In this document: positions 1 through 64,000 of the stretch, piece by piece
Layout: each line of letters starts with the position of its first letter
Numbering within the stretch: the stretch's first letter is position 1
From: Lamellibrachia satsuma
Lineage: Eukaryota > Annelida > Polychaeta > Sabellida > Siboglinidae
Assembly: GCA_033239005.1 (NCBI GenBank)
Contig: BSQZ01000036.1
Span: 6,571,501-6,635,500, forward strand
Length of the DNA: 64,000 nucleotides
Reading direction: 5' to 3'
Notes under the pieces: model-generated
Told to the model about the DNA's origin: nothing
What the model saw: only the letters and a program-made list of their open reading frames with translations
Databases searched by the model: none
Program-made: the position numbers and the translations under genes

Positions 1-386
1 ATTGTATTATAAGTGTGAAATACGCCTTTCTGCTTTTTGACGAATTTATTAACACTGATGTTTGTGGTACCGTCTTGGAGTTCTAATAAATCAGTATTGG
101 TGCTGAATGGTAATAGCTTTTGTTTTGGTAGCTTGCTTGATTTTTTTCGATGTTGTTATTAATCCTTTCCCTGTGCATCCTTATTGTCAAGGGTTATATT
201 TATTTAGTCAAGAAGAGTACGTAATTTTTATATCAGTACAACAATCTGGTAAAATGGATATCGCTCAAACGGAGATACATATAATTGGTTGATTCTGTAA
301 TTTTCATCAGCAGAATACCAAAGTGTGTGTTTGTGATCTGTGTCATTGAAGCAGTTCTATTTAACTTGTGTGTTTGTGTGATACAG

Positions 387-590
387 GATGAAGAACTCTG
401 CACGCTGGCATATCTTGTGGTCTGACGGAGGTGATAGGTGAGGTGGTCCTCAATGCCAAGGTGCTCAACGATGTCCAGGAGAACTGTAACGTGATGTGGC
501 CGCCGCCTTCCACTCCATCATCCCGTTGTGGAACGCTATGATCAGCAATGATGGCGGCCTCGTCACACGTGAGATAGGTCAGTCAGTGAG
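387..590 (+). pseudogene. Possible eroded protein-coding exon, unrecognised
   Basis: After a plausible splice acceptor (gtgatacag, ending near 386) the plus strand reads as protein-like sequence in three pieces in different frames: one starting DEELCTLAYLVV, one containing EVVLNAKVLNDVQENC, and one containing FHSIIPLWNAMISNDGG. The frame changes and a TGA break any single reading, so if this was an exon it is decayed. I do not recognise the family. Base composition is richer in GC than the flanks. It could be chance. Confidence 0.22.
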
Positions 591-859
591 ATAGGTATGT
601 CAGGAGAAAAGGGCTTTGAGGAGAATCCTGTCACTGTCATGGGCACCAGGTATCTAAATGCTGCACCATAGTCACACAACACCATGTTTGTAGAGGGATG
701 CTAAAAGTTGGCAAACTTTGTATTGAAATTATGTTTCTCATAAGCATTTTATACACTATTTATGAAAATGTTGACAACATCATTGAATTTATTAAATATA
801 ACTATTTACCAAGCTAATGGTGCTCTTCCTTCTTGTTCACCGCTTTATAGGGTTGAGGG

Positions 860-1436
860 TCAGGTGAAACATTCATGCTTCTTTTGTCCAACCTCTTTGT
901 TCTTTTTATTCGACGAACCAAGTTGTTCTCACAAACTTGCAGCTGTAATTGTTGATGTTATGTCAACGCCACTGTCTACAGACCATAGAGGCATGCCGGT
1001 GCAACACGCTCACTCAGGACTTTCCCTTTAAGCATTTTCAAAACGTTTCTCTCCAACATGACTCTACGTTTCTCCAAGCATTCGCTCCCGCTTGTATACG
1101 ACGTCTTTATTCTACCTTTGAATGCCCATCCTCCGTAACCTTTCATTTAAGGTACACAAACCATCCACTTGCTTGATCTCCTTACCTTCCAAACTGATGG
1201 TCAGCTCCTCTCTCTGGTGTCCAACCCACGTCCGTGCTTCTTGAACGCCCCCTTCCATTCCTCCAACACTTCCTGTAGTTCTTGTTTGTTCTCTGCTATT
1301 TTGGCCAAATCGTCTGCATACACCATCTTCCTGAGAAGGTCCACAAATCCCATTGCCAATCTTCCATGCAGCCCCAACCATTTCTCTACCAGCTGTATTA
1401 ATGCAAACATCCCATCAGTCGTTCCTTTTCACTTTC
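860..1436 (-). pseudogene. LINE family A reverse transcriptase, 3' part of a split copy
   Basis: On the minus strand the sequence reads GTTDGMFALIQLVEKWLG, then MGFVDL joined directly to LRKMVYADDLAKIAENK, then the thumb region and the C-terminal block (around QVCENN and RRIKRTKR). These are motifs of a non-LTR retrotransposon RT. The catalytic YADD motif is intact here. About 100 residues between VDL and LRKM are missing, so there is an internal deletion, and later frameshifts break the rest. It is the same family as the ~1.83-kb tandem units at 33-57 kb, but an independent, more diverged copy. The 5' part of the same copy lies at 3743-3890, on the other side of the LINE B insertion. Confidence 0.75.
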
Positions 1437-3742
1437 TCATCATCATCATCAACTTTATTCTCAAAAACCTTATTAGGTTACATGAGAATCACAATGTTGC
1501 ATACTGTTACAATGTGAGATGGCTATAAGTGTATGTAATCCAGGCTTCAATAATACTTATAAATTACATTGGTAAATGGTTTTACCAAAATACAAAACAC
1601 AAAAGTATCACAGGAAGATCTACTTCCAACTTAAAGCTATTTAAAATCTCCTGTACGAATTTACATAATTTAATTAGCTTTGCATGGCTTGTCAAATTAA
1701 ACAACTGGTCCATTTTTAAAGTGTTTGGTCTCACAAAATAATATCTAGAAATAAATTTAATTCTAGCTTCTTGAAAAAAAGTACATTTAAACAAATAATG
1801 AAACTCATCTCCAATATCATTACAATCACACAGAGTACAAAATCTCTCTTGCCTATCGATTCCACTATACCTGCCTTGCTGAATAGGCAACCGATTATTA
1901 CAAGTACGAAATTTACACAGAGGTCTAGATAGATTTGGTGGTAACACCAGCAAATATTTCTCCATTTTAAAATCATGTTTAATTATTCTGTAGGTTATAC
2001 ACCCATCGCTATTGCAAATATTACTACCCCACTGCTGATGATACTGGTCAGTAAGTTTCAATTTGACAACTGCTTTAAACCATTTAAGATTCACTATTTC
2101 TTGATTCAGCCACAAGTTAGATAGGCCAGTGTTATTTAAAATGTATTTAACATGAGTAATCCAGGGGGATTCAAAGATATTTGTAACATAGAATTGATAT
2201 AATAATTTATACATAATGCAAGACAGTTTAGATTCCTTTCCCATCAATAGTTTCCCCCAAAAATTCAACAATCTACTGCTTATTTTAATATTTAGTGGAA
2301 ATTGCCCAAGTTCTCCATAAACCATGGAAGTATGTGTTCTATTGTTTACCCCAAGTAAAATTTTACAAAATTTCCTATGTAACTTTTCAATTAACATAAT
2401 ATTTTCACATCCCCATACTTCACATCCATATAACAATATTGGGCATATAAGGGAATCAAATAGTTCTAACTGGATATCAACAGGGAGTTTTAGCTTCCTA
2501 GCTTTAGAAATTAAACATAACATTGCTCGGTTTGCCTGTTCATATAAATGTCTGATTGCTTTAGAGAATCTACCATTATAGTTAAAATTAATTCCTAGAT
2601 AGTCATACTTATCTACAATGGCAAGCTTATTTGGTCCAAATTTAAATTCTGGCAATTTTCTAATCTTCCCCCTTGAGAATACTAACACCTTAGTTTTGGC
2701 AGTATTAACATGCAATTTCCAAGTTTTGCAATAGTTAAATAGGGCGTCAAGTGCAGATTGTAACTGAGTAGGTGACTCTGCTAATACAATTGTATCATCA
2801 GCATACAGCAACACAAAAAGCTTTAGATACACAACAATGTCCTCTTTTTCAAAAAAATTTTCCATTAGACTAGAAATGTAGGTTAAACCCCCATATGCAT
2901 TTGACAGATGTGTTTCAAGATCATTCAAAAATAATGCAAACATTAGTGGTGACAAATTTTCGCCTTGTCGAACTCCAATATGGCATGGGAAGAAAGGTGA
3001 CAAATGTTTTGTAAATGTATTCATAATACATGATTTGGCTTCCTTATATAAGTTAAATATCACAGTGAAAATGTTTCCATCAATATTATTTGATAATAAT
3101 TTCAACCATAGGAATGTTCTGTTTACAGTGTCAAAAGCCTTTCTGTAGTCTACAAAGGCACAGTATAAGCGCTTCCTTTTATTTAAGTATAAATCGATTA
3201 AATTTTTCAAGACAAATACATGATCCATTGTGGAATAATCATGCCGAAATCCAGTTTGTTCCTCCCCCATTATTCCCAATTCATCAATATATTCAGTTAA
3301 CCTATTATTCAAAACAGAGGTGAATAATTTGCAAAAGCAACTGAGCAGTGTGATCCCTCTGTAGTTATCTGGGTTAGTTACAGGACCGTTATTTTTATAA
3401 ATTGGCAAAATAATACCCATGGCCCAATCTTTAGGAATATGGCCAGATTTTAGTATGACATTAAACAATTTAACATATACAGAGATCATACAATCCTCAG
3501 AATGTTTTAGGAACTCATTTAGGATTAGGTCCAACCCACACGCTTTGTTGTTTTTTAACTTATGTATACCATTTCTTACTTCCTCAGCTGTAAACATACT
3601 ATTTAAAAAAATATTATTATTATTGTTTGCAAAATTTTCATAATCATAGTCATTCTGATCCTCCTCCTCACTAAAACTTAACTTCTTAAAGTGTTCAAAA
3701 AAAGTGTTAGTATTAACTGTATTGATTTCTTTACCTTTCTGA
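1437..3742 (-). mobile_element. LINE family B, 5'-truncated non-LTR retrotransposon
   Basis: This minus-strand element carries a long RT reading frame (1582-3744). Its 3' end has a polyadenylation-like AATAAA followed by a short (TGA)n tail at about 1438-1450, the usual 3' end of several LINE clades. The endonuclease domain is absent, so it is 5'-truncated. It is inserted into a LINE A copy: the sequence AGAAAG is present at both junctions (after GGATTC on the 5' side and right after the TGA tail on the 3' side), consistent with a target-site duplication. Removing the insertion rejoins LINE A in the same frame. Confidence 0.82.
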
Positions 3743-3744
3743 AT
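1582..3744 (-). CDS. Reverse transcriptase of LINE B (5'-truncated)
   Basis: The frame stays open for over 700 codons. It begins within the element without a natural start; the first Met is at 3597. From N to C terminus it shows the fingers (NPDNYRGITLLSCFCKLF), palm motif A (CAFVDYRKAFDTVNR), GVRQGENLSPLMFALFLND, the catalytic LLYADDTIVLAES, the thumb (VDKYDYLGINFNYNGRFS) and a C-terminal Cys/His cluster (RFCTLCDC...EFHYLFKC). All RT catalytic aspartates are present and there is no internal stop, so the insertion is fairly young. It would perform target-primed reverse transcription, but the missing endonuclease makes this copy non-autonomous. The clade (I/Jockey or L1/Tx1-like) cannot be fixed without a tree. 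Confidence 0.85.
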   Translation of the reverse strand: MQKGKEINTVNTNTFFEHFKKLSFSEEEDQNDYDYENFANNNNNIFLNSMFTAEEVRNGIHKLKNNKACGLDLILNEFLKHSEDCMISVYVKLFNVILKSGHIPKDWAMGIILPIYKNNGPVTNPDNYRGITLLSCFCKLFTSVLNNRLTEYIDELGIMGEEQTGFRHDYSTMDHVFVLKNLIDLYLNKRKRLYCAFVDYRKAFDTVNRTFLWLKLLSNNIDGNIFTVIFNLYKEAKSCIMNTFTKHLSPFFPCHIGVRQGENLSPLMFALFLNDLETHLSNAYGGLTYISSLMENFFEKEDIVVYLKLFVLLYADDTIVLAESPTQLQSALDALFNYCKTWKLHVNTAKTKVLVFSRGKIRKLPEFKFGPNKLAIVDKYDYLGINFNYNGRFSKAIRHLYEQANRAMLCLISKARKLKLPVDIQLELFDSLICPILLYGCEVWGCENIMLIEKLHRKFCKILLGVNNRTHTSMVYGELGQFPLNIKISSRLLNFWGKLLMGKESKLSCIMYKLLYQFYVTNIFESPWITHVKYILNNTGLSNLWLNQEIVNLKWFKAVVKLKLTDQYHQQWGSNICNSDGCITYRIIKHDFKMEKYLLVLPPNLSRPLCKFRTCNNRLPIQQGRYSGIDRQERFCTLCDCNDIGDEFHYLFKCTFFQEARIKFISRYYFVRPNTLKMDQLFNLTSHAKLIKLCKFVQEILNSFKLEVDLPVILLCFVFW

Positions 3745-3890
3745 CCCTGTTGTTCTTCCCCGAATTCTTGCTCTACTCTCTTTCTGATCCTCCCATCCAG
3801 GGTCCTCTCTAGCAAGTAGTACTTACTAGCATTTGGATCCTCACTTTTATCAACATCTTCATCCGGTTGCGCGCGCAGCCGGATGTACAT
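3743..3890 (-). pseudogene. LINE family A reverse transcriptase, 5' part of the split copy
   Basis: The minus strand reads YYLLERTLDGRIRKRVEQEF followed by GEEQQGFRK, the fingers/motif-2 region of a non-LTR RT. It stops exactly where LINE B begins. The family's next residues (a Gly-rich stretch, then GTTDGMFAL) are found on the far side of LINE B at about 1430. The frame is kept across the gap apart from one TGA where a Gly codon is expected. Together with 860-1436 it is one older LINE A copy interrupted by LINE B. Confidence 0.7.
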
Positions 3891-4213
3891 AGCGTGCAGC
3901 GCGCGTACAGCACGCGTGCAACACGCGTATTGCCGTATCCCACACTACCCTATGTAACAATTAATGCGACACTACCCTATAATCGAGTCGCTGTTATAAT
4001 CGGTGTTGACGTAACGTGATATCCAACGAACTATGAACGGAGCCGTTTATCAGCAGGCGACCGCGTAGGCCGAAACACGAGTTGCAGCCGCTGTTAAACG
4101 AACAGCATTCTGTTGCGCAGAAAGTTCATGTTATTATGTTTTAGTTCTGATAGATAAGACTGTCTGGCGAACGAACAAAAAATCGAGGTGACAGCACTCG
4201 TTTATGTAACGCA
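3868..4213 (+). other. GC- and CpG-rich leader upstream of the NADAR gene
   Basis: Non-coding on inspection. Composition shifts sharply from AT-rich LINE sequence to CpG-rich DNA with repeated GCGCGC and ACGCGT motifs (3868-3925) and two near-identical CACTACCCTAT boxes about 30 bp apart (around 3945 and 3975). No clear TATA box is seen. This composition change marks the left edge of the compact three-gene block. Confidence 0.45.
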
Positions 4214-4237
4214 GTGAATGCGTGTTTTAACGCAAGT

Positions 4238-4684
4238 ATGGATCGTCCGGTTCATTTTAAAAGTTCTAATAGCTATTTGTTACATTTTTATGCGTGCAGA
4301 ATACGCGTATGGGGTAGGGAATTTCATACAGTCGAAAGCGCTTACCAGTGGAAGAAATGCATGCACAACAACGATCGAGACACGGCTGAAAAGATGGCAG
4401 CAACGCGCACGGGACTGCAGGCTAAACGCCTGAGCAAGAACATTCGTGAGAAGGTTCATTTACGAGAGAGTTGGAACACGCAACGTCGTTCCATAATGTA
4501 TGCTCTAGTAGCCGTGAAATTTCGTGATCCATACTTACGGAAACGCCTGCTAAGTACGGGAGAGCGACAATTGATGGAATGGGTGAGAAGTAAGGAGGGT
4601 TTTTGGGGTGCTTTAACCTACGACGGTCGAATGGGTCAGAATACGCTCGGGGAGTTACTTATGCAACTAAGAAAGTTCATTTGA
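4238..4684 (+). CDS. NADAR-domain protein (YbiA-like, DUF1768)
   Basis: This 148-residue protein is almost entirely one NADAR domain, about the family's usual length. Recognisable positions are VESAYQWKK with E33, AKRL at 62-65, W79, YALVAVKF (88-95), LLSTGERQLMEW with E114, FWG at 122-124 and GQNTLGELLMQLR with N135. These match the conserved Glu, Trp and Asn positions of the family, so it looks catalytically intact. Family members act on ADP-ribose-linked substrates. Bacterial NADAR proteins paired with DarT1 remove ADP-ribose from guanine in DNA, and YbiA is an N-glycosidase. The in-frame ATG at 4238 is chosen as start; the frame is open upstream to 4214 without another ATG, and an out-of-frame ATG lies at 4218. 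There is no intron. The neighbour is a single-stranded-DNA-binding-type protein, which suggests viral or transposon cargo. Substrate and role here are inference. Confidence 0.85.
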   Translation: MDRPVHFKSSNSYLLHFYACRIRVWGREFHTVESAYQWKKCMHNNDRDTAEKMAATRTGLQAKRLSKNIREKVHLRESWNTQRRSIMYALVAVKFRDPYLRKRLLSTGERQLMEWVRSKEGFWGALTYDGRMGQNTLGELLMQLRKFI

Positions 4685-4743
4685 AATCACCAGCAGGTAA
4701 AAAAATGGATCTGATGTAACGCGGATGTCAACCAGACATCGGG

Positions 4744-4895
4744 AGAACCAGTCCAAACTCGTTTGCACTGGCGAAAGCATCACACGACTTGCAACCCGAT
4801 TCCGACATCACGCGCTGTTTTGCAATAGCAAAAACACCAGAACCAGTCCGAACTCGTTTGCAGCGGTGAAAACATCACGCGTTGTTTCGCAATAG
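4744..4895 (+). repeat. Imperfect direct repeat upstream of the OB-fold gene
   Basis: The motif AGAACCAGTCCRAACTCG occurs at 4744 and 4839, a 95-bp spacing. A second motif, CATCACGCG(C/T)TGTTT then GCAATAGC, occurs at about 4806 and 4872. Both lie just upstream of a TATA box, so they may be promoter elements. Confidence 0.6.
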
Positions 4896-4918
4896 CGCTG
4901 TCAACAGCTGGTAAGGGC

Positions 4919-4927
4919 CTATATAAA
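4919..4927 (+). promoter_or_regulatory. TATA box of the OB-fold gene
   Basis: CTATATAAA lies about 60 bp before the ATG at 4987, leaving room for a start site near 4950 and a short leader. This compact arrangement is repeated for the next gene. Confidence 0.55.
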
Positions 4928-4986
4928 CACAGCAGTAATAGCCCGGTTATCACAATTGTTTCAAGCAATTCTACCAGAACACGAAG

Positions 4987-5448
4987 ATGACTGCCTCAAA
5001 CCTGATCTGCATCGATATGACTTTGACGAAATTACAATGCGAGGTGAGTGGCGGTCGGTATGTGTTTGCGCAGCCTTTAACAGTAGCGGCCCTCGGTGTT
5101 CAAAATAAATACGTGTTTTACAGGGCTTGCACTAAATGTCCCAAACGACTCGTCAACCACGTCTGCGCAGTGCACGGCTACCAGCGTGAGCACGTGAACA
5201 GATTCGCTCTGCGCGTACTGCTGTCAGATAGTATCGGGTGTGAGTGCTGGTGTACTTGTTTTGATGCAAATGCCGTCAAGATTCTAGGTTTCTCAGCAAA
5301 CGATTATGCGTGTATGCAGTCGGACGAAGAACGTTACGACTCAATGTCGACACTGCGAGGCAGCCAGGTCACGGTTGTTATCAGGAAGCGCGTGACCGGA
5401 GAGTATGTAAACTACATTGCGGAGGAGATTAATATCATAAATATGTAA
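4987..5448 (+). CDS. RPA1 DBD-C-like OB-fold protein with zinc ribbon
   Basis: This 153-residue protein aligns by eye with the C-terminal ssDNA-binding domain of replication protein A large subunit. It has YVFYRACTKCPKR and HVCAVHG, a putative zinc ribbon C48-x2-C51-x8-C60-x2-H63 inserted in an OB fold. The body follows with FALRVLLSDSIG, CWCTCFDANAVKILG and SQVTVVIRKRV, in the RPA1 order. RPA1 itself is several times longer; only this one domain is present. The expected role is binding single-stranded DNA during replication or repair. The ATG at 4987 follows a TATA box at the right distance. There is no intron. Free-standing OB-fold proteins of this type are known from Helitron-type transposons and large DNA viruses. 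Which of these it came from cannot be decided here. Confidence 0.75.
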   Translation: MTASNLICIDMTLTKLQCEVSGGRYVFAQPLTVAALGVQNKYVFYRACTKCPKRLVNHVCAVHGYQREHVNRFALRVLLSDSIGCECWCTCFDANAVKILGFSANDYACMQSDEERYDSMSTLRGSQVTVVIRKRVTGEYVNYIAEEINIINM

Positions 5449-5578
5449 CTTTGTTGACAGAACGAAGCTGCAACCACTGTCGTCGACACACCCGCCACCG
5501 CTACCACCACCACCGCTGTCGACGGGAAAAAAAAGGTGAGAAAGAACTCCCGTCGCATTCTCGTCAACAACATTTCCC

Positions 5579-5588
5579 CTATATATAC
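5579..5588 (+). promoter_or_regulatory. TATA box of the spliced membrane-anchored gene
   Basis: CTATATATAC is placed 36-45 bp before the ATG at 5624, so transcription would start only a few bases before the start codon. This supports 5624 as the true start. Confidence 0.5.
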
Positions 5589-5623
5589 GTCACTCCCGTC
5601 GTGTTCTCGTCATCACCGTCAAC

Positions 5624-6668
5624 ATGTTGCCGTCGTTTCTTCGCGTCGTCGTATCAGTCATCATCAGTACTATTCTTCTTACGTATCGGTACGTACAATG
5701 TTACATCGCTGATGTAAAGATCGTGCGGCGTGCAATCCAAGAGAGATTCAATATGGAGACCGCTCTTCGGTGAGTTTATTTCTAGTCTATAATGATATGT
5801 TGTTTTTTCTTGTATTCATTACTTTGTCGTTGCAAAACTTTAAGAGAGGAGTTGCAGAGTTCTGTCTTCGGTGAGTTTATTTTTTTAGTCTATAATGATG
5901 TATTGTTTTTTCTCGTATTCAATACTTTGTCGTTGCAAAACTTTAAGAAAGGAGTTGCAGAGTTCTGTCTTCGGTAAGTTTATTTTTTTAGTCTATAATG
6001 ATGTGTTGTTTTATTCGACTATATCTCATTTTTTGTTTTCTCGCAGCAATCACTGCGATCGATGGTGTGCGGTGATGTGCGAATTGAAAGAGGTAACTCT
6101 TCAACGCGCCATCAAGAAGTACATCAAAGAAATGCAGGAAAAAAAGAAGGAGCTGGCGCGATCATGGAGGATGCAACCATCCGCGTTGGTGGAAATTATC
6201 CAACTAATGCACGCCAGGTCACTCTGGCCATCCGTCATGGCCGAACTGACACAGAAGTTTGCGTATAAGAGTACAGAATGTTATGAAAAAGTACTTGAGG
6301 CAGAGGGGCGTGAAATTTGGACGACCGACGACGACGACGACGACGACGACGGTGATGACTTTTCAGCCCCGGCTCCAATTCAGCGACCGCCATTGCAAAT
6401 TCGTCGTCGTCGAGGTCGTCACGGCAAGCCGCTTTGCGTGCGATTTGCGCCGTACTGCATCTCGTCTCTGGTAGGTCCAATTCCCAGGTATATTTCTGTG
6501 GAAAATATTCAAATATACCTGGAAAAGCTTTGTTTCACGATGGTGACCATGTCACGTTTATGGCATGATTTTCAGTGGGCCATCAATCACATATACTACT
6601 ATATGACATCCAGTTATATAAAATATACAAATAAAAGCCTGGTTTTCTTTTCAAGTAATCCAAATTGA
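5624..6668 (+). CDS. Spliced membrane-anchored acidic-tract protein, unrecognised (exons 5624-5769 and 6047-6668)
   Basis: Exon 1 encodes 48 residues starting MLPSFLRVVVSVIISTILLT, a signal-anchor-like hydrophobic stretch at about 4-20, then a basic helix. It ends at a GTGAGT donor (5770). The intron ends at a pyrimidine-rich CTCGCAG acceptor (6046). The two exons join in phase (2+1) and stay open to 6668, about 255 residues in all. Exon 2 has a Lys/Glu-rich helix that is probably coiled coil (about 6100-6165), a run of eight or more Asp encoded by GAC repeats (6318-6345), and a basic RRRRGR stretch. From about 6461 the DNA matches host-gene repeats at 32.7 and 48.5 kb, so the last ~65 codons may be read-through into foreign sequence. 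No family recognised. It belongs to the same compact block as the NADAR and OB-fold genes. Confidence 0.5.
5763..5995 (+). repeat. Triplicated ~103-bp unit carrying a splice donor
   Basis: The string CTTCG followed by GT(G/A)AGTTTATTT occurs at about 5765, 5867 and 5970. It is embedded in near-identical ~103-bp units (stretches such as TTTGTCGTTGCAAAAC are shared). Each unit has a potential donor and, 13-26 nt upstream in units 2 and 3, AG acceptors, so tiny alternative exons are possible inside the intron. Confidence 0.7.
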
Positions 6669-7150
6669 AGCATTGATTATGACCATATCAGCTTTCTTTT
6701 GATACGACGCGGCTTATCAGTAACAGGTGCTTGAATAAAGGAAAGTTAATCACTGTAGCTCACTGCTGTGTTTGCAGTGTGCTCTGTACATAACCATGTA
6801 CATTCGTGGAACGTGACCCGATTCCTTGCCATGACCAGCACACAGACCGGCTCAGTTGCCTTGGCATCATTCAAGGTTATCTCCATAGAGACACCTTCAG
6901 TATATCCACAGTAACAACTTTGGTAAGTCACTTTGACAGGATCTAGAATTACAAGAAGTAGATATTCCAGTAAATTAGAATATATTCGGTTACGTAATAA
7001 AAAAAAAAAAATTTTGCCTTTACCTTCCACTGTGCAGCGTTACAAAGTGATGTCCGTGTCGAAATGTGGATAACTATAGTTGATGTTCCTGCTGTTTTAT
7101 TGGAAAACTGGGAATCCCTTTTTCTGAGATTAAGATGTGTTTGGAAAAAG
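6461..7150 (+). pseudogene. Broken paralogous copy of host exons D, E and a B-like exon
   Basis: From about 6461 the plus strand matches, in inverted orientation, the minus-strand gene at 32.2-32.7 and 48.0-48.5 kb. It keeps the exon D donor (CTCTG then GTAGGT at 6471), an intron, and exon E at 6778-6922 (acceptor TGTTTGCAG, donor GTAAGT). A further exon starts at 7038 after TGTGCAG and contains IVDVPAV, resembling exon B's TIDVPAV. Exon E is 145 nt instead of the 156 nt of the complete copy at 48 kb, an 11-nt deletion that shifts the frame into TAA just before the donor. Phases otherwise match the minus-strand copies. The left part of exon D is replaced by the virus-like block, which marks a breakpoint. 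Function unrecognised. Confidence 0.6.
6484..6522. repeat. Perfect 12-bp inverted repeat with 15-nt loop
   Basis: CCAGGTATATTT and its exact complement AAATATACCTGG flank a 15-nt spacer. The homologous introns at about 32635 and 48470 keep the left arm but have a degenerate right arm. Confidence 0.8.
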
Positions 7151-8166
7151 TTTTGCTACTAAACCACAGGCATGAAATTATTAATTGTAGTTGCAAATGG
7201 TTATGTTTTAGTAACTCTTATAGGTGCGTAGGCCCAAACCATGAGTTTTGTTTCTCTATACGTTTATTTATATATATTAAGAACACACCTGTGCTTCCTT
7301 GTCCTGCCCGACTGGAAGTCTTTGTGCGCGCTCTTTGTCATGCACAGAATTTACCTTGTCTGGGGTTTCCAGAAATGTGATCCTACAAAACAGCACTAAA
7401 TTGGTACGGAGGCACAGCATCAAACATTGCTGCTTCATGGACTTTCCAAGAAGTTATTCAACGTTACCAGTAATTTTTACATTATGGTTATTATTACAAC
7501 ATGTTATACTACATATAAGAATGACAAGGGTCACAATAATTAGTAGATGTCTTTAATGATGAAGTGTTATGGTCGATAACACTAATTTGGTTATTTGAAA
7601 CTATACTAACAATATTTCTTAACATATTTCTAATTCACTATCAAAATGTAATGAATACTGTAGCTATTTGAAGCCAGTTTCATAACCCAATTTTTATGGG
7701 GTTACTAATAATCTTTTGAGCACTTATTACTATAAACTTCATTGATATATTCAACGGAACAAGTACAATTGAAGTGCGCATCCATGTAAACAGTGCGCAC
7801 AGATCTGCATATAAAAAATACATATTTGTATGATATATTGTAATAATAATAATAATAATACATTTGATTTCATATAGCGCCAGATCCAATATTATATTGT
7901 TTGTGGCTCTTTACAACATGTACAGATTTTTACAACCAGTATAAAGCTAGTTTAAATGAATAAAATATATGTGTATGCTATGTAATTAACACATAAGAAT
8001 ATTAGGCGTATATAAATATATAAGTTTTTTTTGGAATGCATAATACTAAAACGTAATAAAAATAAATAAATATAGAAAAAGTAGAAAAATAAATACAGTA
8101 ATTAAATAACTATTCTAAAATATACATTTTTGTTACAGCTCACTAGGATTGAGACAGAAAATGTAA

Positions 8167-8170
<4 letters not shown>
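7151..8170. other. AT-rich stretch, no gene seen
   Basis: No coherent coding frame or element family is recognised. It contains a short (AAT)n microsatellite at about 7841-7860 and strongly AT-rich DNA after 7900. Confidence 0.5.

Positions 8171-8249
<79 letters not shown>
8171..8249. repeat. (AT)n microsatellite
   Basis: A pure run of AT dinucleotides, about 39 copies. It directly abuts the truncated 3' end of the CR1/L2-like LINE. Confidence 0.97.
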
Positions 8250-8255
<6 letters not shown>

Positions 8256-8261
8256 TAATAC

Positions 8262-10035
8262 GGGGCCGGCGTAAGATTAAACTCGCAGCCGTATTGTGCA
8301 TCCTCTGCAGGCGAGCAATGTTGTTAACACAAGTACCATATAGAAGAGAATTGCAGTAATCAAGCCGTGACGTAATAATGGCATTGAAGACACGTTCCTT
8401 TGTTGTCATTGGAAGATAACGGCTCATCCGGTTAGTGTGGCGGAGATGGAACGAACACACACTGACGATGCTTGACACTTGCTTCTTAAGATCAAGGTGT
8501 CGATCCATGACGACACCAAGGTTACGAACAGATCGTGACGCAATAATTGTGACATCCCCTACACGTATTACACTGCTGTCAACGAGCGCAGCTGCAGTCC
8601 TGGGTACCACAGGGAGATATTCCGTTTTATTGTCATTCATGCACAGGCAGTTTGATGTTATCCACTGTTTCACAACATCCAAACAGTCTTCCATACGTCG
8701 CAGCGCAGTAGCCAAAGCTGTCGCGGTTAGGTCAAAGTGACAGTACAATTGCAGATCATACGCGTAATGATTAAACGAAAGCCCATGCGCTCTGATTATA
8801 TCGCCGATGGGTTGAATGTACAGCGAGAATAGCAATGGTCCAAGCACCGAACCCTGCGGGACACCCGATGTCACACATGTGTTCGATGATTCATCACGTA
8901 TGACTACTCGCTGAGTCCGATTCTGCAGATAAAATTGCAACCAGCCAAGCGCCTTGCCCACAATACTATAGCGCAAGCGTAGCCGCTGAATCATTATCTT
9001 GTGGTTGATTGTATCAAAGGCGGCACTAAAGTCGATGAGCACAAGTGCTGTACCTTGTCTGTTATCCATCGCGACTTTCATGGCATTTGTAACACATAAC
9101 AATGCGGTTTCATTTTACTGATTTTTCCGGTATGCTGATTGGAAACAATCCTGCATTCGCTGATCGGAAATATGACAGATGATCCTTCGGGCAATAACTT
9201 TCTCGATGACTTTGGATAGATGACTTAGATTGCTAACTGGACGGTAGTTGTTCAGTGTGTCCTTATCGAGTGATGGCTTCTTTAGCAATGGCCGAACAAT
9301 TGCCTGCTAAAGCAGCGCAGGCATAACTGCATTCACCAGAGAGGCATTTGTAATGCATGTGACGATAGGCGCAATAGAGTCTATGTTATCCTTCAGTTGT
9401 TTAGTGGGTAGGGGATCAAGCGCGTACGTCTTATCTGTGTTGGCGAGAATAGACGCTATCTCGGCTGTATTAGTAGGCTCGAACACTTCGAGAGAGTCAC
9501 TAAAACAAGGCGTCTCGTCCACTGAATGATATACGGCAGTGTGGCAATGCAAACTATTAAGCAGCTTCTCAATCTTCTCTTGGAAGTAACGTGAAAATGC
9601 ATCACAATTTTCCTTCGTTGAATTGAATTTGGGAAGTTGCTTTTGATGGACTTCAAGCGATCGCAGAATGCGAAACATACTTTTGTTGTCAGCGATTTCT
9701 AAACGTTCTTGGACATATCCCATTTTTCTTTGAATTATCAAGGCATAACACTCATCACGTGAATTAACATACAACTGACGATGTACCTATAGCTTGGTCC
9801 TCCTCAACAGATGGTCTATTTTGCGTCTTCTTTCGCGGGCATCTGCTATATCCGCATCGTACCACGGGTGGGGAATGTTGTTTCGAGTGCATACACTGCG
9901 CCACGGAGCGTGTTTATCGAGACACATCGTTAAGTTGTTGTTATATGTCGCCACCAGTTCTTCCACCTGCTGATCTTTACCACACGTTGTCATATCTACA
10001 CAAACAGACTCTATTTCACTTCTGAGTGCAACGTT
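8262..10035 (-). pseudogene. CR1/L2-like LINE, RT with upstream region, inactivated
   Basis: On the minus strand three frames follow one another in the order of one CR1/L2-type ORF2: a linker (9993-9787, HAPWRSVCTRNN, WYDADI), the pre-RT region (9774-9307, ALDPLPTKQLKD), then RT (9102-8262). RT motifs are LVLIDFSAAFDTINH, SGVPQGSVLGPLLFSLYI and the catalytic site HYAYDLQLY. That site should read YADD, so the first catalytic Asp is replaced by Tyr. In-frame stops replace a Lys codon near 9308 (TAG) and a codon near 9118 (TAA); another separates the first two segments. The RT C-terminus is cut off by the (AT)n run. The endonuclease is not seen. It is dead by several independent lesions. Confidence 0.85.
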
Positions 10036-10039
10036 GTCA

Positions 10040-10780
10040 GTGTTCCAAAATTGCAGTCAAAATTGCGAGCGTAATTCACAGCAACATGACATCAACACAC
10101 ATGAAGACCTCCAGTTGACACATTATTTTATTACATTGTATGTTATTTCCTTACAGCTTATCACATCTATGATCAGAGCTGCCATGTTGTGTCGACGAAC
10201 ATGCGAAAGATATTGGCAGGATCCAAACACTGAAAAACGTGATCGCGTATAAGTCTCGCCGCTCACACATTTGGGTGCTGCCGATGTATATCCTATCTTT
10301 TGGGGAAGGGATGCAAAGTTGAAGGCCTTCATATTAGCAGATATTTATAACAAACGCGAACACACCTATGGTAAGGTGGAGTTTTATTCGACATAACTGC
10401 CAACTTCAATAACTGCCATCGTTGGAGGTTCTATCGGCGTCGTCGTCATCTTCTTCTTTATCCGACGTCAACGGTTTGTCCGATTCATTAACGCTGCATT
10501 GCTGCGTTTCTTGTATCGTTCCGTTCTTAATCCAATGTTTAAGACTGGTGTTATTTTCCTCCCCGTGGCCGCTGATGTTGTTAATGCGTCGTAATCTAGA
10601 TCTTACTCTAGGTCTGTCAGTTTCAAAGTAATCACATTAGAACAGGTCTGGCACTTATTCCCTCTGACACACGGTCCCGTATATTGCGATCCACGCGATC
10701 AGTAACGTCATGTCCACAGGTCCACCACAAATTCCACATTCCGTCAATTCATTTGTACTGAATACTAGATCCAAACACTG
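10040..10780 (+). other. Intergenic stretch with a short membrane-type ORF
   Basis: No full gene is recognised. From about 10405 to 10593 the plus strand is open for roughly 60 codons without an ATG: ITAIVGGSIGVVVIFFFIRR starts a hydrophobic span, followed by a basic, aliphatic tail ending at a TAA. It resembles the end of a single-pass membrane protein. The phrase GATCCAAACACTGAAAAA occurs twice (about 10219 and 10769). Status uncertain. Confidence 0.3.
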
Positions 10781-10980
10781 AAAAAGGGTGTTATGTTACT
10801 TTAATTTATGGTTATGACGCCTTCAGGTGGCACGGGTAATTTCTGAGATCACTCCTTCGGGTGTGATGGGCCTAGTAGCTTTAATCGTGATTATTAAACC
10901 ATACAGTGGCGTTGAGGTCAAGATTTTGGTTCCTATAGTACATAGGGCAGATGTTTTTCACTTTACTACTCTCCTGTGCA

Positions 10981-12080
10981 CCATACGGTGTAAATGGTCG
11001 GATTGTTATATTGGTCCCTGTGGTGTAAAGGGCATGTTCATTTTCATTTGTTCTATTCCGCCATACGGTGTAAATGGTCGGATTGTTATATTGGTCCCTA
11101 TGGTGTAAAGGGCATGTTCATTTTCATTTGTTCTATTCCGCCATACGGTGTAAATGGTCGGATTGTTATATTGGTCCCTATGGTGTAAAGGGCATGTTCA
11201 TTTTCATTTGTTCTGTTCCGCCATACGGTGTAAATGGTCGGATTGTTATATTGGTCCCTATGGTGTAAAGGGCATGTTCATTTTCATTTGTTCTATTCCG
11301 CCATACGGTGTAAATGGTCGGATTGTTATATTGGTCCCTATGGTGTAAAGGGCATGTTCATTTTCATTTGTTCTATTCCGCCATACGGTGTAAATGGTCG
11401 GTGTATGATTTTTGGCCCTATGGTGTACAGGACATTTTTAATTTTTGTATTCCGCCATACGGTGTTAATGGTCGGACTAGAGGAATGGCCCTATGGTGTA
11501 CAGGGCATTTTTAATTTTATTCCGCCATACGGTGTAAATGGTCGGTGTATAATCTTTGGCCTGATGGTGTACAGGGCATTTGTATTTGTCTTATTCCGCC
11601 ATACGGTGTAAATGGTCGGTTTATGATCTTTGGCCCTATGGTGTACAGGGCATTTTTATTTTTCTTATTCCGCCATACGGTGTAAATTGTCGGTTTATGT
11701 TCTTTGGCCCTATGGTGTACAGGGCAGGTTACTTTTATTTTTTCTGGTTCCGCCATACGGTGGGTATGGTGGCTGTGATGGTTTTTCCCACAGTGTACAG
11801 GGCATGTTAATCATTAATTGTCTTATTCCGCCATACAGTGTGAATGGTCGGTTTATGCTATCGTTCGAACGCTAGGTAGTGCATGTTAATTTTAATTTCT
11901 TGTCCCACCATACATTGTAACTTGTCTGACGATAATATGGGTCCCCGTGATGTTCATGGCATGGTAATTTTATTATTCCGCCATTTGGGGTAAATGACCG
12001 GTTTACACTATTCATCCCTACGGTGTACAGGGCATTGTAATTTTCATTTGTCTGATTCCACCATACAGTTGGATTACCGG
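10981..12080. repeat. Hairpin array 1: 80-bp tandem unit with two constant-loop hairpins
   Basis: Five near-identical 80-bp units start at 10981, 11061, 11141, 11221 and 11301; a sixth at 11381 begins to diverge. Units of about 71-79 bp then diverge up to about 12080. Each unit holds two hairpins. Hairpin 1 has arms CCGCCAT and ATGG(T)CGG, with one bulged T, around the loop ACGGTGTAA. Hairpin 2 has arms CCCT and AGGG (GCCCT/AGGGC in later units) around ATGGTGTAA or ATGGTGTAC. The period is not a multiple of three and the long frames through it are artefacts of the repetition. Array 2 (13485-14745) uses the same loop. I do not recognise this element. Confidence 0.9.
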
Positions 12081-12144
12081 AGCGGGTAACGTTGTAGTTT
12101 GTGAGTGGATAATGTTGGTCAAGGGTTAACCGTGGTCCCTAGTT

Positions 12145-12158
12145 TGTAATGACACAGC
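12145..12158 (+). repeat. Shared motif following hairpin array 1
   Basis: TGTAATGACACAGC lies just after array 1 and recurs at 14799-14812 just after array 2. GTTAAC precedes both. This suggests the two arrays are copies of one module with a common right flank. Confidence 0.55.
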
Positions 12159-12509
12159 GTACATAAGGTTCACATTACTACGATTGGGTGCAGTGTTCAA
12201 CTTGAACAGTAAATGTTACAGCAACGGAGCAACTTCATCTTCTCTTAAGGGCGCGTGCATTCGTTGAGAATACTCACAGTTGTGTAGTAATTGGCATTGT
12301 CGCTTGAAAGATCGTCTAGCTGCTTACTGATAATACCGCAGACGATCAGATCGGTATAATAAGCCGTGAACGCATCTTCCAGGTTCGCAAGATTTTATTA
12401 ACGCAGAACTGTTGATTGTACAACATAGACTGGCTCTCTACCATTGTTCTTGTGTCTCCCATTTAACATTTAAAAGTCTTCAATAAATTTTGTTTTCTAA
12501 TGGTAAGGT

Positions 12510-12845
12510 AGGTATGGGCCGGCGTGGCCCATCCTTGCCGATAATTTTGAGTCCAAATTGAACGAGGTGCATGGTAATTTAGATCGCGCGCACCCGTTGT
12601 TTTATGAGTCTATTTCTGGCCTATTTATACCAGAGCTTTCAGAAGAACCCCGCCTCAGTGGAGGCGCGGTTAACCATTTTAGGAAATCGAGAAAGCCGTT
12701 ATTGGCCGATGTCCAAATACAATCGTCATCCCCGTACATGCTGGAAATGACCGTCGTATGCAAGGTATCGGGTCACCTTCTGAACCCCCCAGGACTGGGA
12801 GACCTTCTTGTGTCCTTGGGGACGGTCAGTTGCCAACTAAACTAG
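12510..12845 (+). CDS. Open frame between the hairpin arrays, unrecognised
   Basis: The frame is open from just after a TAA at 12504 to a stop at 12845, about 110 codons. It has no early ATG; it includes FYESISGLFIPELSEEPRLS and SSPYMLEMTVVCKVSGHLL. The section is GC-richer than its surroundings and reads like real protein, possibly an internal exon. No splice site is certain and I recognise no family. It may belong with the next open frame. Confidence 0.3.
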   Translation, partial: RYGPAWPILADNFESKLNEVHGNLDRAHPLFYESISGLFIPELSEEPRLSGGAVNHFRKSRKPLLADVQIQSSSPYMLEMTVVCKVSGHLLNPPGLGDLLVSLGTVSCQLN

Positions 12846-13091
12846 TTTCTTATGGCCTGCATTCTAAATCGGGTAAACATTTCTCCCGTTTGACAGTCCA
12901 GTTATTATTACAGTCGGGGCGACTCTACCCCTCCCTACTGTGTATACTAAACAATAAGAAAAGCTGCAAACTGGCCAAAAACTAGCTTGCCTTACATAAG
13001 TTGTATCAACCTGGGTTTTCTTTATGCTAACGTTAAATCATTGATTAAACATGTCTGCAATGACCGCTATCTCTGTTCTTACAATTTTAGG

Positions 13092-13361
13092 CTGACCAAA
13101 CCTTACAATGAGATGCGCGTGATGCGGGAGTTGTCACGTGTAGCGCTGCAACTGGTAAGTCCTACGGGTGGTCACGACGCGGTTTTGTCAGCCTATGTTG
13201 ATCGCCAGGTGGCGGCATCATCCGTAGTAACCCCATCGAGTCATCCGGTCGTCCGGCCAGCTTCTGCCGTTGGTCGCCAGGTGGTGGCACCTACTGCTCC
13301 AGCGCCTGTGCCCTCGACGAGTGGACAAGCCGATATTCACTCTGCCTCCAGTGCTCGTTAA
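13092..13361 (+). CDS. Possible terminal exon with Ala/Pro/Ser-rich tail, unrecognised
   Basis: A pyrimidine-rich acceptor (CTTACAATTTTAG, ending about 13090) opens a frame reading LTKPYNEMRVMRELSRVALQ. A possible GTAAGT donor follows at about 13156, or the frame simply continues into a low-complexity tail rich in Ala, Val, Pro and Ser up to the TAA at 13361. Internal near-repeats encode RQVAAS and RQVVAP. No domain is recognised. It lies between the two hairpin arrays. Confidence 0.3.
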   Translation: MTKPYNEMRVMRELSRVALQLVSPTGGHDAVLSAYVDRQVAASSVVTPSSHPVVRPASAVGRQVVAPTAPAPVPSTSGQADIHSASSAR

Positions 13362-13484
13362 GCGACGACTTCCGTGGCTCCTGAGCCAGTGCCCTCATCG
13401 AATCATCAGGATACTGGCATGGTGGATCCTCCTTGGCCGACAACCGACCGCTTGATGGAGACATCCACTGAAAATGTAACTAAT

Positions 13485-14745
13485 CTATGCGGGGGAAGTG
13501 GAGCAGTTTTGACAACCCATGCGGTGAGTAAGCGGATCTAAATTTAGTTAATCCATGCAGTGATAGGGAGAAGTTTTTGTTATTTCCATGCGGTGTCACG
13601 GGTGTAAATAAAAAGATAACGTTTGCTAAGCCATGTGGTGTAAATGGCACAATTGTATTCCATACGTTGAAAATGGAGGGGTTTCTGTATTCCGTGCGGT
13701 GAAAACGGAAAGTGACATGGAGAAGTTTTGTTATTTCCATACGGTGTAAATGGAAATTAACTCTTGTTAAGCCATGCGGTGTAAATGGCACAATTGTATT
13801 ACGTGCGGTGTAAACGGAGCAATGTCGGTAGTACGTGCGGTGAAAACGGAAAGTGATATGGAGACTTTGTTATTTCCATGCGGTGTAAATGGAAATTAAC
13901 GTTTGGTAAGCCGTGCGGTGTAAATGGCACAATTGTATTCCGTGCGGTGGAAACGGAGCAATTTCTGTAGTCCGTGCAGTGAAAACGGAAAGTGATATGG
14001 AAAAGTTCTGTTATTGCCATGCGGTATAAATTGAAATTAACTTTTGGTAAGCCATGCTGTGTAAATAACACATTTATATTCCGTACGGTGTAAACGGAGC
14101 ACTTTCGATAGTCCGTGCGGTGTACACGGAGATGGTGGGTTAACCCATGCAATAGGACATTTATTGAAAATTTCACTAATCCGTGCATTGCAGGCGGAAC
14201 AGTTTTGTTAACCCAGGCAGCGAGTAAGCGGATGTACATTTGGGTAATACATGCAGTGATATAGAGACGTTTTGTTATTTCCATGCGGTGTATATGAACG
14301 CTAACTTTTGTTAAGCCATGCAACTAAATGACACCAGTGTATTCTGTGCGGTGTAAGCGGAGAATTGGTACGGAGAAGGTTTATTTCCATGCGGTGTAAA
14401 TGGCACAATTGTAGTCCGTGCGGTGAAACGGAGGAGTTTCTATATTCCATGCTGTGTATATGGAAAATTGTGTGAATCCATGAAGTGGACAAATTACTGA
14501 AATTTTACTAATCCATGCAGACGAGGCGGAACAGTTTTGTTACCCCTTGCAGGGAGAAAACAGATGTAAATATGTTTGTTTTGTTAGATCCATGCATTGT
14601 AATTGGAGTATAAGTTTTATTAAGGCATGCAGTGCAAATGGCACAATTGTAGAACCCTTTATATTCCGTGCGGAAAATGGAGAAGTTTTTGCATTCCATG
14701 TACTATTTAAGCCATATAGTGTAAATGGCACAATTTTCATGATAA
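13485..14745. repeat. Hairpin array 2: about 30 diverged constant-loop hairpins with compensating stem changes
   Basis: Hairpins recur every 25-45 bp. The loop is mostly GCGGTGTAA (also ACGGTGTAA). The arms change in a paired way: GCCAT/ATGGC (13770), TTTCCAT/ATGGAAA (13735, 13875), TCCGT/ACGGA (14080), TCCGTG/CACGGA (14110), and TTCCAT/ATGGAA (14440). A few units carry a single G-T wobble (GCCGT/ATGGC, about 13910), as expected of an intermediate. Other units have decayed arms. Paired change with a fixed loop implies selection on, or a copying process through, the folded form. Confidence 0.88.
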
Positions 14746-14798
14746 TATAGGTGACCGTACGTTAACGTTTAGTTATGGCTTAATGGTAGTTCGTGATA

Positions 14799-14812
14799 TG
14801 TAATGACACAGC
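14799..14812 (+). repeat. Shared motif following hairpin array 2
   Basis: This is the same TGTAATGACACAGC found after array 1, again with a GTTAAC about 40 bp before it. Confidence 0.55.
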
Positions 14813-14843
14813 TGGTCCTGGGTACCACAATTAATAATTATAG

Positions 14844-15059
14844 ATGCTGCCACAAGTGGCAATCAAGCAGCGACACCGATGGCGCGTTGAGTCAGCAGGG
14901 GCTGCAGCAGCTGCATCGACACCACACCTTCAACAATTGGTCAACAGGCTGGCTAGGTTGCTCCCCATGGATGGCCTGCTGGAAGCGGCCATAAATCTAC
15001 ACGTATCAGTACTGTCGCTTATATGTTGTAGGTGCATAGTGAGACATTCTCGCCGATAA
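14844..15059 (+). CDS. Small Ala/Leu-rich ORF after hairpin array 2, unrecognised
   Basis: A 71-residue frame with a true ATG. It has a run of Ala, then a leucine-rich helical part (LQQLVNRLARLLPMDGLLEA) and a hydrophobic Cys-containing end. No signal peptide or family recognised. AATAAA occurs about 380 bp downstream (near 15438). It could be a terminal exon of a transcript that also contains the frames at 12.5-13.4 kb, with array 2 lying in the intron. That link is inference. Confidence 0.28.
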   Translation: MLPQVAIKQRHRWRVESAGAAAAASTPHLQQLVNRLARLLPMDGLLEAAINLHVSVLSLICCRCIVRHSRR

Positions 15060-17300
15060 TCTGGAGAGTGGCATAAATTATAGTTTAATAATTGTAATTG
15101 TTGCTGGTACAATCAGTCGACAGCTTAAACTGGTGTCAGTATGTAGTGGTATTATGGTGGTTGCAATTAAGCACAGTAGTAAGCTGGGTCCGCAATCATT
15201 AGCCTTTCTGTTTGTACATGTATGTGTATGGTTAATTCACGGCGGAGTGACCCTCACCGATACCATGTGAATTGTATATAACTCAGTAGTGGTACAGATA
15301 GTACTGGTAGTGGGTAGCTGATAGGCATGATTTACTAATTATGTGTAAACACCTTTTGGGGGCCGGCATGCTTGCTGAGATTATTGGATGTATCTTATTT
15401 TGATGGTGTATGCTTGCCTAATTTCCTGCTCCTTAATTAATAAATATAAATGTCATTCTTTGGCCTATTTCAATCTACGCTGGACTTGTGTTGTTATTTT
15501 GCATAAAAGGTGTTATGTTTCCCAAAAAACTAGGGCACCAGATGAGTGCAATTCGAGTCATTAAAATATCTATCCGGGACAGCTCTTTATAATACACTGG
15601 AAAGAATTGACAAATGAATAAATCTTTCATTATGTATGCCGTTGCGGTTTATTTAAAAACGGGACGAAATATGTTCAATTGTTCTGAAACAGTTAAGGTA
15701 ACAGCATATTGATATCTGATAATTCCCAATGTCTCGTACGTATCAGTCTTCTGGGATCCCATACATATTACACATAAACAAGATAAGACGATTACAAAAG
15801 AACGCAGCAAGTTTGATTGAAAGCAACTATGAAGGCATACTCGGAACCGTAATTAATCTCATATAAGAACACAACTAGTCATCACGTTGAATTATCGCAC
15901 TGTCTTTATTAACTTCGAATTTAAAAATGACATGGAAAAACATCTAGCATTTTAATCCAACCTGCACACGCCTGGCTTAAATGCTTCAAGTTTGCTACTA
16001 CTAGGATGTGTCTGGTTGTGTGCTGATAACGCAACTGCAGTGGAAACGATCTCTAAGGAAGTGTAGAAAGGATATGGTGGGAACCACAAAACATGTTTTG
16101 TGGAATAACTAGTTTCTTGTCATAACAAGATAGGTAACCAGATTCTTGATTATAACAAGAACAATTATCTGCTGAACATTGAAAAAATATTAGGCAGATT
16201 TTATATCGCCATCTTATAACCCTATCATCAGCTCATCATATTATATACATCATTACACGTTGCCTTTCAGTATAAATTATATTCACAGATTATTCAATTG
16301 GCTGAATATCTTTAGCTATCCAGTTATGTCCCTACCTCCCCATGGGGTATGTAAAAATTACGTTGTCTCAAGCCATAAGTTTCTGCATGCTAGCACTAAC
16401 AAATGCATAGAGTACAACCATTCGCGAAAGGTCAGGATATTTAATATGCATGCATACATTGGACAAACACGTGGTGCAGTTCATGCAGAAATTACAAAGA
16501 AACACGTTAGAAGGTCCGAATCAACTTTGAACATTTGAAACTGTCGGGTCTATGGGAGCGTAAAAAACACAACTGCACACTTGGAATTCAAAACGCACAA
16601 TGAAGACCCAACTGCCCGTTTTCACTACATAATATAACGGGGACGCGCCACATAATGACCATAACGACGTGTCTACTTTCCCACGCTGTTAACGGTCAAG
16701 CAATTCGAAGTGATCATTGCGCTACTAGGACCGCCCATCCTCGCGGGGTGTTTGTAATAATGAAACTGAGCTAGCTCAGATGTGGAAGTAGAGAAGCAAG
16801 GAATATAATAATTTTCATTGCTACAAAAGCAGTTAGCAAGGATTGTCAGAAATGTATACTATTGACATTATACAAAATGGATTATAATGTGAATTGCATA
16901 TATTAAAGCTATCTGATTTTGTAAAACTAAAAACTCCCAATATAATGTGTGAAACAAATAAAAAGTTGTTACCAAATAATATGCTGTGGTTATTCAACAG
17001 TTTATGACACAACACGTGAAAACTTAAGACAGTTATTTGCAAGAATGACTCTAAAAGCCAAATGTATATCTGTACAAGGTATACAATTATGAAATAAGCA
17101 AATTTGGACATATGCAATATAAAATACGAGAACATGTACTGTCCATGTGAATACATTTATTCAAGTAGTGGTCCCATGATGGTGCGACAGCTACTATGTT
17201 ATGTAATGTAATATTCTACATTCTTATGGGTTTGATGGGTTTAACATACAAAACTACTATCCCACTGGAGAAAAAATTAGATAACAATGAGAGGAAGCGT
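15060..17300. other. Intergenic region, no gene recognised; palindrome cluster at 16.1 kb
   Basis: No coding frame with recognisable motifs. Around 16084-16103 there is a perfect 20-bp palindrome (CCACAAAACA and its complement). Two hairpins follow within 70 bp: TCTTGT/ACAAGA around CATA, and TTCTTG/CAAGAA around ATTATAA. The remainder is AT-rich unique-looking DNA. Confidence 0.5.
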
Positions 17301-17960
17301 GTAACTTGTTATGTTCATTACCTTGTTGCACTAACCAACATTGTCTAGGCTGTCAAAGAAGTACCTTTTGAAATACCAGAGACAGCAAAGGAGGCTCAGT
17401 TGTAGACCATTCCGAAGACATGACAATGTTCCTGCTGCACATCATTGTTCACAACAGCAAATATGGGTCGGACTGCAAACGTCAATAATGCAACCGAGCC
17501 AAATGTGTGTTTCCTTCATAACAATCAGGCTGCATATCACCATCATTTAAGACGTCAAGCTGAATGATGTGGCAGTCTAATATTTAGTTGGTATCAACCA
17601 CATTTCCCTTTTGACACAAAACCGTGTACCTACCATCTCGAGTCAGCAACCGATGACTTCACTGACCACCAAGCCACTATAAAACAAACACAATATCCAC
17701 AGTTGACAAAATAGTGTCAGTATGCGCTGTTCTTAGTTCACACGACAGCAGTTTGCTGTCGTGATCCACAGTAGGAACCACGAGAAGGTGACACGCGCTT
17801 TTCCCACCACAAGTATTGTGTGCATGCAGTATAAGTGTGAAAAGTTGTGCCTGAAACTGAACCATCTCCATCATTAGCTAGGATACCGCTACCAGTGGTC
17901 ATTGGGGCCCATCTCTGTATCCTTTCAGAATATGGTCGAAGATGTTAGCAACATATCCTA
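17301..17960. other. Unassigned region with a tight inverted repeat
   Basis: Short open frames exist on both strands, but none can be chosen. CACGACAGCA (17741-17750) and TGCTGTCGTG (17754-17763) form a perfect 10-bp stem with a 3-nt loop. Confidence 0.4.
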
Positions 17961-18029
17961 TAGAAAGATACATTTCATAATATTAGTATTTTCGTTTACT
18001 TTAACATGGCTTTGTCAAAGCTGGTGTGT

Positions 18030-18158
18030 TTGGTCGCAAAATTATTGACAAGACTGCAAAAAACCTAACCCTAACCCTGGTCTGGTGAGTTTCCTGACAT
18101 CTTGCAGCACATTCTTGAGTAACAGTTCCTCCTGCAATATTACTGCAGCCTTAGAACC
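18030..18158 (-). CDS. Possible exon, unrecognised
   Basis: After an acceptor (ATTTTCAG on the minus strand, about 18160) the frame reads SKAAVILQEELLLKNVLQDV followed by RKLTRPGL, then runs to a stop near 18030. The leucine-rich helix looks protein-like. The short CCCTAA repeats here fall inside this frame (GLGLG). The phase does not join cleanly to the exon at 18977-19244, so the two are not claimed as one transcript. Confidence 0.25.
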
Positions 18159-18734
18159 TGAAAATAAAATACTACAAATATTACATATTGCAATATTTTG
18201 AGGATTTATTAGGAGTATGGAGATATGAATATTATAAGATTTGTCCAGTTAATTTCAAAATGGGTTATTCTGTATGAGAAAATTTTCTGTATATTCTAAG
18301 CTAAAACTTGAAAAAAAAACTGTACATGTCTCTGTTAATTTGTATTCAGTAGTGGCTTCATTACCTGGAACAAGCCACTCTGGTTTGGTTTGTACCAAAA
18401 ATAATTTAATTGTTAATTGAATTAAAGTTAATTGTTAATTTAATTGGACAATTTGGGAGGTTAATTTAATTGGAACATTTCTGATTTAATCGTAATTTAA
18501 TTAATTAACTTTTCAAGTTAATTGCCCCATGCAAGGTAGTTTATGCAAAACTATCAGTAACTTTAATAAATGCATTTGTTATATGTAAATGCATCATACA
18601 GTTGTAGATTTTAGTGATAATTACTATCGTAGGTAGTTCTTGAATATAAGGTATTAAACTACGCTGAGTCAATATTATTGACCCCTAATGGCTTTTGCTG
18701 GTTGGTGAATAAATAATATTTGCATGGGATCTTT

Positions 18735-18915
18735 TACTTCGCCTGGCATAGACACCAGATAGAAGGGACCAATGGCTTTTACTGTCTCTTCCGAAAGACA
18801 CAGGCAAAGTGGGGTAAACGAAATTGCCCAAGCTATGAAATGGCGGAGGGGGTATCAAACCCCGGTCCCTTCGACCAAAAGCTCAGCGCTCTATCACACG
18901 ACTACCGTGCCACAC
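18735..18915 (-). mobile_element. tRNA-derived SINE
   Basis: The minus strand starts with a tRNA-like head: GGCACGGTAGTCGTGTGATA and GAGCG resemble an A box, and GGTTTGATACC matches the B box, at about the normal spacing. The SINE body follows (TTTCATAGC, then CCCACTTTGCC). Pol III-type promoter boxes with no full cloverleaf indicate a SINE rather than a tRNA gene. Confidence 0.6.
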
Positions 18916-18976
18916 TAATGTTGTATTGAAAATCTCAGAGGAATGGAAAACCAAAAATGTACACAATAATACTAAC

Positions 18977-19244
18977 TCTTCATCAATGGACTCCTCATCA
19001 TTGGTCTCTTCTGCAGCATCCAGAATAGAGAGGTCAGATGGTTTCTAGTCACTGGATGACTGTACTGGTGACGACAAGATGAAGGGAGAGGACGATGGTG
19101 GCTCAGCTAATGGGACATCATCACCTGGAGTCTTCTTGGGTTTAGACATTAGACAGGGTGGCTCAAGTTGAATGTCGACAGAGGTATCATCCAAGCTGTA
19201 CTGTGACCCTGTGTCACATGTCACCACCATGTCTGTCTGAATCT
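18977..19244 (-). pseudogene. Exon-like segment with one in-frame stop, unrecognised
   Basis: The minus strand is bounded by an acceptor (ACATTCCAG) and a donor (GTTAGT). It is open in one frame for 268 nt except for a single TAG. It reads MVVTCDTGSQYSLDDTSVDI, then a Pro/Ser-rich part, then after the stop LDAAEETNDEESIDE. Acidic and Ser/Pro-rich content suggests a disordered region of a nuclear or regulatory protein. No family recognised. The stop suggests a pseudogene, unless it is an assembly error. Confidence 0.35.
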
Positions 19245-19594
19245 CTGGAATGTAGAATAATCATTTATGCAAAAAGAAAGTTCATAATAATTATGTATAT
19301 TTGCTGACATACAGACTACACGCCAAAGATATAGTGGTAATAATGCTGAGAGAAATACAATTGTGATCTATTTTCTTGTATGGTATATAAAAGTACTAAT
19401 ACTTATGTTGGTAAAGACAGACATTCATGACACAATTCTTTACAAATATTAATGATGTTTTCATTCACATTTCCACTGTCTTTTGGCTTCATATATCAGG
19501 CACTGTCTTATTTTTAATAGACTTGTCTGGTTTTTGGTCTGCAGGTGGTATAAATCTACCACAGTTGCTACAGGGCTTTCACAAAACCATAAAA

Positions 19595-20110
19595 TTATGA
19601 CATACTGATGGTCTCACCAGGCTCGATCTCCCTCTGGAGATCAATCTCCCTCTGGAGCTGGGTGCATTTCGCTTCAAGGGATTCCCAGTTTGCAGATCTG
19701 TAGTTGTATACTTTGTGTGGTGGTTTGTTTTTTCTGAGAATGGCTTCATGATCACTCATGCCAGCCACTGTGTTTATGGTGGAGATAAGGAATGGGTTTG
19801 ATGTAAGTACTAGGTCTAATATATTTCCGGAATCTAATCGGTTGGGTTCATTTACTATAGTAACTAGTCCAAATTCCACAACTATTTCAATTAGTTTGTT
19901 ATGTTTCACAGTTGTTTGTTGGTTTGTTGCACACACATTCTCTCAGTCAATGTCAGGAAGGTTTAGATCTCCTGCTAGAATGACAGATGGGGTATCTTGT
20001 AGCTACGGTATAGGATGGAGAGAGATTCATGTAAGGCTTCTAGAGATGTGTAGTCATTTGGAGGTCTATAGTAGGATGCCAGATAGATATATAGCTTTTT
20101 TTTATGCACA
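19595..20110 (-). pseudogene. LINE endonuclease (APE-type) remnant
   Basis: The minus strand reads ASYYRPPNDYTSLEALHESL, then after a frameshift VILAGDLNLPDID with a stop in place of Trp. It continues LIEIVVEFGLVTIVNEPNRL, NILDLVLTSNP and VAGMSDHEAIL. These are the GDxN and SDHxxI motifs of the apurinic-endonuclease-like domain that CR1/Jockey-type LINEs use to nick their target. No RT follows on its 3' side. The Gypsy 3' LTR abuts its 5' side. Confidence 0.78.
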
Positions 20111-20113
20111 GAG

Positions 20114-20241
20114 TGTTGCGACACAAGAAGTCACGTTAAAACAACTTTATTGATAGAGCGAAATGGCACGTGTGTCGATCGTTTGTAGCCGGAAATGCGA
20201 GAGTCACTAAGGGGTGCCATCATAAGTAGCCGACCGCTACA
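20114..20241 (-). repeat. 3' LTR of the Gypsy element
   Basis: On the minus strand it begins TGTAGCGGTCGGC and ends GTGTCGCAACA, i.e. TG...CA with imperfect inverted ends (TGTAGCG/TGTTGCG). A purine-rich tract (AAGGGGGG) precedes it, as expected for plus-strand priming. AATAAA lies about 40 nt before the end. At 128 bp it is short, but that is acceptable for this clade. Confidence 0.7.
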
Positions 20242-20250
20242 CAACCCCCC

Positions 20251-23200
20251 TTAGCACCCGTCACCCGGGGCATAGCGTTCTGGTCTTCTGATTTTGCGGC
20301 CAAATCGTGTGTGCACGGCAGCTGGACGGCCCCGGGGGGCTCGCTTAGCTGCATCGACTGGAATATCCGAGTCGAGATGGGCAGGTTTCAGGCGATCGAT
20401 GCTAACGCGGTCGTGTCGATTGCCGTAGTCGAGTACGAACGACTTCTCGCCGTGCGTCAATACCTTGTAGGGTCCCTCGTACGGCGGTGTGAGGGGTGGA
20501 CGGTGGCTGTCGCGGCGCACAAAGACGTAGGCGCTGTGTGCCAGAGTGGACGGCACAGACGACGGTCTGGTGCCGTGCGGGATGGAAGGTCTCGGTGCCA
20601 GGTCGCGAACCCTTTCGCGTAGTCGCGGAAGGAACCGTGCTGCCTCCTGAGTCTCTTGCCCACGAGGGATGAAATCTCCCGGGACCGTCAGTGGCGCGCC
20701 GTAGACCAGCTCCGCTGATGAACACCCGAGATCTTCTTTGGGCGCAGTGCGAATACCGAGCAGGACCCATGGCAGTTCGTCGAGCCAATTAGGTCCATCG
20801 AGACGAGCCATCAGTGCGGATTTGAGGTGTCTGTGAAACCTATCCACCAGTCCGTTCGACTGTGGGTGGTACGCGGAGGTGCGGTGTAAACGTGTACCGT
20901 GTAGCTGCGACAGTACCGACCACAATTCAGATGTGAACTGCGATCCTCTGTCAGACGTCATGTCCGCTGGCACACCGAAACGAGCCACCCAGTGAGCAGC
21001 AAAGGCTCTCGCGCATGTGGTGGTCTGTGCGTCGACTAGAGGAATTGCCTCCGCCCATCTCGTGAACCTGTCAACGACGGTGAACAGGTAGCGGTGGTTC
21101 TGCGAAGGCGGAAGAGGGCCGACTAAGTCCACGTGCACATGGTCGAAACGACGCGTCGTTGGGGCGAAGTCTGCCACGGGAGACGCTGCATGCCGATGGA
21201 TTTTAGCTGCCTGACAACGGAGGCATGACTTAGCCCATGCGCCGAGTTGCTTGTTGAGACCTCTCCATACGAACTTTTCTGCGATCATCTTCCTCGTGGT
21301 TCGGATCGAAGGATGAGAGAGGCCGTGCACTGCGTCGAAAACGGTGCGCTGCCACGTGTCGGGGACGAGAGGTCGATGTCGGCCAGTGGAGACGTCACAG
21401 TAGATCGATGGGCCGTTCGTATTGAGCGGAATTTCTCGTACGACAAGACCCGTCGGAGCTGACCGCATGTTGGCAATGCCGTCATCCGTGAGCTGGGCTG
21501 CTGCCATCGCCTCGTAGTCCACACCATGAAGAGGTGCCTTGATTGCTGAGATGCCGTCTCTAGATAAGGTGTCTGCCACGGTGTTATTCTTCCCCTCTAT
21601 GTATCGCACATCTGTGGTGAATTCAGAGATGTATGCCAAGTGCCTCTGTTGTCGCGGCGACCACGGATCGCTGATTTTAGAAATCGCGAAGGTCAGAGGC
21701 TTGTGGTCCATGTAAAGCGTGAAGGTGCGGCCTTCGAGGAAATATCGAAAGTGACGAATGGCTAGATACATAGCTAAAAGCTCGCGATCGAAAGCGCTGT
21801 ACTTTTGTTCTGCAGGTCGAAGTTTGCGACTGAAGAACGCCACTGGCTTCCACGAACCAAGGTCCTGTTCAAGAACGGCGCCAATCGCTGTTCCCGATGC
21901 GTCAACTGTCAGTGCGGTGGGTCTATCGGCGCGTGGGTGCACGAGCATCGTTGCCCTTGCTAGAGCTTCTCTGGCGGCGTTGAAAGCGTCTTCGAGGTCG
22001 CTCAACCACTCCAAGTTGACAGGATTGCCAGCCAACGCAGCGTAGATGTGACGCATGATGTGAGCAGCGTTCGGTACAAAACGATGGTAGAAGTTGACCA
22101 TACCGGCGAACTGTTGGAGTCCCTTCACTGTTGTCGGTCTTTCAAACGTTCGAATAGCGTCTACCTTAGCGGGTAGCGGAATTGCTCCTTCACGTGTGAT
22201 GTGATGACCGAGGTAGTCGATAGTCGGTGTTCCAAACTGGCACTTGCTCTCGTTGATCACCAACCCGTGTGAAGCCAGGCGCTCGAAAACTGTTCGTAGG
22301 TGTGACACGTGATCCTCGGCAGTTGCGCTACTAACCAGGATGTCGTCTAGATAGACGAACACGAACGTGAGTCCTTTGCAGACAGTGTCCATGAGGCGTT
22401 GGAAGGTTTGTGCTGCATTCTTAAGGCCGAAGGGTGTACGCAGGAACTCGAAAAGGCCGAACGGCGTGATGACGGCCGTCTTGCTGATGTCCGTTGGCGC
22501 GACAGGGATCTGGTGATACCCACGTACTAGGTCGATCTTCGAGAAGAGAGTGGCGCCCGCAAGTTGCGAGGAAAAGTCCTGAATATGTGGAACTGGATAC
22601 TTGTCAGGCACAGTGATATCGTTAAGTCTCCGATAATCGCCGCACGGTCTCCAGCCGCCAGAGTTCTTTGGCACCATGTGCAAAGGTGACGCCCACGGGC
22701 TGTCAGATCGCCTGATGATGCCCATTTCTTCCATAGTGTTAAACTCTGCTTTGGCCACTGCGAGTTTATCAGGTGGTAATCTGCGGGCCTTGGCGTATAC
22801 GGGAGGGCCTGTAGTTGTGATGAAGTGTTCAACGCCGTGGCGAACGGAAGGGCTCGCAAACTCAGGGCGTGTAATGGCCGGAAACTCGTCGAGTATACGC
22901 ATGTAGGGGTCGTCTGAAGTGACGTGGTGCAGATGTAGGGCCGGCTCGTCAGATTGCTGTAGTGCTGATGACGCGAATGAAGTGGCGTTTATCAGACGTC
23001 GGCTTTGTAGATCGACGAGTAGTGCGTTGGCCTGTAGGAAATCTGCACCAAGAAGCGGTGTCCTCACATCAGCGATGATGAAAGGCCACGTGTAGTTGCG
23101 CCTGTCTAGACTGAGAGACATCTCTCTGGTTCCGTATGTAGCGATGTTCGTCCCGTTGGCAGCGACAAGGGAAAGCGTGCGTACGCCACCGTTTCTGTCC

Positions 23201-23367
23201 TTGTGCGAGGCAGGAAACACGCTGACGGATGCTCCCGTGTCAACCAGGAAACGCTTGGCTGAGATGTCGTCCACGATGAACAACAGGCTGTTGCGTTGGC
23301 CGGCCGCCGAAGCTACTACTGACGACCGGCTCCGTCGTTTCCCGTGAACGTACACGGTGGTTTGCAC
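20251..23367 (-). CDS. pol: Gypsy Pol polyprotein (protease, RT, RNase H, integrase)
   Basis: The 1038-codon frame is unbroken. Protease: [10 protein letters not shown] with D43. RT: motif [15 protein letters not shown] (275-288) and catalytic VYLDD (338-342). RNase [16 protein letters not shown] (486-500) and DHKPL (554-558). Integrase: zinc residues H681, H685, C715 and C718, catalytic D747 and D806. The third catalytic position is Asp 842 (LVDRFHRHL) where Glu is expected, with the correct 35-residue spacing. That change probably weakens or kills integration. The frame overlaps gag by 52 nt in the -1 frame, so it would be expressed by -1 ribosomal frameshifting. The Met assigned at its start is not necessarily used. 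No chromodomain was recognised in the short C-terminal tail. Confidence 0.93.
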
Positions 23368-23990
23368 TTCCTGGCCGCGTTGCCGAATCGCCGATGGTAG
23401 TAGCAGATGTCGGTCGCTATCGGTCGCGCGTTTCGTTGAGTGCGGTTGTTTGAAGTTGGTGAAGAGCGGTTATCTGCAGCAGACACCACGGATGCCTGTC
23501 CTCTTGCTTGCTTGTCGGCGGTCTTCGCGAGGGCTCGTGGGTCGTCGAAGCTGGCTGTTGTTAGTTGCATTCGCACGTCCTCTGGCATCGACTTCAGGAA
23601 CAGGCTTTCGAAAAGCAGGCACGTTCTATGCCCACCGAGTAAGCCGAGCATCTCGTCCATCAGTTGAGATGGGCGCATGTCACCGAGACTGTGCGTGACA
23701 AATTCGAGCAGACGATCCGCTCGCTGCCTCGGCGACAGGCCGAAAACATCCGTTAGGCGTCGCCTGAGGTTGTCGTATTTGCCATGCTGTGGTGGATCTT
23801 CCAGTACATCAATTACGCGCAGTGCAGTGGTTTGATCGAGTGCGGCGACCACGTAGTGATATTTCGTCACGTCCGATGTGATATTTTTCAGCGCGAACTG
23901 GGCCTCCGCCTGTTGTAACCACACCCGGGGTTGGTCGGTCCAAAAGACCGGCAGTTTCAATGCGACTGCGTTCGAGTCCGGCATTTCCAT
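23316..23990 (-). CDS. gag: Gypsy Gag with Cys-His-Cys-Cys box
   Basis: This 224-residue protein starts [17 protein letters not shown]. The N-terminal two thirds match the capsid region of Gypsy elements ([11 protein letters not shown], then [14 protein letters not shown]). Near the C-terminus [18 protein letters not shown] gives C-x2-H-x9-C-x3-C instead of the usual CCHC knuckle, the hallmark reported for the CsRn1 clade. It forms the particle and binds the RNA. The ATG at 23990 is followed by an uninterrupted frame that ends inside the start of pol. Confidence 0.88.
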
Positions 23991-24099
23991 TGTGCTAGTC
24001 GTGCGCTAGCTGTGCAGTAGAGCGTGACCGGCGCGTTAAGCGCTGGTCTTCGGCTATTCAATGAATGTTCGGCAAAATGCGAATAACGTGTCTATTTTG

Positions 24100-24122
24100 T
24101 ATGTATGTATGTATGTATGTAT
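24100..24122. repeat. (TATG)n microsatellite
   Basis: Nearly six TATG copies mark the 5' limit of the recognisable Gypsy sequence. Confidence 0.9.
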
Positions 24123-24669
24123 TAGTAGATGTTTGCTATAACTTGCCTTTAGAGGGCTAAAGTCACATTAGATCAAATATGTACTAAACTGTTTAAAAGT
24201 GCATGTGCACGGTTTGGGCTAGTGCGAACATAGACAGATAGTCAGTAGGAAATCTAGATGTGTGTTATGTCTGTGGTCCTCGGCTGACTCAGGAACTCTG
24301 GGTATATGAAAATACAGGGGTGGCAATAAAGCACCCGAAGAAGGGCCTGTTTCTTAGTACAAGATGTGATAAAAACAGGGTAGAATTAGAAATTCTAAGC
24401 TAAGTGTATCTAGTTTATATTTATAACTAATACACAGTATATTGAAATTTAAATACATGCACTATTTTTAGTTGTGTTGGGATGATTTGGGTTTCGCAAG
24501 TTTTAACGACTACAGTTTACATCCGTCATCTTGATTTGTTCAATGTTAAGCAAGGTAAACGCAGCTGATTGAGTAAATTTGGTTTAGGAACGTGTGATCT
24601 CTAACGTTATAACACGATTATATTCTGATTTTGACACTGTTGCATATATGTAAGATTGGGGTGTAAAGA
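24123..24669. other. AT-rich intergenic stretch, nothing recognised
   Basis: No open frame longer than about 60 codons and no known element motif. It separates the Gypsy element from the hairpin minisatellite. Confidence 0.5.
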
Positions 24670-24911
24670 GCCTTTAGAAATGTCACGAACCTGTCACTAT
24701 GAGACAGGATATGAAAAGACAGACACTAATCTGTCATTATGAGACATGAGTTGACCAGACAGACACTAATATGTCACTATGAGACAGTAGATGACAAGAC
24801 AAACACGAACCTGTCACTATGAGACAGGAGATGACATAACAGACATAAACATGTCACTATGAGACAGGAGATGACAAGACAGACATAAATATGTCAACAT
24901 GAGTCAAGAGA
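24670..24911. repeat. 40-bp hairpin minisatellite
   Basis: Units start at 24691, 24731, 24771, 24811, 24851 and 24891, an exact 40-bp period. Each contains CTGTC and GACAG (or close variants) around the 7-nt loop ACTATGA, followed by ATGACAAGACAGACA-like spacer. Single units recur at about 25013, 25055, 26366 and 26408. Confidence 0.88.
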
Positions 24912-25945
24912 TGATAATAACACTGTTCCTAAGATGCAATAACTAAAGTAATTTCCTTAAAAAAAAAATTAATTAGTCACCATGAGACAGGAGATTACAA
25001 AATAAACACTAACATGTCGCTATGAGACAGGAGATGACAAGACAAACATTAATCTGTCACTATGAAACAGGACATGACAGTCATGGGTTAATTTCAATTG
25101 TTAATTTAATTAACTCAATTAATTTAATTTAATTAATTGATTTACAAGAAAAGGTAAAGGCTAAATTAGCTTCACCAAAAGGGGGTAATTTTATTCTATT
25201 TAATTGACAAATTCCAAATTAACTCTCAATTAAGTGCTCATTTAACAGTAGGTATTACTGTATAGTTCACATCCATGTTACTCAGGCATTTCCAAAAGGC
25301 AGTCACCATTCCAGTGATTAGTCTGACAGAGATAAGGTTAAGGTATGTATGAATGGGAGGGAGAATATCTCTCGGCATTAATACTGTCTGTACCAACTGG
25401 AGTTACTGGTCATTCAGGCACTTGTGAATTGGAGGGAAGGCCTAGACAATAGAATGTCCTCTTTTAGTGTTGTAAGTTGATGACAAATGGTGGCTACTGC
25501 AAATCTGCAAAATACTTGGCTGGTAACCTGCAGCCAAATGGACCTATACATTAGACTATGTATCTATATATTTTCGGTATGTCCGCAAGCATACATATAT
25601 CATGCATAGAAAAATAAAATAGCTTCAGTTTGGGATCTTTTTACAGCGCCAACTGGTATCAAAAGCAAGCCAATTCAAGTGATACATAAAAAAATTGTGT
25701 ATAAATATTTAAATACTAGTGTATAAAGGGGAAACCTAATGAGTTAGCATTAACACATTGCATAAATAACACTTTGATGCATAGAAATTATGTATGTAGT
25801 TACCCGGTTTTGTTAATTTGGTGGTGGAATACTGGAGGAAACTCCACACCCTGCAAATCCTCAGCCACAAATTTACATTCCTTTCAGAAAAGAACATTAA
25901 TTTTAACAAGCATCTACAACTTTTAAAATGTGATCAAATACCCCA
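24912..25945 (+). repeat. Direct duplication, copy 1 of 2 (~1.03 kb, offset ~1.36 kb)
   Basis: It starts TAACACTGTTCCTAAGATGC and runs to AAAATGTGATCAAATACC. It matches 26271-27296 with scattered differences and small indels. It includes an AT-only tract (about 25090-25140) and no gene. Confidence 0.85.
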
Positions 25946-26270
25946 TAAACGAATGTCTTGGTATATAAATATTGTATAGACTCAGACTCAGACTCATTTA
26001 TTTTGACCAAGTAAATGTAACACAATCGACATATAAACAAAGTAAATAAAATAAATGGTCACGGAGACTCCCATTAAGACATTGAGTATGTCGCTATCAT
26101 GGGAGCCACCACTGGTTTAGTCAAGCAATTGAGCAATTGAAAATATATTAAAAATATTAAGAATACAAGTGATAGCAATAATAAAAATGTATAAGCACAT
26201 CTTTTTCCAACAAAGTTACAAAACATATTTCTTTTATAAGTCAACGCAATGTTCACATTTGTTTGATGAT
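25946..26270. other. Unique spacer between the duplicated blocks
   Basis: AT-rich, contains three CAGACT copies at about 25980-25995. No gene seen. Confidence 0.5.
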
Positions 26271-27300
26271 AATAACACTGTTCCTAAGATGCAATAACTA
26301 AAGTAATTTCCTTAAAAAAAAATTAATTAGTCACCATGAGACAGGAGATTACAAAATAAACACTAACATGTCACTATGAGACAGGAGATGACAAGACAGA
26401 CATTCACCTGTCACTATGAAACAGTAGATGAGAGTCATGGGTTAATTTCAATTGTTAATTTAAATAACTCAATTAATTAAATTTAATTAATTGATTAACA
26501 AGAAAAGGTAAAGCCTAAATTAACTTTACAAAACAGGGGTAATTTTATTTTATTTAATTGACAAATTCCAAATTAACTCTCAATTAAGTGCTTATTTAAC
26601 AGTAGGTATTACTGTATAGTTCAAACCCACTTTACTCAGGCATTTCCAAAAGGCAGTCACCATTCCAGTGATTAGTCTGACAGAGATAAGGTTAAGGTAT
26701 GTATGAATGGGAGGGAGAATATATCTCGACATTAATACTGTCTGTACCAACTGGAGTTACCTGGTCATTCAGGCACATGTGAATTGGAGGGAAGGCCTAG
26801 ACAATAGAATTTCCTCTTTTAGTGTGGTAAGTTAATGACAAATGGTGGCTTCTGCAAATCTACAAAATATTTATCTGGTAACCTGCAGCCAAATGGACCT
26901 ATGCATTAGACTATGTATCTATATATTTTCGGTATGTCCGCAAGCATACATATAACATGCAGAGAAAAGTAAAATAACTTCAGTTTGGGTATTTTTACAG
27001 CGCCAATTGGTATCAAAAGCAAGCCAATTCAAGTGATACATAAAAAAATTGTGTATAAATATTTAAATACTAGTGTATAAAGGGGAAACCTAATGAGTTA
27101 GCATTAACACACTGCATAAATAACACTTTGATGCATAGAAATTATGTATGTTTACCCGGTTTTGTTAATTTGGTGGTGGAATACTGGAGGAAACTCCACA
27201 CCCTGCAAATCCTCAGCCACAAATTTACATTCCTTTCAGAAAAGAACATTAATTTTAACAAGCATCTACAACTTTTAAAATGTGATCCAATACCAAATTT
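26271..27300 (+). repeat. Direct duplication, copy 2 of 2
   Basis: Second copy of 24912-25945. It keeps two of the CTGTC/GACAG hairpin units and ends exactly where the large segmental duplication begins (27301). Confidence 0.85.
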
Positions 27301-28604
27301 TTCTCTGATCCTTCTCCTTCTCTCCCATCGAATGGGGCGTGATAACGTTCCAGATAGAACGTCAGGCTCGCAGTTGTGAAAACCCTAGCTTGAACCGTTT
27401 TGAACGTACACTAAGTGATGCGTACTATTATTTTTTTGGTGTAACCATGTTGAGAAAATTGCTGTAAACAAAACGATTACGTATCCTCAATAGAACAACA
27501 CGCATGTGTCGATACAATTAGGATACCAGAATAATTGCGACATAGAAATTGCGCTTCTAAGTGAGGATTACAACGTCATTCAGGGCGTTGACAGGTGTCA
27601 AGGCGTGGTGCTGCAATAGATTATGTTATGCAAACAGGACAACGCCGTCCGAGCGCATGGACAATGCGTGTCGTAGTTCGTTGATTACTTCCCCCAGCAC
27701 AGACAACAGACCACAATGGTTCATTCCTGTTTACCAGCCAGCATGCGGGGAGTTCTTGCATTAACGTGTCTTATATAGCAATCCATGCGAAGTTGGTGAT
27801 TCTTCTTCCAAAAATTGGTATACGGTGTACGGCCTACCATGACCGAACAATGATCAATTGGAGAAATATGGAGGAGTGTGCAAGATAGCATTTCGTGAGC
27901 TACATCCGTGTTGGAGTGCAACGTACGGTGTATATCAATAGCACACGCTGCGTGCTTCCTGTGGTGTTCTCTGTAAAAGCTGATCTCATTTAGATAGGTA
28001 GAAATGCATTGCGTTGACAGCCAGTCGGACGAAATTGGTGATGAAAGAGATGATTCGATAGAGCTACTAACAAAAGGAGCATTATAAACAGGGACTTTGT
28101 GACCTACCAGAATGCGGAAGGTTTGTGTATAAACATTGTTTGGCTTTGTAGATAAATAATATCTATACTACGGAGTACACATATTTGATATGGTTTTAAT
28201 TCTGATACATATTTTATTCATTCTACAAACGATTGATCATTTCATATGGAGTTTTGATTAATGTATTGGGACAGATTACTTATTAGTGACAACTATGTTT
28301 TTCTGCTTCTGATGCAACTCATGACTGTGTATTAGTCGCACGAAAATTTGGCTAGACTGTTGCTGGCAAGGAGACGAGACACTTTCTATGCGTTTTGGCT
28401 TATTGTTGGCTAACGTAACAGTTAACAAAGTAACGGCGGTGGGAATTGCTAGATGCATAGATAATAAACAGACATACCAGTTATCACAACTGTTCGATGA
28501 TACTATTGCCAATATAATAAACCTTTTCCACTTGGAGTGTGTTGTATTCCTAAGACAGGGTTTTGTAGGGTTGTTGATATCAATTACACGGCCAACGTTC
28601 TAGT

Positions 28605-28643
28605 AGACGCCATCTTAGAGTGATCACTTCCGGCGCATGCGCA
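28605..28643. promoter_or_regulatory. TATA-less promoter-like cluster (YY1, ETS, NRF1 motifs), copy 1
   Basis: Within 40 bp there are GCCATCTT (YY1-type), CACTTCCGG (ETS-type) and the palindromic GCGCATGCGC (NRF1-type), the usual content of a housekeeping core promoter. Direction and transcript are not clear. The identical cluster is in copy 2. Confidence 0.45.
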
Positions 28644-29593
28644 TAACTTCACCACTAGATCTGCATAATTCAATATCAATAACATAGACTAGTAATATTA
28701 TTTATGCATGTTATACACTTTGCAGCTTTACAACATGAACTATGCCATATAAGAAACATTCTAATTAACTAAATTGTTTAATTAGTAGTTGTTATATCAG
28801 TTAAATGTAAAGTTAACCTGTTTCAAGAGTTCACACCACAAATTCAGCTAAATAGGTTTACCTACTATATAAACGGGTTGTCGTGTTGTCATAGGAGGTT
28901 ACAAGCTCAACATATAGGGATTGTCAGTAGTTTGGCTGGAGAACTACAGGAAGGTCTGGGGGCCGACAAATCTCTCCCCTGAGAGCTGCTCGATATGTAA
29001 CCATAAGAGACCCGGTGACTGTGGATTGGTCTCTCCAGCGACCGATAGGAGGTGCAACCAAATAGCAGATAATGCTAAGTGTCACTCACGTCATTGGACT
29101 CTTATTTTTTAAACAAAAGTACATCGATCATTACATACTCAGATTCAGGTTATTATTCTCGATTCGCATTAGTTGGTCAATCGGCATCAGTTTTATTGTC
29201 ATCGTAGCAAACGTCTGTCAATCCGTAATCAATTACATGTAAATTATTACGTTGATGTCCTTCCTTGCATTTTAGTAAATCAATGCTTTCATTATATCAC
29301 TCTACGTCACTCCATAAACAAAAAGGCTATATAATATTAGTATTTTATGGCACTCCAGCAAACATGCAAATTTGTTCTCATCGAAGAACAGCCAGGCGAC
29401 ACTGTTAAGCTAATGCTTTCCACACGTTTTGATTTTACTGTGCTTCTCTACATGCAATCTAAAGTCTGACACATAAGGAAAAGTCTTGCAACATATTGTG
29501 CGCACCTAATCGATTCAAATAGACATGCAAAATTTACCCCACCAATAATAACTAACCCGGATTTACTTGCATTTAACTTTAATGTGGTCTCTG

Positions 29594-29990
29594 TCATCCA
29601 ATGGAAGATTTTGTGGAGACAATCCCTGAGCTAGTTTTGGAAGTGATTTGTATCTCATGTAGCCAAAATAGCATAGGTCTGTGATTTATTAGCATACACT
29701 TGGTGATCCAAGTTGTGACGTTGGATAACTGAGCCAAGTAGAGTAGCGTAGAGAGTGAAACACCCTGAGGAACATTACGTGAAGTAGGGAGCGTAGCTGA
29801 GAAACAATTCGCTATCTTCATTCTTTTGCATCTATCAGTTAAATATTATGAGAACCAGCTCTGTTCCAGATATGCCACACCACATTGACACACTTTTAAT
29901 AAGTTGTCCTGTGACCAATGGTATCAAATGCGGCAGATAGCTTCAGCAAGAAAATGGTCTCCTTCCATACACTTCCTGGACCCACTACCC
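29594..29990 (-). pseudogene. CR1/L2-like LINE RT fragment, copy 1
   Basis: The minus strand reads LLKLSAAFDTIGH, then NVPQGVSLSTLLYLAQLSN, equivalents of RT motif A and the GVPQGSVLGPLL block. Stops and frameshifts lie between. The YADD region is not recognisable. Same remnant at 45418-45814. Confidence 0.7.
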
Positions 29991-30378
29991 AGTGTGTAGA
30001 TCCGCTCAAGTCTGGTCAATAACAGATTTAACACCTACGCATGGTTCACTGAATGGTATTAATTCAGTCAACACTTGATCATTTGCTGTGTCGCCAGAAC
30101 AGTCTGCATTGATTGTCCTTAAACACTTCCAGGAGAAACCATATGGCAATATCTTCATTATGTTGGACCGTCGACTGCAACGGTATTTTTTTAATAATAC
30201 AATAAGTTATAACATTTATATAAATTAAATTTAACAAAGGTAATAATAAATACATTTGCATGTGGGCGTTTTCACGTACAGGGTACACTTTTGCCAAAAT
30301 GAACTTTCCCGCATAGTATTGAAAAAATTAATGGTGTAATATTAATTCAGTCTAAATATATATTCCTTGCTCACTTAC

Positions 30379-30601
30379 CATATGCTTCTGGGAAAATCTC
30401 AGCTGATTGATGCACAACAACCAACTCACTTCTTCGTGGTGACGTACTACTCACGAGAGATGGAGTAAAGAGCTGACCCATTGTGTCTGCAATTATATTA
30501 ACAGATGTCGTCATTTCATCATCCCAAAAGCCAATAAATGAATGGGTCAAATTTTCTACAGTTTCTTTTAATGCAGGCCATGTGAATATGTTACACATTG
30601 T
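30379..30601 (-). CDS. Host gene exon C, copy 1
   Basis: The frame is open from near 30600 to a GTAAGT donor (30373-30378), reading ENLTHSFIGFWDDEMTTSVN, then IIADTMGQLF and VVVHQSAEIFPEAY. It ends in phase 1. It lies downstream of exon B on the same strand; exon B ends in phase 0, which fits. The acceptor is uncertain. Family not recognised; the alternating hydrophobic pattern is that of an extracellular or membrane-proximal domain. Confidence 0.45.
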
Positions 30602-30647
30602 TTTTACAAATATCTTGTTACACATAGGTGTAAGAAAACCTGTCTAC

Positions 30648-30850
30648 TTAAATGCTTCCTTTTCTGTCTGAATCAACCAATGGTTCCATTCCAAAAATAT
30701 ATATAATTCGACCAAACATAACATCTATATTACACATCTGTTGAATACTAGTGGAATGATAGGATGAACATTTGAAGCAGTGTGCCGACGACAATAAAAG
30801 GATCAACATTTGCAGCAGTAAAAATATCCCAAAAAGCCATCTTGGTGCCC
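30648..30850 (-). CDS. Possible small ORF with signal-like hydrophobic start, copy 1
   Basis: A minus-strand frame containing WLFGIFLLLQMLILLLSSAH, a signal-peptide-like stretch, then a Cys-containing tail. It starts at a non-ATG codon, and an ATG at about 30838 is in another frame. It is duplicated at 46471-46675 with few changes. Status uncertain. Confidence 0.2.
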
Positions 30851-30934
30851 CCTGGGGCAAGACAGCTACCCATATACCTGGGGCAGTTCGGTCTACAACT
30901 CCTTCCCGCGTGTTTTTAATGCAAGAGCAAGACA

Positions 30935-31330
30935 GCTCTTTACACTTCTAGTAAGCTGTAATGTCCGTGAAAGACTAACCGGGTTGCGAGTGCAAAAATC
31001 ACTTTACACTACAAGTCAGCTGTTATATCTGTATAGAGACTCACTGGTATGTGAGTGCAATAATTATTTGACACTTTGAGTCAGTTGTATGGCCTATATA
31101 AAGACTCATTGGTATGTGAGTGGAAGAATAATTTTTCAATTCGAGTCAGCTGTAATATCGGAATAAAGACTGACTTGGCTGTGAGTACAATAATCACTTT
31201 ACACTTCAAGTAAGCTGTAATATCTGTGTAAAGACTGACTGGGCTGTGAGTACAACAATCACTTTACACTTCAAGTAAGCTGTAATGTCTGCGTAAAGAC
31301 TGACTTGGCTGTGAGTGCAATAATCAGCAT
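30935..31330. repeat. ~65-bp minisatellite, copy 1
   Basis: About six units with CACTTTACACTTCAAGTAAG and GTAAAGACTGACT-like phrases, placed in the intron between exons B and C. The second copy is at about 46759-47154. Confidence 0.75.
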
Positions 31331-31345
31331 GAGCCAAGAACTTAC

Positions 31346-31518
31346 GCTGTCGATGTTCTCATTCTTGTGCGGTTTGTCCCAGGTGACACGGACGCCGTCC
31401 TGTCGTGACGTCTTTACTGCTGGTACGTCAATTGTTGTGTAATCGAAAGGCTCTGTGTCGTCCACTGATGTAGTCATGTTGTGTACTGACTTTTGTGACT
31501 GAGGTTTGATGGTGGCAC
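31346..31518 (-). CDS. Host gene exon B, copy 1
   Basis: Acceptor CATTCCAG and donor GTAAGT (31340-31345) bound 173 nt. The exon starts with two bases completing a codon and ends in phase 0. It reads ATIKPQSQKSVHNMTTSV, DYTTIDVPAVKTSRQDG and VRVTWDKPHKNENIDS. The TIDVPAV/VTWDKP pattern vaguely recalls HYR- or fibronectin-type beta domains, but I do not assign one. Phase fits both exon E upstream and exon C downstream. Copy 2 is intact too. Confidence 0.55.
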
Positions 31519-32234
31519 CTGGAATGATGACATCAAGTCTATACAGGCAATACATATCAGTCAGTGTTGTAATTTGATCATTATAATATTTTACAGAAAT
31601 TACAAAATAACTTAATTTAGAATTTTGTTTTTAACTGACAGAAAGCTGGTTGACCATTTAAAACAATCTATTTTCCAGAACAAAGAACGATGCTTTGGCA
31701 GTTCATTTAGAAGCATTTCCTTGTAATAAACGACCATTTGTCTAAAAGAATTGAGAATGGTTGTACTAGTAAGTTAATATTGAAGAATTTCCCTGACAGG
31801 CAAACAGATTTGAGAGAACGGAGAAAGGATGCACTGGCTGTTAAATGTAGTAAAATGCATATTGCCTCTCTCTCGCTGTCAGCTGTGGTTGCGACTATGA
31901 CTGCTCACCTAGTTCGCAATAAGTCCTCTCCAGATTGGTCTTTCATCGGAAACTAAGTACAACTGTTTGGCGTCTTATTTTATTTTCTGCAAGTTTCCCT
32001 TTACTATGTCTTTACTATGACTAAGTTTTTGGCGACCGCTGTCTCTAGTACCTTCTGACAGTTGTGAGTGCTGTAAAAAGCTACTAAGCAACTAAGTACA
32101 ACTGATCGGATCCACAAAAAAAGGGGTATCTAGTTTTCCAATAAAAAAAGTTATTACGTATCTTAATATATAATCTAATTTACTGAAATATATAATTCTT
32201 GTAATTCTAGATCCTGTCAAATTCTAGATCCTGA

Positions 32235-32381
32235 CTTGACTGGATATACTGAAGGTGTGGTTCCACCCTCTCTATGGAGATAAACTTGAATGATGCCAAG
32301 GCCACTGAGCCGGGCTGTGTGCTGGTCATGCCAAGGAATCAGGTCACGTTCCACGAATGTACATGGTTGTACTCAGAGCAC
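32235..32381 (-). pseudogene. Host gene exon E, copy 1 (stop codon, donor deleted)
   Basis: Acceptor TGTTTGCAG ends at about 32382. The frame reads CSEYNHVHSWNVT, then TGA where the 6.8-kb copy has an Arg codon, then MTSTQPGSVALASFK. A deletion of about 16 bp relative to copy 2 removes the end of the exon and its GTAAGT donor. This exon cannot be spliced as in copy 2. Confidence 0.6.
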
Positions 32382-32686
32382 ACTGCAAACACAGCAGTGA
32401 GCTACAGTGATTCACTTTCAATATTTCAAGGCCCTGATACTGGTAAGCCGCGTCATATCAAACTAAAGCTGATATGATCATAATCAATGCTTCAACTTGG
32501 ATTACTTGAAAAGAAAACCAAGCTTTTACTTGTATATTTTATAGAACTTTGGATGTCACAGTATATGTAAATGATGGCCCACTAAAAATCAACCCATGAA
32601 TGTGACATGGTCATCATCATGAAACAAAGCTTTTCCAGGTATATTTGAATATTTTCCAAAGAAATAAACTTGAGAATTGGACCTAC

Positions 32687-32833
32687 CAGAGACGCAATGC
32701 TTCGTTGAAAACATCACCCTGGTGATGGGATTGGTGTGTACAGAGAACGTTTTGAAGAGCTGTGGCCCTCTCCAACTGACTCTGGTTGCTGCAGAATCAT
32801 TTGCGCAGCTCCCGAAATTGTCCAGTAGGCTAT
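32687..32833 (-). CDS. Host gene exon D, copy 1
   Basis: The minus strand is open for 147 nt to a GTAGGT donor (32681-32686): NFGSCANDSAATRVSWRG, then VHTNPITRVMFSTKHCVS. Phase 1 at the donor fits exon E's two-base start. The acceptor (TATTGAG) is weak and uncertain. The donor end is also present at 6470 in the inverted copy. Confidence 0.45.
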
Positions 32834-33049
32834 CTCAATACATTTCCCACTCAGGGTTGAAAACAGTCGAGCAATGGACAATACCAAAACAGCCCTGCTT
32901 CAAAGGAGCAACTTGCACATTAGCGTAACAAATATAATCAACACATCTAAATGAGACGTTAGTCATAATTGTAGTTGCTATGAATTAGTCAGAATTCATA
33001 ACGTTTAGTTCTAACTTTCTAGTCAAATGTAGCAAGCAGGGAGACTCAC

Positions 33050-33139
33050 CCGTTGTGGAGGTGAGATAGACACTGAGGGCTGTAACACAGTCCCTACTAT
33101 GGTATCTCTCCTTCATACGCAGCGGGAACTTCTGCATGT
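33050..33139 (-). CDS. Host gene exon A, copy 1
   Basis: Acceptor CTACCTACAG and donor GTGAGT bound 90 nt reading MQKFPLRMKERYHSRDC, then VTALSVYLTSTT. The frame is intact and ends in phase 1, fitting the next exon. In copy 2 the same exon lost 2 nt and is out of frame. Confidence 0.55.
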
Positions 33140-33532
33140 CTGTAGGTAGCACGCAGAAACAACAATACTCAATCAGCTTTAGTTTTCAATGTCTGCATAC
33201 ACATATTCTGTGTACTATATCTAACATATCAAGAAGTTTATGTTGGTCTGTCTGTTGTGTCCTATTCCCCTTCTACCGAACATAGAGGGTCAAATGGGGA
33301 ACCGTCCATATGGCCCATGGGGGTGGGGATTAAATTTTAAAAAGATTTTATTTTGTTTTCTATGTCATCATAAAGATAATAAATATGGCTGCCTTTTTTC
33401 ATCTCGATACCAGCATTACACCAACTACTGTCCTGTCAGTACACCAGCTTATATTAACTGTGTGGCCGTGATGAGAGTCCTTGTTGACCACCACTGTCTC
33501 CGGGCCTGGGAAGCTTTGGTGGAATCTGATCT

Positions 33533-35219
33533 GGGTTGTCGGAAGAGTTTCCAGTTAACATCGGTTAGAGGCAAGGAAGTGACCCATTATTCTTTATCAT
33601 GGTGGTGGCACTAATCAGCAGGAAGATCAGCATGAAGGATGTTCTCAGGAAGGGGATGTATGCAAACGATCTGGCCATGATAGCAGACAAAAAACAAGAA
33701 CTACAGGAAGTGTTGGAGGAATGGAAGAGGGTGTTCAAGAAGCACGGACCGATAATGAGCCGGGAGAAGACAGAAGAGATGTGGGTTTGACAACAGAGAG
33801 AGGACTTGAACATTACTTTGGATGATAAGGAGTTCAACCAAGTGGATGGCCTTGTGTAACATGGTGGAATGGTCCTTAGAGCATGTGTTACACAAGCATG
33901 CCTTAATCTGTAACTGGAGACAGTGGCGTTGACAGAACAACAGCAGCTGCAAGGTTGGTTCTGGTTTTGTCGAATAACACGAACAAAGAGGGTTGACGAA
34001 AGAAGGATGAACGACCTGCGGAAATATGTGATGCAACAAAACAGTTCAACAGGAAGATTGGTGAGAAGCAAGGTGAAATGGGCAGGCCACATGGTAAGTA
34101 TGGATGCAGACATACTAGTGAAGAGAGTGGAAGAGAAAGGTGATAAAACATCAATGATGCCAGAAAAGGGGAATGAACAGCTTAGATTGAAGGACTGCGT
34201 GAGGTGGGGAATTGAGAAGATCAGGGTAAGATGAAAGATGGAGAGGGGGCAGCCGTTAGAAAAGTATGGAAAGAAAAAACAGAAATAATGACTCGACAAT
34301 ATTTTACCTGAACCTAACCCATGAACATCAGTGAAAAAAGAGGAAAAGCACGTTTAGTTTGGTAAAACAAAGTTATGTTTAATAAATACAATAATATGGT
34401 CAACATTTTCATAAGCACTGTATAAATTGCTTAGGAGAAAAAACATTATTTCAATAGAATATTTGTTAAATATTTACAAAATCAATCTCTCATATGTATC
34501 TCTGTTTGAGCAATATGCATTTTACAATATGGTTGTACTCATATAAACGACGTACTCTTCTTGACTACAGTATGCTCATAAAAATCAAATATCCTTTGTC
34601 AAGAACGATGTAAAGTGAAAGTATAAATAAAAACATTAAACAAATCAATCTGGTTACCAAAACATAAGCCATTACTACTCAGCGCAAATACTGATTTATT
34701 AGAACAACTGTGAAAGTTAGTTTCTCAATCTAATGTGACTTTCTCCCCTCCCCCACAATTTATTATTACAGTTTATGCAATGTCTGTTTCACTCATAATC
34801 CAATGAATTTGCAAGAGCACCATGAATGGCCTGCTTCCAAGGCGGTTAGGTCTACTTATGACACAAACCTGTACCAACACACAAAGTGGGGATAGGCAAG
34901 TGCGATCCGATTGAAGTGAACCTTGATATTGTTCACTCTCGGTCCACCAAAATTGCTCCTGGCTGCCGCAGCACCTGTAAAAACACCTAAAGTAAAGGCA
35001 TGTTTATGGTTACACAGCACTGTATCCACTACTTGGGATTGTTCAACGTGCTTAACAGTTCACTCCCTTGTTGACCTGTTCATTCCAACACCTTTTGTAC
35101 TTATCTGGGAGTCTGACTTTGTACTGAGTTTGTTGTATTTAGTCAGTTCTGTGTCATGGCGTGCAACATCCAGAACTGTCATGTTCCTGAGAACAAAAAC
35201 AAGAGTGGTGGTTGGATAT
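33533..35219 (+). pseudogene. LINE A unit 1 of array 1
   Basis: RT reads ISRKISMKDVLRKGMY then ANDLAMIADKKQELQEVLEE, so the catalytic YADD is YAND. About 145 bp following the sequence near 33850 are missing relative to other units, removing the VNEDEHSEVEM segment. Its left flank is the host segment, giving one edge of the amplified unit. Confidence 0.85.
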
Positions 35220-37050
35220 GGGTTGTCGGAAGAGTTCAAAGTTAACATCGGTTAGAGGCAAGGAAATGACAGTTTACTCTTTATCATGGTGGTGGCACTA
35301 ATCAGCAGGAAGATCAGCATGAAGGATGTTCTCAGGAAGGGGATGTATGCAAACGATCTGGCCATGATAGCAGACAAAAAACAAGAACTACAAGAAGTGT
35401 TGGAGCAATGGAAGGGTGTGTTCAAGAAGGAAGGACCGATAATGAGCCGGTAGAAGACAGAAGAGATGTGGGTTTGACATCAGATAGAGGACTTGAACAT
35501 TAGTTTGGATGATAAGGAGTTCAACCAAGTGGATGGCTTTGTGTAAGTTGGAGGAATGGTTAATGAGGATGAGCATTCAGAGGTAGAAATGCGATGCCGG
35601 ATACAACAGGGAGCGAATGCTTGGGGAAAGGTAGAGCGAGTCATGTTGGACAGAAACATTTTGAAAAAGCTGAAAAGTGAAGTCCTTAGAGCATGTGTTA
35701 CACAAGCATGCCTTAATCTGTATCTGAAGACAGTGGCGTTGACAGAACAACAACAGCAGCTGCAAGGTTGGTTTTGGTTTTGTCGAATAACACGAACAAA
35801 GAGGGTTGACGAAAGAAGGATGAACGACTTGAGGAAATATGTGATGCAACAAAACAGTTCAACAGGAAGATTGGTGAGAAGCAAGGTGAAATGGGCAGGC
35901 CACATTGTAAGTATGGATACAGTCATACTAGTAAAGAGAGTGGAAGAGAAAGGTGAAAAAACATCAAGGATGCAAGAAAAGGGGAATGAACAGCTAAGAT
36001 CGAAGGACTGCGTGAGGTGGGATTTGAGAAGATCAGGGGAAGATGAAAGATGGAGAGGGGGAAGATGAAATATGGAGAGGGGGCAGCCGATAGAAAAGTA
36101 TGGAAAGAAAAAAGAGAAAGAGTGACTCGACAATATTTTACCTCAACCTAACCCATGAACATCAGTGAAAAAAGAGGAAAAGCACCGTTAGTTTGGTAAA
36201 AAAAGTTATGTTTAATAAATCCAATAATATGGTCAACATTTTCATAAGCACTGTATAAATTGCTTATGAGAAAAAACATTATTTCAATACAATATTTGCT
36301 AAATATTTACAAAATCAATCTCTCATATGTATCTCTGTTTGAGCAATAAGCATTTTACCATATCGTTGTACTCATATAAACTACGTACTCTTCTTGACTA
36401 AAGCATGCTCATAAAAATCAAATATTCTTTCACAAGAAGGATGTACAGTGAAAGTATATATAAAAACATTAAACAAATCAATCTGGTTACCAAAACATAA
36501 GCCATTACTACTCAGCGCAAATACTGATTTATTAGAACAAGTGTAAAAGTTAGTTTCTCAATCTAATGTGACATTCTCCCCTCCCCCACAATTCATTGTT
36601 ACAGTTTTTGCAATGTCTGTTTCACTCATAATCCAATGAATTTGCAAGAGCACCATAAATGGCCTGCTTCCAAGGCGGTTATGTCTACTTATGACACCAA
36701 CCTGTGCCAACACACAAAGTGGGGATAGGCAAGCCCGATCCGATAGAAGTGACCCTTGATATTGTTCACTCTCGGTCCACCAAAATTGTTCCTGGCTGCC
36801 GCAGCACCTGTAAAAATACCTAAAGTAAAGGCATGTTTATGTTCACACAGCACTGTATCCACTCATTGGGATTGTTCAACGTGCTTAACAGTTCACACCC
36901 TGGCGACCTGTTCATTCCAACACATTTTGTACTTATCTGGGAGTCTGACTTTAAATGAGTTGGTTGTATTTAGTCAGTTCTGTGTCATGGCGTGCAACGC
37001 CCAGAAGTGTCATGTTACTGAAAACAAAAAGAAGAGTTGTGGTTGGATAT
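35220..37050 (+). pseudogene. LINE A unit 2 of array 1
   Basis: The RT begins at LSEEFKVNIG followed by a TAG in place of Leu, then RQG and the YAND site. The longest frame (35556-36068) covers the thumb and C-terminal part (EMRCRIQQGANAWGKVE to KDCVRWDLRRS). A further TAG interrupts MSR(E)KTEEMWV near 35451. Confidence 0.85.
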
Positions 37051-38883
37051 GGGTTGTCGGAAGAGTGTAAAGTTAACATCGGTTAGAGGCAAGGAAATTA
37101 CCCTTTACTCTTTATCGTGGTGGTGGCACTAATCAGCAGGAATATCAGCATGAAGGATGTTCTTAGGAAGGGGATGTATGCAAACGATCTGGCCATGATA
37201 GCAGACAAAAAACAAGAACTACAGGAAGTGTTGGAGAAATGGAAGGGGATGTTCAAGAAGCACGGACCGATAATGAGCCGGGAGAAGACAGAAGAGATGT
37301 GGGTTTGACATCAGATAGAGGACTTGAACATTAGTTTGGATGATAAGGAGTTCAACCAAGTGGATGGCTTTGTGTAAGTTGGAGGAATGGTTAATGAGGA
37401 TGAGCATTCAGAGGTAGAAATGCGATGCCGGATACAACAGGGAGCGAATGCTTGGGGAAAGGTAGAGCGAGTCATGTTGGACAGAAACATTTTGAAAAAG
37501 CTGAAAAGTGAAGTCCTTAGAGCATGTGTTACACAAGCATGCCTTAATCTGTATCTGAAGACAGTGGCGTTGACAGAACAACAACAGCAGCTGCAAGGTT
37601 GGTTTTGGTTTTGTCGAATAACACGAACAAAGAGGGTTGACGAAAGAAGGATGAACGACTTGAGGAAATATGTGATGCAACAAAACAGTTCAACAGGAAG
37701 ATTGGTGAGAAGCAAGGTGAAATGGGCAGGCCACATGGTAAGTATGGATACAGACATACTAGTAAAGAGAGTGGAAGAGAAAGGTGAAAAAACATCAAGG
37801 ATGCAAGAAAAGGGGAATGAACAGCTAAGATCGAAGGACTGCGTGAGGTGGGATTTGAGAAGATCAGGGGAAGATGAAAGATGGAGAGGGGGAAGATGAA
37901 ATATGGAGAGGGGGCAGCCGATAGAAAAGTATGGAAAGAAAAAACAGAAAGAGTGACTCGACAATATTTTACCTGAACCTAACCCATGAACATCAGTGAA
38001 AAAAGAGGAAAAGCACCGTTAGTTTGGTAAAAAAAAGTTATGTTTAATAAATCCAATAATATGGTCAACATTTTCATAAGCACTGTATAAATTGCTTATG
38101 AGAAAAAACATTATTTCAATAGAATATTTGCTAAATATTTACAAAATCAATCTCTCATATGTATCTCTGTTTGAGCAATATGCATTTTACCATATCGTTG
38201 TACTCATATAAACTACGTACTCTTCTTGACTAAAGCATGCTCATAAAAATCAAATATTCTTTGACAAGAAGGATGTACAGTGAAAGTATAAATAAAAACA
38301 TTAAACAAATCAATCTGGTTACCAAAACATAAGCCATTACTACTCAGCGCAAATACTGATTTATTAGAACAAGTGTAAAAGTTAGTTTCTCAATCTAATG
38401 TGACATTCTCCCCTCCCCCACAATTCATTGTTACAGTTTTTGCAATGTCTGTTTCACTCATAATCCAATGAATTTGCAAGAGCACCATAAATGGCCTGCT
38501 TCCAAGGCGGTTATGTCTACTTATGACACCAACCTGTACCAACACACAAAGTGGGGATAGGCAAGCCCGATCCGATAGAAGTGACCCTTGATATTGTTCA
38601 CTCTCGGTCCACCAAAATTGTTCCTGGCTGCCGCAGCACCTGTAAAAAGACCTAAAGTAAAGGCATGTTTATGTTTACACAGCACTGTATCCACTCATTG
38701 GGATTGTTCAACGTGCTTAACAGTTCACTCCCTGGCTGACCTGTTCATTCCAACACATTTTGTACTTATCTGGGAGTCTGACTTTAAATGAGTTGGTTGT
38801 ATTTAGTCAGTTCTGTGTCATGGCGTGCAACACCCAGAACTGTCATGTTACTGAGAACAAAAAGAAGAGTTGTGGTTGGATAT
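37051..38883 (+). pseudogene. LINE A unit 3 of array 1
   Basis: Almost identical to unit 2, YAND site at about 37178-37189, same TAG after VNIG. C-terminal frame 37387-37899. Confidence 0.85.
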
Positions 38884-40718
38884 GGGTTGTCGGAAGAGCT
38901 CAAAGTTAACATCGGTTAGAGGCAAGGAAATGACAGTTTACTCTTTATCATGGTGGTGGCACTAATCAGCAGGAAGATCAGCATGAATGATGTTCTCAGG
39001 AAGGGGATGTATGGAAACGATCTGGCCATGATAGCAGACAAAAAACTAGAACTACAGGAAGTGTTGGAGCAATGGAAGGGGATGTTCAAGAAGCACGGAC
39101 CGATAATGCGCTGGGAGAAGACAGAAGAGATGTGGGTTTGACATCAGAGAAAGGACTTGAACATTAGTTTGGATGATAAGGAGTTCAACCAAGTGGATGG
39201 CTTTGTGTAAGTTGGAGGAATGGTTAATGAGGATGAGCATTCAGAGGTAGAAATGCGATGCCGGATACAACAGGGAGCGAATGCTTGGGGAAAGGTAGAG
39301 CGAGTCATGTTGGACAGAAACATTTTGAAAAAGCTGAAAAGTGAAGTCCTTAGAGCATGTGTTACACAAGCATGCCTTAATCTGTATCTGGAGACAGTGG
39401 CGTTGACAGAACAACAACAGCAGCTGCAAGGTTGGTTTTGGTTTTGTCGAATAACACGAACAAAGAGGGTTGAAGAAAATAAGGATGAACGACTTGAGGA
39501 AATATGTGATGCAACAAAACAGTTCAACAGGAAGATTGGTGAGAAGCAAGGTGAAATGGGCAGGCCACATGGTAAGGATGGATGCAGACATACTAGTAAA
39601 GAAAGTGGAAGAGAAAGGTGAAAAAAAATCAATGATGCAAGAAAAGGGGAATGAACAGCTAAGATCGAAGGAATGCGTGAGGTGGGATTTGAGAAGATCA
39701 CGGTGAATATGAAAGATGGAGAGGGGGAAGATGAAATATGGAGAGGGGGCAGCCGATAGAAAAGTATGGAAAGAAAAAACAGAAAGAGTGACTCGACAAT
39801 ATTTTACTTGAACCTAACCCATGAACATCAGTGAAAAAAGAGGAAAAGCACCGTTAGTTTGGTAAAAAAAAGTTATGTTTAATAAATCCAATAATATGGT
39901 CAACATTTTCATAAGCACTGTATAAAATGCTTATGAGAAAAAACATTATTTCAATAGAATATTTGCTAAATATTTACAAAATCAATCTCTCATATGTATC
40001 TCTGTTTGAGCAATATGCATTTTACCATATGGTTGTATTCATATAAACGACGAACTTTTCTTGACTACAGCATGCTCATAAAAATCAAATATTCTTTGAC
40101 AAGAAGGATGTACAGTGAAAGTATAAATAAAAACATTAAACAAATCAATCTGGTTACCAAAACATAAGCCATTACTACTCAGCGCAAATACTGATTTATT
40201 AGAACAAGTGTAAAAGTTAGTTTCTCAATCTAATGTGACATTCTCCCCTCCCCCACAATTCATTGTTACAGTTTTTGCAATGTCTGTTTCACTCATAATC
40301 CAATGAATTTGCAAGAGCACCATAAATGGCCTGCTTCCAAGGCGGTTATGTCTACTTATGACACCAACCTGTACCAACACACAAAGTGGGGATAGGCAAG
40401 CCCGATCCGATAGAAGTGACCCTTGATATTGTTCACTCTCGGTCCACCAAAATTGTTCCTGGCTGCCGCAGCACCTGTAAAAAGACCTAAAGTAAAGGCA
40501 TGTTTATGTTTACACAGCACTGTATCCACTCATTGGGATTGTTCAACGTGCTTAACAGTTCACACCCTGGCTGACCTGTTCATTCCAACACCTTTTGTAC
40601 TTATCTGGGAGTCTGACTTTAAATGAGTTGGTTGTATTTAGTCAGTTCTGTGTCATGGCGTGCAACACCCAGAACTGTCATGTTACTGAAAACAAAAAGA
40701 AGAGTTGTGGTTGGATAT
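38884..40718 (+). pseudogene. LINE A unit 4 of array 1
   Basis: The catalytic site reads YGND, one more change than the other units. A small insertion near 39474 breaks the C-terminal frame after TKRVEEN; the rest continues from 39470 in another frame. Confidence 0.85.
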
Positions 40719-42045
40719 GGGTTGTCGGAAGAGTTTAAAGTTAACATCGGTTAGAGGCAAGGAAATGACCCTTTACTCTTTATCATGGTGGTGGCACTAA
40801 TCAGCAGGAATATCAGCATGAAGGATGTTCTTAGGAAGGGGATGTATGCAAACGATCTGGCCATGATAGCAGACAAAAAACAAGAACTACAGGAAGTGTT
40901 GGAGCAATGGAAGGGGATGTTCAAGAAGCACGGACCGATAATGAGCCGGGAGAAGACAGAAGAGATGTGGGTTTGACATCAGAGAGAGGACTTGAACATT
41001 AGTTTGGATGATAAGGAGTTCAACCAAGTGGATGGCTTTGTGTAACTTGGAGGAATGGTTAATGAGGATGAGCATTCAGAGGTAGAAATGCGATGCCGGA
41101 TACAACAGGGAGCGAATGCTTGGGGAAAGGTAGGGGGAGTCATGTTGGACAGAAACATTTTGAAAAAGCTGAAAAGGAAAGTCCTGAGAGCTTGTGTTAC
41201 ACAAGCATGCCTTAATCTGTATCTGGAGACAGTGGCGTTGACAGAACAACAACAGCAGCTGAAAGTTGGTTCTGGTTTTGTCGAATAACACGAACAAAGA
41301 GGGTTGACGAAAGAAAGATGAACGACCTGACGAAATATGTGATGCAACAAAACAGTTCAACAGGAAGATTGGTGAGAAGCAAGTTGAAATGGGCAGGCCA
41401 CATGGTAAGCATGGATGCAGACATACTAGTAAAGAGAGTGGAAGAAAAAGGTGAAAAAACATCAAGGATGCAAGAAAAGGGGAACGAACAGCTAAGATCG
41501 AAGGACTGCGTGAGGTGGGATATGAGAAGATCGGGGGAAGATGAAAGATGGAGAGGAGGAAGATGAAAGATGGAGAGGGGGAAGCCGATAGAAAACTATG
41601 TAAAGAAAAAACAGAAAGAGTGAAACGACAATATTTTACTTGAACCTAACCAATGAACATCAGTGAAAAAAGAGGAAAAGCACCGTTAGTTTGGTAAAAA
41701 AAGTTATGTTTAATAAATCCAATAATATGGTCAACATTTTCATAAGCAGTGTATAAATTGCTTAGGAGAAAAATCATTATTTCAATAGAATATTTGCTAA
41801 ATATTTACAAAATCAATCTCTCATATGTATCTTTGTTTGAGCAATATGCATTTTAACATATGGTTGTACTTATATAAACGACGTACTTTTCTTGACTACA
41901 GCATGCTCATAAAAAATCAAATATCCTTTGACAAGAAGGATGTTCAGTGAAAGTATAAATAAAAACATTAAACAAATCAATCTGGTTACCAAAACATAAG
42001 CCATTACTACTCAGCGCAAATACTGATTTATTAGAACAACTGTGA
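40719..42045 (+). pseudogene. LINE A unit 5 of array 1, truncated
   Basis: YAND site near 40851. The C-terminal frame is broken near 41270 (LKVGSGFVE then stop) and resumes at 41318. The unit stops at 42045, about 500 bp short of full length. Confidence 0.85.
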
Positions 42046-42123
42046 GCTCACTGTAAATCCAACACGCCGCTAACTTTGTCTATTGCCAGGGCGGCTTCGC
42101 GATAATCTCGCGCTAAGTTTGCA

Positions 42124-42413
42124 GTCAACTGTTGAAACACGTCGAAGACGAGTGGGGATTGCGTCTCTACGTCGGTGATCGCTACGACGTCGGCGCCTCG
42201 AAAATAGGAGGCTTCGACAACGGCGACAATGTGGTCGTATGTTTGATGCGACAGTTCATCGACGACAGCGAACTCATGACGACGGCGCTCGGCAGCATCA
42301 AACCGCTGCCCAAATACATATTTGTCTTGCTCGACGTCACCCAATCTTCATCCATTCGCCCACGTCTACAGCAACTGCTCTTACAAGACTCTGCCTCCAT
42401 CCAGGTCAAGTGA
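42124..42413 (+). CDS. GC-rich virus-like coding fragment, unrecognised
   Basis: The frame is open from a TTGCAG that could be an acceptor (42118-42123) to a TGA after VK at 42413. It has no early ATG, so it is a 3' part of a gene. It reads LKHVEDEWGLRLYVGDRYDV, then a central part with CLMRQFIDDSELMTTALG and an end KYIFVLLDVTQSSSIRPRLQ. Third codon positions are mostly G or C, unlike all neighbours, which favours this strand over the open frame on the minus strand. A 3' region with AATAAA at 42642-42647 follows. It resembles the 4-6 kb block in composition. No family recognised. Confidence 0.5.
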
Positions 42414-42896
42414 AGCACTGATGCACGACTCCGACGTCTCTTTGATGCGATACCAATGCTAGTTTCGTTCCAGGACACACGTTAGATGATGTAAACATTA
42501 TAGCAAACAATCAATCATCTTTGATATAGCATTCAACGCTCCCCATCAAAGACACCGCGTGCGACACAAGTGTTGACTTTGTACCAGGATACACGTGTGT
42601 AACAAACACTGATACGCAGACACGCTTCCCTGCCGACGTTTAATAAAAGCCACATGCCGTGATATGAGCAGGTATGCGCATTGAGCTATAGAGGCCTATG
42701 TTGCAACATTTGTTTTTGCGCGGTTTATTATTTTACTTTTCGTACTAGTGTTAGCAGTAAGATGCGCGCATGAGTAAGCTACAGCGTGGTGCGAACCATG
42801 GCCATATTAAATATTGCTAAACACTTGTACATGTCTGCATTAACAAACAAACGGCATATCTCCCTACCGCGCTGCCTCCTCTCCCTTCCTCGCTTC
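42414..42896. other. 3' flank of the GC-rich fragment up to the second host segment
   Basis: Non-coding. Contains AATAAA (42642-42647) and CAGGA(C/T)ACACGT twice (about 42473 and 42586). Absent upstream of host segment copy 1. Confidence 0.5.
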
Positions 42897-44433
42897 TTCT
42901 CTGACCCTTCTCCTTCTCTCCCATCGAATGGGGCGTGACAACGTTCCAGATAGAACGTCAGGCTCCCAGTCGTGAAAACCCTAGCTTGAACCGTCTTGCT
43001 GCCGTTTCGAAGCTTTGGCAATTTGTTTCACCGAACGTTGCCACAGCTCATTCGTTTGTATGAATGAGTATCTGGCTATATGCAGTGGTGATTATACGTA
43101 CGAGTGGTCTTCGAGCAGTAACTGCAGCATGACTGAGTGCTTCCCAGAGAAGTCGAGATGGAGTTGGAATGAACAGGTGTGCTAGGGGTGAAGTGTAAAA
43201 CACTTTGAACACTGAACGTACACTAACTGATGCGTACTATTATTTTTTGGTGTAACCATGTTGAGAAAATTGCTGTAAACAGAACGATTACGTATCCTCA
43301 ATAGAACAACACGCATGTGTCGATACAATTAGGATACCAGAATAATTGCGACATAGAAATTGCGCTTCTAAGTGAGGATTACAAAATCATTCAGGGCGTT
43401 GACAGGTGTCAAGGCGTGGTGCTGCAATAGATTATGTTATGCAAACAGGACAACGCCGTCCGAGCGCATGGACAATGCGTGTCGTAGTTCGTTGATTACT
43501 TCCGCCAGCACAGACAACAGACCACAATGGTTCATTCCTGTTTACCAGCCAGCATGCGGGAGTTCTTGCATTTAGCGTGTCTTATATAGCAATCCATGCG
43601 AAGTTGGTGATTCTTCTTCCAAAAATTGGTATACGGTGTACGGCCTACCATGACCGAAGAATGATCAATTGGAGAAATATGGAGGAGTGTGCAAGATAGC
43701 ATTTCGTGAGCTACATCCGTGTTGGAGTGCATGTTATCTGCTTCAACATACGTTGTATATCAATAGCACACGCTGCGTGCTTCCTGTGGTGTTCTCTGTA
43801 AAAGCTGATCTCATCTAGATAGGTAGAAATGCATTGCGTTGACAGCCAGTCGGACGAAATTGGTGAAGAAAGAGATGATTCGAGACAGCTACTAACAAAA
43901 GGAGCATTATAAACAGGGACTTTGTGACCTACCAGAATGCGGAAGGTTTGTGTATAAACATTGTTTGGCTTTGTAGATAAATAATATCTATACTACGGAG
44001 TACACATATTTGATATGGTTTTAATTCTGATACATATTTTATTCATTCTACAAACGATTGATCATTTCATATGGAGTTTTGATTAATGTATTGGGACAGA
44101 TTACTTATTAGTGACAACTATGTTTTTCTGCTTCTGATGCAACTCATGACTGTGTATTAGTCGCACGAAAATTTGGCTAGACTGTTGCTGGCAAGGAGAC
44201 GAGACACTTTCTATGCGTTTTGGCTTATTGTTGGCTAACGTAACAGTTAACAAAGTAACGGCGGTGGGAATTGCTAGATGCATAGATAATAAACAGACAT
44301 ACCAGTTATCACAACTGTTCGATGATACTATTGCCAATATAATAAACCTTTTCCACTTGGAGTGTGTTGTATTCCTAAGACAGGGTTTTGTAGGGTTGTT
44401 GATATCAATTACACGGCCAACGTTCTAGTAGAC

Positions 44434-44468
44434 GCCATCTTAGAGTGATCACTTCCGGCGCATGCGCA
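44434..44468. promoter_or_regulatory. TATA-less promoter-like cluster, copy 2
   Basis: Same GCCATCTT, CACTTCCGG and GCGCATGCGC motifs as at 28605-28643, unchanged between copies. Confidence 0.45.
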
Positions 44469-45417
44469 TAATTTCACCACTAGATCTGCATAATTCAATA
44501 TCAATAACATAGACTAGTAATATTATTTATGCATGTTATACACTTTGCAGCATTACAACATGAACTATGCCATATAAGAAACATTCTAATTAACTAAATT
44601 GTTTAATTAGTAGTTGTTATATCAGTTAAATGTAAAGTTAACCTGTTTCAAGAGTTCACACCACAAATTCAGCTAAATAGGTTTACCTACTATATAAACG
44701 GGTTGTCGTGTTGTCATAGGAGGTTACAAGCTCAACATATAGGGATTGTCAGTAGTTTGGCTGGAGAACTACAGGAAGGTCTGGGGGCCGACAAATCTCT
44801 CCCCTGAGAGCTGCTCGATATGTAACCATAAGAGACCCGGTGACTGTGGATTGGTCTCTCCAGCGACCGATAGGAGGTGCAACCAAATAGCAGATAATGC
44901 TAAGTGTCACTCACGTCATTGGACTCTTATTTTTAAACAAAAGTACATCGATCATTACATATTCATATTCAGGTTATTATTCTCGATTCGCATTAGTTGG
45001 TCAATCGGCATCAGTTTTATTGTCATCGTAGCAAACGTCTGTCAATCCGTAATCAATTACATGTAAATTATTACGTTGATGTCCTTCCTTGCATTTTAGT
45101 AAATCAATGCTTTCATTATATCACTCTACGTCACTCCCTAAACAAAAAGGCTATATAATATTAGTGTTTTATGGCACTCCAGCAAACATGCAAATTTGTT
45201 CTCATCGAAGAACAGCCAGGCGACACTGTTAAGCTAATGCTTTCCACACGTTTTGATTTTACTGTGCTTCTCTACATGCAATCTAAAGTCTGACACATAA
45301 GGAAACGTCTTGCAACATATTGTGCGCACCTAATCGATTCAAATAGACATGCAAAATTTACCCCACCAATAATAACTAACCCGGATTTACTTGCATTTAA
45401 CTTTAATGTGGTCTCTG

Positions 45418-45814
45418 TCATCCAATGGAAGATTTTGTGGAGACAATCCCTGAGCTAGTTTTGGAAGTGATTTGTATCTCATGTAGCCAAAATAGCATAG
45501 GTCTGTGATTTATTAGCATACACTTGGTGATCCAAGTTGTGACGTTGGATAACTGAGCCAAGTAGAGTAGCGTAGAGAGTGAAACACCCTGAGGAACATT
45601 ACGTGAAGTAGGGAGCGTAGCTGAGAAACAATTCGCTATCTTCATTCTTTTGCATCTATCAGTTAAATATTATGAGAACCAGCTCTGTTCCAGATATGCC
45701 ACACCACATTGACACACTTTTAATAAGTTGTCCTGTGACCAATGGTATCAAATGCGGCAGATAGCTTCAGCAAGAAAATGGTCTCCTTCCATACACTTCC
45801 TGGACCCACTACCC
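45418..45814 (-). pseudogene. CR1/L2-like LINE RT fragment, copy 2
   Basis: Duplicate of 29594-29990 with the same stops, so it was already dead before the duplication. Confidence 0.7.
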
Positions 45815-46202
45815 AGTGTGTAGATCCGCTCAAGTCTGGTCAATAACAGATTTAACACCTACACATGGTTCACTGAATGGTATTAATTCAGTCAACACTT
45901 GATCATTTGCTGTGTCGCCAGAACAGTCTGCATTGATTGTCCTTAAACACTTCCAGGAGAAACCATATGGCAATATCTTCATTATGTTGGACCGTCGACT
46001 GCAACGGTATTTTTTTAATAATACAATAAGTTATAACATTTATATAAATTAAATTTAACAAAGGTAATAATAAATACATTTGTATGTGAGCGTTTTCACG
46101 TACAGGGTACACTTTTGCCAAAATGAACTTTCCCGCATAGTATTGAAATAATTAATGGTGTAATATTAATTCAGTCTAAATATATATTCCTTGCTCACTT
46201 AC

Positions 46203-46425
46203 CATATGCTTCTGGGAAAATCTCAGCTGATTGATGCACAACAACCAACTCACTTCTTCGTGGTGACGTACTACTCACGAGAGATGGAGTAAAGAGCTGA
46301 CCCATTGTGTCTGCAATGATATTAACAGATGTCGTCATTTCATCATCCCAAAAGCCAATAAATGAATGGGTCAAATTTTCTACCGTTTCTTTTAATGCAG
46401 GCCATGTGAATATGTTACACTTTTT
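46203..46425 (-). CDS. Host gene exon C, copy 2
   Basis: Donor GTAAGT at 46197-46202, same frame as copy 1 (DDEMTTSVNIIADTMGQLF). The upstream part differs by a small deletion in a T-run near 46422, so the 5' limit may be altered. Confidence 0.42.
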
Positions 46426-46758
46426 TTTACAAATATCTTGTTACACATAGGTGTAAGAAAACCTGTCTACTTAAATGCTTCTTTTTCTGTCTGAATCAAC
46501 CAATGGTTCCATTCCAAAAATATATATAATTCGACCAAACATTACATCTATATTACACATCTGTTGAATACTAGTGGAATGATAGGATGAACATTTGAAG
46601 CAGTGTGCCGACGACCATAAAAGGATCAACATTTGCAGCAGTAAAAATACCCCAAAAAGCCATATTGGTGCCCCCTGGGGCAAGACAGCTACCCATATAC
46701 CTGGGGCAGTTCGGTCTACAACTCCTTCCCGCGTGTTTTTAATGCAAGAGCAAGATAG

Positions 46759-47154
46759 CTCTTTACACTTCTAGTAAGCTGTAATGTCCGTGAAAGACTA
46801 ACCGGGTTGCGAGTGCAAAAATCACTTTACACTACAAGTCAGCTGTTATATCTGTATAGAGACTCACTGGTATGTGAGTGCAATAATTATTTGACACTTT
46901 GAGTCAGTTGTATGGCCTATATAAAGACTCACTGGTATGTGAGTGGAAGAATAATTTTTCAATTCGAGTCAGCTGTAATGTCGGAATAAAGACTGACTTG
47001 GCTGTGAGTACAATAATCACTTTACACTTCAAGTAAGCTGTAATATCTGTGTAAAGACTGACTGGGCTGTGAGTACAACAATCACTTTACACTTCAAGTA
47101 AGCTGTAATGTCTGCGTAAAGAATGACTTGGCTGTGAGTGCAATAATCAGCATG
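46759..47154. repeat. ~65-bp minisatellite, copy 2
   Basis: Same six-unit block as at 30935-31330, same unit number, few substitutions. Confidence 0.75.
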
Positions 47155-47168
47155 AGCCAAGAACTTAC

Positions 47169-47341
47169 GCTGTCGATGTTCTCATCCTTGTGTGGTTTGT
47201 CCCAGGTGACACCGACGCCGTCCTGTCGTGACGTCTTTACTGCTGGTACGTCAATTGTTGTGTAATCGAAAGGCTCTGTGTCGTCCACTGATGTAGTCAT
47301 GTTGTGTACTGACTTTTGTGACTGAGGTTTGATGGTGGCAC
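47169..47341 (-). CDS. Host gene exon B, copy 2
   Basis: 173 nt with intact acceptor, donor and frame, as in copy 1, with a few amino-acid changes (DGVGVTWDKPHKDEN). Confidence 0.55.
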
Positions 47342-48060
47342 CTGGAATGGTGACATCAAGTCTATACAGGTAATACATATCAGTCAGTGTTGTAATTTGA
47401 TCATTATAATATTTTACAGAAATTACAAAATAACTTAATTTAGAATTTTTTTAACTGACAGAAAGCTGCTTGACCATTTAAAACAATCTATTTTCCAGAA
47501 CAAAGAACGATGCTTTGGCAGTTCATTTAGAAGCATTTCCTTGTAATAAACGACCATTTGTCTAAAAGAATTGAGAATGGTTGTACTAGTAAGTTAATAT
47601 TGAAGAATTTCCCTGACAGGCAAACAGATTTGAGAGAACGGAGAAAGGATGCACTGGCTGTTAAATGTAGTAAAATGCATATTGCCTCTCTCTCGCTGTC
47701 AGCTGTGGTTGCGACTATGACTGCTCACCTAGTTCGCAAGAAGTCCTCTCCAGATTGGTCTTTCTTCGGAAACTAAGTACAACTGTTTGGCGTCTATATT
47801 TTATTTTCTGCAAGTTTCCCTTTACTATGTCTTTACTATGACGAAGTTTTTGGCGACCGCTGTCTCTAGTACCTTCTGACAGTTGTGAGTGCTGTAAACA
47901 GCTACTAAGCAACTAAGTACAACTGATCGGATCCACAAAAAAGGGGGTGTCCAGTTTTCCAATAAAAAAAGTTATTACGTATCTTAATATATAATCTAAT
48001 TTACTGAAATATATAAATCTTGTAATTCTAGATCCTGTCAAATGCTAGATCCTGACTTAC

Positions 48061-48216
48061 CAAAGTTGTTACTGTGGATATACTGAAGGTGTGGTTCCAC
48101 CCTCTCTATGGAGATAAACTTGAATGATGCCAAGGCCACTGAGCCGGGCTGTGTGCTGGTCATGCCAAGGAATCAGGTCACGTTCCACGAATGTACATGG
48201 TTGTACTCAGAGCACT
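48061..48216 (-). pseudogene. Host gene exon E, copy 2 (stop codon, splice sites kept)
   Basis: 156 nt between a TGTTTGCAG-like acceptor and GTAAGT (48055-48060). It carries the same TGA after NVT as copy 1, but the donor deleted in copy 1 is still here. The frame past the stop runs open to the donor (about ERVEPHLQYIHSNNF), phase 1. Confidence 0.6.
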
Positions 48217-48519
48217 CTGCAAACACAGCAGTGAGCTACAGTGATTCACTTTCAATATGTCAAGGCCCTGATACTGGTAAACCGCGTCATATCAAACTAA
48301 AGCTGATATGATCATAATCAATGCTTCAACTTGAATTACTTGAAAAGAAAACCAAGCTTTTACTTGTATATTTTATAGAACTTTGGATGTCACAGTATAT
48401 GTAATTGATGGCCCACTAAAAATCAACCCATAAATGTGACATGGTCATCATCATGAAACAAAGCTTTTCCAGGTATATTTGAATATTTTCCAAAGAAATA
48501 TACTTGAGAATTGGACCTA

Positions 48520-48670
48520 CCAGAGACGCAATGCTTCGTTGAAAACATCACCCTGCTGATGGGATTGGTGTGTACAGAGAACGTTTTGAAGAGCTGTGGC
48601 CCTGTCCAACTGACTCTGGTTGCTGCAGAATCATTTGCGCAGCTCCCGAAATTGTCCAGTAGGCTATCTC
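48520..48670 (-). CDS. Host gene exon D, copy 2
   Basis: Same open frame and GTAGGT donor as copy 1. One difference nearby (CCTGCTGATGG for CCTGGTGATGG) does not break the frame. Confidence 0.42.
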
Positions 48671-48883
48671 AATACATTTCCCACTGAGGGCTGAAAACAG
48701 TCGAGCAATGGACAATACCAAAACAGCCCTGCTTCAAAGGAGCAACTTGCACATTAGCGTAACAAATATAATCAACACATCTAAATGAGATTATAGTCAT
48801 AATTGTAGTTGCTATGAATTAGTCAGAATTCATAACGTTTAGTTCTAACATTCTAGTCAAATGTAGCAAGCAGGGAGACTCAC

Positions 48884-48971
48884 CCGTTTTGGGGGCGAGA
48901 TAGACACTGAGGGCTGTAACACAGTCCCTACTATGGTCTCTCCTTCATAAGCAGCGGGAACTTCTGCATGT
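48884..48971 (-). pseudogene. Host gene exon A, copy 2 (2-nt deletion)
   Basis: 88 nt instead of 90: two bases are missing in the TATCTCTCC stretch, shifting the frame to an early stop. The splice sites remain, so copy 2 would give a truncated product if transcribed. Confidence 0.6.
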
Positions 48972-49360
48972 CTGTAGGTAGCACGCAGAAACAACAACAC
49001 TCAATCAGCTTTAGTTTTCAATGTCTGCATACACATATTCTGTGTACTATATCTAACATATCAAGAAGTTTATGTTGGTCTGTCTGTTGTGTCCTATTCC
49101 CCTTCTCCGAACATGGAGGGTCAAATGGGGAACCGTCCATATGGCCCCGGGGGTGGGGATTAAATTTTAAAAGATTTTATTTTGTTTTCTATGTCATCAT
49201 AAAGATAATAAATATGGCTGCCTTTTTCATCTCGATACCAGCATTACACCAACTACTGTCCTGTCAGTACACCAGCTTATATTAACTGAGTGGCCGTGAT
49301 GAGAGTCCTTGTTGACCACCACTGTCTCCGGGCCTGGGAAGCTTTGGTGGAATCTGATCT

Positions 49361-51192
49361 GGGTTGTCGGAAGAGTTTCCAGTTAACATCGGTTAGAGGC
49401 AAGGAAGTGACCCATAATTCTTTATCATGGTGGTGGCACTAATCAGCAGGAAGATCAGCATGAAGGATGTTCTCAGGAAGGGGATGTATGCAAACGATCT
49501 GGCCATGATAGCAGACAAAAACAAGAACTACAGGAAGTGTTGGAGGAATGGAAGAGGGTGTTCAAGAAGCACGGACCGATAATGAGCTGGGAGAAGACAG
49601 AAGAGATGTGGGTTTGACAACAGAGAGAGGACTTGAACATTAGTTTGGATGATAAGGAGTTCAACCAAGTGGATGGCTTTGTGTAACTTGGAGGAATGGT
49701 TAATGAGGATGAGCATTCAGAGGTAGAAATGCGATGCCGGATACAACAGGGAGCGAATGCTCGGGGAAAGGTAGAGGGAGTCATGTTGGACAGAAACATT
49801 TTGAAAAAGCTGAAAAGGAAAGTCCTTAGAGCATGTGTTACACAAGCATGCCTTAATCTGTATCTGGAGACAGTGGCGTTGACAGAACAACAACAGCAGC
49901 TGCAAGGTTGGTTTTGGTTTTGTCGAATAACACGAACAAAGAGGGTTGACGAAAGAAGGATGAACGACCTGAGGAAATATGTGATGCAACAAAACAGTTC
50001 AACAGGAAGATTGGTGAGAAGCAAGGTGAAATGGGCAGGCCACATTGTAAGGATGGATACAGACATACTAGTAAAGAGAGTGGAAGAGAAAGGTGAAAAA
50101 ACATCAAGGATGCAAGAAAAGGGGAATGAACAGCTAAGATCGAAGGACTGCGTGAGGTGGGATTTGAGAAGATCAGGGGAAGATGAAAGATGGAGAGGGG
50201 GAAGATGAAATATGGAGAGGGGGCAGCCGATAGAAAAGTATGGAAAGAAAAAACAGAAAGAGTGACTCGACAATATTTTACCTGAACCTAACCCATGAAC
50301 ATCAGTGAAAAAAGAGGAAAAGCACCGTTAGTTTGGTAAAAAAAAGTTATGTTTAATAAATCCAATAATATGGTCAACATTTTCATAAGCACTGTATAAA
50401 TTGCTTATGAGAAAAAACATTATTTCAATAGAATATTTGCTAAATATTTACAAAATCAATCTCTCATATGTATCTCTGTTTGAGCAATATGCATTTTACC
50501 ATATCGTTGTACTCATATAAACGACGTACTCTTCTTGACTAAAGCATGCTCATAAAAATCAAATATTCTTTGACAAAAAGGATGTACAGTGAAAGTATAA
50601 ATAAAAACATTAAACAAATCAATCTGGTTACCAAAACATAAGCCATTACTACTCAGCGCAAATACTGATTTATTAGAACAAGTGTAAAAGTTAGTTTCTC
50701 AATCTAATGTGACATTCTCCCCTCCCCCACAATTCATTGTTACAGTTTTTGCAATGTCTGTTTCACTCATAATCCAATGAATTTGCAAGAGCACCATAAA
50801 TGGCCTGCTTCCAAGGCGGTTATGTCTACTTATGACACCAACCTGTACCAACACACAAAGTGGGGATAGGCAAGCCCGATCCGATAGAAGTGACCCTTGA
50901 TATTGTTCACTCTCGGTCCACCAAAATTGTTCCTGGCTGCCGCAGCACCTGTAAAAAGACCTAAAGTAAAGGCATGTTTATGTTTACACAGCACTGTATC
51001 CACTCATTGGGATTGTTCAACGTGCTTAACAGTTCACTCCCTGGCTGACCTGTTCATTCCAACACATTTTGTACTTATCTGGGAGTCTGACTTTAAATGA
51101 GTTTGTTGTATTTAGTCAGTTCTGTGTCATGGCGTGCAACACCCAGAACTGTCATGTTCCTGAGAACAAAAAGAAGAGTTGTGGTTGGATAT
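49361..51192 (+). pseudogene. LINE A unit 1 of array 2
   Basis: Counterpart of 33533-35219 but without its 145-bp loss, so the duplication predates that deletion or it was repaired by exchange. One base missing in the A-run after GCAGAC breaks the frame at the palm. YAND site. Confidence 0.85.
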
Positions 51193-52664
51193 GGGTTGTC
51201 GGAAGAGTTTAAAGTTAACATCGGTTAGAGGCAAGGAAATGACCCTTTACTCTGTATCGTGGTGGTGGCACTAATCAGCAGGAAGATCAGCATGAAGGAT
51301 GATCTCAGGAAGGGGATGTATGCAAACGATCTGGCCATGATAGCAGACAAAAAACAAGAACTACAGGAAGTGTTGGAGGAATGGAAGGGGGTGTTCAAGA
51401 AGCACGGACCGATAATGAGCCGGGAGAAGACAGAAGAGATGTGGGTTTGACATCAGAGAGAGGACTTGAACATTAGTTTGGATGATAAGGAGTTCAACCA
51501 AGTGGATGGCTTTGTGTAACTTGGAGGAATGGTTAATGAGGATGAGCATTCAGAGGTAGAAATGCGATGCCGGATACAACAGGGAGCGAATGCTCGGGGA
51601 AAGGTAGAGGGAGTCATGTTGGACAGAAACATTTTGAAAAAGCTGAAAAGGAAAGTCCTTAGAGCATGTGTTACACAAGCATGCCTTAATCTGTATCTGG
51701 AGACAGTGGCGTTGACAGAACAACAACAGCAGCTGCAAGGTTGGTTTTGGTTTTGTCGAATAACACGAACAAAGAGGGTTGACGAAAGAAGGATGAACGA
51801 CCTGAGGAAATATGTGATGCAACAAAACAGTTCAACAGGAAGATTGGTGAGAAGCAAGGTGAAATGGGCAGGCCACATTGTAAGGATGGATACAGACATA
51901 CTAGTAAAGAGAGTGGAAGAGAAAGGTGAAAAAACATCAAGGATGCAAGAAAAGGGGAATGAACAGCTAAGATCGAAGGACTGCGTGAGGTGGGATTTGA
52001 GAAGATCAGGGGAAGATGAAAGATGGAGAGGGGGGAAGATGAAATATGGAGAGGGGGCAGCCGATAGAAAAGTATGGAAAGAAAAAACAGAAAGAGTGAC
52101 TCGACAACATTAGTGAAAAAAGAGGAAAAGCAAATACTGATTTATTAGAACAAGTGTAAAAGTTAGTTTCTCAATCTAATGTGACATTCTCCCCTCCCCC
52201 ACAATTCATTGTTACAGTTTTTGCAATGTCTGTTTCACTCATAATCCAATGAATTTGCAAGAGCACCATAAATGGCCTGCTTCCAAGGCGGTTATGTCTA
52301 CTTATGACACCAACCTGTACCAACACACAAAGTGGGGATAGGCAAGCCCGATCCGATAGAAGTGACCCTTGATATTGTTCACTCTCGGTCCACCAAAATT
52401 GTTCCTGGCTGCCGCAGCACCTGTAAAAAGACCTAAAGTAAAGGCATGTTTATGTTTACACAGCACTGTATCCACTCATTGGGATTGTTCAACATGCTTA
52501 ACAGTTCACATCCTGGCTGACCTGTTCATTCCAACATATTTTGTACTTATCTGGGAGTCTGACTTTAAATGAGTTGGTTGTATTTAGTCAGTTCTGTGTC
52601 ATGGCGGGCAACACCCAGAACTGTCATGTTACTGAAAACAAAAAGAAGAGTTGTGGTTGGATAT
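51193..52664 (+). pseudogene. LINE A unit 2 of array 2
   Basis: Carries two linked deletions near 52107-52131 that remove the usual CCTGAACCTAACCC tail and most of the non-coding part, reducing the unit to 1472 bp. C-terminal frame 51529-52113 is the longest of all units (ends TERVTRQH). Confidence 0.85.
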
Positions 52665-55517
52665 GGGTTGTCGGAAGAGTTTAAAGTTAACATCGGTTAG
52701 AGGCAAGGAAATGACCCTTTACTCTTTATCATGGTGGTAGCACTAATCAGCAGGAAGATCAGCATGAAGGATGTTCTCAGGAAGGGGATGTATGCAAACG
52801 ATCTGGCCATGATAGCAGACAAAAAACAAGAACTACAGGAAGTTTTGCAGCAATGGAAGGGGATGTTCAAGAAGCACGGACCGATAATGAGCCGGGAGAA
52901 GACAGAAGAGATGTGGGTTTGACAACAGAGAGAGGACTTGAACATTAGTTTGGATGATAAGGAGTTCAACCAAGTGGATGGCTTTGTGTAACTTGGAGGA
53001 ATGGTTAATGAGGATGAGCATTCAGAGGTAGAAATGCGATGCCGGATACAACAGGGAGCGAATGCTTGGGGAAAGGTAGGGGGAGTCATGTTGGACAGTA
53101 ACATTTTGAAAAAGCTGAAAAGGAAAGTCCTGAGAGCTTGTGTTACACAAGCATGCCTTAATCTGTATCTGGAGACAGTGGGGTTGACAGAACAACAACA
53201 GCAGCTGAAAGTTGGTTTTGGTTTTGTTGAATAACACGAACAAAAAGGTTGACGAAAGAAAGATGAACGACCTGACGAAATATGTGATGCAACAAAACAG
53301 TTCAACCGGAAGATTGGTGAGAAGCAAGTTGAAATGGTCAGGCCACATGGTAAGCATGGATGCAGACATACTAGTAAAGAGAGTGGAAGAAAAAGGTGAA
53401 AAAACATCAAGGATGCAAGAAAAGGGGAACGAACAGCTAAGATCGAAGGACTGCGTGAGGTGGGATATGAGAAGATCGGGGGAAGATGAAAGATGGAGAG
53501 GAGGAAGATGAAAGATGGAGAGGGGGAAGCCGATAGAAAACTATGTAAAGAAAAAACAGAAAGAGTGAAACGACAATATTTTACCTGAACCTAACCCATG
53601 AACATCAGTGAAAAAAGAGGAAAAGCACCGTTAGTTTGGTAAAAAAAAGTTATGTTTAATAAATCCAATAATATGGTCAACATTTTCATAAGCAGTGTAT
53701 AAATTGATTATGAGAAAAAACATTATTTCAATAGAATATATGCTAAATATTTACAAAATCAATCTCTCATATGTATCTCTCTTTGAGCAATATGCATTTT
53801 ACCATATCGTTGTACTCATATAAACGACGTACTCTTCTTGACTAAAGAATGCTCATAAAAATCAAATATTCTTTGAGAAGAAGGATGTACAGTGAAAGTA
53901 TAAATAAAAACATTAAACAAATCAACCTGGTTACGAAAACATAAGCCATTACTACTCAGCGCAAATACTGATTTATTAGAACAAGTGTAAAAGTTAGTTT
54001 CTCAATCTAATGTGACATTCTCCCCTCCCCCACAATTCATTGTTACAGTTTTTGCAATGTCTGTTTCACTCATAATCCAATGAATTTGCAAGAGCACCAT
54101 AAATGGCCTGCTTCCAAGGCGGTTATGTCTACTTATGACACCAACCTGTACCAACACACAAAGTGGGGATAGGCAAGCCCGATCCGATAGAAGTGACCCT
54201 TGATATTGTTCACTCTCGGTCCACCAAAATTGTTCCTGGCTGCCGCAGCACCTGTAAAAAGACCTAAAATAAAGGCATCAACAAAGAGGGTTGACGAAAG
54301 AAGGATGAACGACTTGAGGAAATATGTGATGCAACAAAACAGTTCAACAGGAAGATTTTTGGTGAGAAGCAAGGTGAAATGGGCAGGCCACATTGTAAGT
54401 ATGGATACAGACATACTAGTAAAGAGAGTGGAAGAGAAAGGTGAAAAAACATCAAGGATGCAAGAATAGGGGAATGAACAGCTAAGATCGAAGGACTGCG
54501 TGAGGTGGGATTTGAGAAGATCAGGGGAAGATGAAATATGGAGAGGGGGCAGCCGATAGAAAAGTATGGAAAGAAAAAACAGAAAGAGTGACTCGACAAT
54601 ATTTTACCTGAACCTAACCCATGAACATCAGTGAAAAAAGAGGAAAAGCACCGTTAGTTTGGTAAAAAAAGTTATGTTTAATAAATCCAATAATATGGTC
54701 AACATTTTTATAAGCACTGTATAAATTGCTTGTGAGAAAAAACATTATTTCAATAGAATATTTGCTAAATATTTACAAAATCAATCTCTCATATGTATCT
54801 CTGTTTGAGCAATATGCATTTTACCATATCGTTGTACTCATATAAACTACATACTCTTCTTGACTAAAGCATGCTCATAAAAATCAAATATTCTTTGACA
54901 AGAAGGATGTACAGTGAAAGTATAAATAAAAATATTAAACAAATCAATCTGGTTACCAAAACATAAGCCATTACTACTCAGCGCAAATACTGATTTATTA
55001 GAACAAGTGTAAAAGTTAGTTTCTCAATCTAATGTGACATTTCCCCCTCCCCCACAATTCATTGTTACAGTTTTTGCAATGTCTGTTTCACTCATAATCC
55101 AATGAATTTGCAAGAGCACCATAAATGGCCTGCTTCCAAGGCGGTTATGTCTACTTATGACACCAACCTGTACCAACACACAAAGTGGGGATAGGCAAGC
55201 CCGATCCGATAGAAGTGACCCTTGATATTGTTCACTCTCGGTCCACCAAAATTGTTCCTGGCTGCCGCAGCACCTGTAAAAAGACCTAAAGTAAAGGCAT
55301 GTTTATGTTTACACAGCACTGTATCCACTCATTGGGATTGTTCAACATGCTTAACAGTTCACATCCTGGCTGACCTGTTCATTCCAACATATTTTGTACT
55401 TATCTGGGAGTCTGACTTTAAATGAGTTGGTTGTATTTAGTCAGTTCTGTGTCATGGCGGGCAACACCCAGAACTGTCATGTTACTGAAAACAAAAAGAA
55501 GAGTTGTGGTTGGATAT
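52665..55517 (+). pseudogene. LINE A units 3 and 4 of array 2, fused by deletion
   Basis: Unit 3 is complete to about 54270. There AAAATAAAGGCAT is followed directly by CAACAAAGAGGG, which in other units lies about 800 bp further on. Unit 4 therefore lacks its palm and thumb. The Unit 3 RT has YAND. Confidence 0.85.
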
Positions 55518-57000
55518 GGGTTGTCGGAAGAGTTTAAAGTTAACATCGGTTAGAGGCAAGGAAATGACCCTTTACTCTTTATCATGGTGGTAGCACTAAT
55601 CAGCAGGAAGATCAGCATGAAGGATGTTCTCAGGAAGGGGATGTATGCAAACGATCTGGCCATGATAGCAGACAAAAACAAGAACTACAGGAAGTGTTGG
55701 AGCAATGGAAGGGGATGTTCAAGAAGCACGGACCGATAATGAGCCGGGAGAAGACAGAAGAGATGTGGGTTTGACATCAGAGAGATGACTTGAACATTAG
55801 TTTGGATGATAAGGAGTTCAACCAAGTGGATGGCTTTGTGTAACTTGGAGGAATGGTTAATGAGGATGAGCATTCAGAGGTAGAAATGCGATGCCGGATA
55901 CAACAGGGAGCGAATGCTTGGGGAAAGGTAGAGGGAGTCATGTTGGACAGAAACATTTTGAAAAAGCTGAAAAGGAAAGTCCTGAGAGCTTGTGTTACAC
56001 AAGCATGCCTTAATCTGTATCTGGTGACAGTGGCGTTGACAGAACAACAACAGCAGCTGCATGGTTGGTTTTGGTTTGTCGAATAACACGAACAAAGAGG
56101 TTTGACGAAAGAAGGATGAACGACCTGAGGAAATATGTGATGCAACAAAACAGTTCAACAGGAAGATTGGTGAGAAGCAAGGTGAAATGGGTAGGCCACA
56201 TGGTAAGGATGGATGCAGACATACTAGCAAAGAGAGTGGAAGAGAAAGGTGAAAAAACATAAAGGATGCAAGAAAAGGGGAAAGAACAGTTAAGATCGAA
56301 GGACTGCTTGAGGTGGGATATGAGAAGATCGGGGGAAGATGAATGATGGAGAGGGGCAAGATGAAAGATGGAGAGGGGGCAGCCGATAGAAAAGTATGGA
56401 AAGAAAAAACAGAAAGAGTGAATCGACAATATTTTACCTGAACCTAACCCATGAACATCAGTGAAAAAAGAGGAAAAGCACCGTTAGTTTGGTAAAAAAA
56501 AGTTATGTTTAATAAATCCAATAATATGGTCAACATTTTCATAAGCAGTGTATAAATTGCTTATGAGAAAAAACATTATTTCAATAGAATATTTGCTAAA
56601 TATTTACAAAATCAATCTCTCATATGTATCTCTGTTTGAGCAATATGCATTTTACCATATGGTTGTACTCATATAAACGACGTACTCTTCTTGACTACAG
56701 CATGCTCATAAAAATCAAATATCCTTTGACAAGAAGGATGTACAGTGAAAGTATAAATAAAAACATTAAACAAATCAATCTGGTTACCAAAACATAAGCC
56801 ATTACTACTCAGCGCAAATACTGATTTATTAGAACAAGTGTAAAAGTTAGTTTCTCAATCTAATGTGACATTCTCCCCTCCCCACAATGCATTGTTCCAG
56901 TTTTTGCAATGCCTGTTTCACTCATAATCCAATGAATTTGCAAGAGCACCATAAATGGCCTGCTTCCAAGGCGGTTATGGCCTGCTTCCAAGGCGGTTAT
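55518..57000 (+). pseudogene. LINE A unit 5 of array 2
   Basis: YAND site; one A missing after GCAGAC as in unit 1, and a further frameshift near 56078. The C-terminal frame resumes at 56065. Confidence 0.85.
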
Positions 57001-57004
57001 GTCC

Positions 57005-57480
57005 TACTGAGTTCTGCTATCCTTCTCGAGTGAGAAAAACATATTTCTATCAATATTTTCATACCCATTCAATATCTTAAAAACTTCAATCTGATCTCCT
57101 CTTAACCTCCTTGTCTCTAGAGTTGTTAAACCACATTCTTTCAGGCGTTCTTCATAACTAAGGTCTCTAAGTTCTGGAATAATTTTAGTTGCTCTCCTTT
57201 GTATGCGTTCAAGCGTATCTATATCCTTCTTACGATATGGTCTCCATGCTTGTATACAGTATTCTAAATGAGGTCTAACTATTGCTTTATAAAGAGGTAT
57301 AATTAACTTTTTCCCTTGTATGTTATGTTTCTTCTAATAAATCCAAGAATTTGATTACCCTTTGAAGCTGCAATACCGCACTGCTCTGAAACTTTCATAT
57401 CAGCGCTTATTGTAACTCCTAAGTCCTTTTCTTTTACAGTAGTACCCAGAACAGTGTCTCCCATTTTATAGTTTACATTC
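57005..57480 (-). pseudogene. CR1-like LINE RT C-terminal fragment
   Basis: The minus strand reads MGDTVLGTTVKEKDLGVTIS, then LIIPLYKAIVRPHLEYCIQA and TKIIPELRDLSYEERLKECG, then a GLTTLETRRLRGD block. This is the RT thumb and post-RT region of a CR1-type LINE. One small frameshift lies near 57330. The 5' RT part is absent. Confidence 0.85.
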
Positions 57481-57529
57481 AAGTTCCCATGTCCTGTATG
57501 TAGGCATTTACATTTCCCAAGTTCTCGCT

Positions 57530-59640
57530 AATCGAGTATGGCAGCACACGCATTCGCAGTTCATAATTTTTTGAAACTTTAATAGAAGATAACGAAGATC
57601 TGTCTGACGAAGACGATATGATCCATGTCGTAGCAAGTGTACTTTTAAAGAGGAAACTGTTCCAAAAATCATTGGTTTTGTGGAGAAAACTGTCGCAAAT
57701 TTTGAATGTTGGGATTTCAAGCATCATTCCAGGATAAACAAATCCACGTTTAACACGTCGCAGATAGGGTAGTGCCAGTTCTGTTAGCAAAGAGAGACGA
57801 GAACGCGGATCCTATTGCTGTACCTCCCCAAAAAAGTTGTTGTTTCTATGGTATGTTAGCAATACCAGCAGCATGTGAGAAATAGCAAACTTGTTTGGCT
57901 TATCTAATTCTACAGTGCATGGCGTTGTGCACGAAGTGGCTGATGTGCTGTGTGACTTGAAAGACAGTGTCATTAAATTTCCCACTGCTGAGATGCAGCG
58001 TCTCACATCTCAGACATTTGCTGCAGTAAGCAACATTGCCAACATCATAGGCGTCATTGGCGGATCACATATCCGACTGTCAAGGATCCCTCAAGGAGAC
58101 AACGGTTACATCAACCGAAAGGGTTTTCCTTTCAGGCAATGATACATTATCATGGCTTGACTAAATTTGCGAAGCTACATGTATTTCAAAAATAACAGAG
58201 TTATTCATTTAGATATTGTATTTAATCTTGTTCAGGGTATGTAAAATATATGTGAAGGTTTTATTATTTTAAAAACTGGTTAATGCACTAATGTAATGTC
58301 ATTGTGATACTATCAGATAGCTGTATTTCAAAATCAGCGAGAAAATTTGCACTTAAATTCTTAATCATGTTTTTATTGCGCAGATAGATGTGGATGAGCG
58401 TATGTGTATCATGGACAGCTATGTTGGGTGGCCAGGATCAATGCAAACGAAACTCCCCATTGTTTGAGGCCATGGAAGACAACCGCCTCATTCACCCCGA
58501 TACATTCATGATAGGTAATTGTGTAAGGGCACTGGTCTGTATAGGTGATTTATGATTACCATTATGACTATTTTGGTATCAATATTACCAAAGTTATACA
58601 TAAATTACAGTCTACTTAGACTGTTTTTATTTTAATATGGTCTGTTTACATATGAATAGATATTATATTGTCTTCTTTGCAATACCACTTATACATAAAT
58701 ATTAATTCAGTATACATCAAATAACATTTAAATATTTTTATTGAAATTTCTGTTAATTATGCAGTATCATAAAAGTTCAATTCCAACATTTCAACAACAC
58801 ATTTTTACTCACATCACTTAAAAACAATAACAAATATAGTGTGAACAATTACAATGCTTCAATGCTTCAATTGTATGTTCTAAAATGAGAAGTAAAAGGT
58901 GTTCAACTTAAATGTTAAAACAACTTGGTATTGCTCTGTTTAAATAAATTTCAGACATCCTATTCATGCCAATGCAACTTGCATACATGCATCATGCTAA
59001 TTACCCCTTGCACCATGCTAATCACCCCTTGCACGATACATCATGCTAATCACTCCTTGCACCATACATCATGCTAATCACCTCTTGCACCATACATCAT
59101 GCTAATCACCCCTTTCTTACATACATCATGCTAATCACCCCTTGCTTACATACATCATGCTAATCACCCCTTGCTTACATACATCATGCTAATCACCCCT
59201 TGCTTACATACATCATGCTAATCACCCCTTGCAACATAGCGCATGCAGCGGCTGAGCAGTTTTAATAAAATGTAGGTATTGTTTCACAATAAAATAATAC
59301 ATTTTCTCTATGTTCCAGGAGATGCTGCATATCCCCTGAAAGGATGGCTCCTGTCTCCATTAGAGATAATGGACATCTAACCCAGCAGCAACATAGATAC
59401 AATCGGTCATTGTCTGTCAACCGCCAAATTGTGAAGCGGTCTATTGCACACCTTAAGGGACGATTCAGGAAGTTGCAGAGTCTTGACTCTGTGCACATGG
59501 AGCATGCCTGCAAAATTGTCACAGCAACATGTATACTACACAACATGTGTGTTCTGTCAGATGTTGACATCAGCATATTCATTGAACAAGAGCAAGACTA
59601 TGACAACCATCCAAACATATTTCGAAATGCACTAGCAGGG
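57530..59640 (+). pseudogene. PIF/Harbinger transposase (HARBI1-like), inactivated
   Basis: Pieces in transposase order: an N-terminal part (about 57575-57730, LIEDNEDLSDEDD); LSNSTVHGVVHEVADVLC through GVIGGSHIRLS to GYINRKGF (57891-58130); MDSYVGWPGSMQ then, after a deletion, NSPLFEAMEDNRLIHPD (58410-58505); an intron with GTAATT...TTCCAG (about 58506-59320) joining in frame to GDAAYPLKGWLLSP; and, one base out, RDNGHLTQQQHRYNRSLS, then RSIAHLKGRFRKLQSLD (59344-59640). In the DDE triad the first Asp is Gly (codon 58059-58061), the second is kept (GDAAYP), and the Glu before the LKGRF helix is Lys (59434-59436). Frameshifts add to this. The Myb-like partner lies convergently at 60.3-60.7 kb. 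Confidence 0.85.
58984..59235. repeat. 29-bp minisatellite inside the transposase intron
   Basis: CATGCTAATCACCCCTTGC followed by TTACATACAT is repeated about eight times, the later units at an exact 29-bp spacing (59101, 59130, 59159 and on). Confidence 0.85.
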
Positions 59641-59659
59641 AACCACAAACGTAATAAAA

Positions 59660-59935
59660 CATGTGACTGTGCACAACAAGTGATGGTACAAAACATGTGA
59701 CTGTGCACAACAAGTGATGGTACAAAACATGTGACTGTGCACAACAAGTGATGGTACAAAACATGTGACTGTGCACAACAAGTGATGGTACAAAACATGT
59801 GACTGTGCACAACAAGTGATGGTACAAAACATGTGACTGTGCACAACAAGTGATGGTACAAAACATGTGACTGTGCACAACAAGTGATGGTACAAAACAT
59901 GTGATGTGACAACAAGTGATGGTACAAAACATGCT
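59660..59935. repeat. 34-bp minisatellite at the end of the Harbinger transposase
   Basis: Eight near-perfect units of GTGACTGTGCACAACAAG plus TGATGGTACAAAACAT. The period is not a multiple of three and all three minus frames are open through it, so those open frames mean nothing. Confidence 0.95.
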
Positions 59936-60282
59936 GTGCACATCAAAATAATCAATAATTGCCAATTATGTCATAATTACAAGTGGACATAAGTATCACA
60001 AATAACAATAATGCAAAATTATAGGTGTATATAAATACCACCTTACATAACTGGGTGTAATACGACTACACAGATGAAAATTAATTCATAATTGTAAATC
60101 TGTGGATTAAAGTGAAACTTATCTGTGTGTTCACTACACATGCAAACATAATTTTGTTAAAACTAAGCGACGTGGGTAAAAGATTAAAAGTGTTCCCCAT
60201 TTATGATGTAGGGTCACAGGTTAAATAAATTTACCTGGAAGTGTAATTACATGCTTTTACATGTCTAGTGTCCACTAAACAT

Positions 60283-60695
60283 TCACTTTTGATTTTTCTC
60301 CATCAAGTCCAAAAAACGGTTCATGATGGAAACTTTATGCAGATGTTGTTCTTGTGCTAATTTCAGACGTTCATGGCGTGCAACGGATTGCTCCTGTGAG
60401 TAGGTCTGCAGCCACTGCAGAGTGGGCGACTTTGTTGGTTGCCTCTGTCTTTTTTGTTGGTGGATGACATGCCACATCTGTTTCTTCCGCACTTGGTTGT
60501 TGTTGAACATCAGGTTTGCTGCTTATAAGCACAGCATTTGCTGATGTACTTGGTTGCTGCTGAACATCAGATTTGCTGCATCCAGGCACAGGCATTGAGG
60601 CCAGCACAAACTGAGGCTTGGTAGCACTGTGGTTTCCAAACAGTTGATTAAAGTCTTCATAATAGCGTAAATAAATGCATGTAAACCAAATGTCA
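60283..60695 (-). pseudogene. Harbinger Myb/SANT-like accessory protein, 3' part
   Basis: The minus strand reads RYYEDFNQLFGNHSATKPQF, then two QQQPS repeats with Ser/Thr-rich linker. After a one-base change in an A-run near 60457 it reads SPTLQWLQTYSQEQ and ERLKLAQEQHLHKVSIMNRF then LDLMEKNQK. The central low-complexity linker and the C-terminal coiled helix are typical of the Myb-like DNA-binding partner encoded by PIF/Harbinger elements, which brings the transposase to the ends. The N-terminal Myb domain is not seen; upstream sequence becomes non-coding. Confidence 0.65.
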
Positions 60696-61742
60696 ATATG
60701 TACATGCGTGGCTCAATCAGTGGTCGGTACACCATTGGATGTAAACAATGATGTGGGAAACTACCCTGTTTCAAGGTGCAAGAATAATGCTCAAGTAAAA
60801 CTGGCAGACATCATGGGTAATGTAGAATGCAACTAGTCAACCTCCCTTAACTAATAATACATAACTGCTTTAACTGTACTGAATGTTGCACACATGTAAA
60901 CAATCGCACATCAGTGTGGGAATGTTTTATTTCATCAGTAATGTTGCCTAGCATACCCCAAGACCAAGCCAACAGGTTAATGGATCAAAGAAATTGTACC
61001 ACACATAAAGTATGCATGATCCTTCAGTATTGGAATGCTAATACCTTTTCATTGTTTGCCAGTATGTGTTTCCTGACATTCGATAAAGGATCACCCCACT
61101 GTCATAGCTTGTGCATTCATAAATAATATCCTATGACATATTATGTCACCAATAGACGTCCGAAGAAAGGTATTGCCCCAAGCTAATGTAACTCGAAAAA
61201 TAAATGCATGCATAGAAAAACTATCAATACAAATACCATAACTACTGTCCGTGAAAGCAATGCAATTATTTGTTACTAAAGCTACAATTAAAATGTGCGT
61301 TTGTGTGTGCGTGCGTGCGTGCGTGCGTGCGTCCGTGCGTGTGTGTGTAAATCACATTGCACACTGTTTATGAGAACACTGGTTAAATGATCCCTGGTGT
61401 AGTTAATAGTTCATACTTTTTTTGCATATTTCCATGGAAACGGGTGGATTACCAATAAAATTCCCTCTTAAGACTTAACTTGGAACAAGAAAGCACCAAA
61501 TTATAATAGTTACCATGGTCGTGTAGGTCAATGTCCACTACATTTATCTGCGTCTCTGAACACCTGAAATTGGTTATGCAATTGTAAAGTATTGTTACAT
61601 TATGGCAAAGGCTCACATAATTTTTCAAAACACACTCATCAAATGTGTTTGCGGGCGTATGTATGTGGTGCTAGGTTGTACAGAGTAATGAGTTGCATAG
61701 TTAACTTCACGGTTTTCGTCTCGCGCGATAATTCGTACTGTT
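60696..61742. other. Intergenic stretch with a (GTGC)n tract
   Basis: No gene recognised. A TGCG/GTGC-type microsatellite occupies about 61302-61345. Confidence 0.5.
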
Positions 61743-62006
61743 TTGTGGAATCCGTGTGCCAGCACTGACACATTGATCCCACAAAACTATGAACAGGTTA
61801 TGAAAGGAATGGAAGCTCTAACGGAATGTCCTGGCGTACAATCCATTTTTTTACAAAACCATAACCACACAAACCTTATTAATATTGCAAGGCCTCAGTT
61901 AACACGTGTAATGTACACGAAATCCACGATTTATGTCGTGGATGCGTTCCCGGAAAACAGGACGCTAAGCGAAACCTGTTACGACGTTCCAAAAACGACG
62001 TTGTAG
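61743..62006 (+). CDS. Short open frame, unrecognised
   Basis: 87 codons with the first ATG internal (KGMEALTECPGVQSIFLQ follows). It continues HTNLINIARPQLTRVMYTKS and ends VPKTTL. It reads like protein but has no known motif. Its 3' end runs into CpG-containing sequence with GCGAAACGACG motifs that looks like a dispersed repeat. May be chance. Confidence 0.2.
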   Translation: MWNPCASTDTLIPQNYEQVMKGMEALTECPGVQSIFLQNHNHTNLINIARPQLTRVMYTKSTIYVVDAFPENRTLSETCYDVPKTTL

Positions 62007-62905
62007 CAAAACAGCTCGCTTTAAATCGATTTTGTTTCCTAATTCGTCGCTGACGTTAACGCGAAACGACGCAAATAGAAACGACATAAATCGAAGACTA
62101 CATGTATTCTATATTCGCAGAACATCTACTTCATTTAATTAATCTTCCCGACTGTAAATGAACCAAAAACTCATCTTATGCATTAATGAATGTATATAAT
62201 GAGGGTAATTTAATAGCTGGAAAGATTCGTACACCGTCACAAATATGAAAACATACACATACAAACCACTTGGTCTTGGCGCCGCCATGTTGGATCTTGT
62301 CTAACCCACGGCAATTGCATTGCCATTGGTGGCCATGTTAATGTTTTGTCTGATTATAAGAAAACGTGACCATCAAAAATTCTGGAACTGCCATCATCTC
62401 ACTGACATGCTGACAAAATTTTGTCAAAAATCACATACCCCCATGCAGCTCTTTTAAAACGTGCGATGCCCATAAATTTTGACAAAAATATAGCCATGTA
62501 CGTATTCATGCGCCCGTGTGGCCCACAGCAGAAAAATTCCCATAAAATCCCTCCGCCTGTTAAACTCTTAAAAATGCACCATTTCACAGCCAATAGCTTC
62601 TACGAACAAACCTGTGAATATGCCTGCTTAATTGCACGTATATCACATCATATGAATTGTTTAAATTCACATATCGCAACTGAATACACACTACATTCGT
62701 CAATGGAACAGGAAGGTCAACAGTGGTCTTACGCCTCGAGTCAAATTGTCGTCGTTCGCGAGGAGCAGCCGAGTCAGTCGAACGCGCCCCAGGCAACCTC
62801 TCCTTTATAGCACCAGTACCATTTGACGCACACATCTTCGCCCTATGATGCTTAGATGGGACCCAGCCACGCGAACACGTATAGAACTTAAACTTTTATT
62901 GAAGC
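62007..62905. other. Intergenic, with a 16-bp palindrome
   Basis: TGACAAAATTTTGTCA at 62411-62426 is a perfect palindrome. Sequence around 62400-62620 looks like an old dispersed repeat. No gene is recognised before the U1 gene. Confidence 0.45.
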
Positions 62906-62952
62906 TAGGGGATAGCGCGAACGCAGTCCCCCACTACCAAAAATTACGCACC

Positions 62953-62987
<35 letters not shown>

Positions 62988-63069
62988 GCCCAACCGAAGT
63001 GCAATGGAAAGGCCTCGCCCTGGGAGAACCGCCGTGTGGATCACGGTATCTCCTGTGCCAGGTAAGTAT
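62906..63069 (-). ncRNA. U1: U1 spliceosomal snRNA gene
   Basis: The minus strand from 63069 is a 164-nt U1 snRNA, the same length as the human RNA. The 5' end ATACTTACCTG, which pairs with 5' splice sites, is perfect. Stem-loop 2 has the U1A-binding ATTGCAC. The Sm site is AATTTTTGG (62937-62945). Stem-loop 4 ends with the intact GCGTTCGCGC tetraloop. Stem-loop 1 keeps its stem (GATACCG/CGGTT side), but the U1-70K-binding loop is GATCCACACGG rather than the conserved GATCACGAAGG type. So this may be a variant or a non-functional copy. A clear proximal sequence element and 3' box could not be picked out by eye. Confidence 0.95.
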
Positions 63070-64000
63070 GCTGTTTTAAGTGTGGCATTTACATCTCATA
63101 CGGAAATGAAATGGTGAAAATGTGGTGTACATGGTAATATCGAAATATTAATATCTTTTAAATGTGGACTGGAAGGATTACGTGCATATTTATATTTTTT
63201 ATTAAACATATATAATACAGTGTTTTAATGAGTTGGTAAATAAGATATTATACACTGTGCGTTTTATAAATTAATATAAATAAAAACACGGTACACCAAA
63301 ATGCGTGTTAAAATTAGTGTCCGCTGGAGGCGCGAATAAACATGTAAGACGCATTGCATTCGCTAGATGGCAGCACTAGCCACTGTCTCCATTCATGATA
63401 TCGCAGTTTCCTGCGGCTTTTTATGACTAGTTTTTTTTCTGCCGGGCCTCAGTTTGCAGACAGTTTCACAGTTTTTAATATAATTTACTTAAGGCATCAA
63501 TTTATATTTCAGAACAATAACAATGACTTTATCCATTAACGTTTTACTAAACTTTACTTTACACTCTGTGGGATATCTGGTCCTCCACATTAACACTGAA
63601 GCAGAAACGCTGAATTACTCGAACATATAATTATAGTAATACTGCATAATATATCCAGGAAAATTAATCTTTAACTAACTATTCTACTTATACTACTGGA
63701 AAATTAGCATAGAGAAGTAATTAAATTGATCAGTTAAATTGTTCCAGTATAATTTACAATGTTAGTGGATGTTGTAAAAACATGTTTAACTGCCTCCAAA
63801 TAAAAAAATTGGAATGAAAATTGTGAAGGGGGTTTGGGGGTCACTAAAATTAGTGTGCGTCTGTGCAAGCATAGACCTACATGTACACAAGCATAAGAAC
63901 ATTTGATAATATTCTTCATTCAATGGAATATTTCATATTTATTTGTAATCACACTACATCATTCCCCAGTCCTTTCACTGGTAAATTGGAATGCAGGAAG
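63070..64000. other. U1 upstream flank and AT-rich end of window
   Basis: The first ~100 bp would hold the U1 promoter. Two CTCF-like motifs lie at about 63322-63336 (CCGCTGGAGGCGCG) and 63360-63375 (CGCTAGATGGCAGCAC), 40 bp apart. No coding region recognised. Confidence 0.35.

Follow-up and report, generated by a model that had tools for sequence, protein, structure and literature searches.

A stretch of 64,000 nucleotides from the annelid Lamellibrachia satsuma (contig BSQZ01000036.1), here called the window, carries two tandem arrays of short hairpins in which a nine-base loop is kept while two of the stem pairs vary in both arms. The arrays form part of a repeated family and are physically linked to an open reading frame, ORF1, and it is well supported that they are parts of a multi-copy mobile element and no isolated satellite. 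That they serve as cis-acting modules of this element with its Gag-like ORF1, their loops being read by an element protein on the folded transcript, is a reading that we hold with somewhat less than even confidence.

The hairpin arrays and the element around them

The arrays comprise 50 hairpin units in register, 25 in each array and 44 of them distinct, all on the + strand and oriented like ORF1. Each unit has a stem of 4 to 8 bp around the fixed nine-base loop, RYGGTGTAA. The features of the window copy are as follows.

10818..10974, + strand: left flank of array 1, similar by eye in the genomic copies P0057 and P0059
10975..12038, + strand: array 1, 25 in-register units, types A and B alternating
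12115..12158, + strand: array 1 end motif, last letters TGTAATGACACAGC, repeat family D19
12157..12219, + strand: leader adjoining ORF1 on its upstream side, 71% identical to residues 4-24 of P0026 (likeness to P0055 by eye)
12220..13107, no strand given: sequence replacing the N-terminal portion of ORF1, interpreted as a foreign insertion
13104..13472, + strand: ORF1 fragment (Gag-like protein), stop codon at 13359-13361, ending at METST right before array 2
13479..14734, + strand: array 2, 25 in-register units
14769..14812, + strand: array 2 end motif, a second copy of the motif at 12115..12158, repeat family D19

Array 1, type A unit: CCGCCAT-ACGGTGTAA-ATGGTCGG
Array 1, type B unit: GCCCT-ATGGTGTAC-AGGGC, with near-identical copies TCCCT-ATGGTGTAA-AGGGC
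Array 2, core classes: TTTCCAT/ATGGAAA, GCCAT/ATGGC, TTCCGT/ACGGA and TCCGT/ACGGA

The original prediction of hairpin arrays with this loop was borne out. When a hairpin was defined by a loop with at most two mismatches to the consensus, Watson-Crick pairing in at least four of the five core pairs and pairing at the innermost position, 39 matches on the + strand and one on the - strand were found inside 10800-14850, against eight and two, respectively, in the rest of the window. The units themselves were selected by their loop, independent of pairing. A covariance model built from the 50 units gave 52 + strand matches with E<0.3, of which 50 are the training units of the model, and all lie within 10975-14734. 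The next match, on the - strand, covers the first unit (10966-10994, E 0.84), while the best match outside the arrays in the window has E 1.1, so that none there falls below 1. The left flank of array 1 resembles decayed A and B units by eye and has a single weak match to the model (10925-10953, E 2.3). Two off-register loop matches, at 14135 and 14467, were excluded from the core-stem pairing and tree-aware counts but retained in one earlier unit comparison. A known RNA family was rejected as an identity for the arrays, since an Rfam scan of the whole window placed no family over them; its sole match above the gathering score is a U1 snRNA at 62906-63069.

Array 1 had been described as a regular 80-bp unit with two hairpin types. 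The two types are there, while the 80-bp spacing is confined to the first repeats and later becomes 70-77 bp, with one interval of 158. The copies are near-identical at one side of the array and decayed at the other. Type A pairs best as CCG-CCAT/ATGG-T-CGG with one base bulged, in the - strand fold. Array 2, which had been called diverged yet still pairing, does have classes that pair, and its core is in fact a 141-bp higher-order repeat with four hairpin classes. The arms vary as matched pairs in more than two unit types, with seven class consensuses.

In the window copy each array is followed by a direct repeat of 44 bp, and the two repeats are 73% identical. By reading, the window copy runs from array 1 through the ORF1 leader, the insertion and the ORF1 fragment to array 2, and appears to be a defective copy with both arrays present and most of ORF1 lost. 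Recurrence of the insertion elsewhere is limited to 12758-13107, in P0028 and P0029, both of which continue into other sequence. By the same kind of reading, translations of the arrays probably make up 27 of the 32 protein-cluster matches (25 of array 2 and two of array 1), and in a further match, P0052 (13 members), array 1 units seem to run in frame into ORF1. Array 1 is translated in three other protein clusters, P0052 included, also by reading. The array unit would accordingly be present in two differently deleted derivatives, the window copy and P0052. ORF1 is itself multi-copy. Its longer copies, P0026 and P0055, begin a short way downstream of the end motif of array 1, about 20 codons separating it from the presumed start. 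P0033 aligns across the junction between ORF1 and array 2 with the same end (THAVSKRI), the intervening stretch being only partly alike; P0030 and P0035 are similar to P0033 by eye. The longest listed contigs are equally long for P0059 (array 1) and P0062 (array 2), and likewise for P0057 (array 1) and P0023 (ORF1). This membership of a mobile element with a Gag-like ORF1 had escaped the original prediction.

ORF1 was judged Gag-like by eye because neither Pfam nor modelling gave a usable score: P0055 has no Pfam match, P0052 has one sub-threshold and unrelated match, and the ORF1 structure model is unusable (pLDDT 37). At the C-terminus of P0052 a Cys/His pattern, CQAYNRGPCAYNPCRFHHICKLCGGSHPATKC, is seen by eye, and this tail looks like zinc knuckles. 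Two ORFs on the - strand, 1582-3822 and 8143-9114, contain RVT_1 domains and were taken for LINEs; the motifs of a further ORF, 20251-23469, suggest Gypsy. For the NADAR and RPA-like genes (4154-5448), none of the 20 RPA matches shares its listed longest-contig size with the ORF1 or array matches, so that a link of these genes to the arrays is not supported. A viral or phage origin likewise received no support: in viral_contigs, which may omit the window's own genome, the first array pattern has no exact counterpart, and RPA, P0031 and P0052 have no relative. The second array pattern has one match there, L001, read as a lone chance match among phage-type genes.

Pairing and covariation in the stems

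The core stem was taken as five pairs, numbered outward from the loop. Standard pairs, G-U included, fill 193 of 220 core-stem cells (87.7%) against 72.9% in shuffles, and none of 500 shuffles was as high. The covariation score of 0.430 is reached by 0/500 shuffles, which give 0.151, and six slid versions do not exceed 0.125. Of the five measures, two were not above shuffles; the number of pairs changed on both sides (2) was matched by 494 of 500 shuffles, and that of further pair types (11) by 52 of 500. The consensuses of seven subfamilies, built from 33 of the 50 units as chosen by the analyst, pair at 33 of 35 positions, and 8 of 5040 arm permutations do as well. The claim that the arms vary as matched pairs stands to this extent, with the restriction that two-sided changes are confined to pairs 2 and 5 and never occur in the remaining three. 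Pair 2 occurs as AT, GC and CG, pair 5 as TA, GC and a few AT.

Pairs 1, 3 and 4 hardly vary and form a CC.T...A.GG dyad, as might be expected of sites in double-stranded DNA such as promoter or insulator repeats with a dimer bound to the dyad. The Su(Hw) sites of gypsy and the promoter monomers of mouse LINE-1 are comparators here, and array 1 indeed lies directly upstream of ORF1. A dimer site, however, gives no reason for the concerted change of the two sides in pairs 2 and 5, and the asymmetric loop is conserved as much as the arms. Ordinary dyad sites as the sole explanation were rejected on the first of these grounds, and we regard a role as double-stranded sites in general as improbable.

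Against a null of shared ancestry the covariation was partly upheld. Under this tree-aware null only pair 2 retains a signal (E about 0.03), which leaves few independent double-change events; the paired-cell count is reached by one of 400 null sets, while the three double changes on single branches are equalled in 95 of 400. In translations of the other copies the letters of pair 2 are concordant in 68/73 and 48/56 rows in two reading registers (Fisher p 6e-15 and 2e-5, shared descent uncorrected). Left out of these counts were 5 of 78 rows in the first register (R..K 3, Q..M 1, L..M 1) and 16 of 72 in the second (A..Q 11, A..C 1, A..R 1, V..L 2, I..G 1); the A rows are mostly off-register matches and the others probably broken pairs. 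In one fixed register of the other copies, where 1 of 48 rows (V..L) falls outside the four forms, 8 pairs are changed on one side only and 3 on both.

Such half-changed intermediates, the small number of independent events and the graded decay along array 1 are what neutral homogenisation of palindromes would leave behind, template switching in replication perfecting quasi-palindromes and unequal crossing-over spreading the copies, with no function required of the fold. The G:C form of pair 2 places a CpG in each arm, and CpG decay in both arms would aid the change from G:C to A:T (CCGT/ACGG to CCAT/ATGG). The type B pair 2 form C:G and the pair 5 forms G:C and T:A are not CpG changes, however. 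Nor does this process account for the preservation of the nine-base loop in both arrays when the linkers are unrelated: between the classes of array 1 and array 2 identity is 72% in the loop and 69% in the arms, against 31% in the linkers. We rate neutral homogenisation as rather unlikely. Conservation of loop and arms between unrelated linkers fits a folded strand that would be read by a protein.

What may read the hairpins

It had been argued that compensation around a fixed loop implies folded RNA or single-stranded DNA recognised by a protein, or replication or transposition through the hairpin. The retention of loop and arms over linkers agrees with a protein-read fold of some kind, while the folding signals do not add to it. 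RNAalifold gave a consensus fold without any pairs for the units, and the folding z-scores of the arrays are mostly weak. The array 2 core (541 bases) scores -1.4 as + RNA, -1.2 as - RNA and -2.3 as + DNA against shuffles, the last being the lowest of these three whole-core folds. In the + strand RNA model neighbouring units often pair with each other instead of forming the small hairpins. An excess of G-U on the sense strand was not found, with 8 G-T against 7 A-C in the window (another 7 G-T, all at pair 5 of type A units, being set aside) and 5 against 8 in the translations; wobbles without strand bias speak for neutral palindromes and for DNA hairpins.

Integron attC sites are read by a tyrosine recombinase. 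Hairpins of single-stranded DNA might similarly be read here by one of the element's own proteins, a recombinase or a replication protein, for which the low + DNA score and the common end motif after both arrays also speak. Pat1-like retroelements, which use a tyrosine recombinase, have a zinc-finger Gag (PMC4157794). On the other side, eight scanned ORFs of the window contain no recombinase, Rep or Rep/helicase, and the reverse transcriptase nearest to the arrays (8143-9114) is on the opposite strand and reads as part of a LINE. We consider this reading unlikely.

Reading of the loops on a folded transcript is the most likely role. Array 1 directly precedes the ORF1 start and is oriented alike, and array 2 comes after the truncated ORF1 end in the window copy. 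Conservation would fall on the letters of the loop and on pairing between the arms, whereas the linkers and part of the arm sequence would drift, with unequal crossing-over homogenising the units. The loops would then be many-fold binding sites for an element protein. ORF1 is a candidate binder through its zinc-knuckle-like tail, and the purpose may be to mark the element RNA for packaging. We infer that the fold is under selection, that the folded strand is RNA and not DNA, and which partner binds it.

Known hairpin systems and the meaning of the arrays

The dispersed packaging hairpins of RNA viruses and the packaging signals of retroviruses occur in several copies with a constant loop and a variable stem, and are read by coat protein or Gag. 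The arrays share the constant loop and variable stem, their protein binding being putative; we know of no tandem satellite-like arrays among the packaging hairpins. The double-hairpin elements of fungal mitochondria are likewise mobile hairpins with compensatory changes, but belong to organelle genomes and, to our knowledge, have no tie to a protein-coding element and no fixed nine-base loop.

Sponge mitochondria contain repetitive hairpin-forming elements with many copies of short hairpins, in two types that differ by a few complementary substitutions (PMC2800124). Their stems are conserved and their loops differ, and they are mitochondrial and intergenic, whereas in the window the loop is constant, the arms vary, and the arrays are nuclear, tandem and inside a mobile element. 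The conserved stem, variable loop and mitochondrial location of the sponge elements are thus absent here, the window being nuclear because it holds a U1 snRNA and LINE-type reverse transcriptases. Oyster Helentron/HINE elements also carry satellite-like tandem arrays inside a mobile element of an invertebrate genome, but there the array lies between two modules with subterminal inverted repeats as well as a palindrome at the 3' end; the accessible part of the source makes no mention of units with a constant loop and compensated stems (PMC7492417). Autonomous Helentrons encode a Rep/helicase, and the eight scanned ORFs of the window contain none. The Pat1-like retroelements of the DIRS group, reported from Nematoda, Echinodermata, Mollusca and Cnidaria, have a zinc-finger Gag and split direct repeats, to which the zinc-knuckle-like tail of ORF1 and the 44-bp repeats may correspond, and that partly available source does not mention hairpin arrays (PMC4157794). 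They have a reverse transcriptase and a tyrosine recombinase, neither of which, for such an element, is seen in the truncated window copy.

The open-licence literature, mostly in the form of partial abstracts, offered no recognised precedent for loop-constant, stem-compensated arrays. It is a tentative proposal, and one we think more likely wrong than right, that an animal mobile element uses large tandem arrays of such hairpins as loop-recognition signals, be it a Gag-read RNA packaging array or attC-like single-stranded DNA recombination sites. If true, and judged by the open-licence literature searched, either form would be the first in the nuclear genome of an animal. Tandem arrays in mobile elements are usually regarded as passive satellites, while the unit described here looks like a structured signal, in which interchangeable stems carry a fixed loop. 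If confirmed, this would mean that satellite-like DNA can begin as the functional recognition array of a mobile element.

Hairpin units and array layout

Both hairpin arrays were found where the original prediction had placed them; array 1 spans 10975-12038 and array 2 spans 13479-14734, both on the forward strand. Hairpin units were picked from loops with at most two mismatches to the consensus RYGGTGTAA and kept if in register, which gave 50 units, 25 in each array, 44 of them distinct. A covariance model built from these units found 52 forward-strand sites with E < 0.3 between 10975 and 14734, including the 50 training units; the match ranked next overlapped the first unit on the reverse strand (E 0.84), and outside the arrays no match in the window did better than E 1.1. 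The arrays are real and not due to chance. Array 1 does show the proposed 80-bp unit with two alternating hairpin types (A and B), but not throughout, as the period drops to 70-77 bp further downstream. Array 2 has a core made up of a 141-bp higher-order repeat with four hairpin classes.

When the classes of array 1 and array 2 are compared, identity is 72% in the loop, 69% in the arms and 31% in the linkers. BLAST of array 1 against array 2 (E up to 0.1) returned the exact 17-base hairpin CCATACGGTGTAAATGG and, besides this, a single match of 27 bases enclosing it, at 85%. These results point to a constraint acting on the hairpin and not on the whole repeat.

Genomic setting and the mobile-element family

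The window is judged to be nuclear DNA of animal type from a U1 snRNA gene (62906-63069), two ORFs with reverse transcriptase, read as LINEs, and an ORF at 20251-23469 that reads as Gypsy from its motifs. Neighbouring ORFs at 4154-5448 (forward strand) encode two proteins, one with a NADAR domain and one with a single OB fold of RPA-C type. The OB-fold protein is probably cargo of another mobile element, as 20 protein clusters are related to it and one of these counts 83 members. Other repeats are a 40-bp tandem repeat with the imperfect inverted repeat CTGTC-ACTATGA-GACAG (24684-25079 and 26330-26431), where inspection by eye of the array at 24684-25079 revealed no paired arm changes; a six-copy 65-bp tandem repeat, nearly identical at 30938-31326 and 46761-47149, about 16 kb apart; fragments of LINE-like ORFs that recur together with a GA-rich 22-bp repeat at 33200-56500, often spaced about 1.83 kb in a tandem-duplication-like manner; and a 34-bp tandem repeat at 59656-59933 (8.2 copies, 99% match).

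Between the arrays lies an ORF (12951-13361) with 15 protein-database relatives. It is part of a broken copy of ORF1, a multi-copy ORF of a mobile element that by eye looks Gag-like:

12157-12219: leader, directly ahead of ORF1
12220 to about 13107: non-ORF1 sequence, after the leader
12758-13107: separate repeat in the ORF1 region, recurring in protein clusters P0028 and P0029 beside unrelated sequence
to 13472, stop at 13359-13361: ORF1 sequence, then array 2

A second search used an artificial query, part of cluster P0032 plus translated array stretches, and gave 32 matches, which we read as translations of array 2 in 25 cases and of array 1 in two (P0057 and P0059), and as ORF1 proteins in the other five. 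Among the ORF1 proteins is P0052 (13 members), where by our reading array 1 units run directly into ORF1. Its C-terminal Cys/His tail resembles, on reading, a CCCH finger plus a zinc knuckle; Pfam gave no match of note for P0052. P0055 (397 aa) begins in the array 1 end motif, a 44-bp stretch found after each array (12115-12158 and 14769-14812), and the leader, and then continues into ORF1. P0026 is built in the same way, and both seem to be longer, not intact, ORF1 copies that appear to lose the ORF1 frame near their ends. P0033 aligned across the window's junction of ORF1 and array 2 and likewise ends in THAVSKRI, the sequence in between matching only in part, and the junction is thus probably common to an amplified derivative. 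With equal longest-contig figures taken as one and the same contig, array 1 is tied to array 2 by P0059 and P0062 (both 868665), and to ORF1 by P0057 and P0023 (both 831114). The arrays belong to a mobile element family.

Paired change in the arms

The arms were predicted to vary as matched pairs. Counted from the loop, this holds for pairs 2 and 5 of the core stem, while pairs 1, 3 and 4 show one-sided change at most. Among the 44 distinct units pair 2 is AT in 24, CG in 8, GC in 8, wobble in 2 and unpaired in 2, and pair 5 is TA in 15, GC in 12, GT in 7, AT in 2, TG in 1 and unpaired in 7. The covariation score reaches 0.430, whereas shuffles give 0.151 (none of 500 attains 0.430) and slid controls no more than 0.125. 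Neither the count of pairs changed on both sides nor the number of pair types exceeds shuffles (494 and 52 of 500, respectively, reach the observed values). With Watson-Crick pairs only, 165 of the 210 cells are paired and no more than 146 in any of 5000 shuffles, a count that took in 42 distinct shorter units, including two off-register loop matches. Wholesale copying of only two ancestral units does not explain the arms, as the consensuses of seven classes, built from 33 of the 50 units, are paired at 33 of 35 positions, a value reached by 8 of 5040 arm permutations, the true order counted.

A stricter null respecting the tree of units gives a weaker picture than the shuffles. Pair 2 then tops all column pairs (E 0.03) and the paired-cell count is matched by 1 of 400 null sets; the three single-branch double changes are not unusual (95 of 400 null sets reach that). 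The number of independent paired-change events is small. Neutral palindrome correction is a possible alternative that accounts for the paired arms but leaves the kept loop unexplained.

For other copies, the pair 2 letters were inferred from minus-strand translated residues. One register has R..T (G:C) 34 times, H..M (A:T) 34, crossed forms 5 and others 5; the other has V..R 38, I..W 10, crossed forms 8 and others 16, most of these off-register. Fisher tests took in 73 rows of the 78 in the first register and 56 of the 72 in the second, and their p values are descriptive because the copies share descent. In one fixed register (48 rows) half-changed forms exceed doubly changed ones (8 to 3), which disfavours strict upkeep of pairing in old copies.

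Proposed molecule recognized and relation to known elements

The first guess on the mechanism is that ORF1 would package sense RNA through the array loops, since the arrays are co-oriented with ORF1, array 1 lies in its leader region and the tail of ORF1 has the look of an RNA-binding domain. If sense RNA were under selection, G-U would be expected to be commoner than A-C. The window mismatches show no such excess (8 G-T, 7 A-C; counted apart are 7 G-T at pair 5 of type A, whose stem improves with a bulged T, and a further 20 mismatches of other kinds), nor do the translated copies (5 G-T, 8 A-C). Hairpins this short, with loops of 9 bases, are weak, and RNAalifold predicted no hairpins on the units. 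Among eight single-repeat folds z ranged between +0.55 and -2.5; for the 541-base array 2 core it was -1.4 as plus-strand RNA, -1.2 as minus-strand RNA and -2.3 as plus-strand DNA. When array 1 is folded as its minus strand, the prediction for repeat 11058-11137 consists of the exact hairpins, bulged base included, and the type A hairpin is predicted in 11577-11650, the other repeat tested. The arrays may instead be single-stranded DNA sites for a recombinase, or double-stranded promoter or insulator repeats.

Sponge mitochondrial hairpin elements keep their stems while the loops vary (PMC2800124), the opposite of the arrays here, where the loop is kept. Oyster Helentron arrays are satellites borne by mobile elements, not described in the excerpted text as loop-constant hairpins like these (PMC7492417). 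Pat1-like tyrosine-recombinase retroelements, which are reported from Mollusca and other groups, carry direct repeats and encode a Gag with a zinc finger (PMC4157794); the window element is at most a candidate member. As far as the literature was searched, the array form is new. The arrays are best accounted for as a cis-acting recognition array that belongs to a Gag-type mobile element and would be read via its loops.
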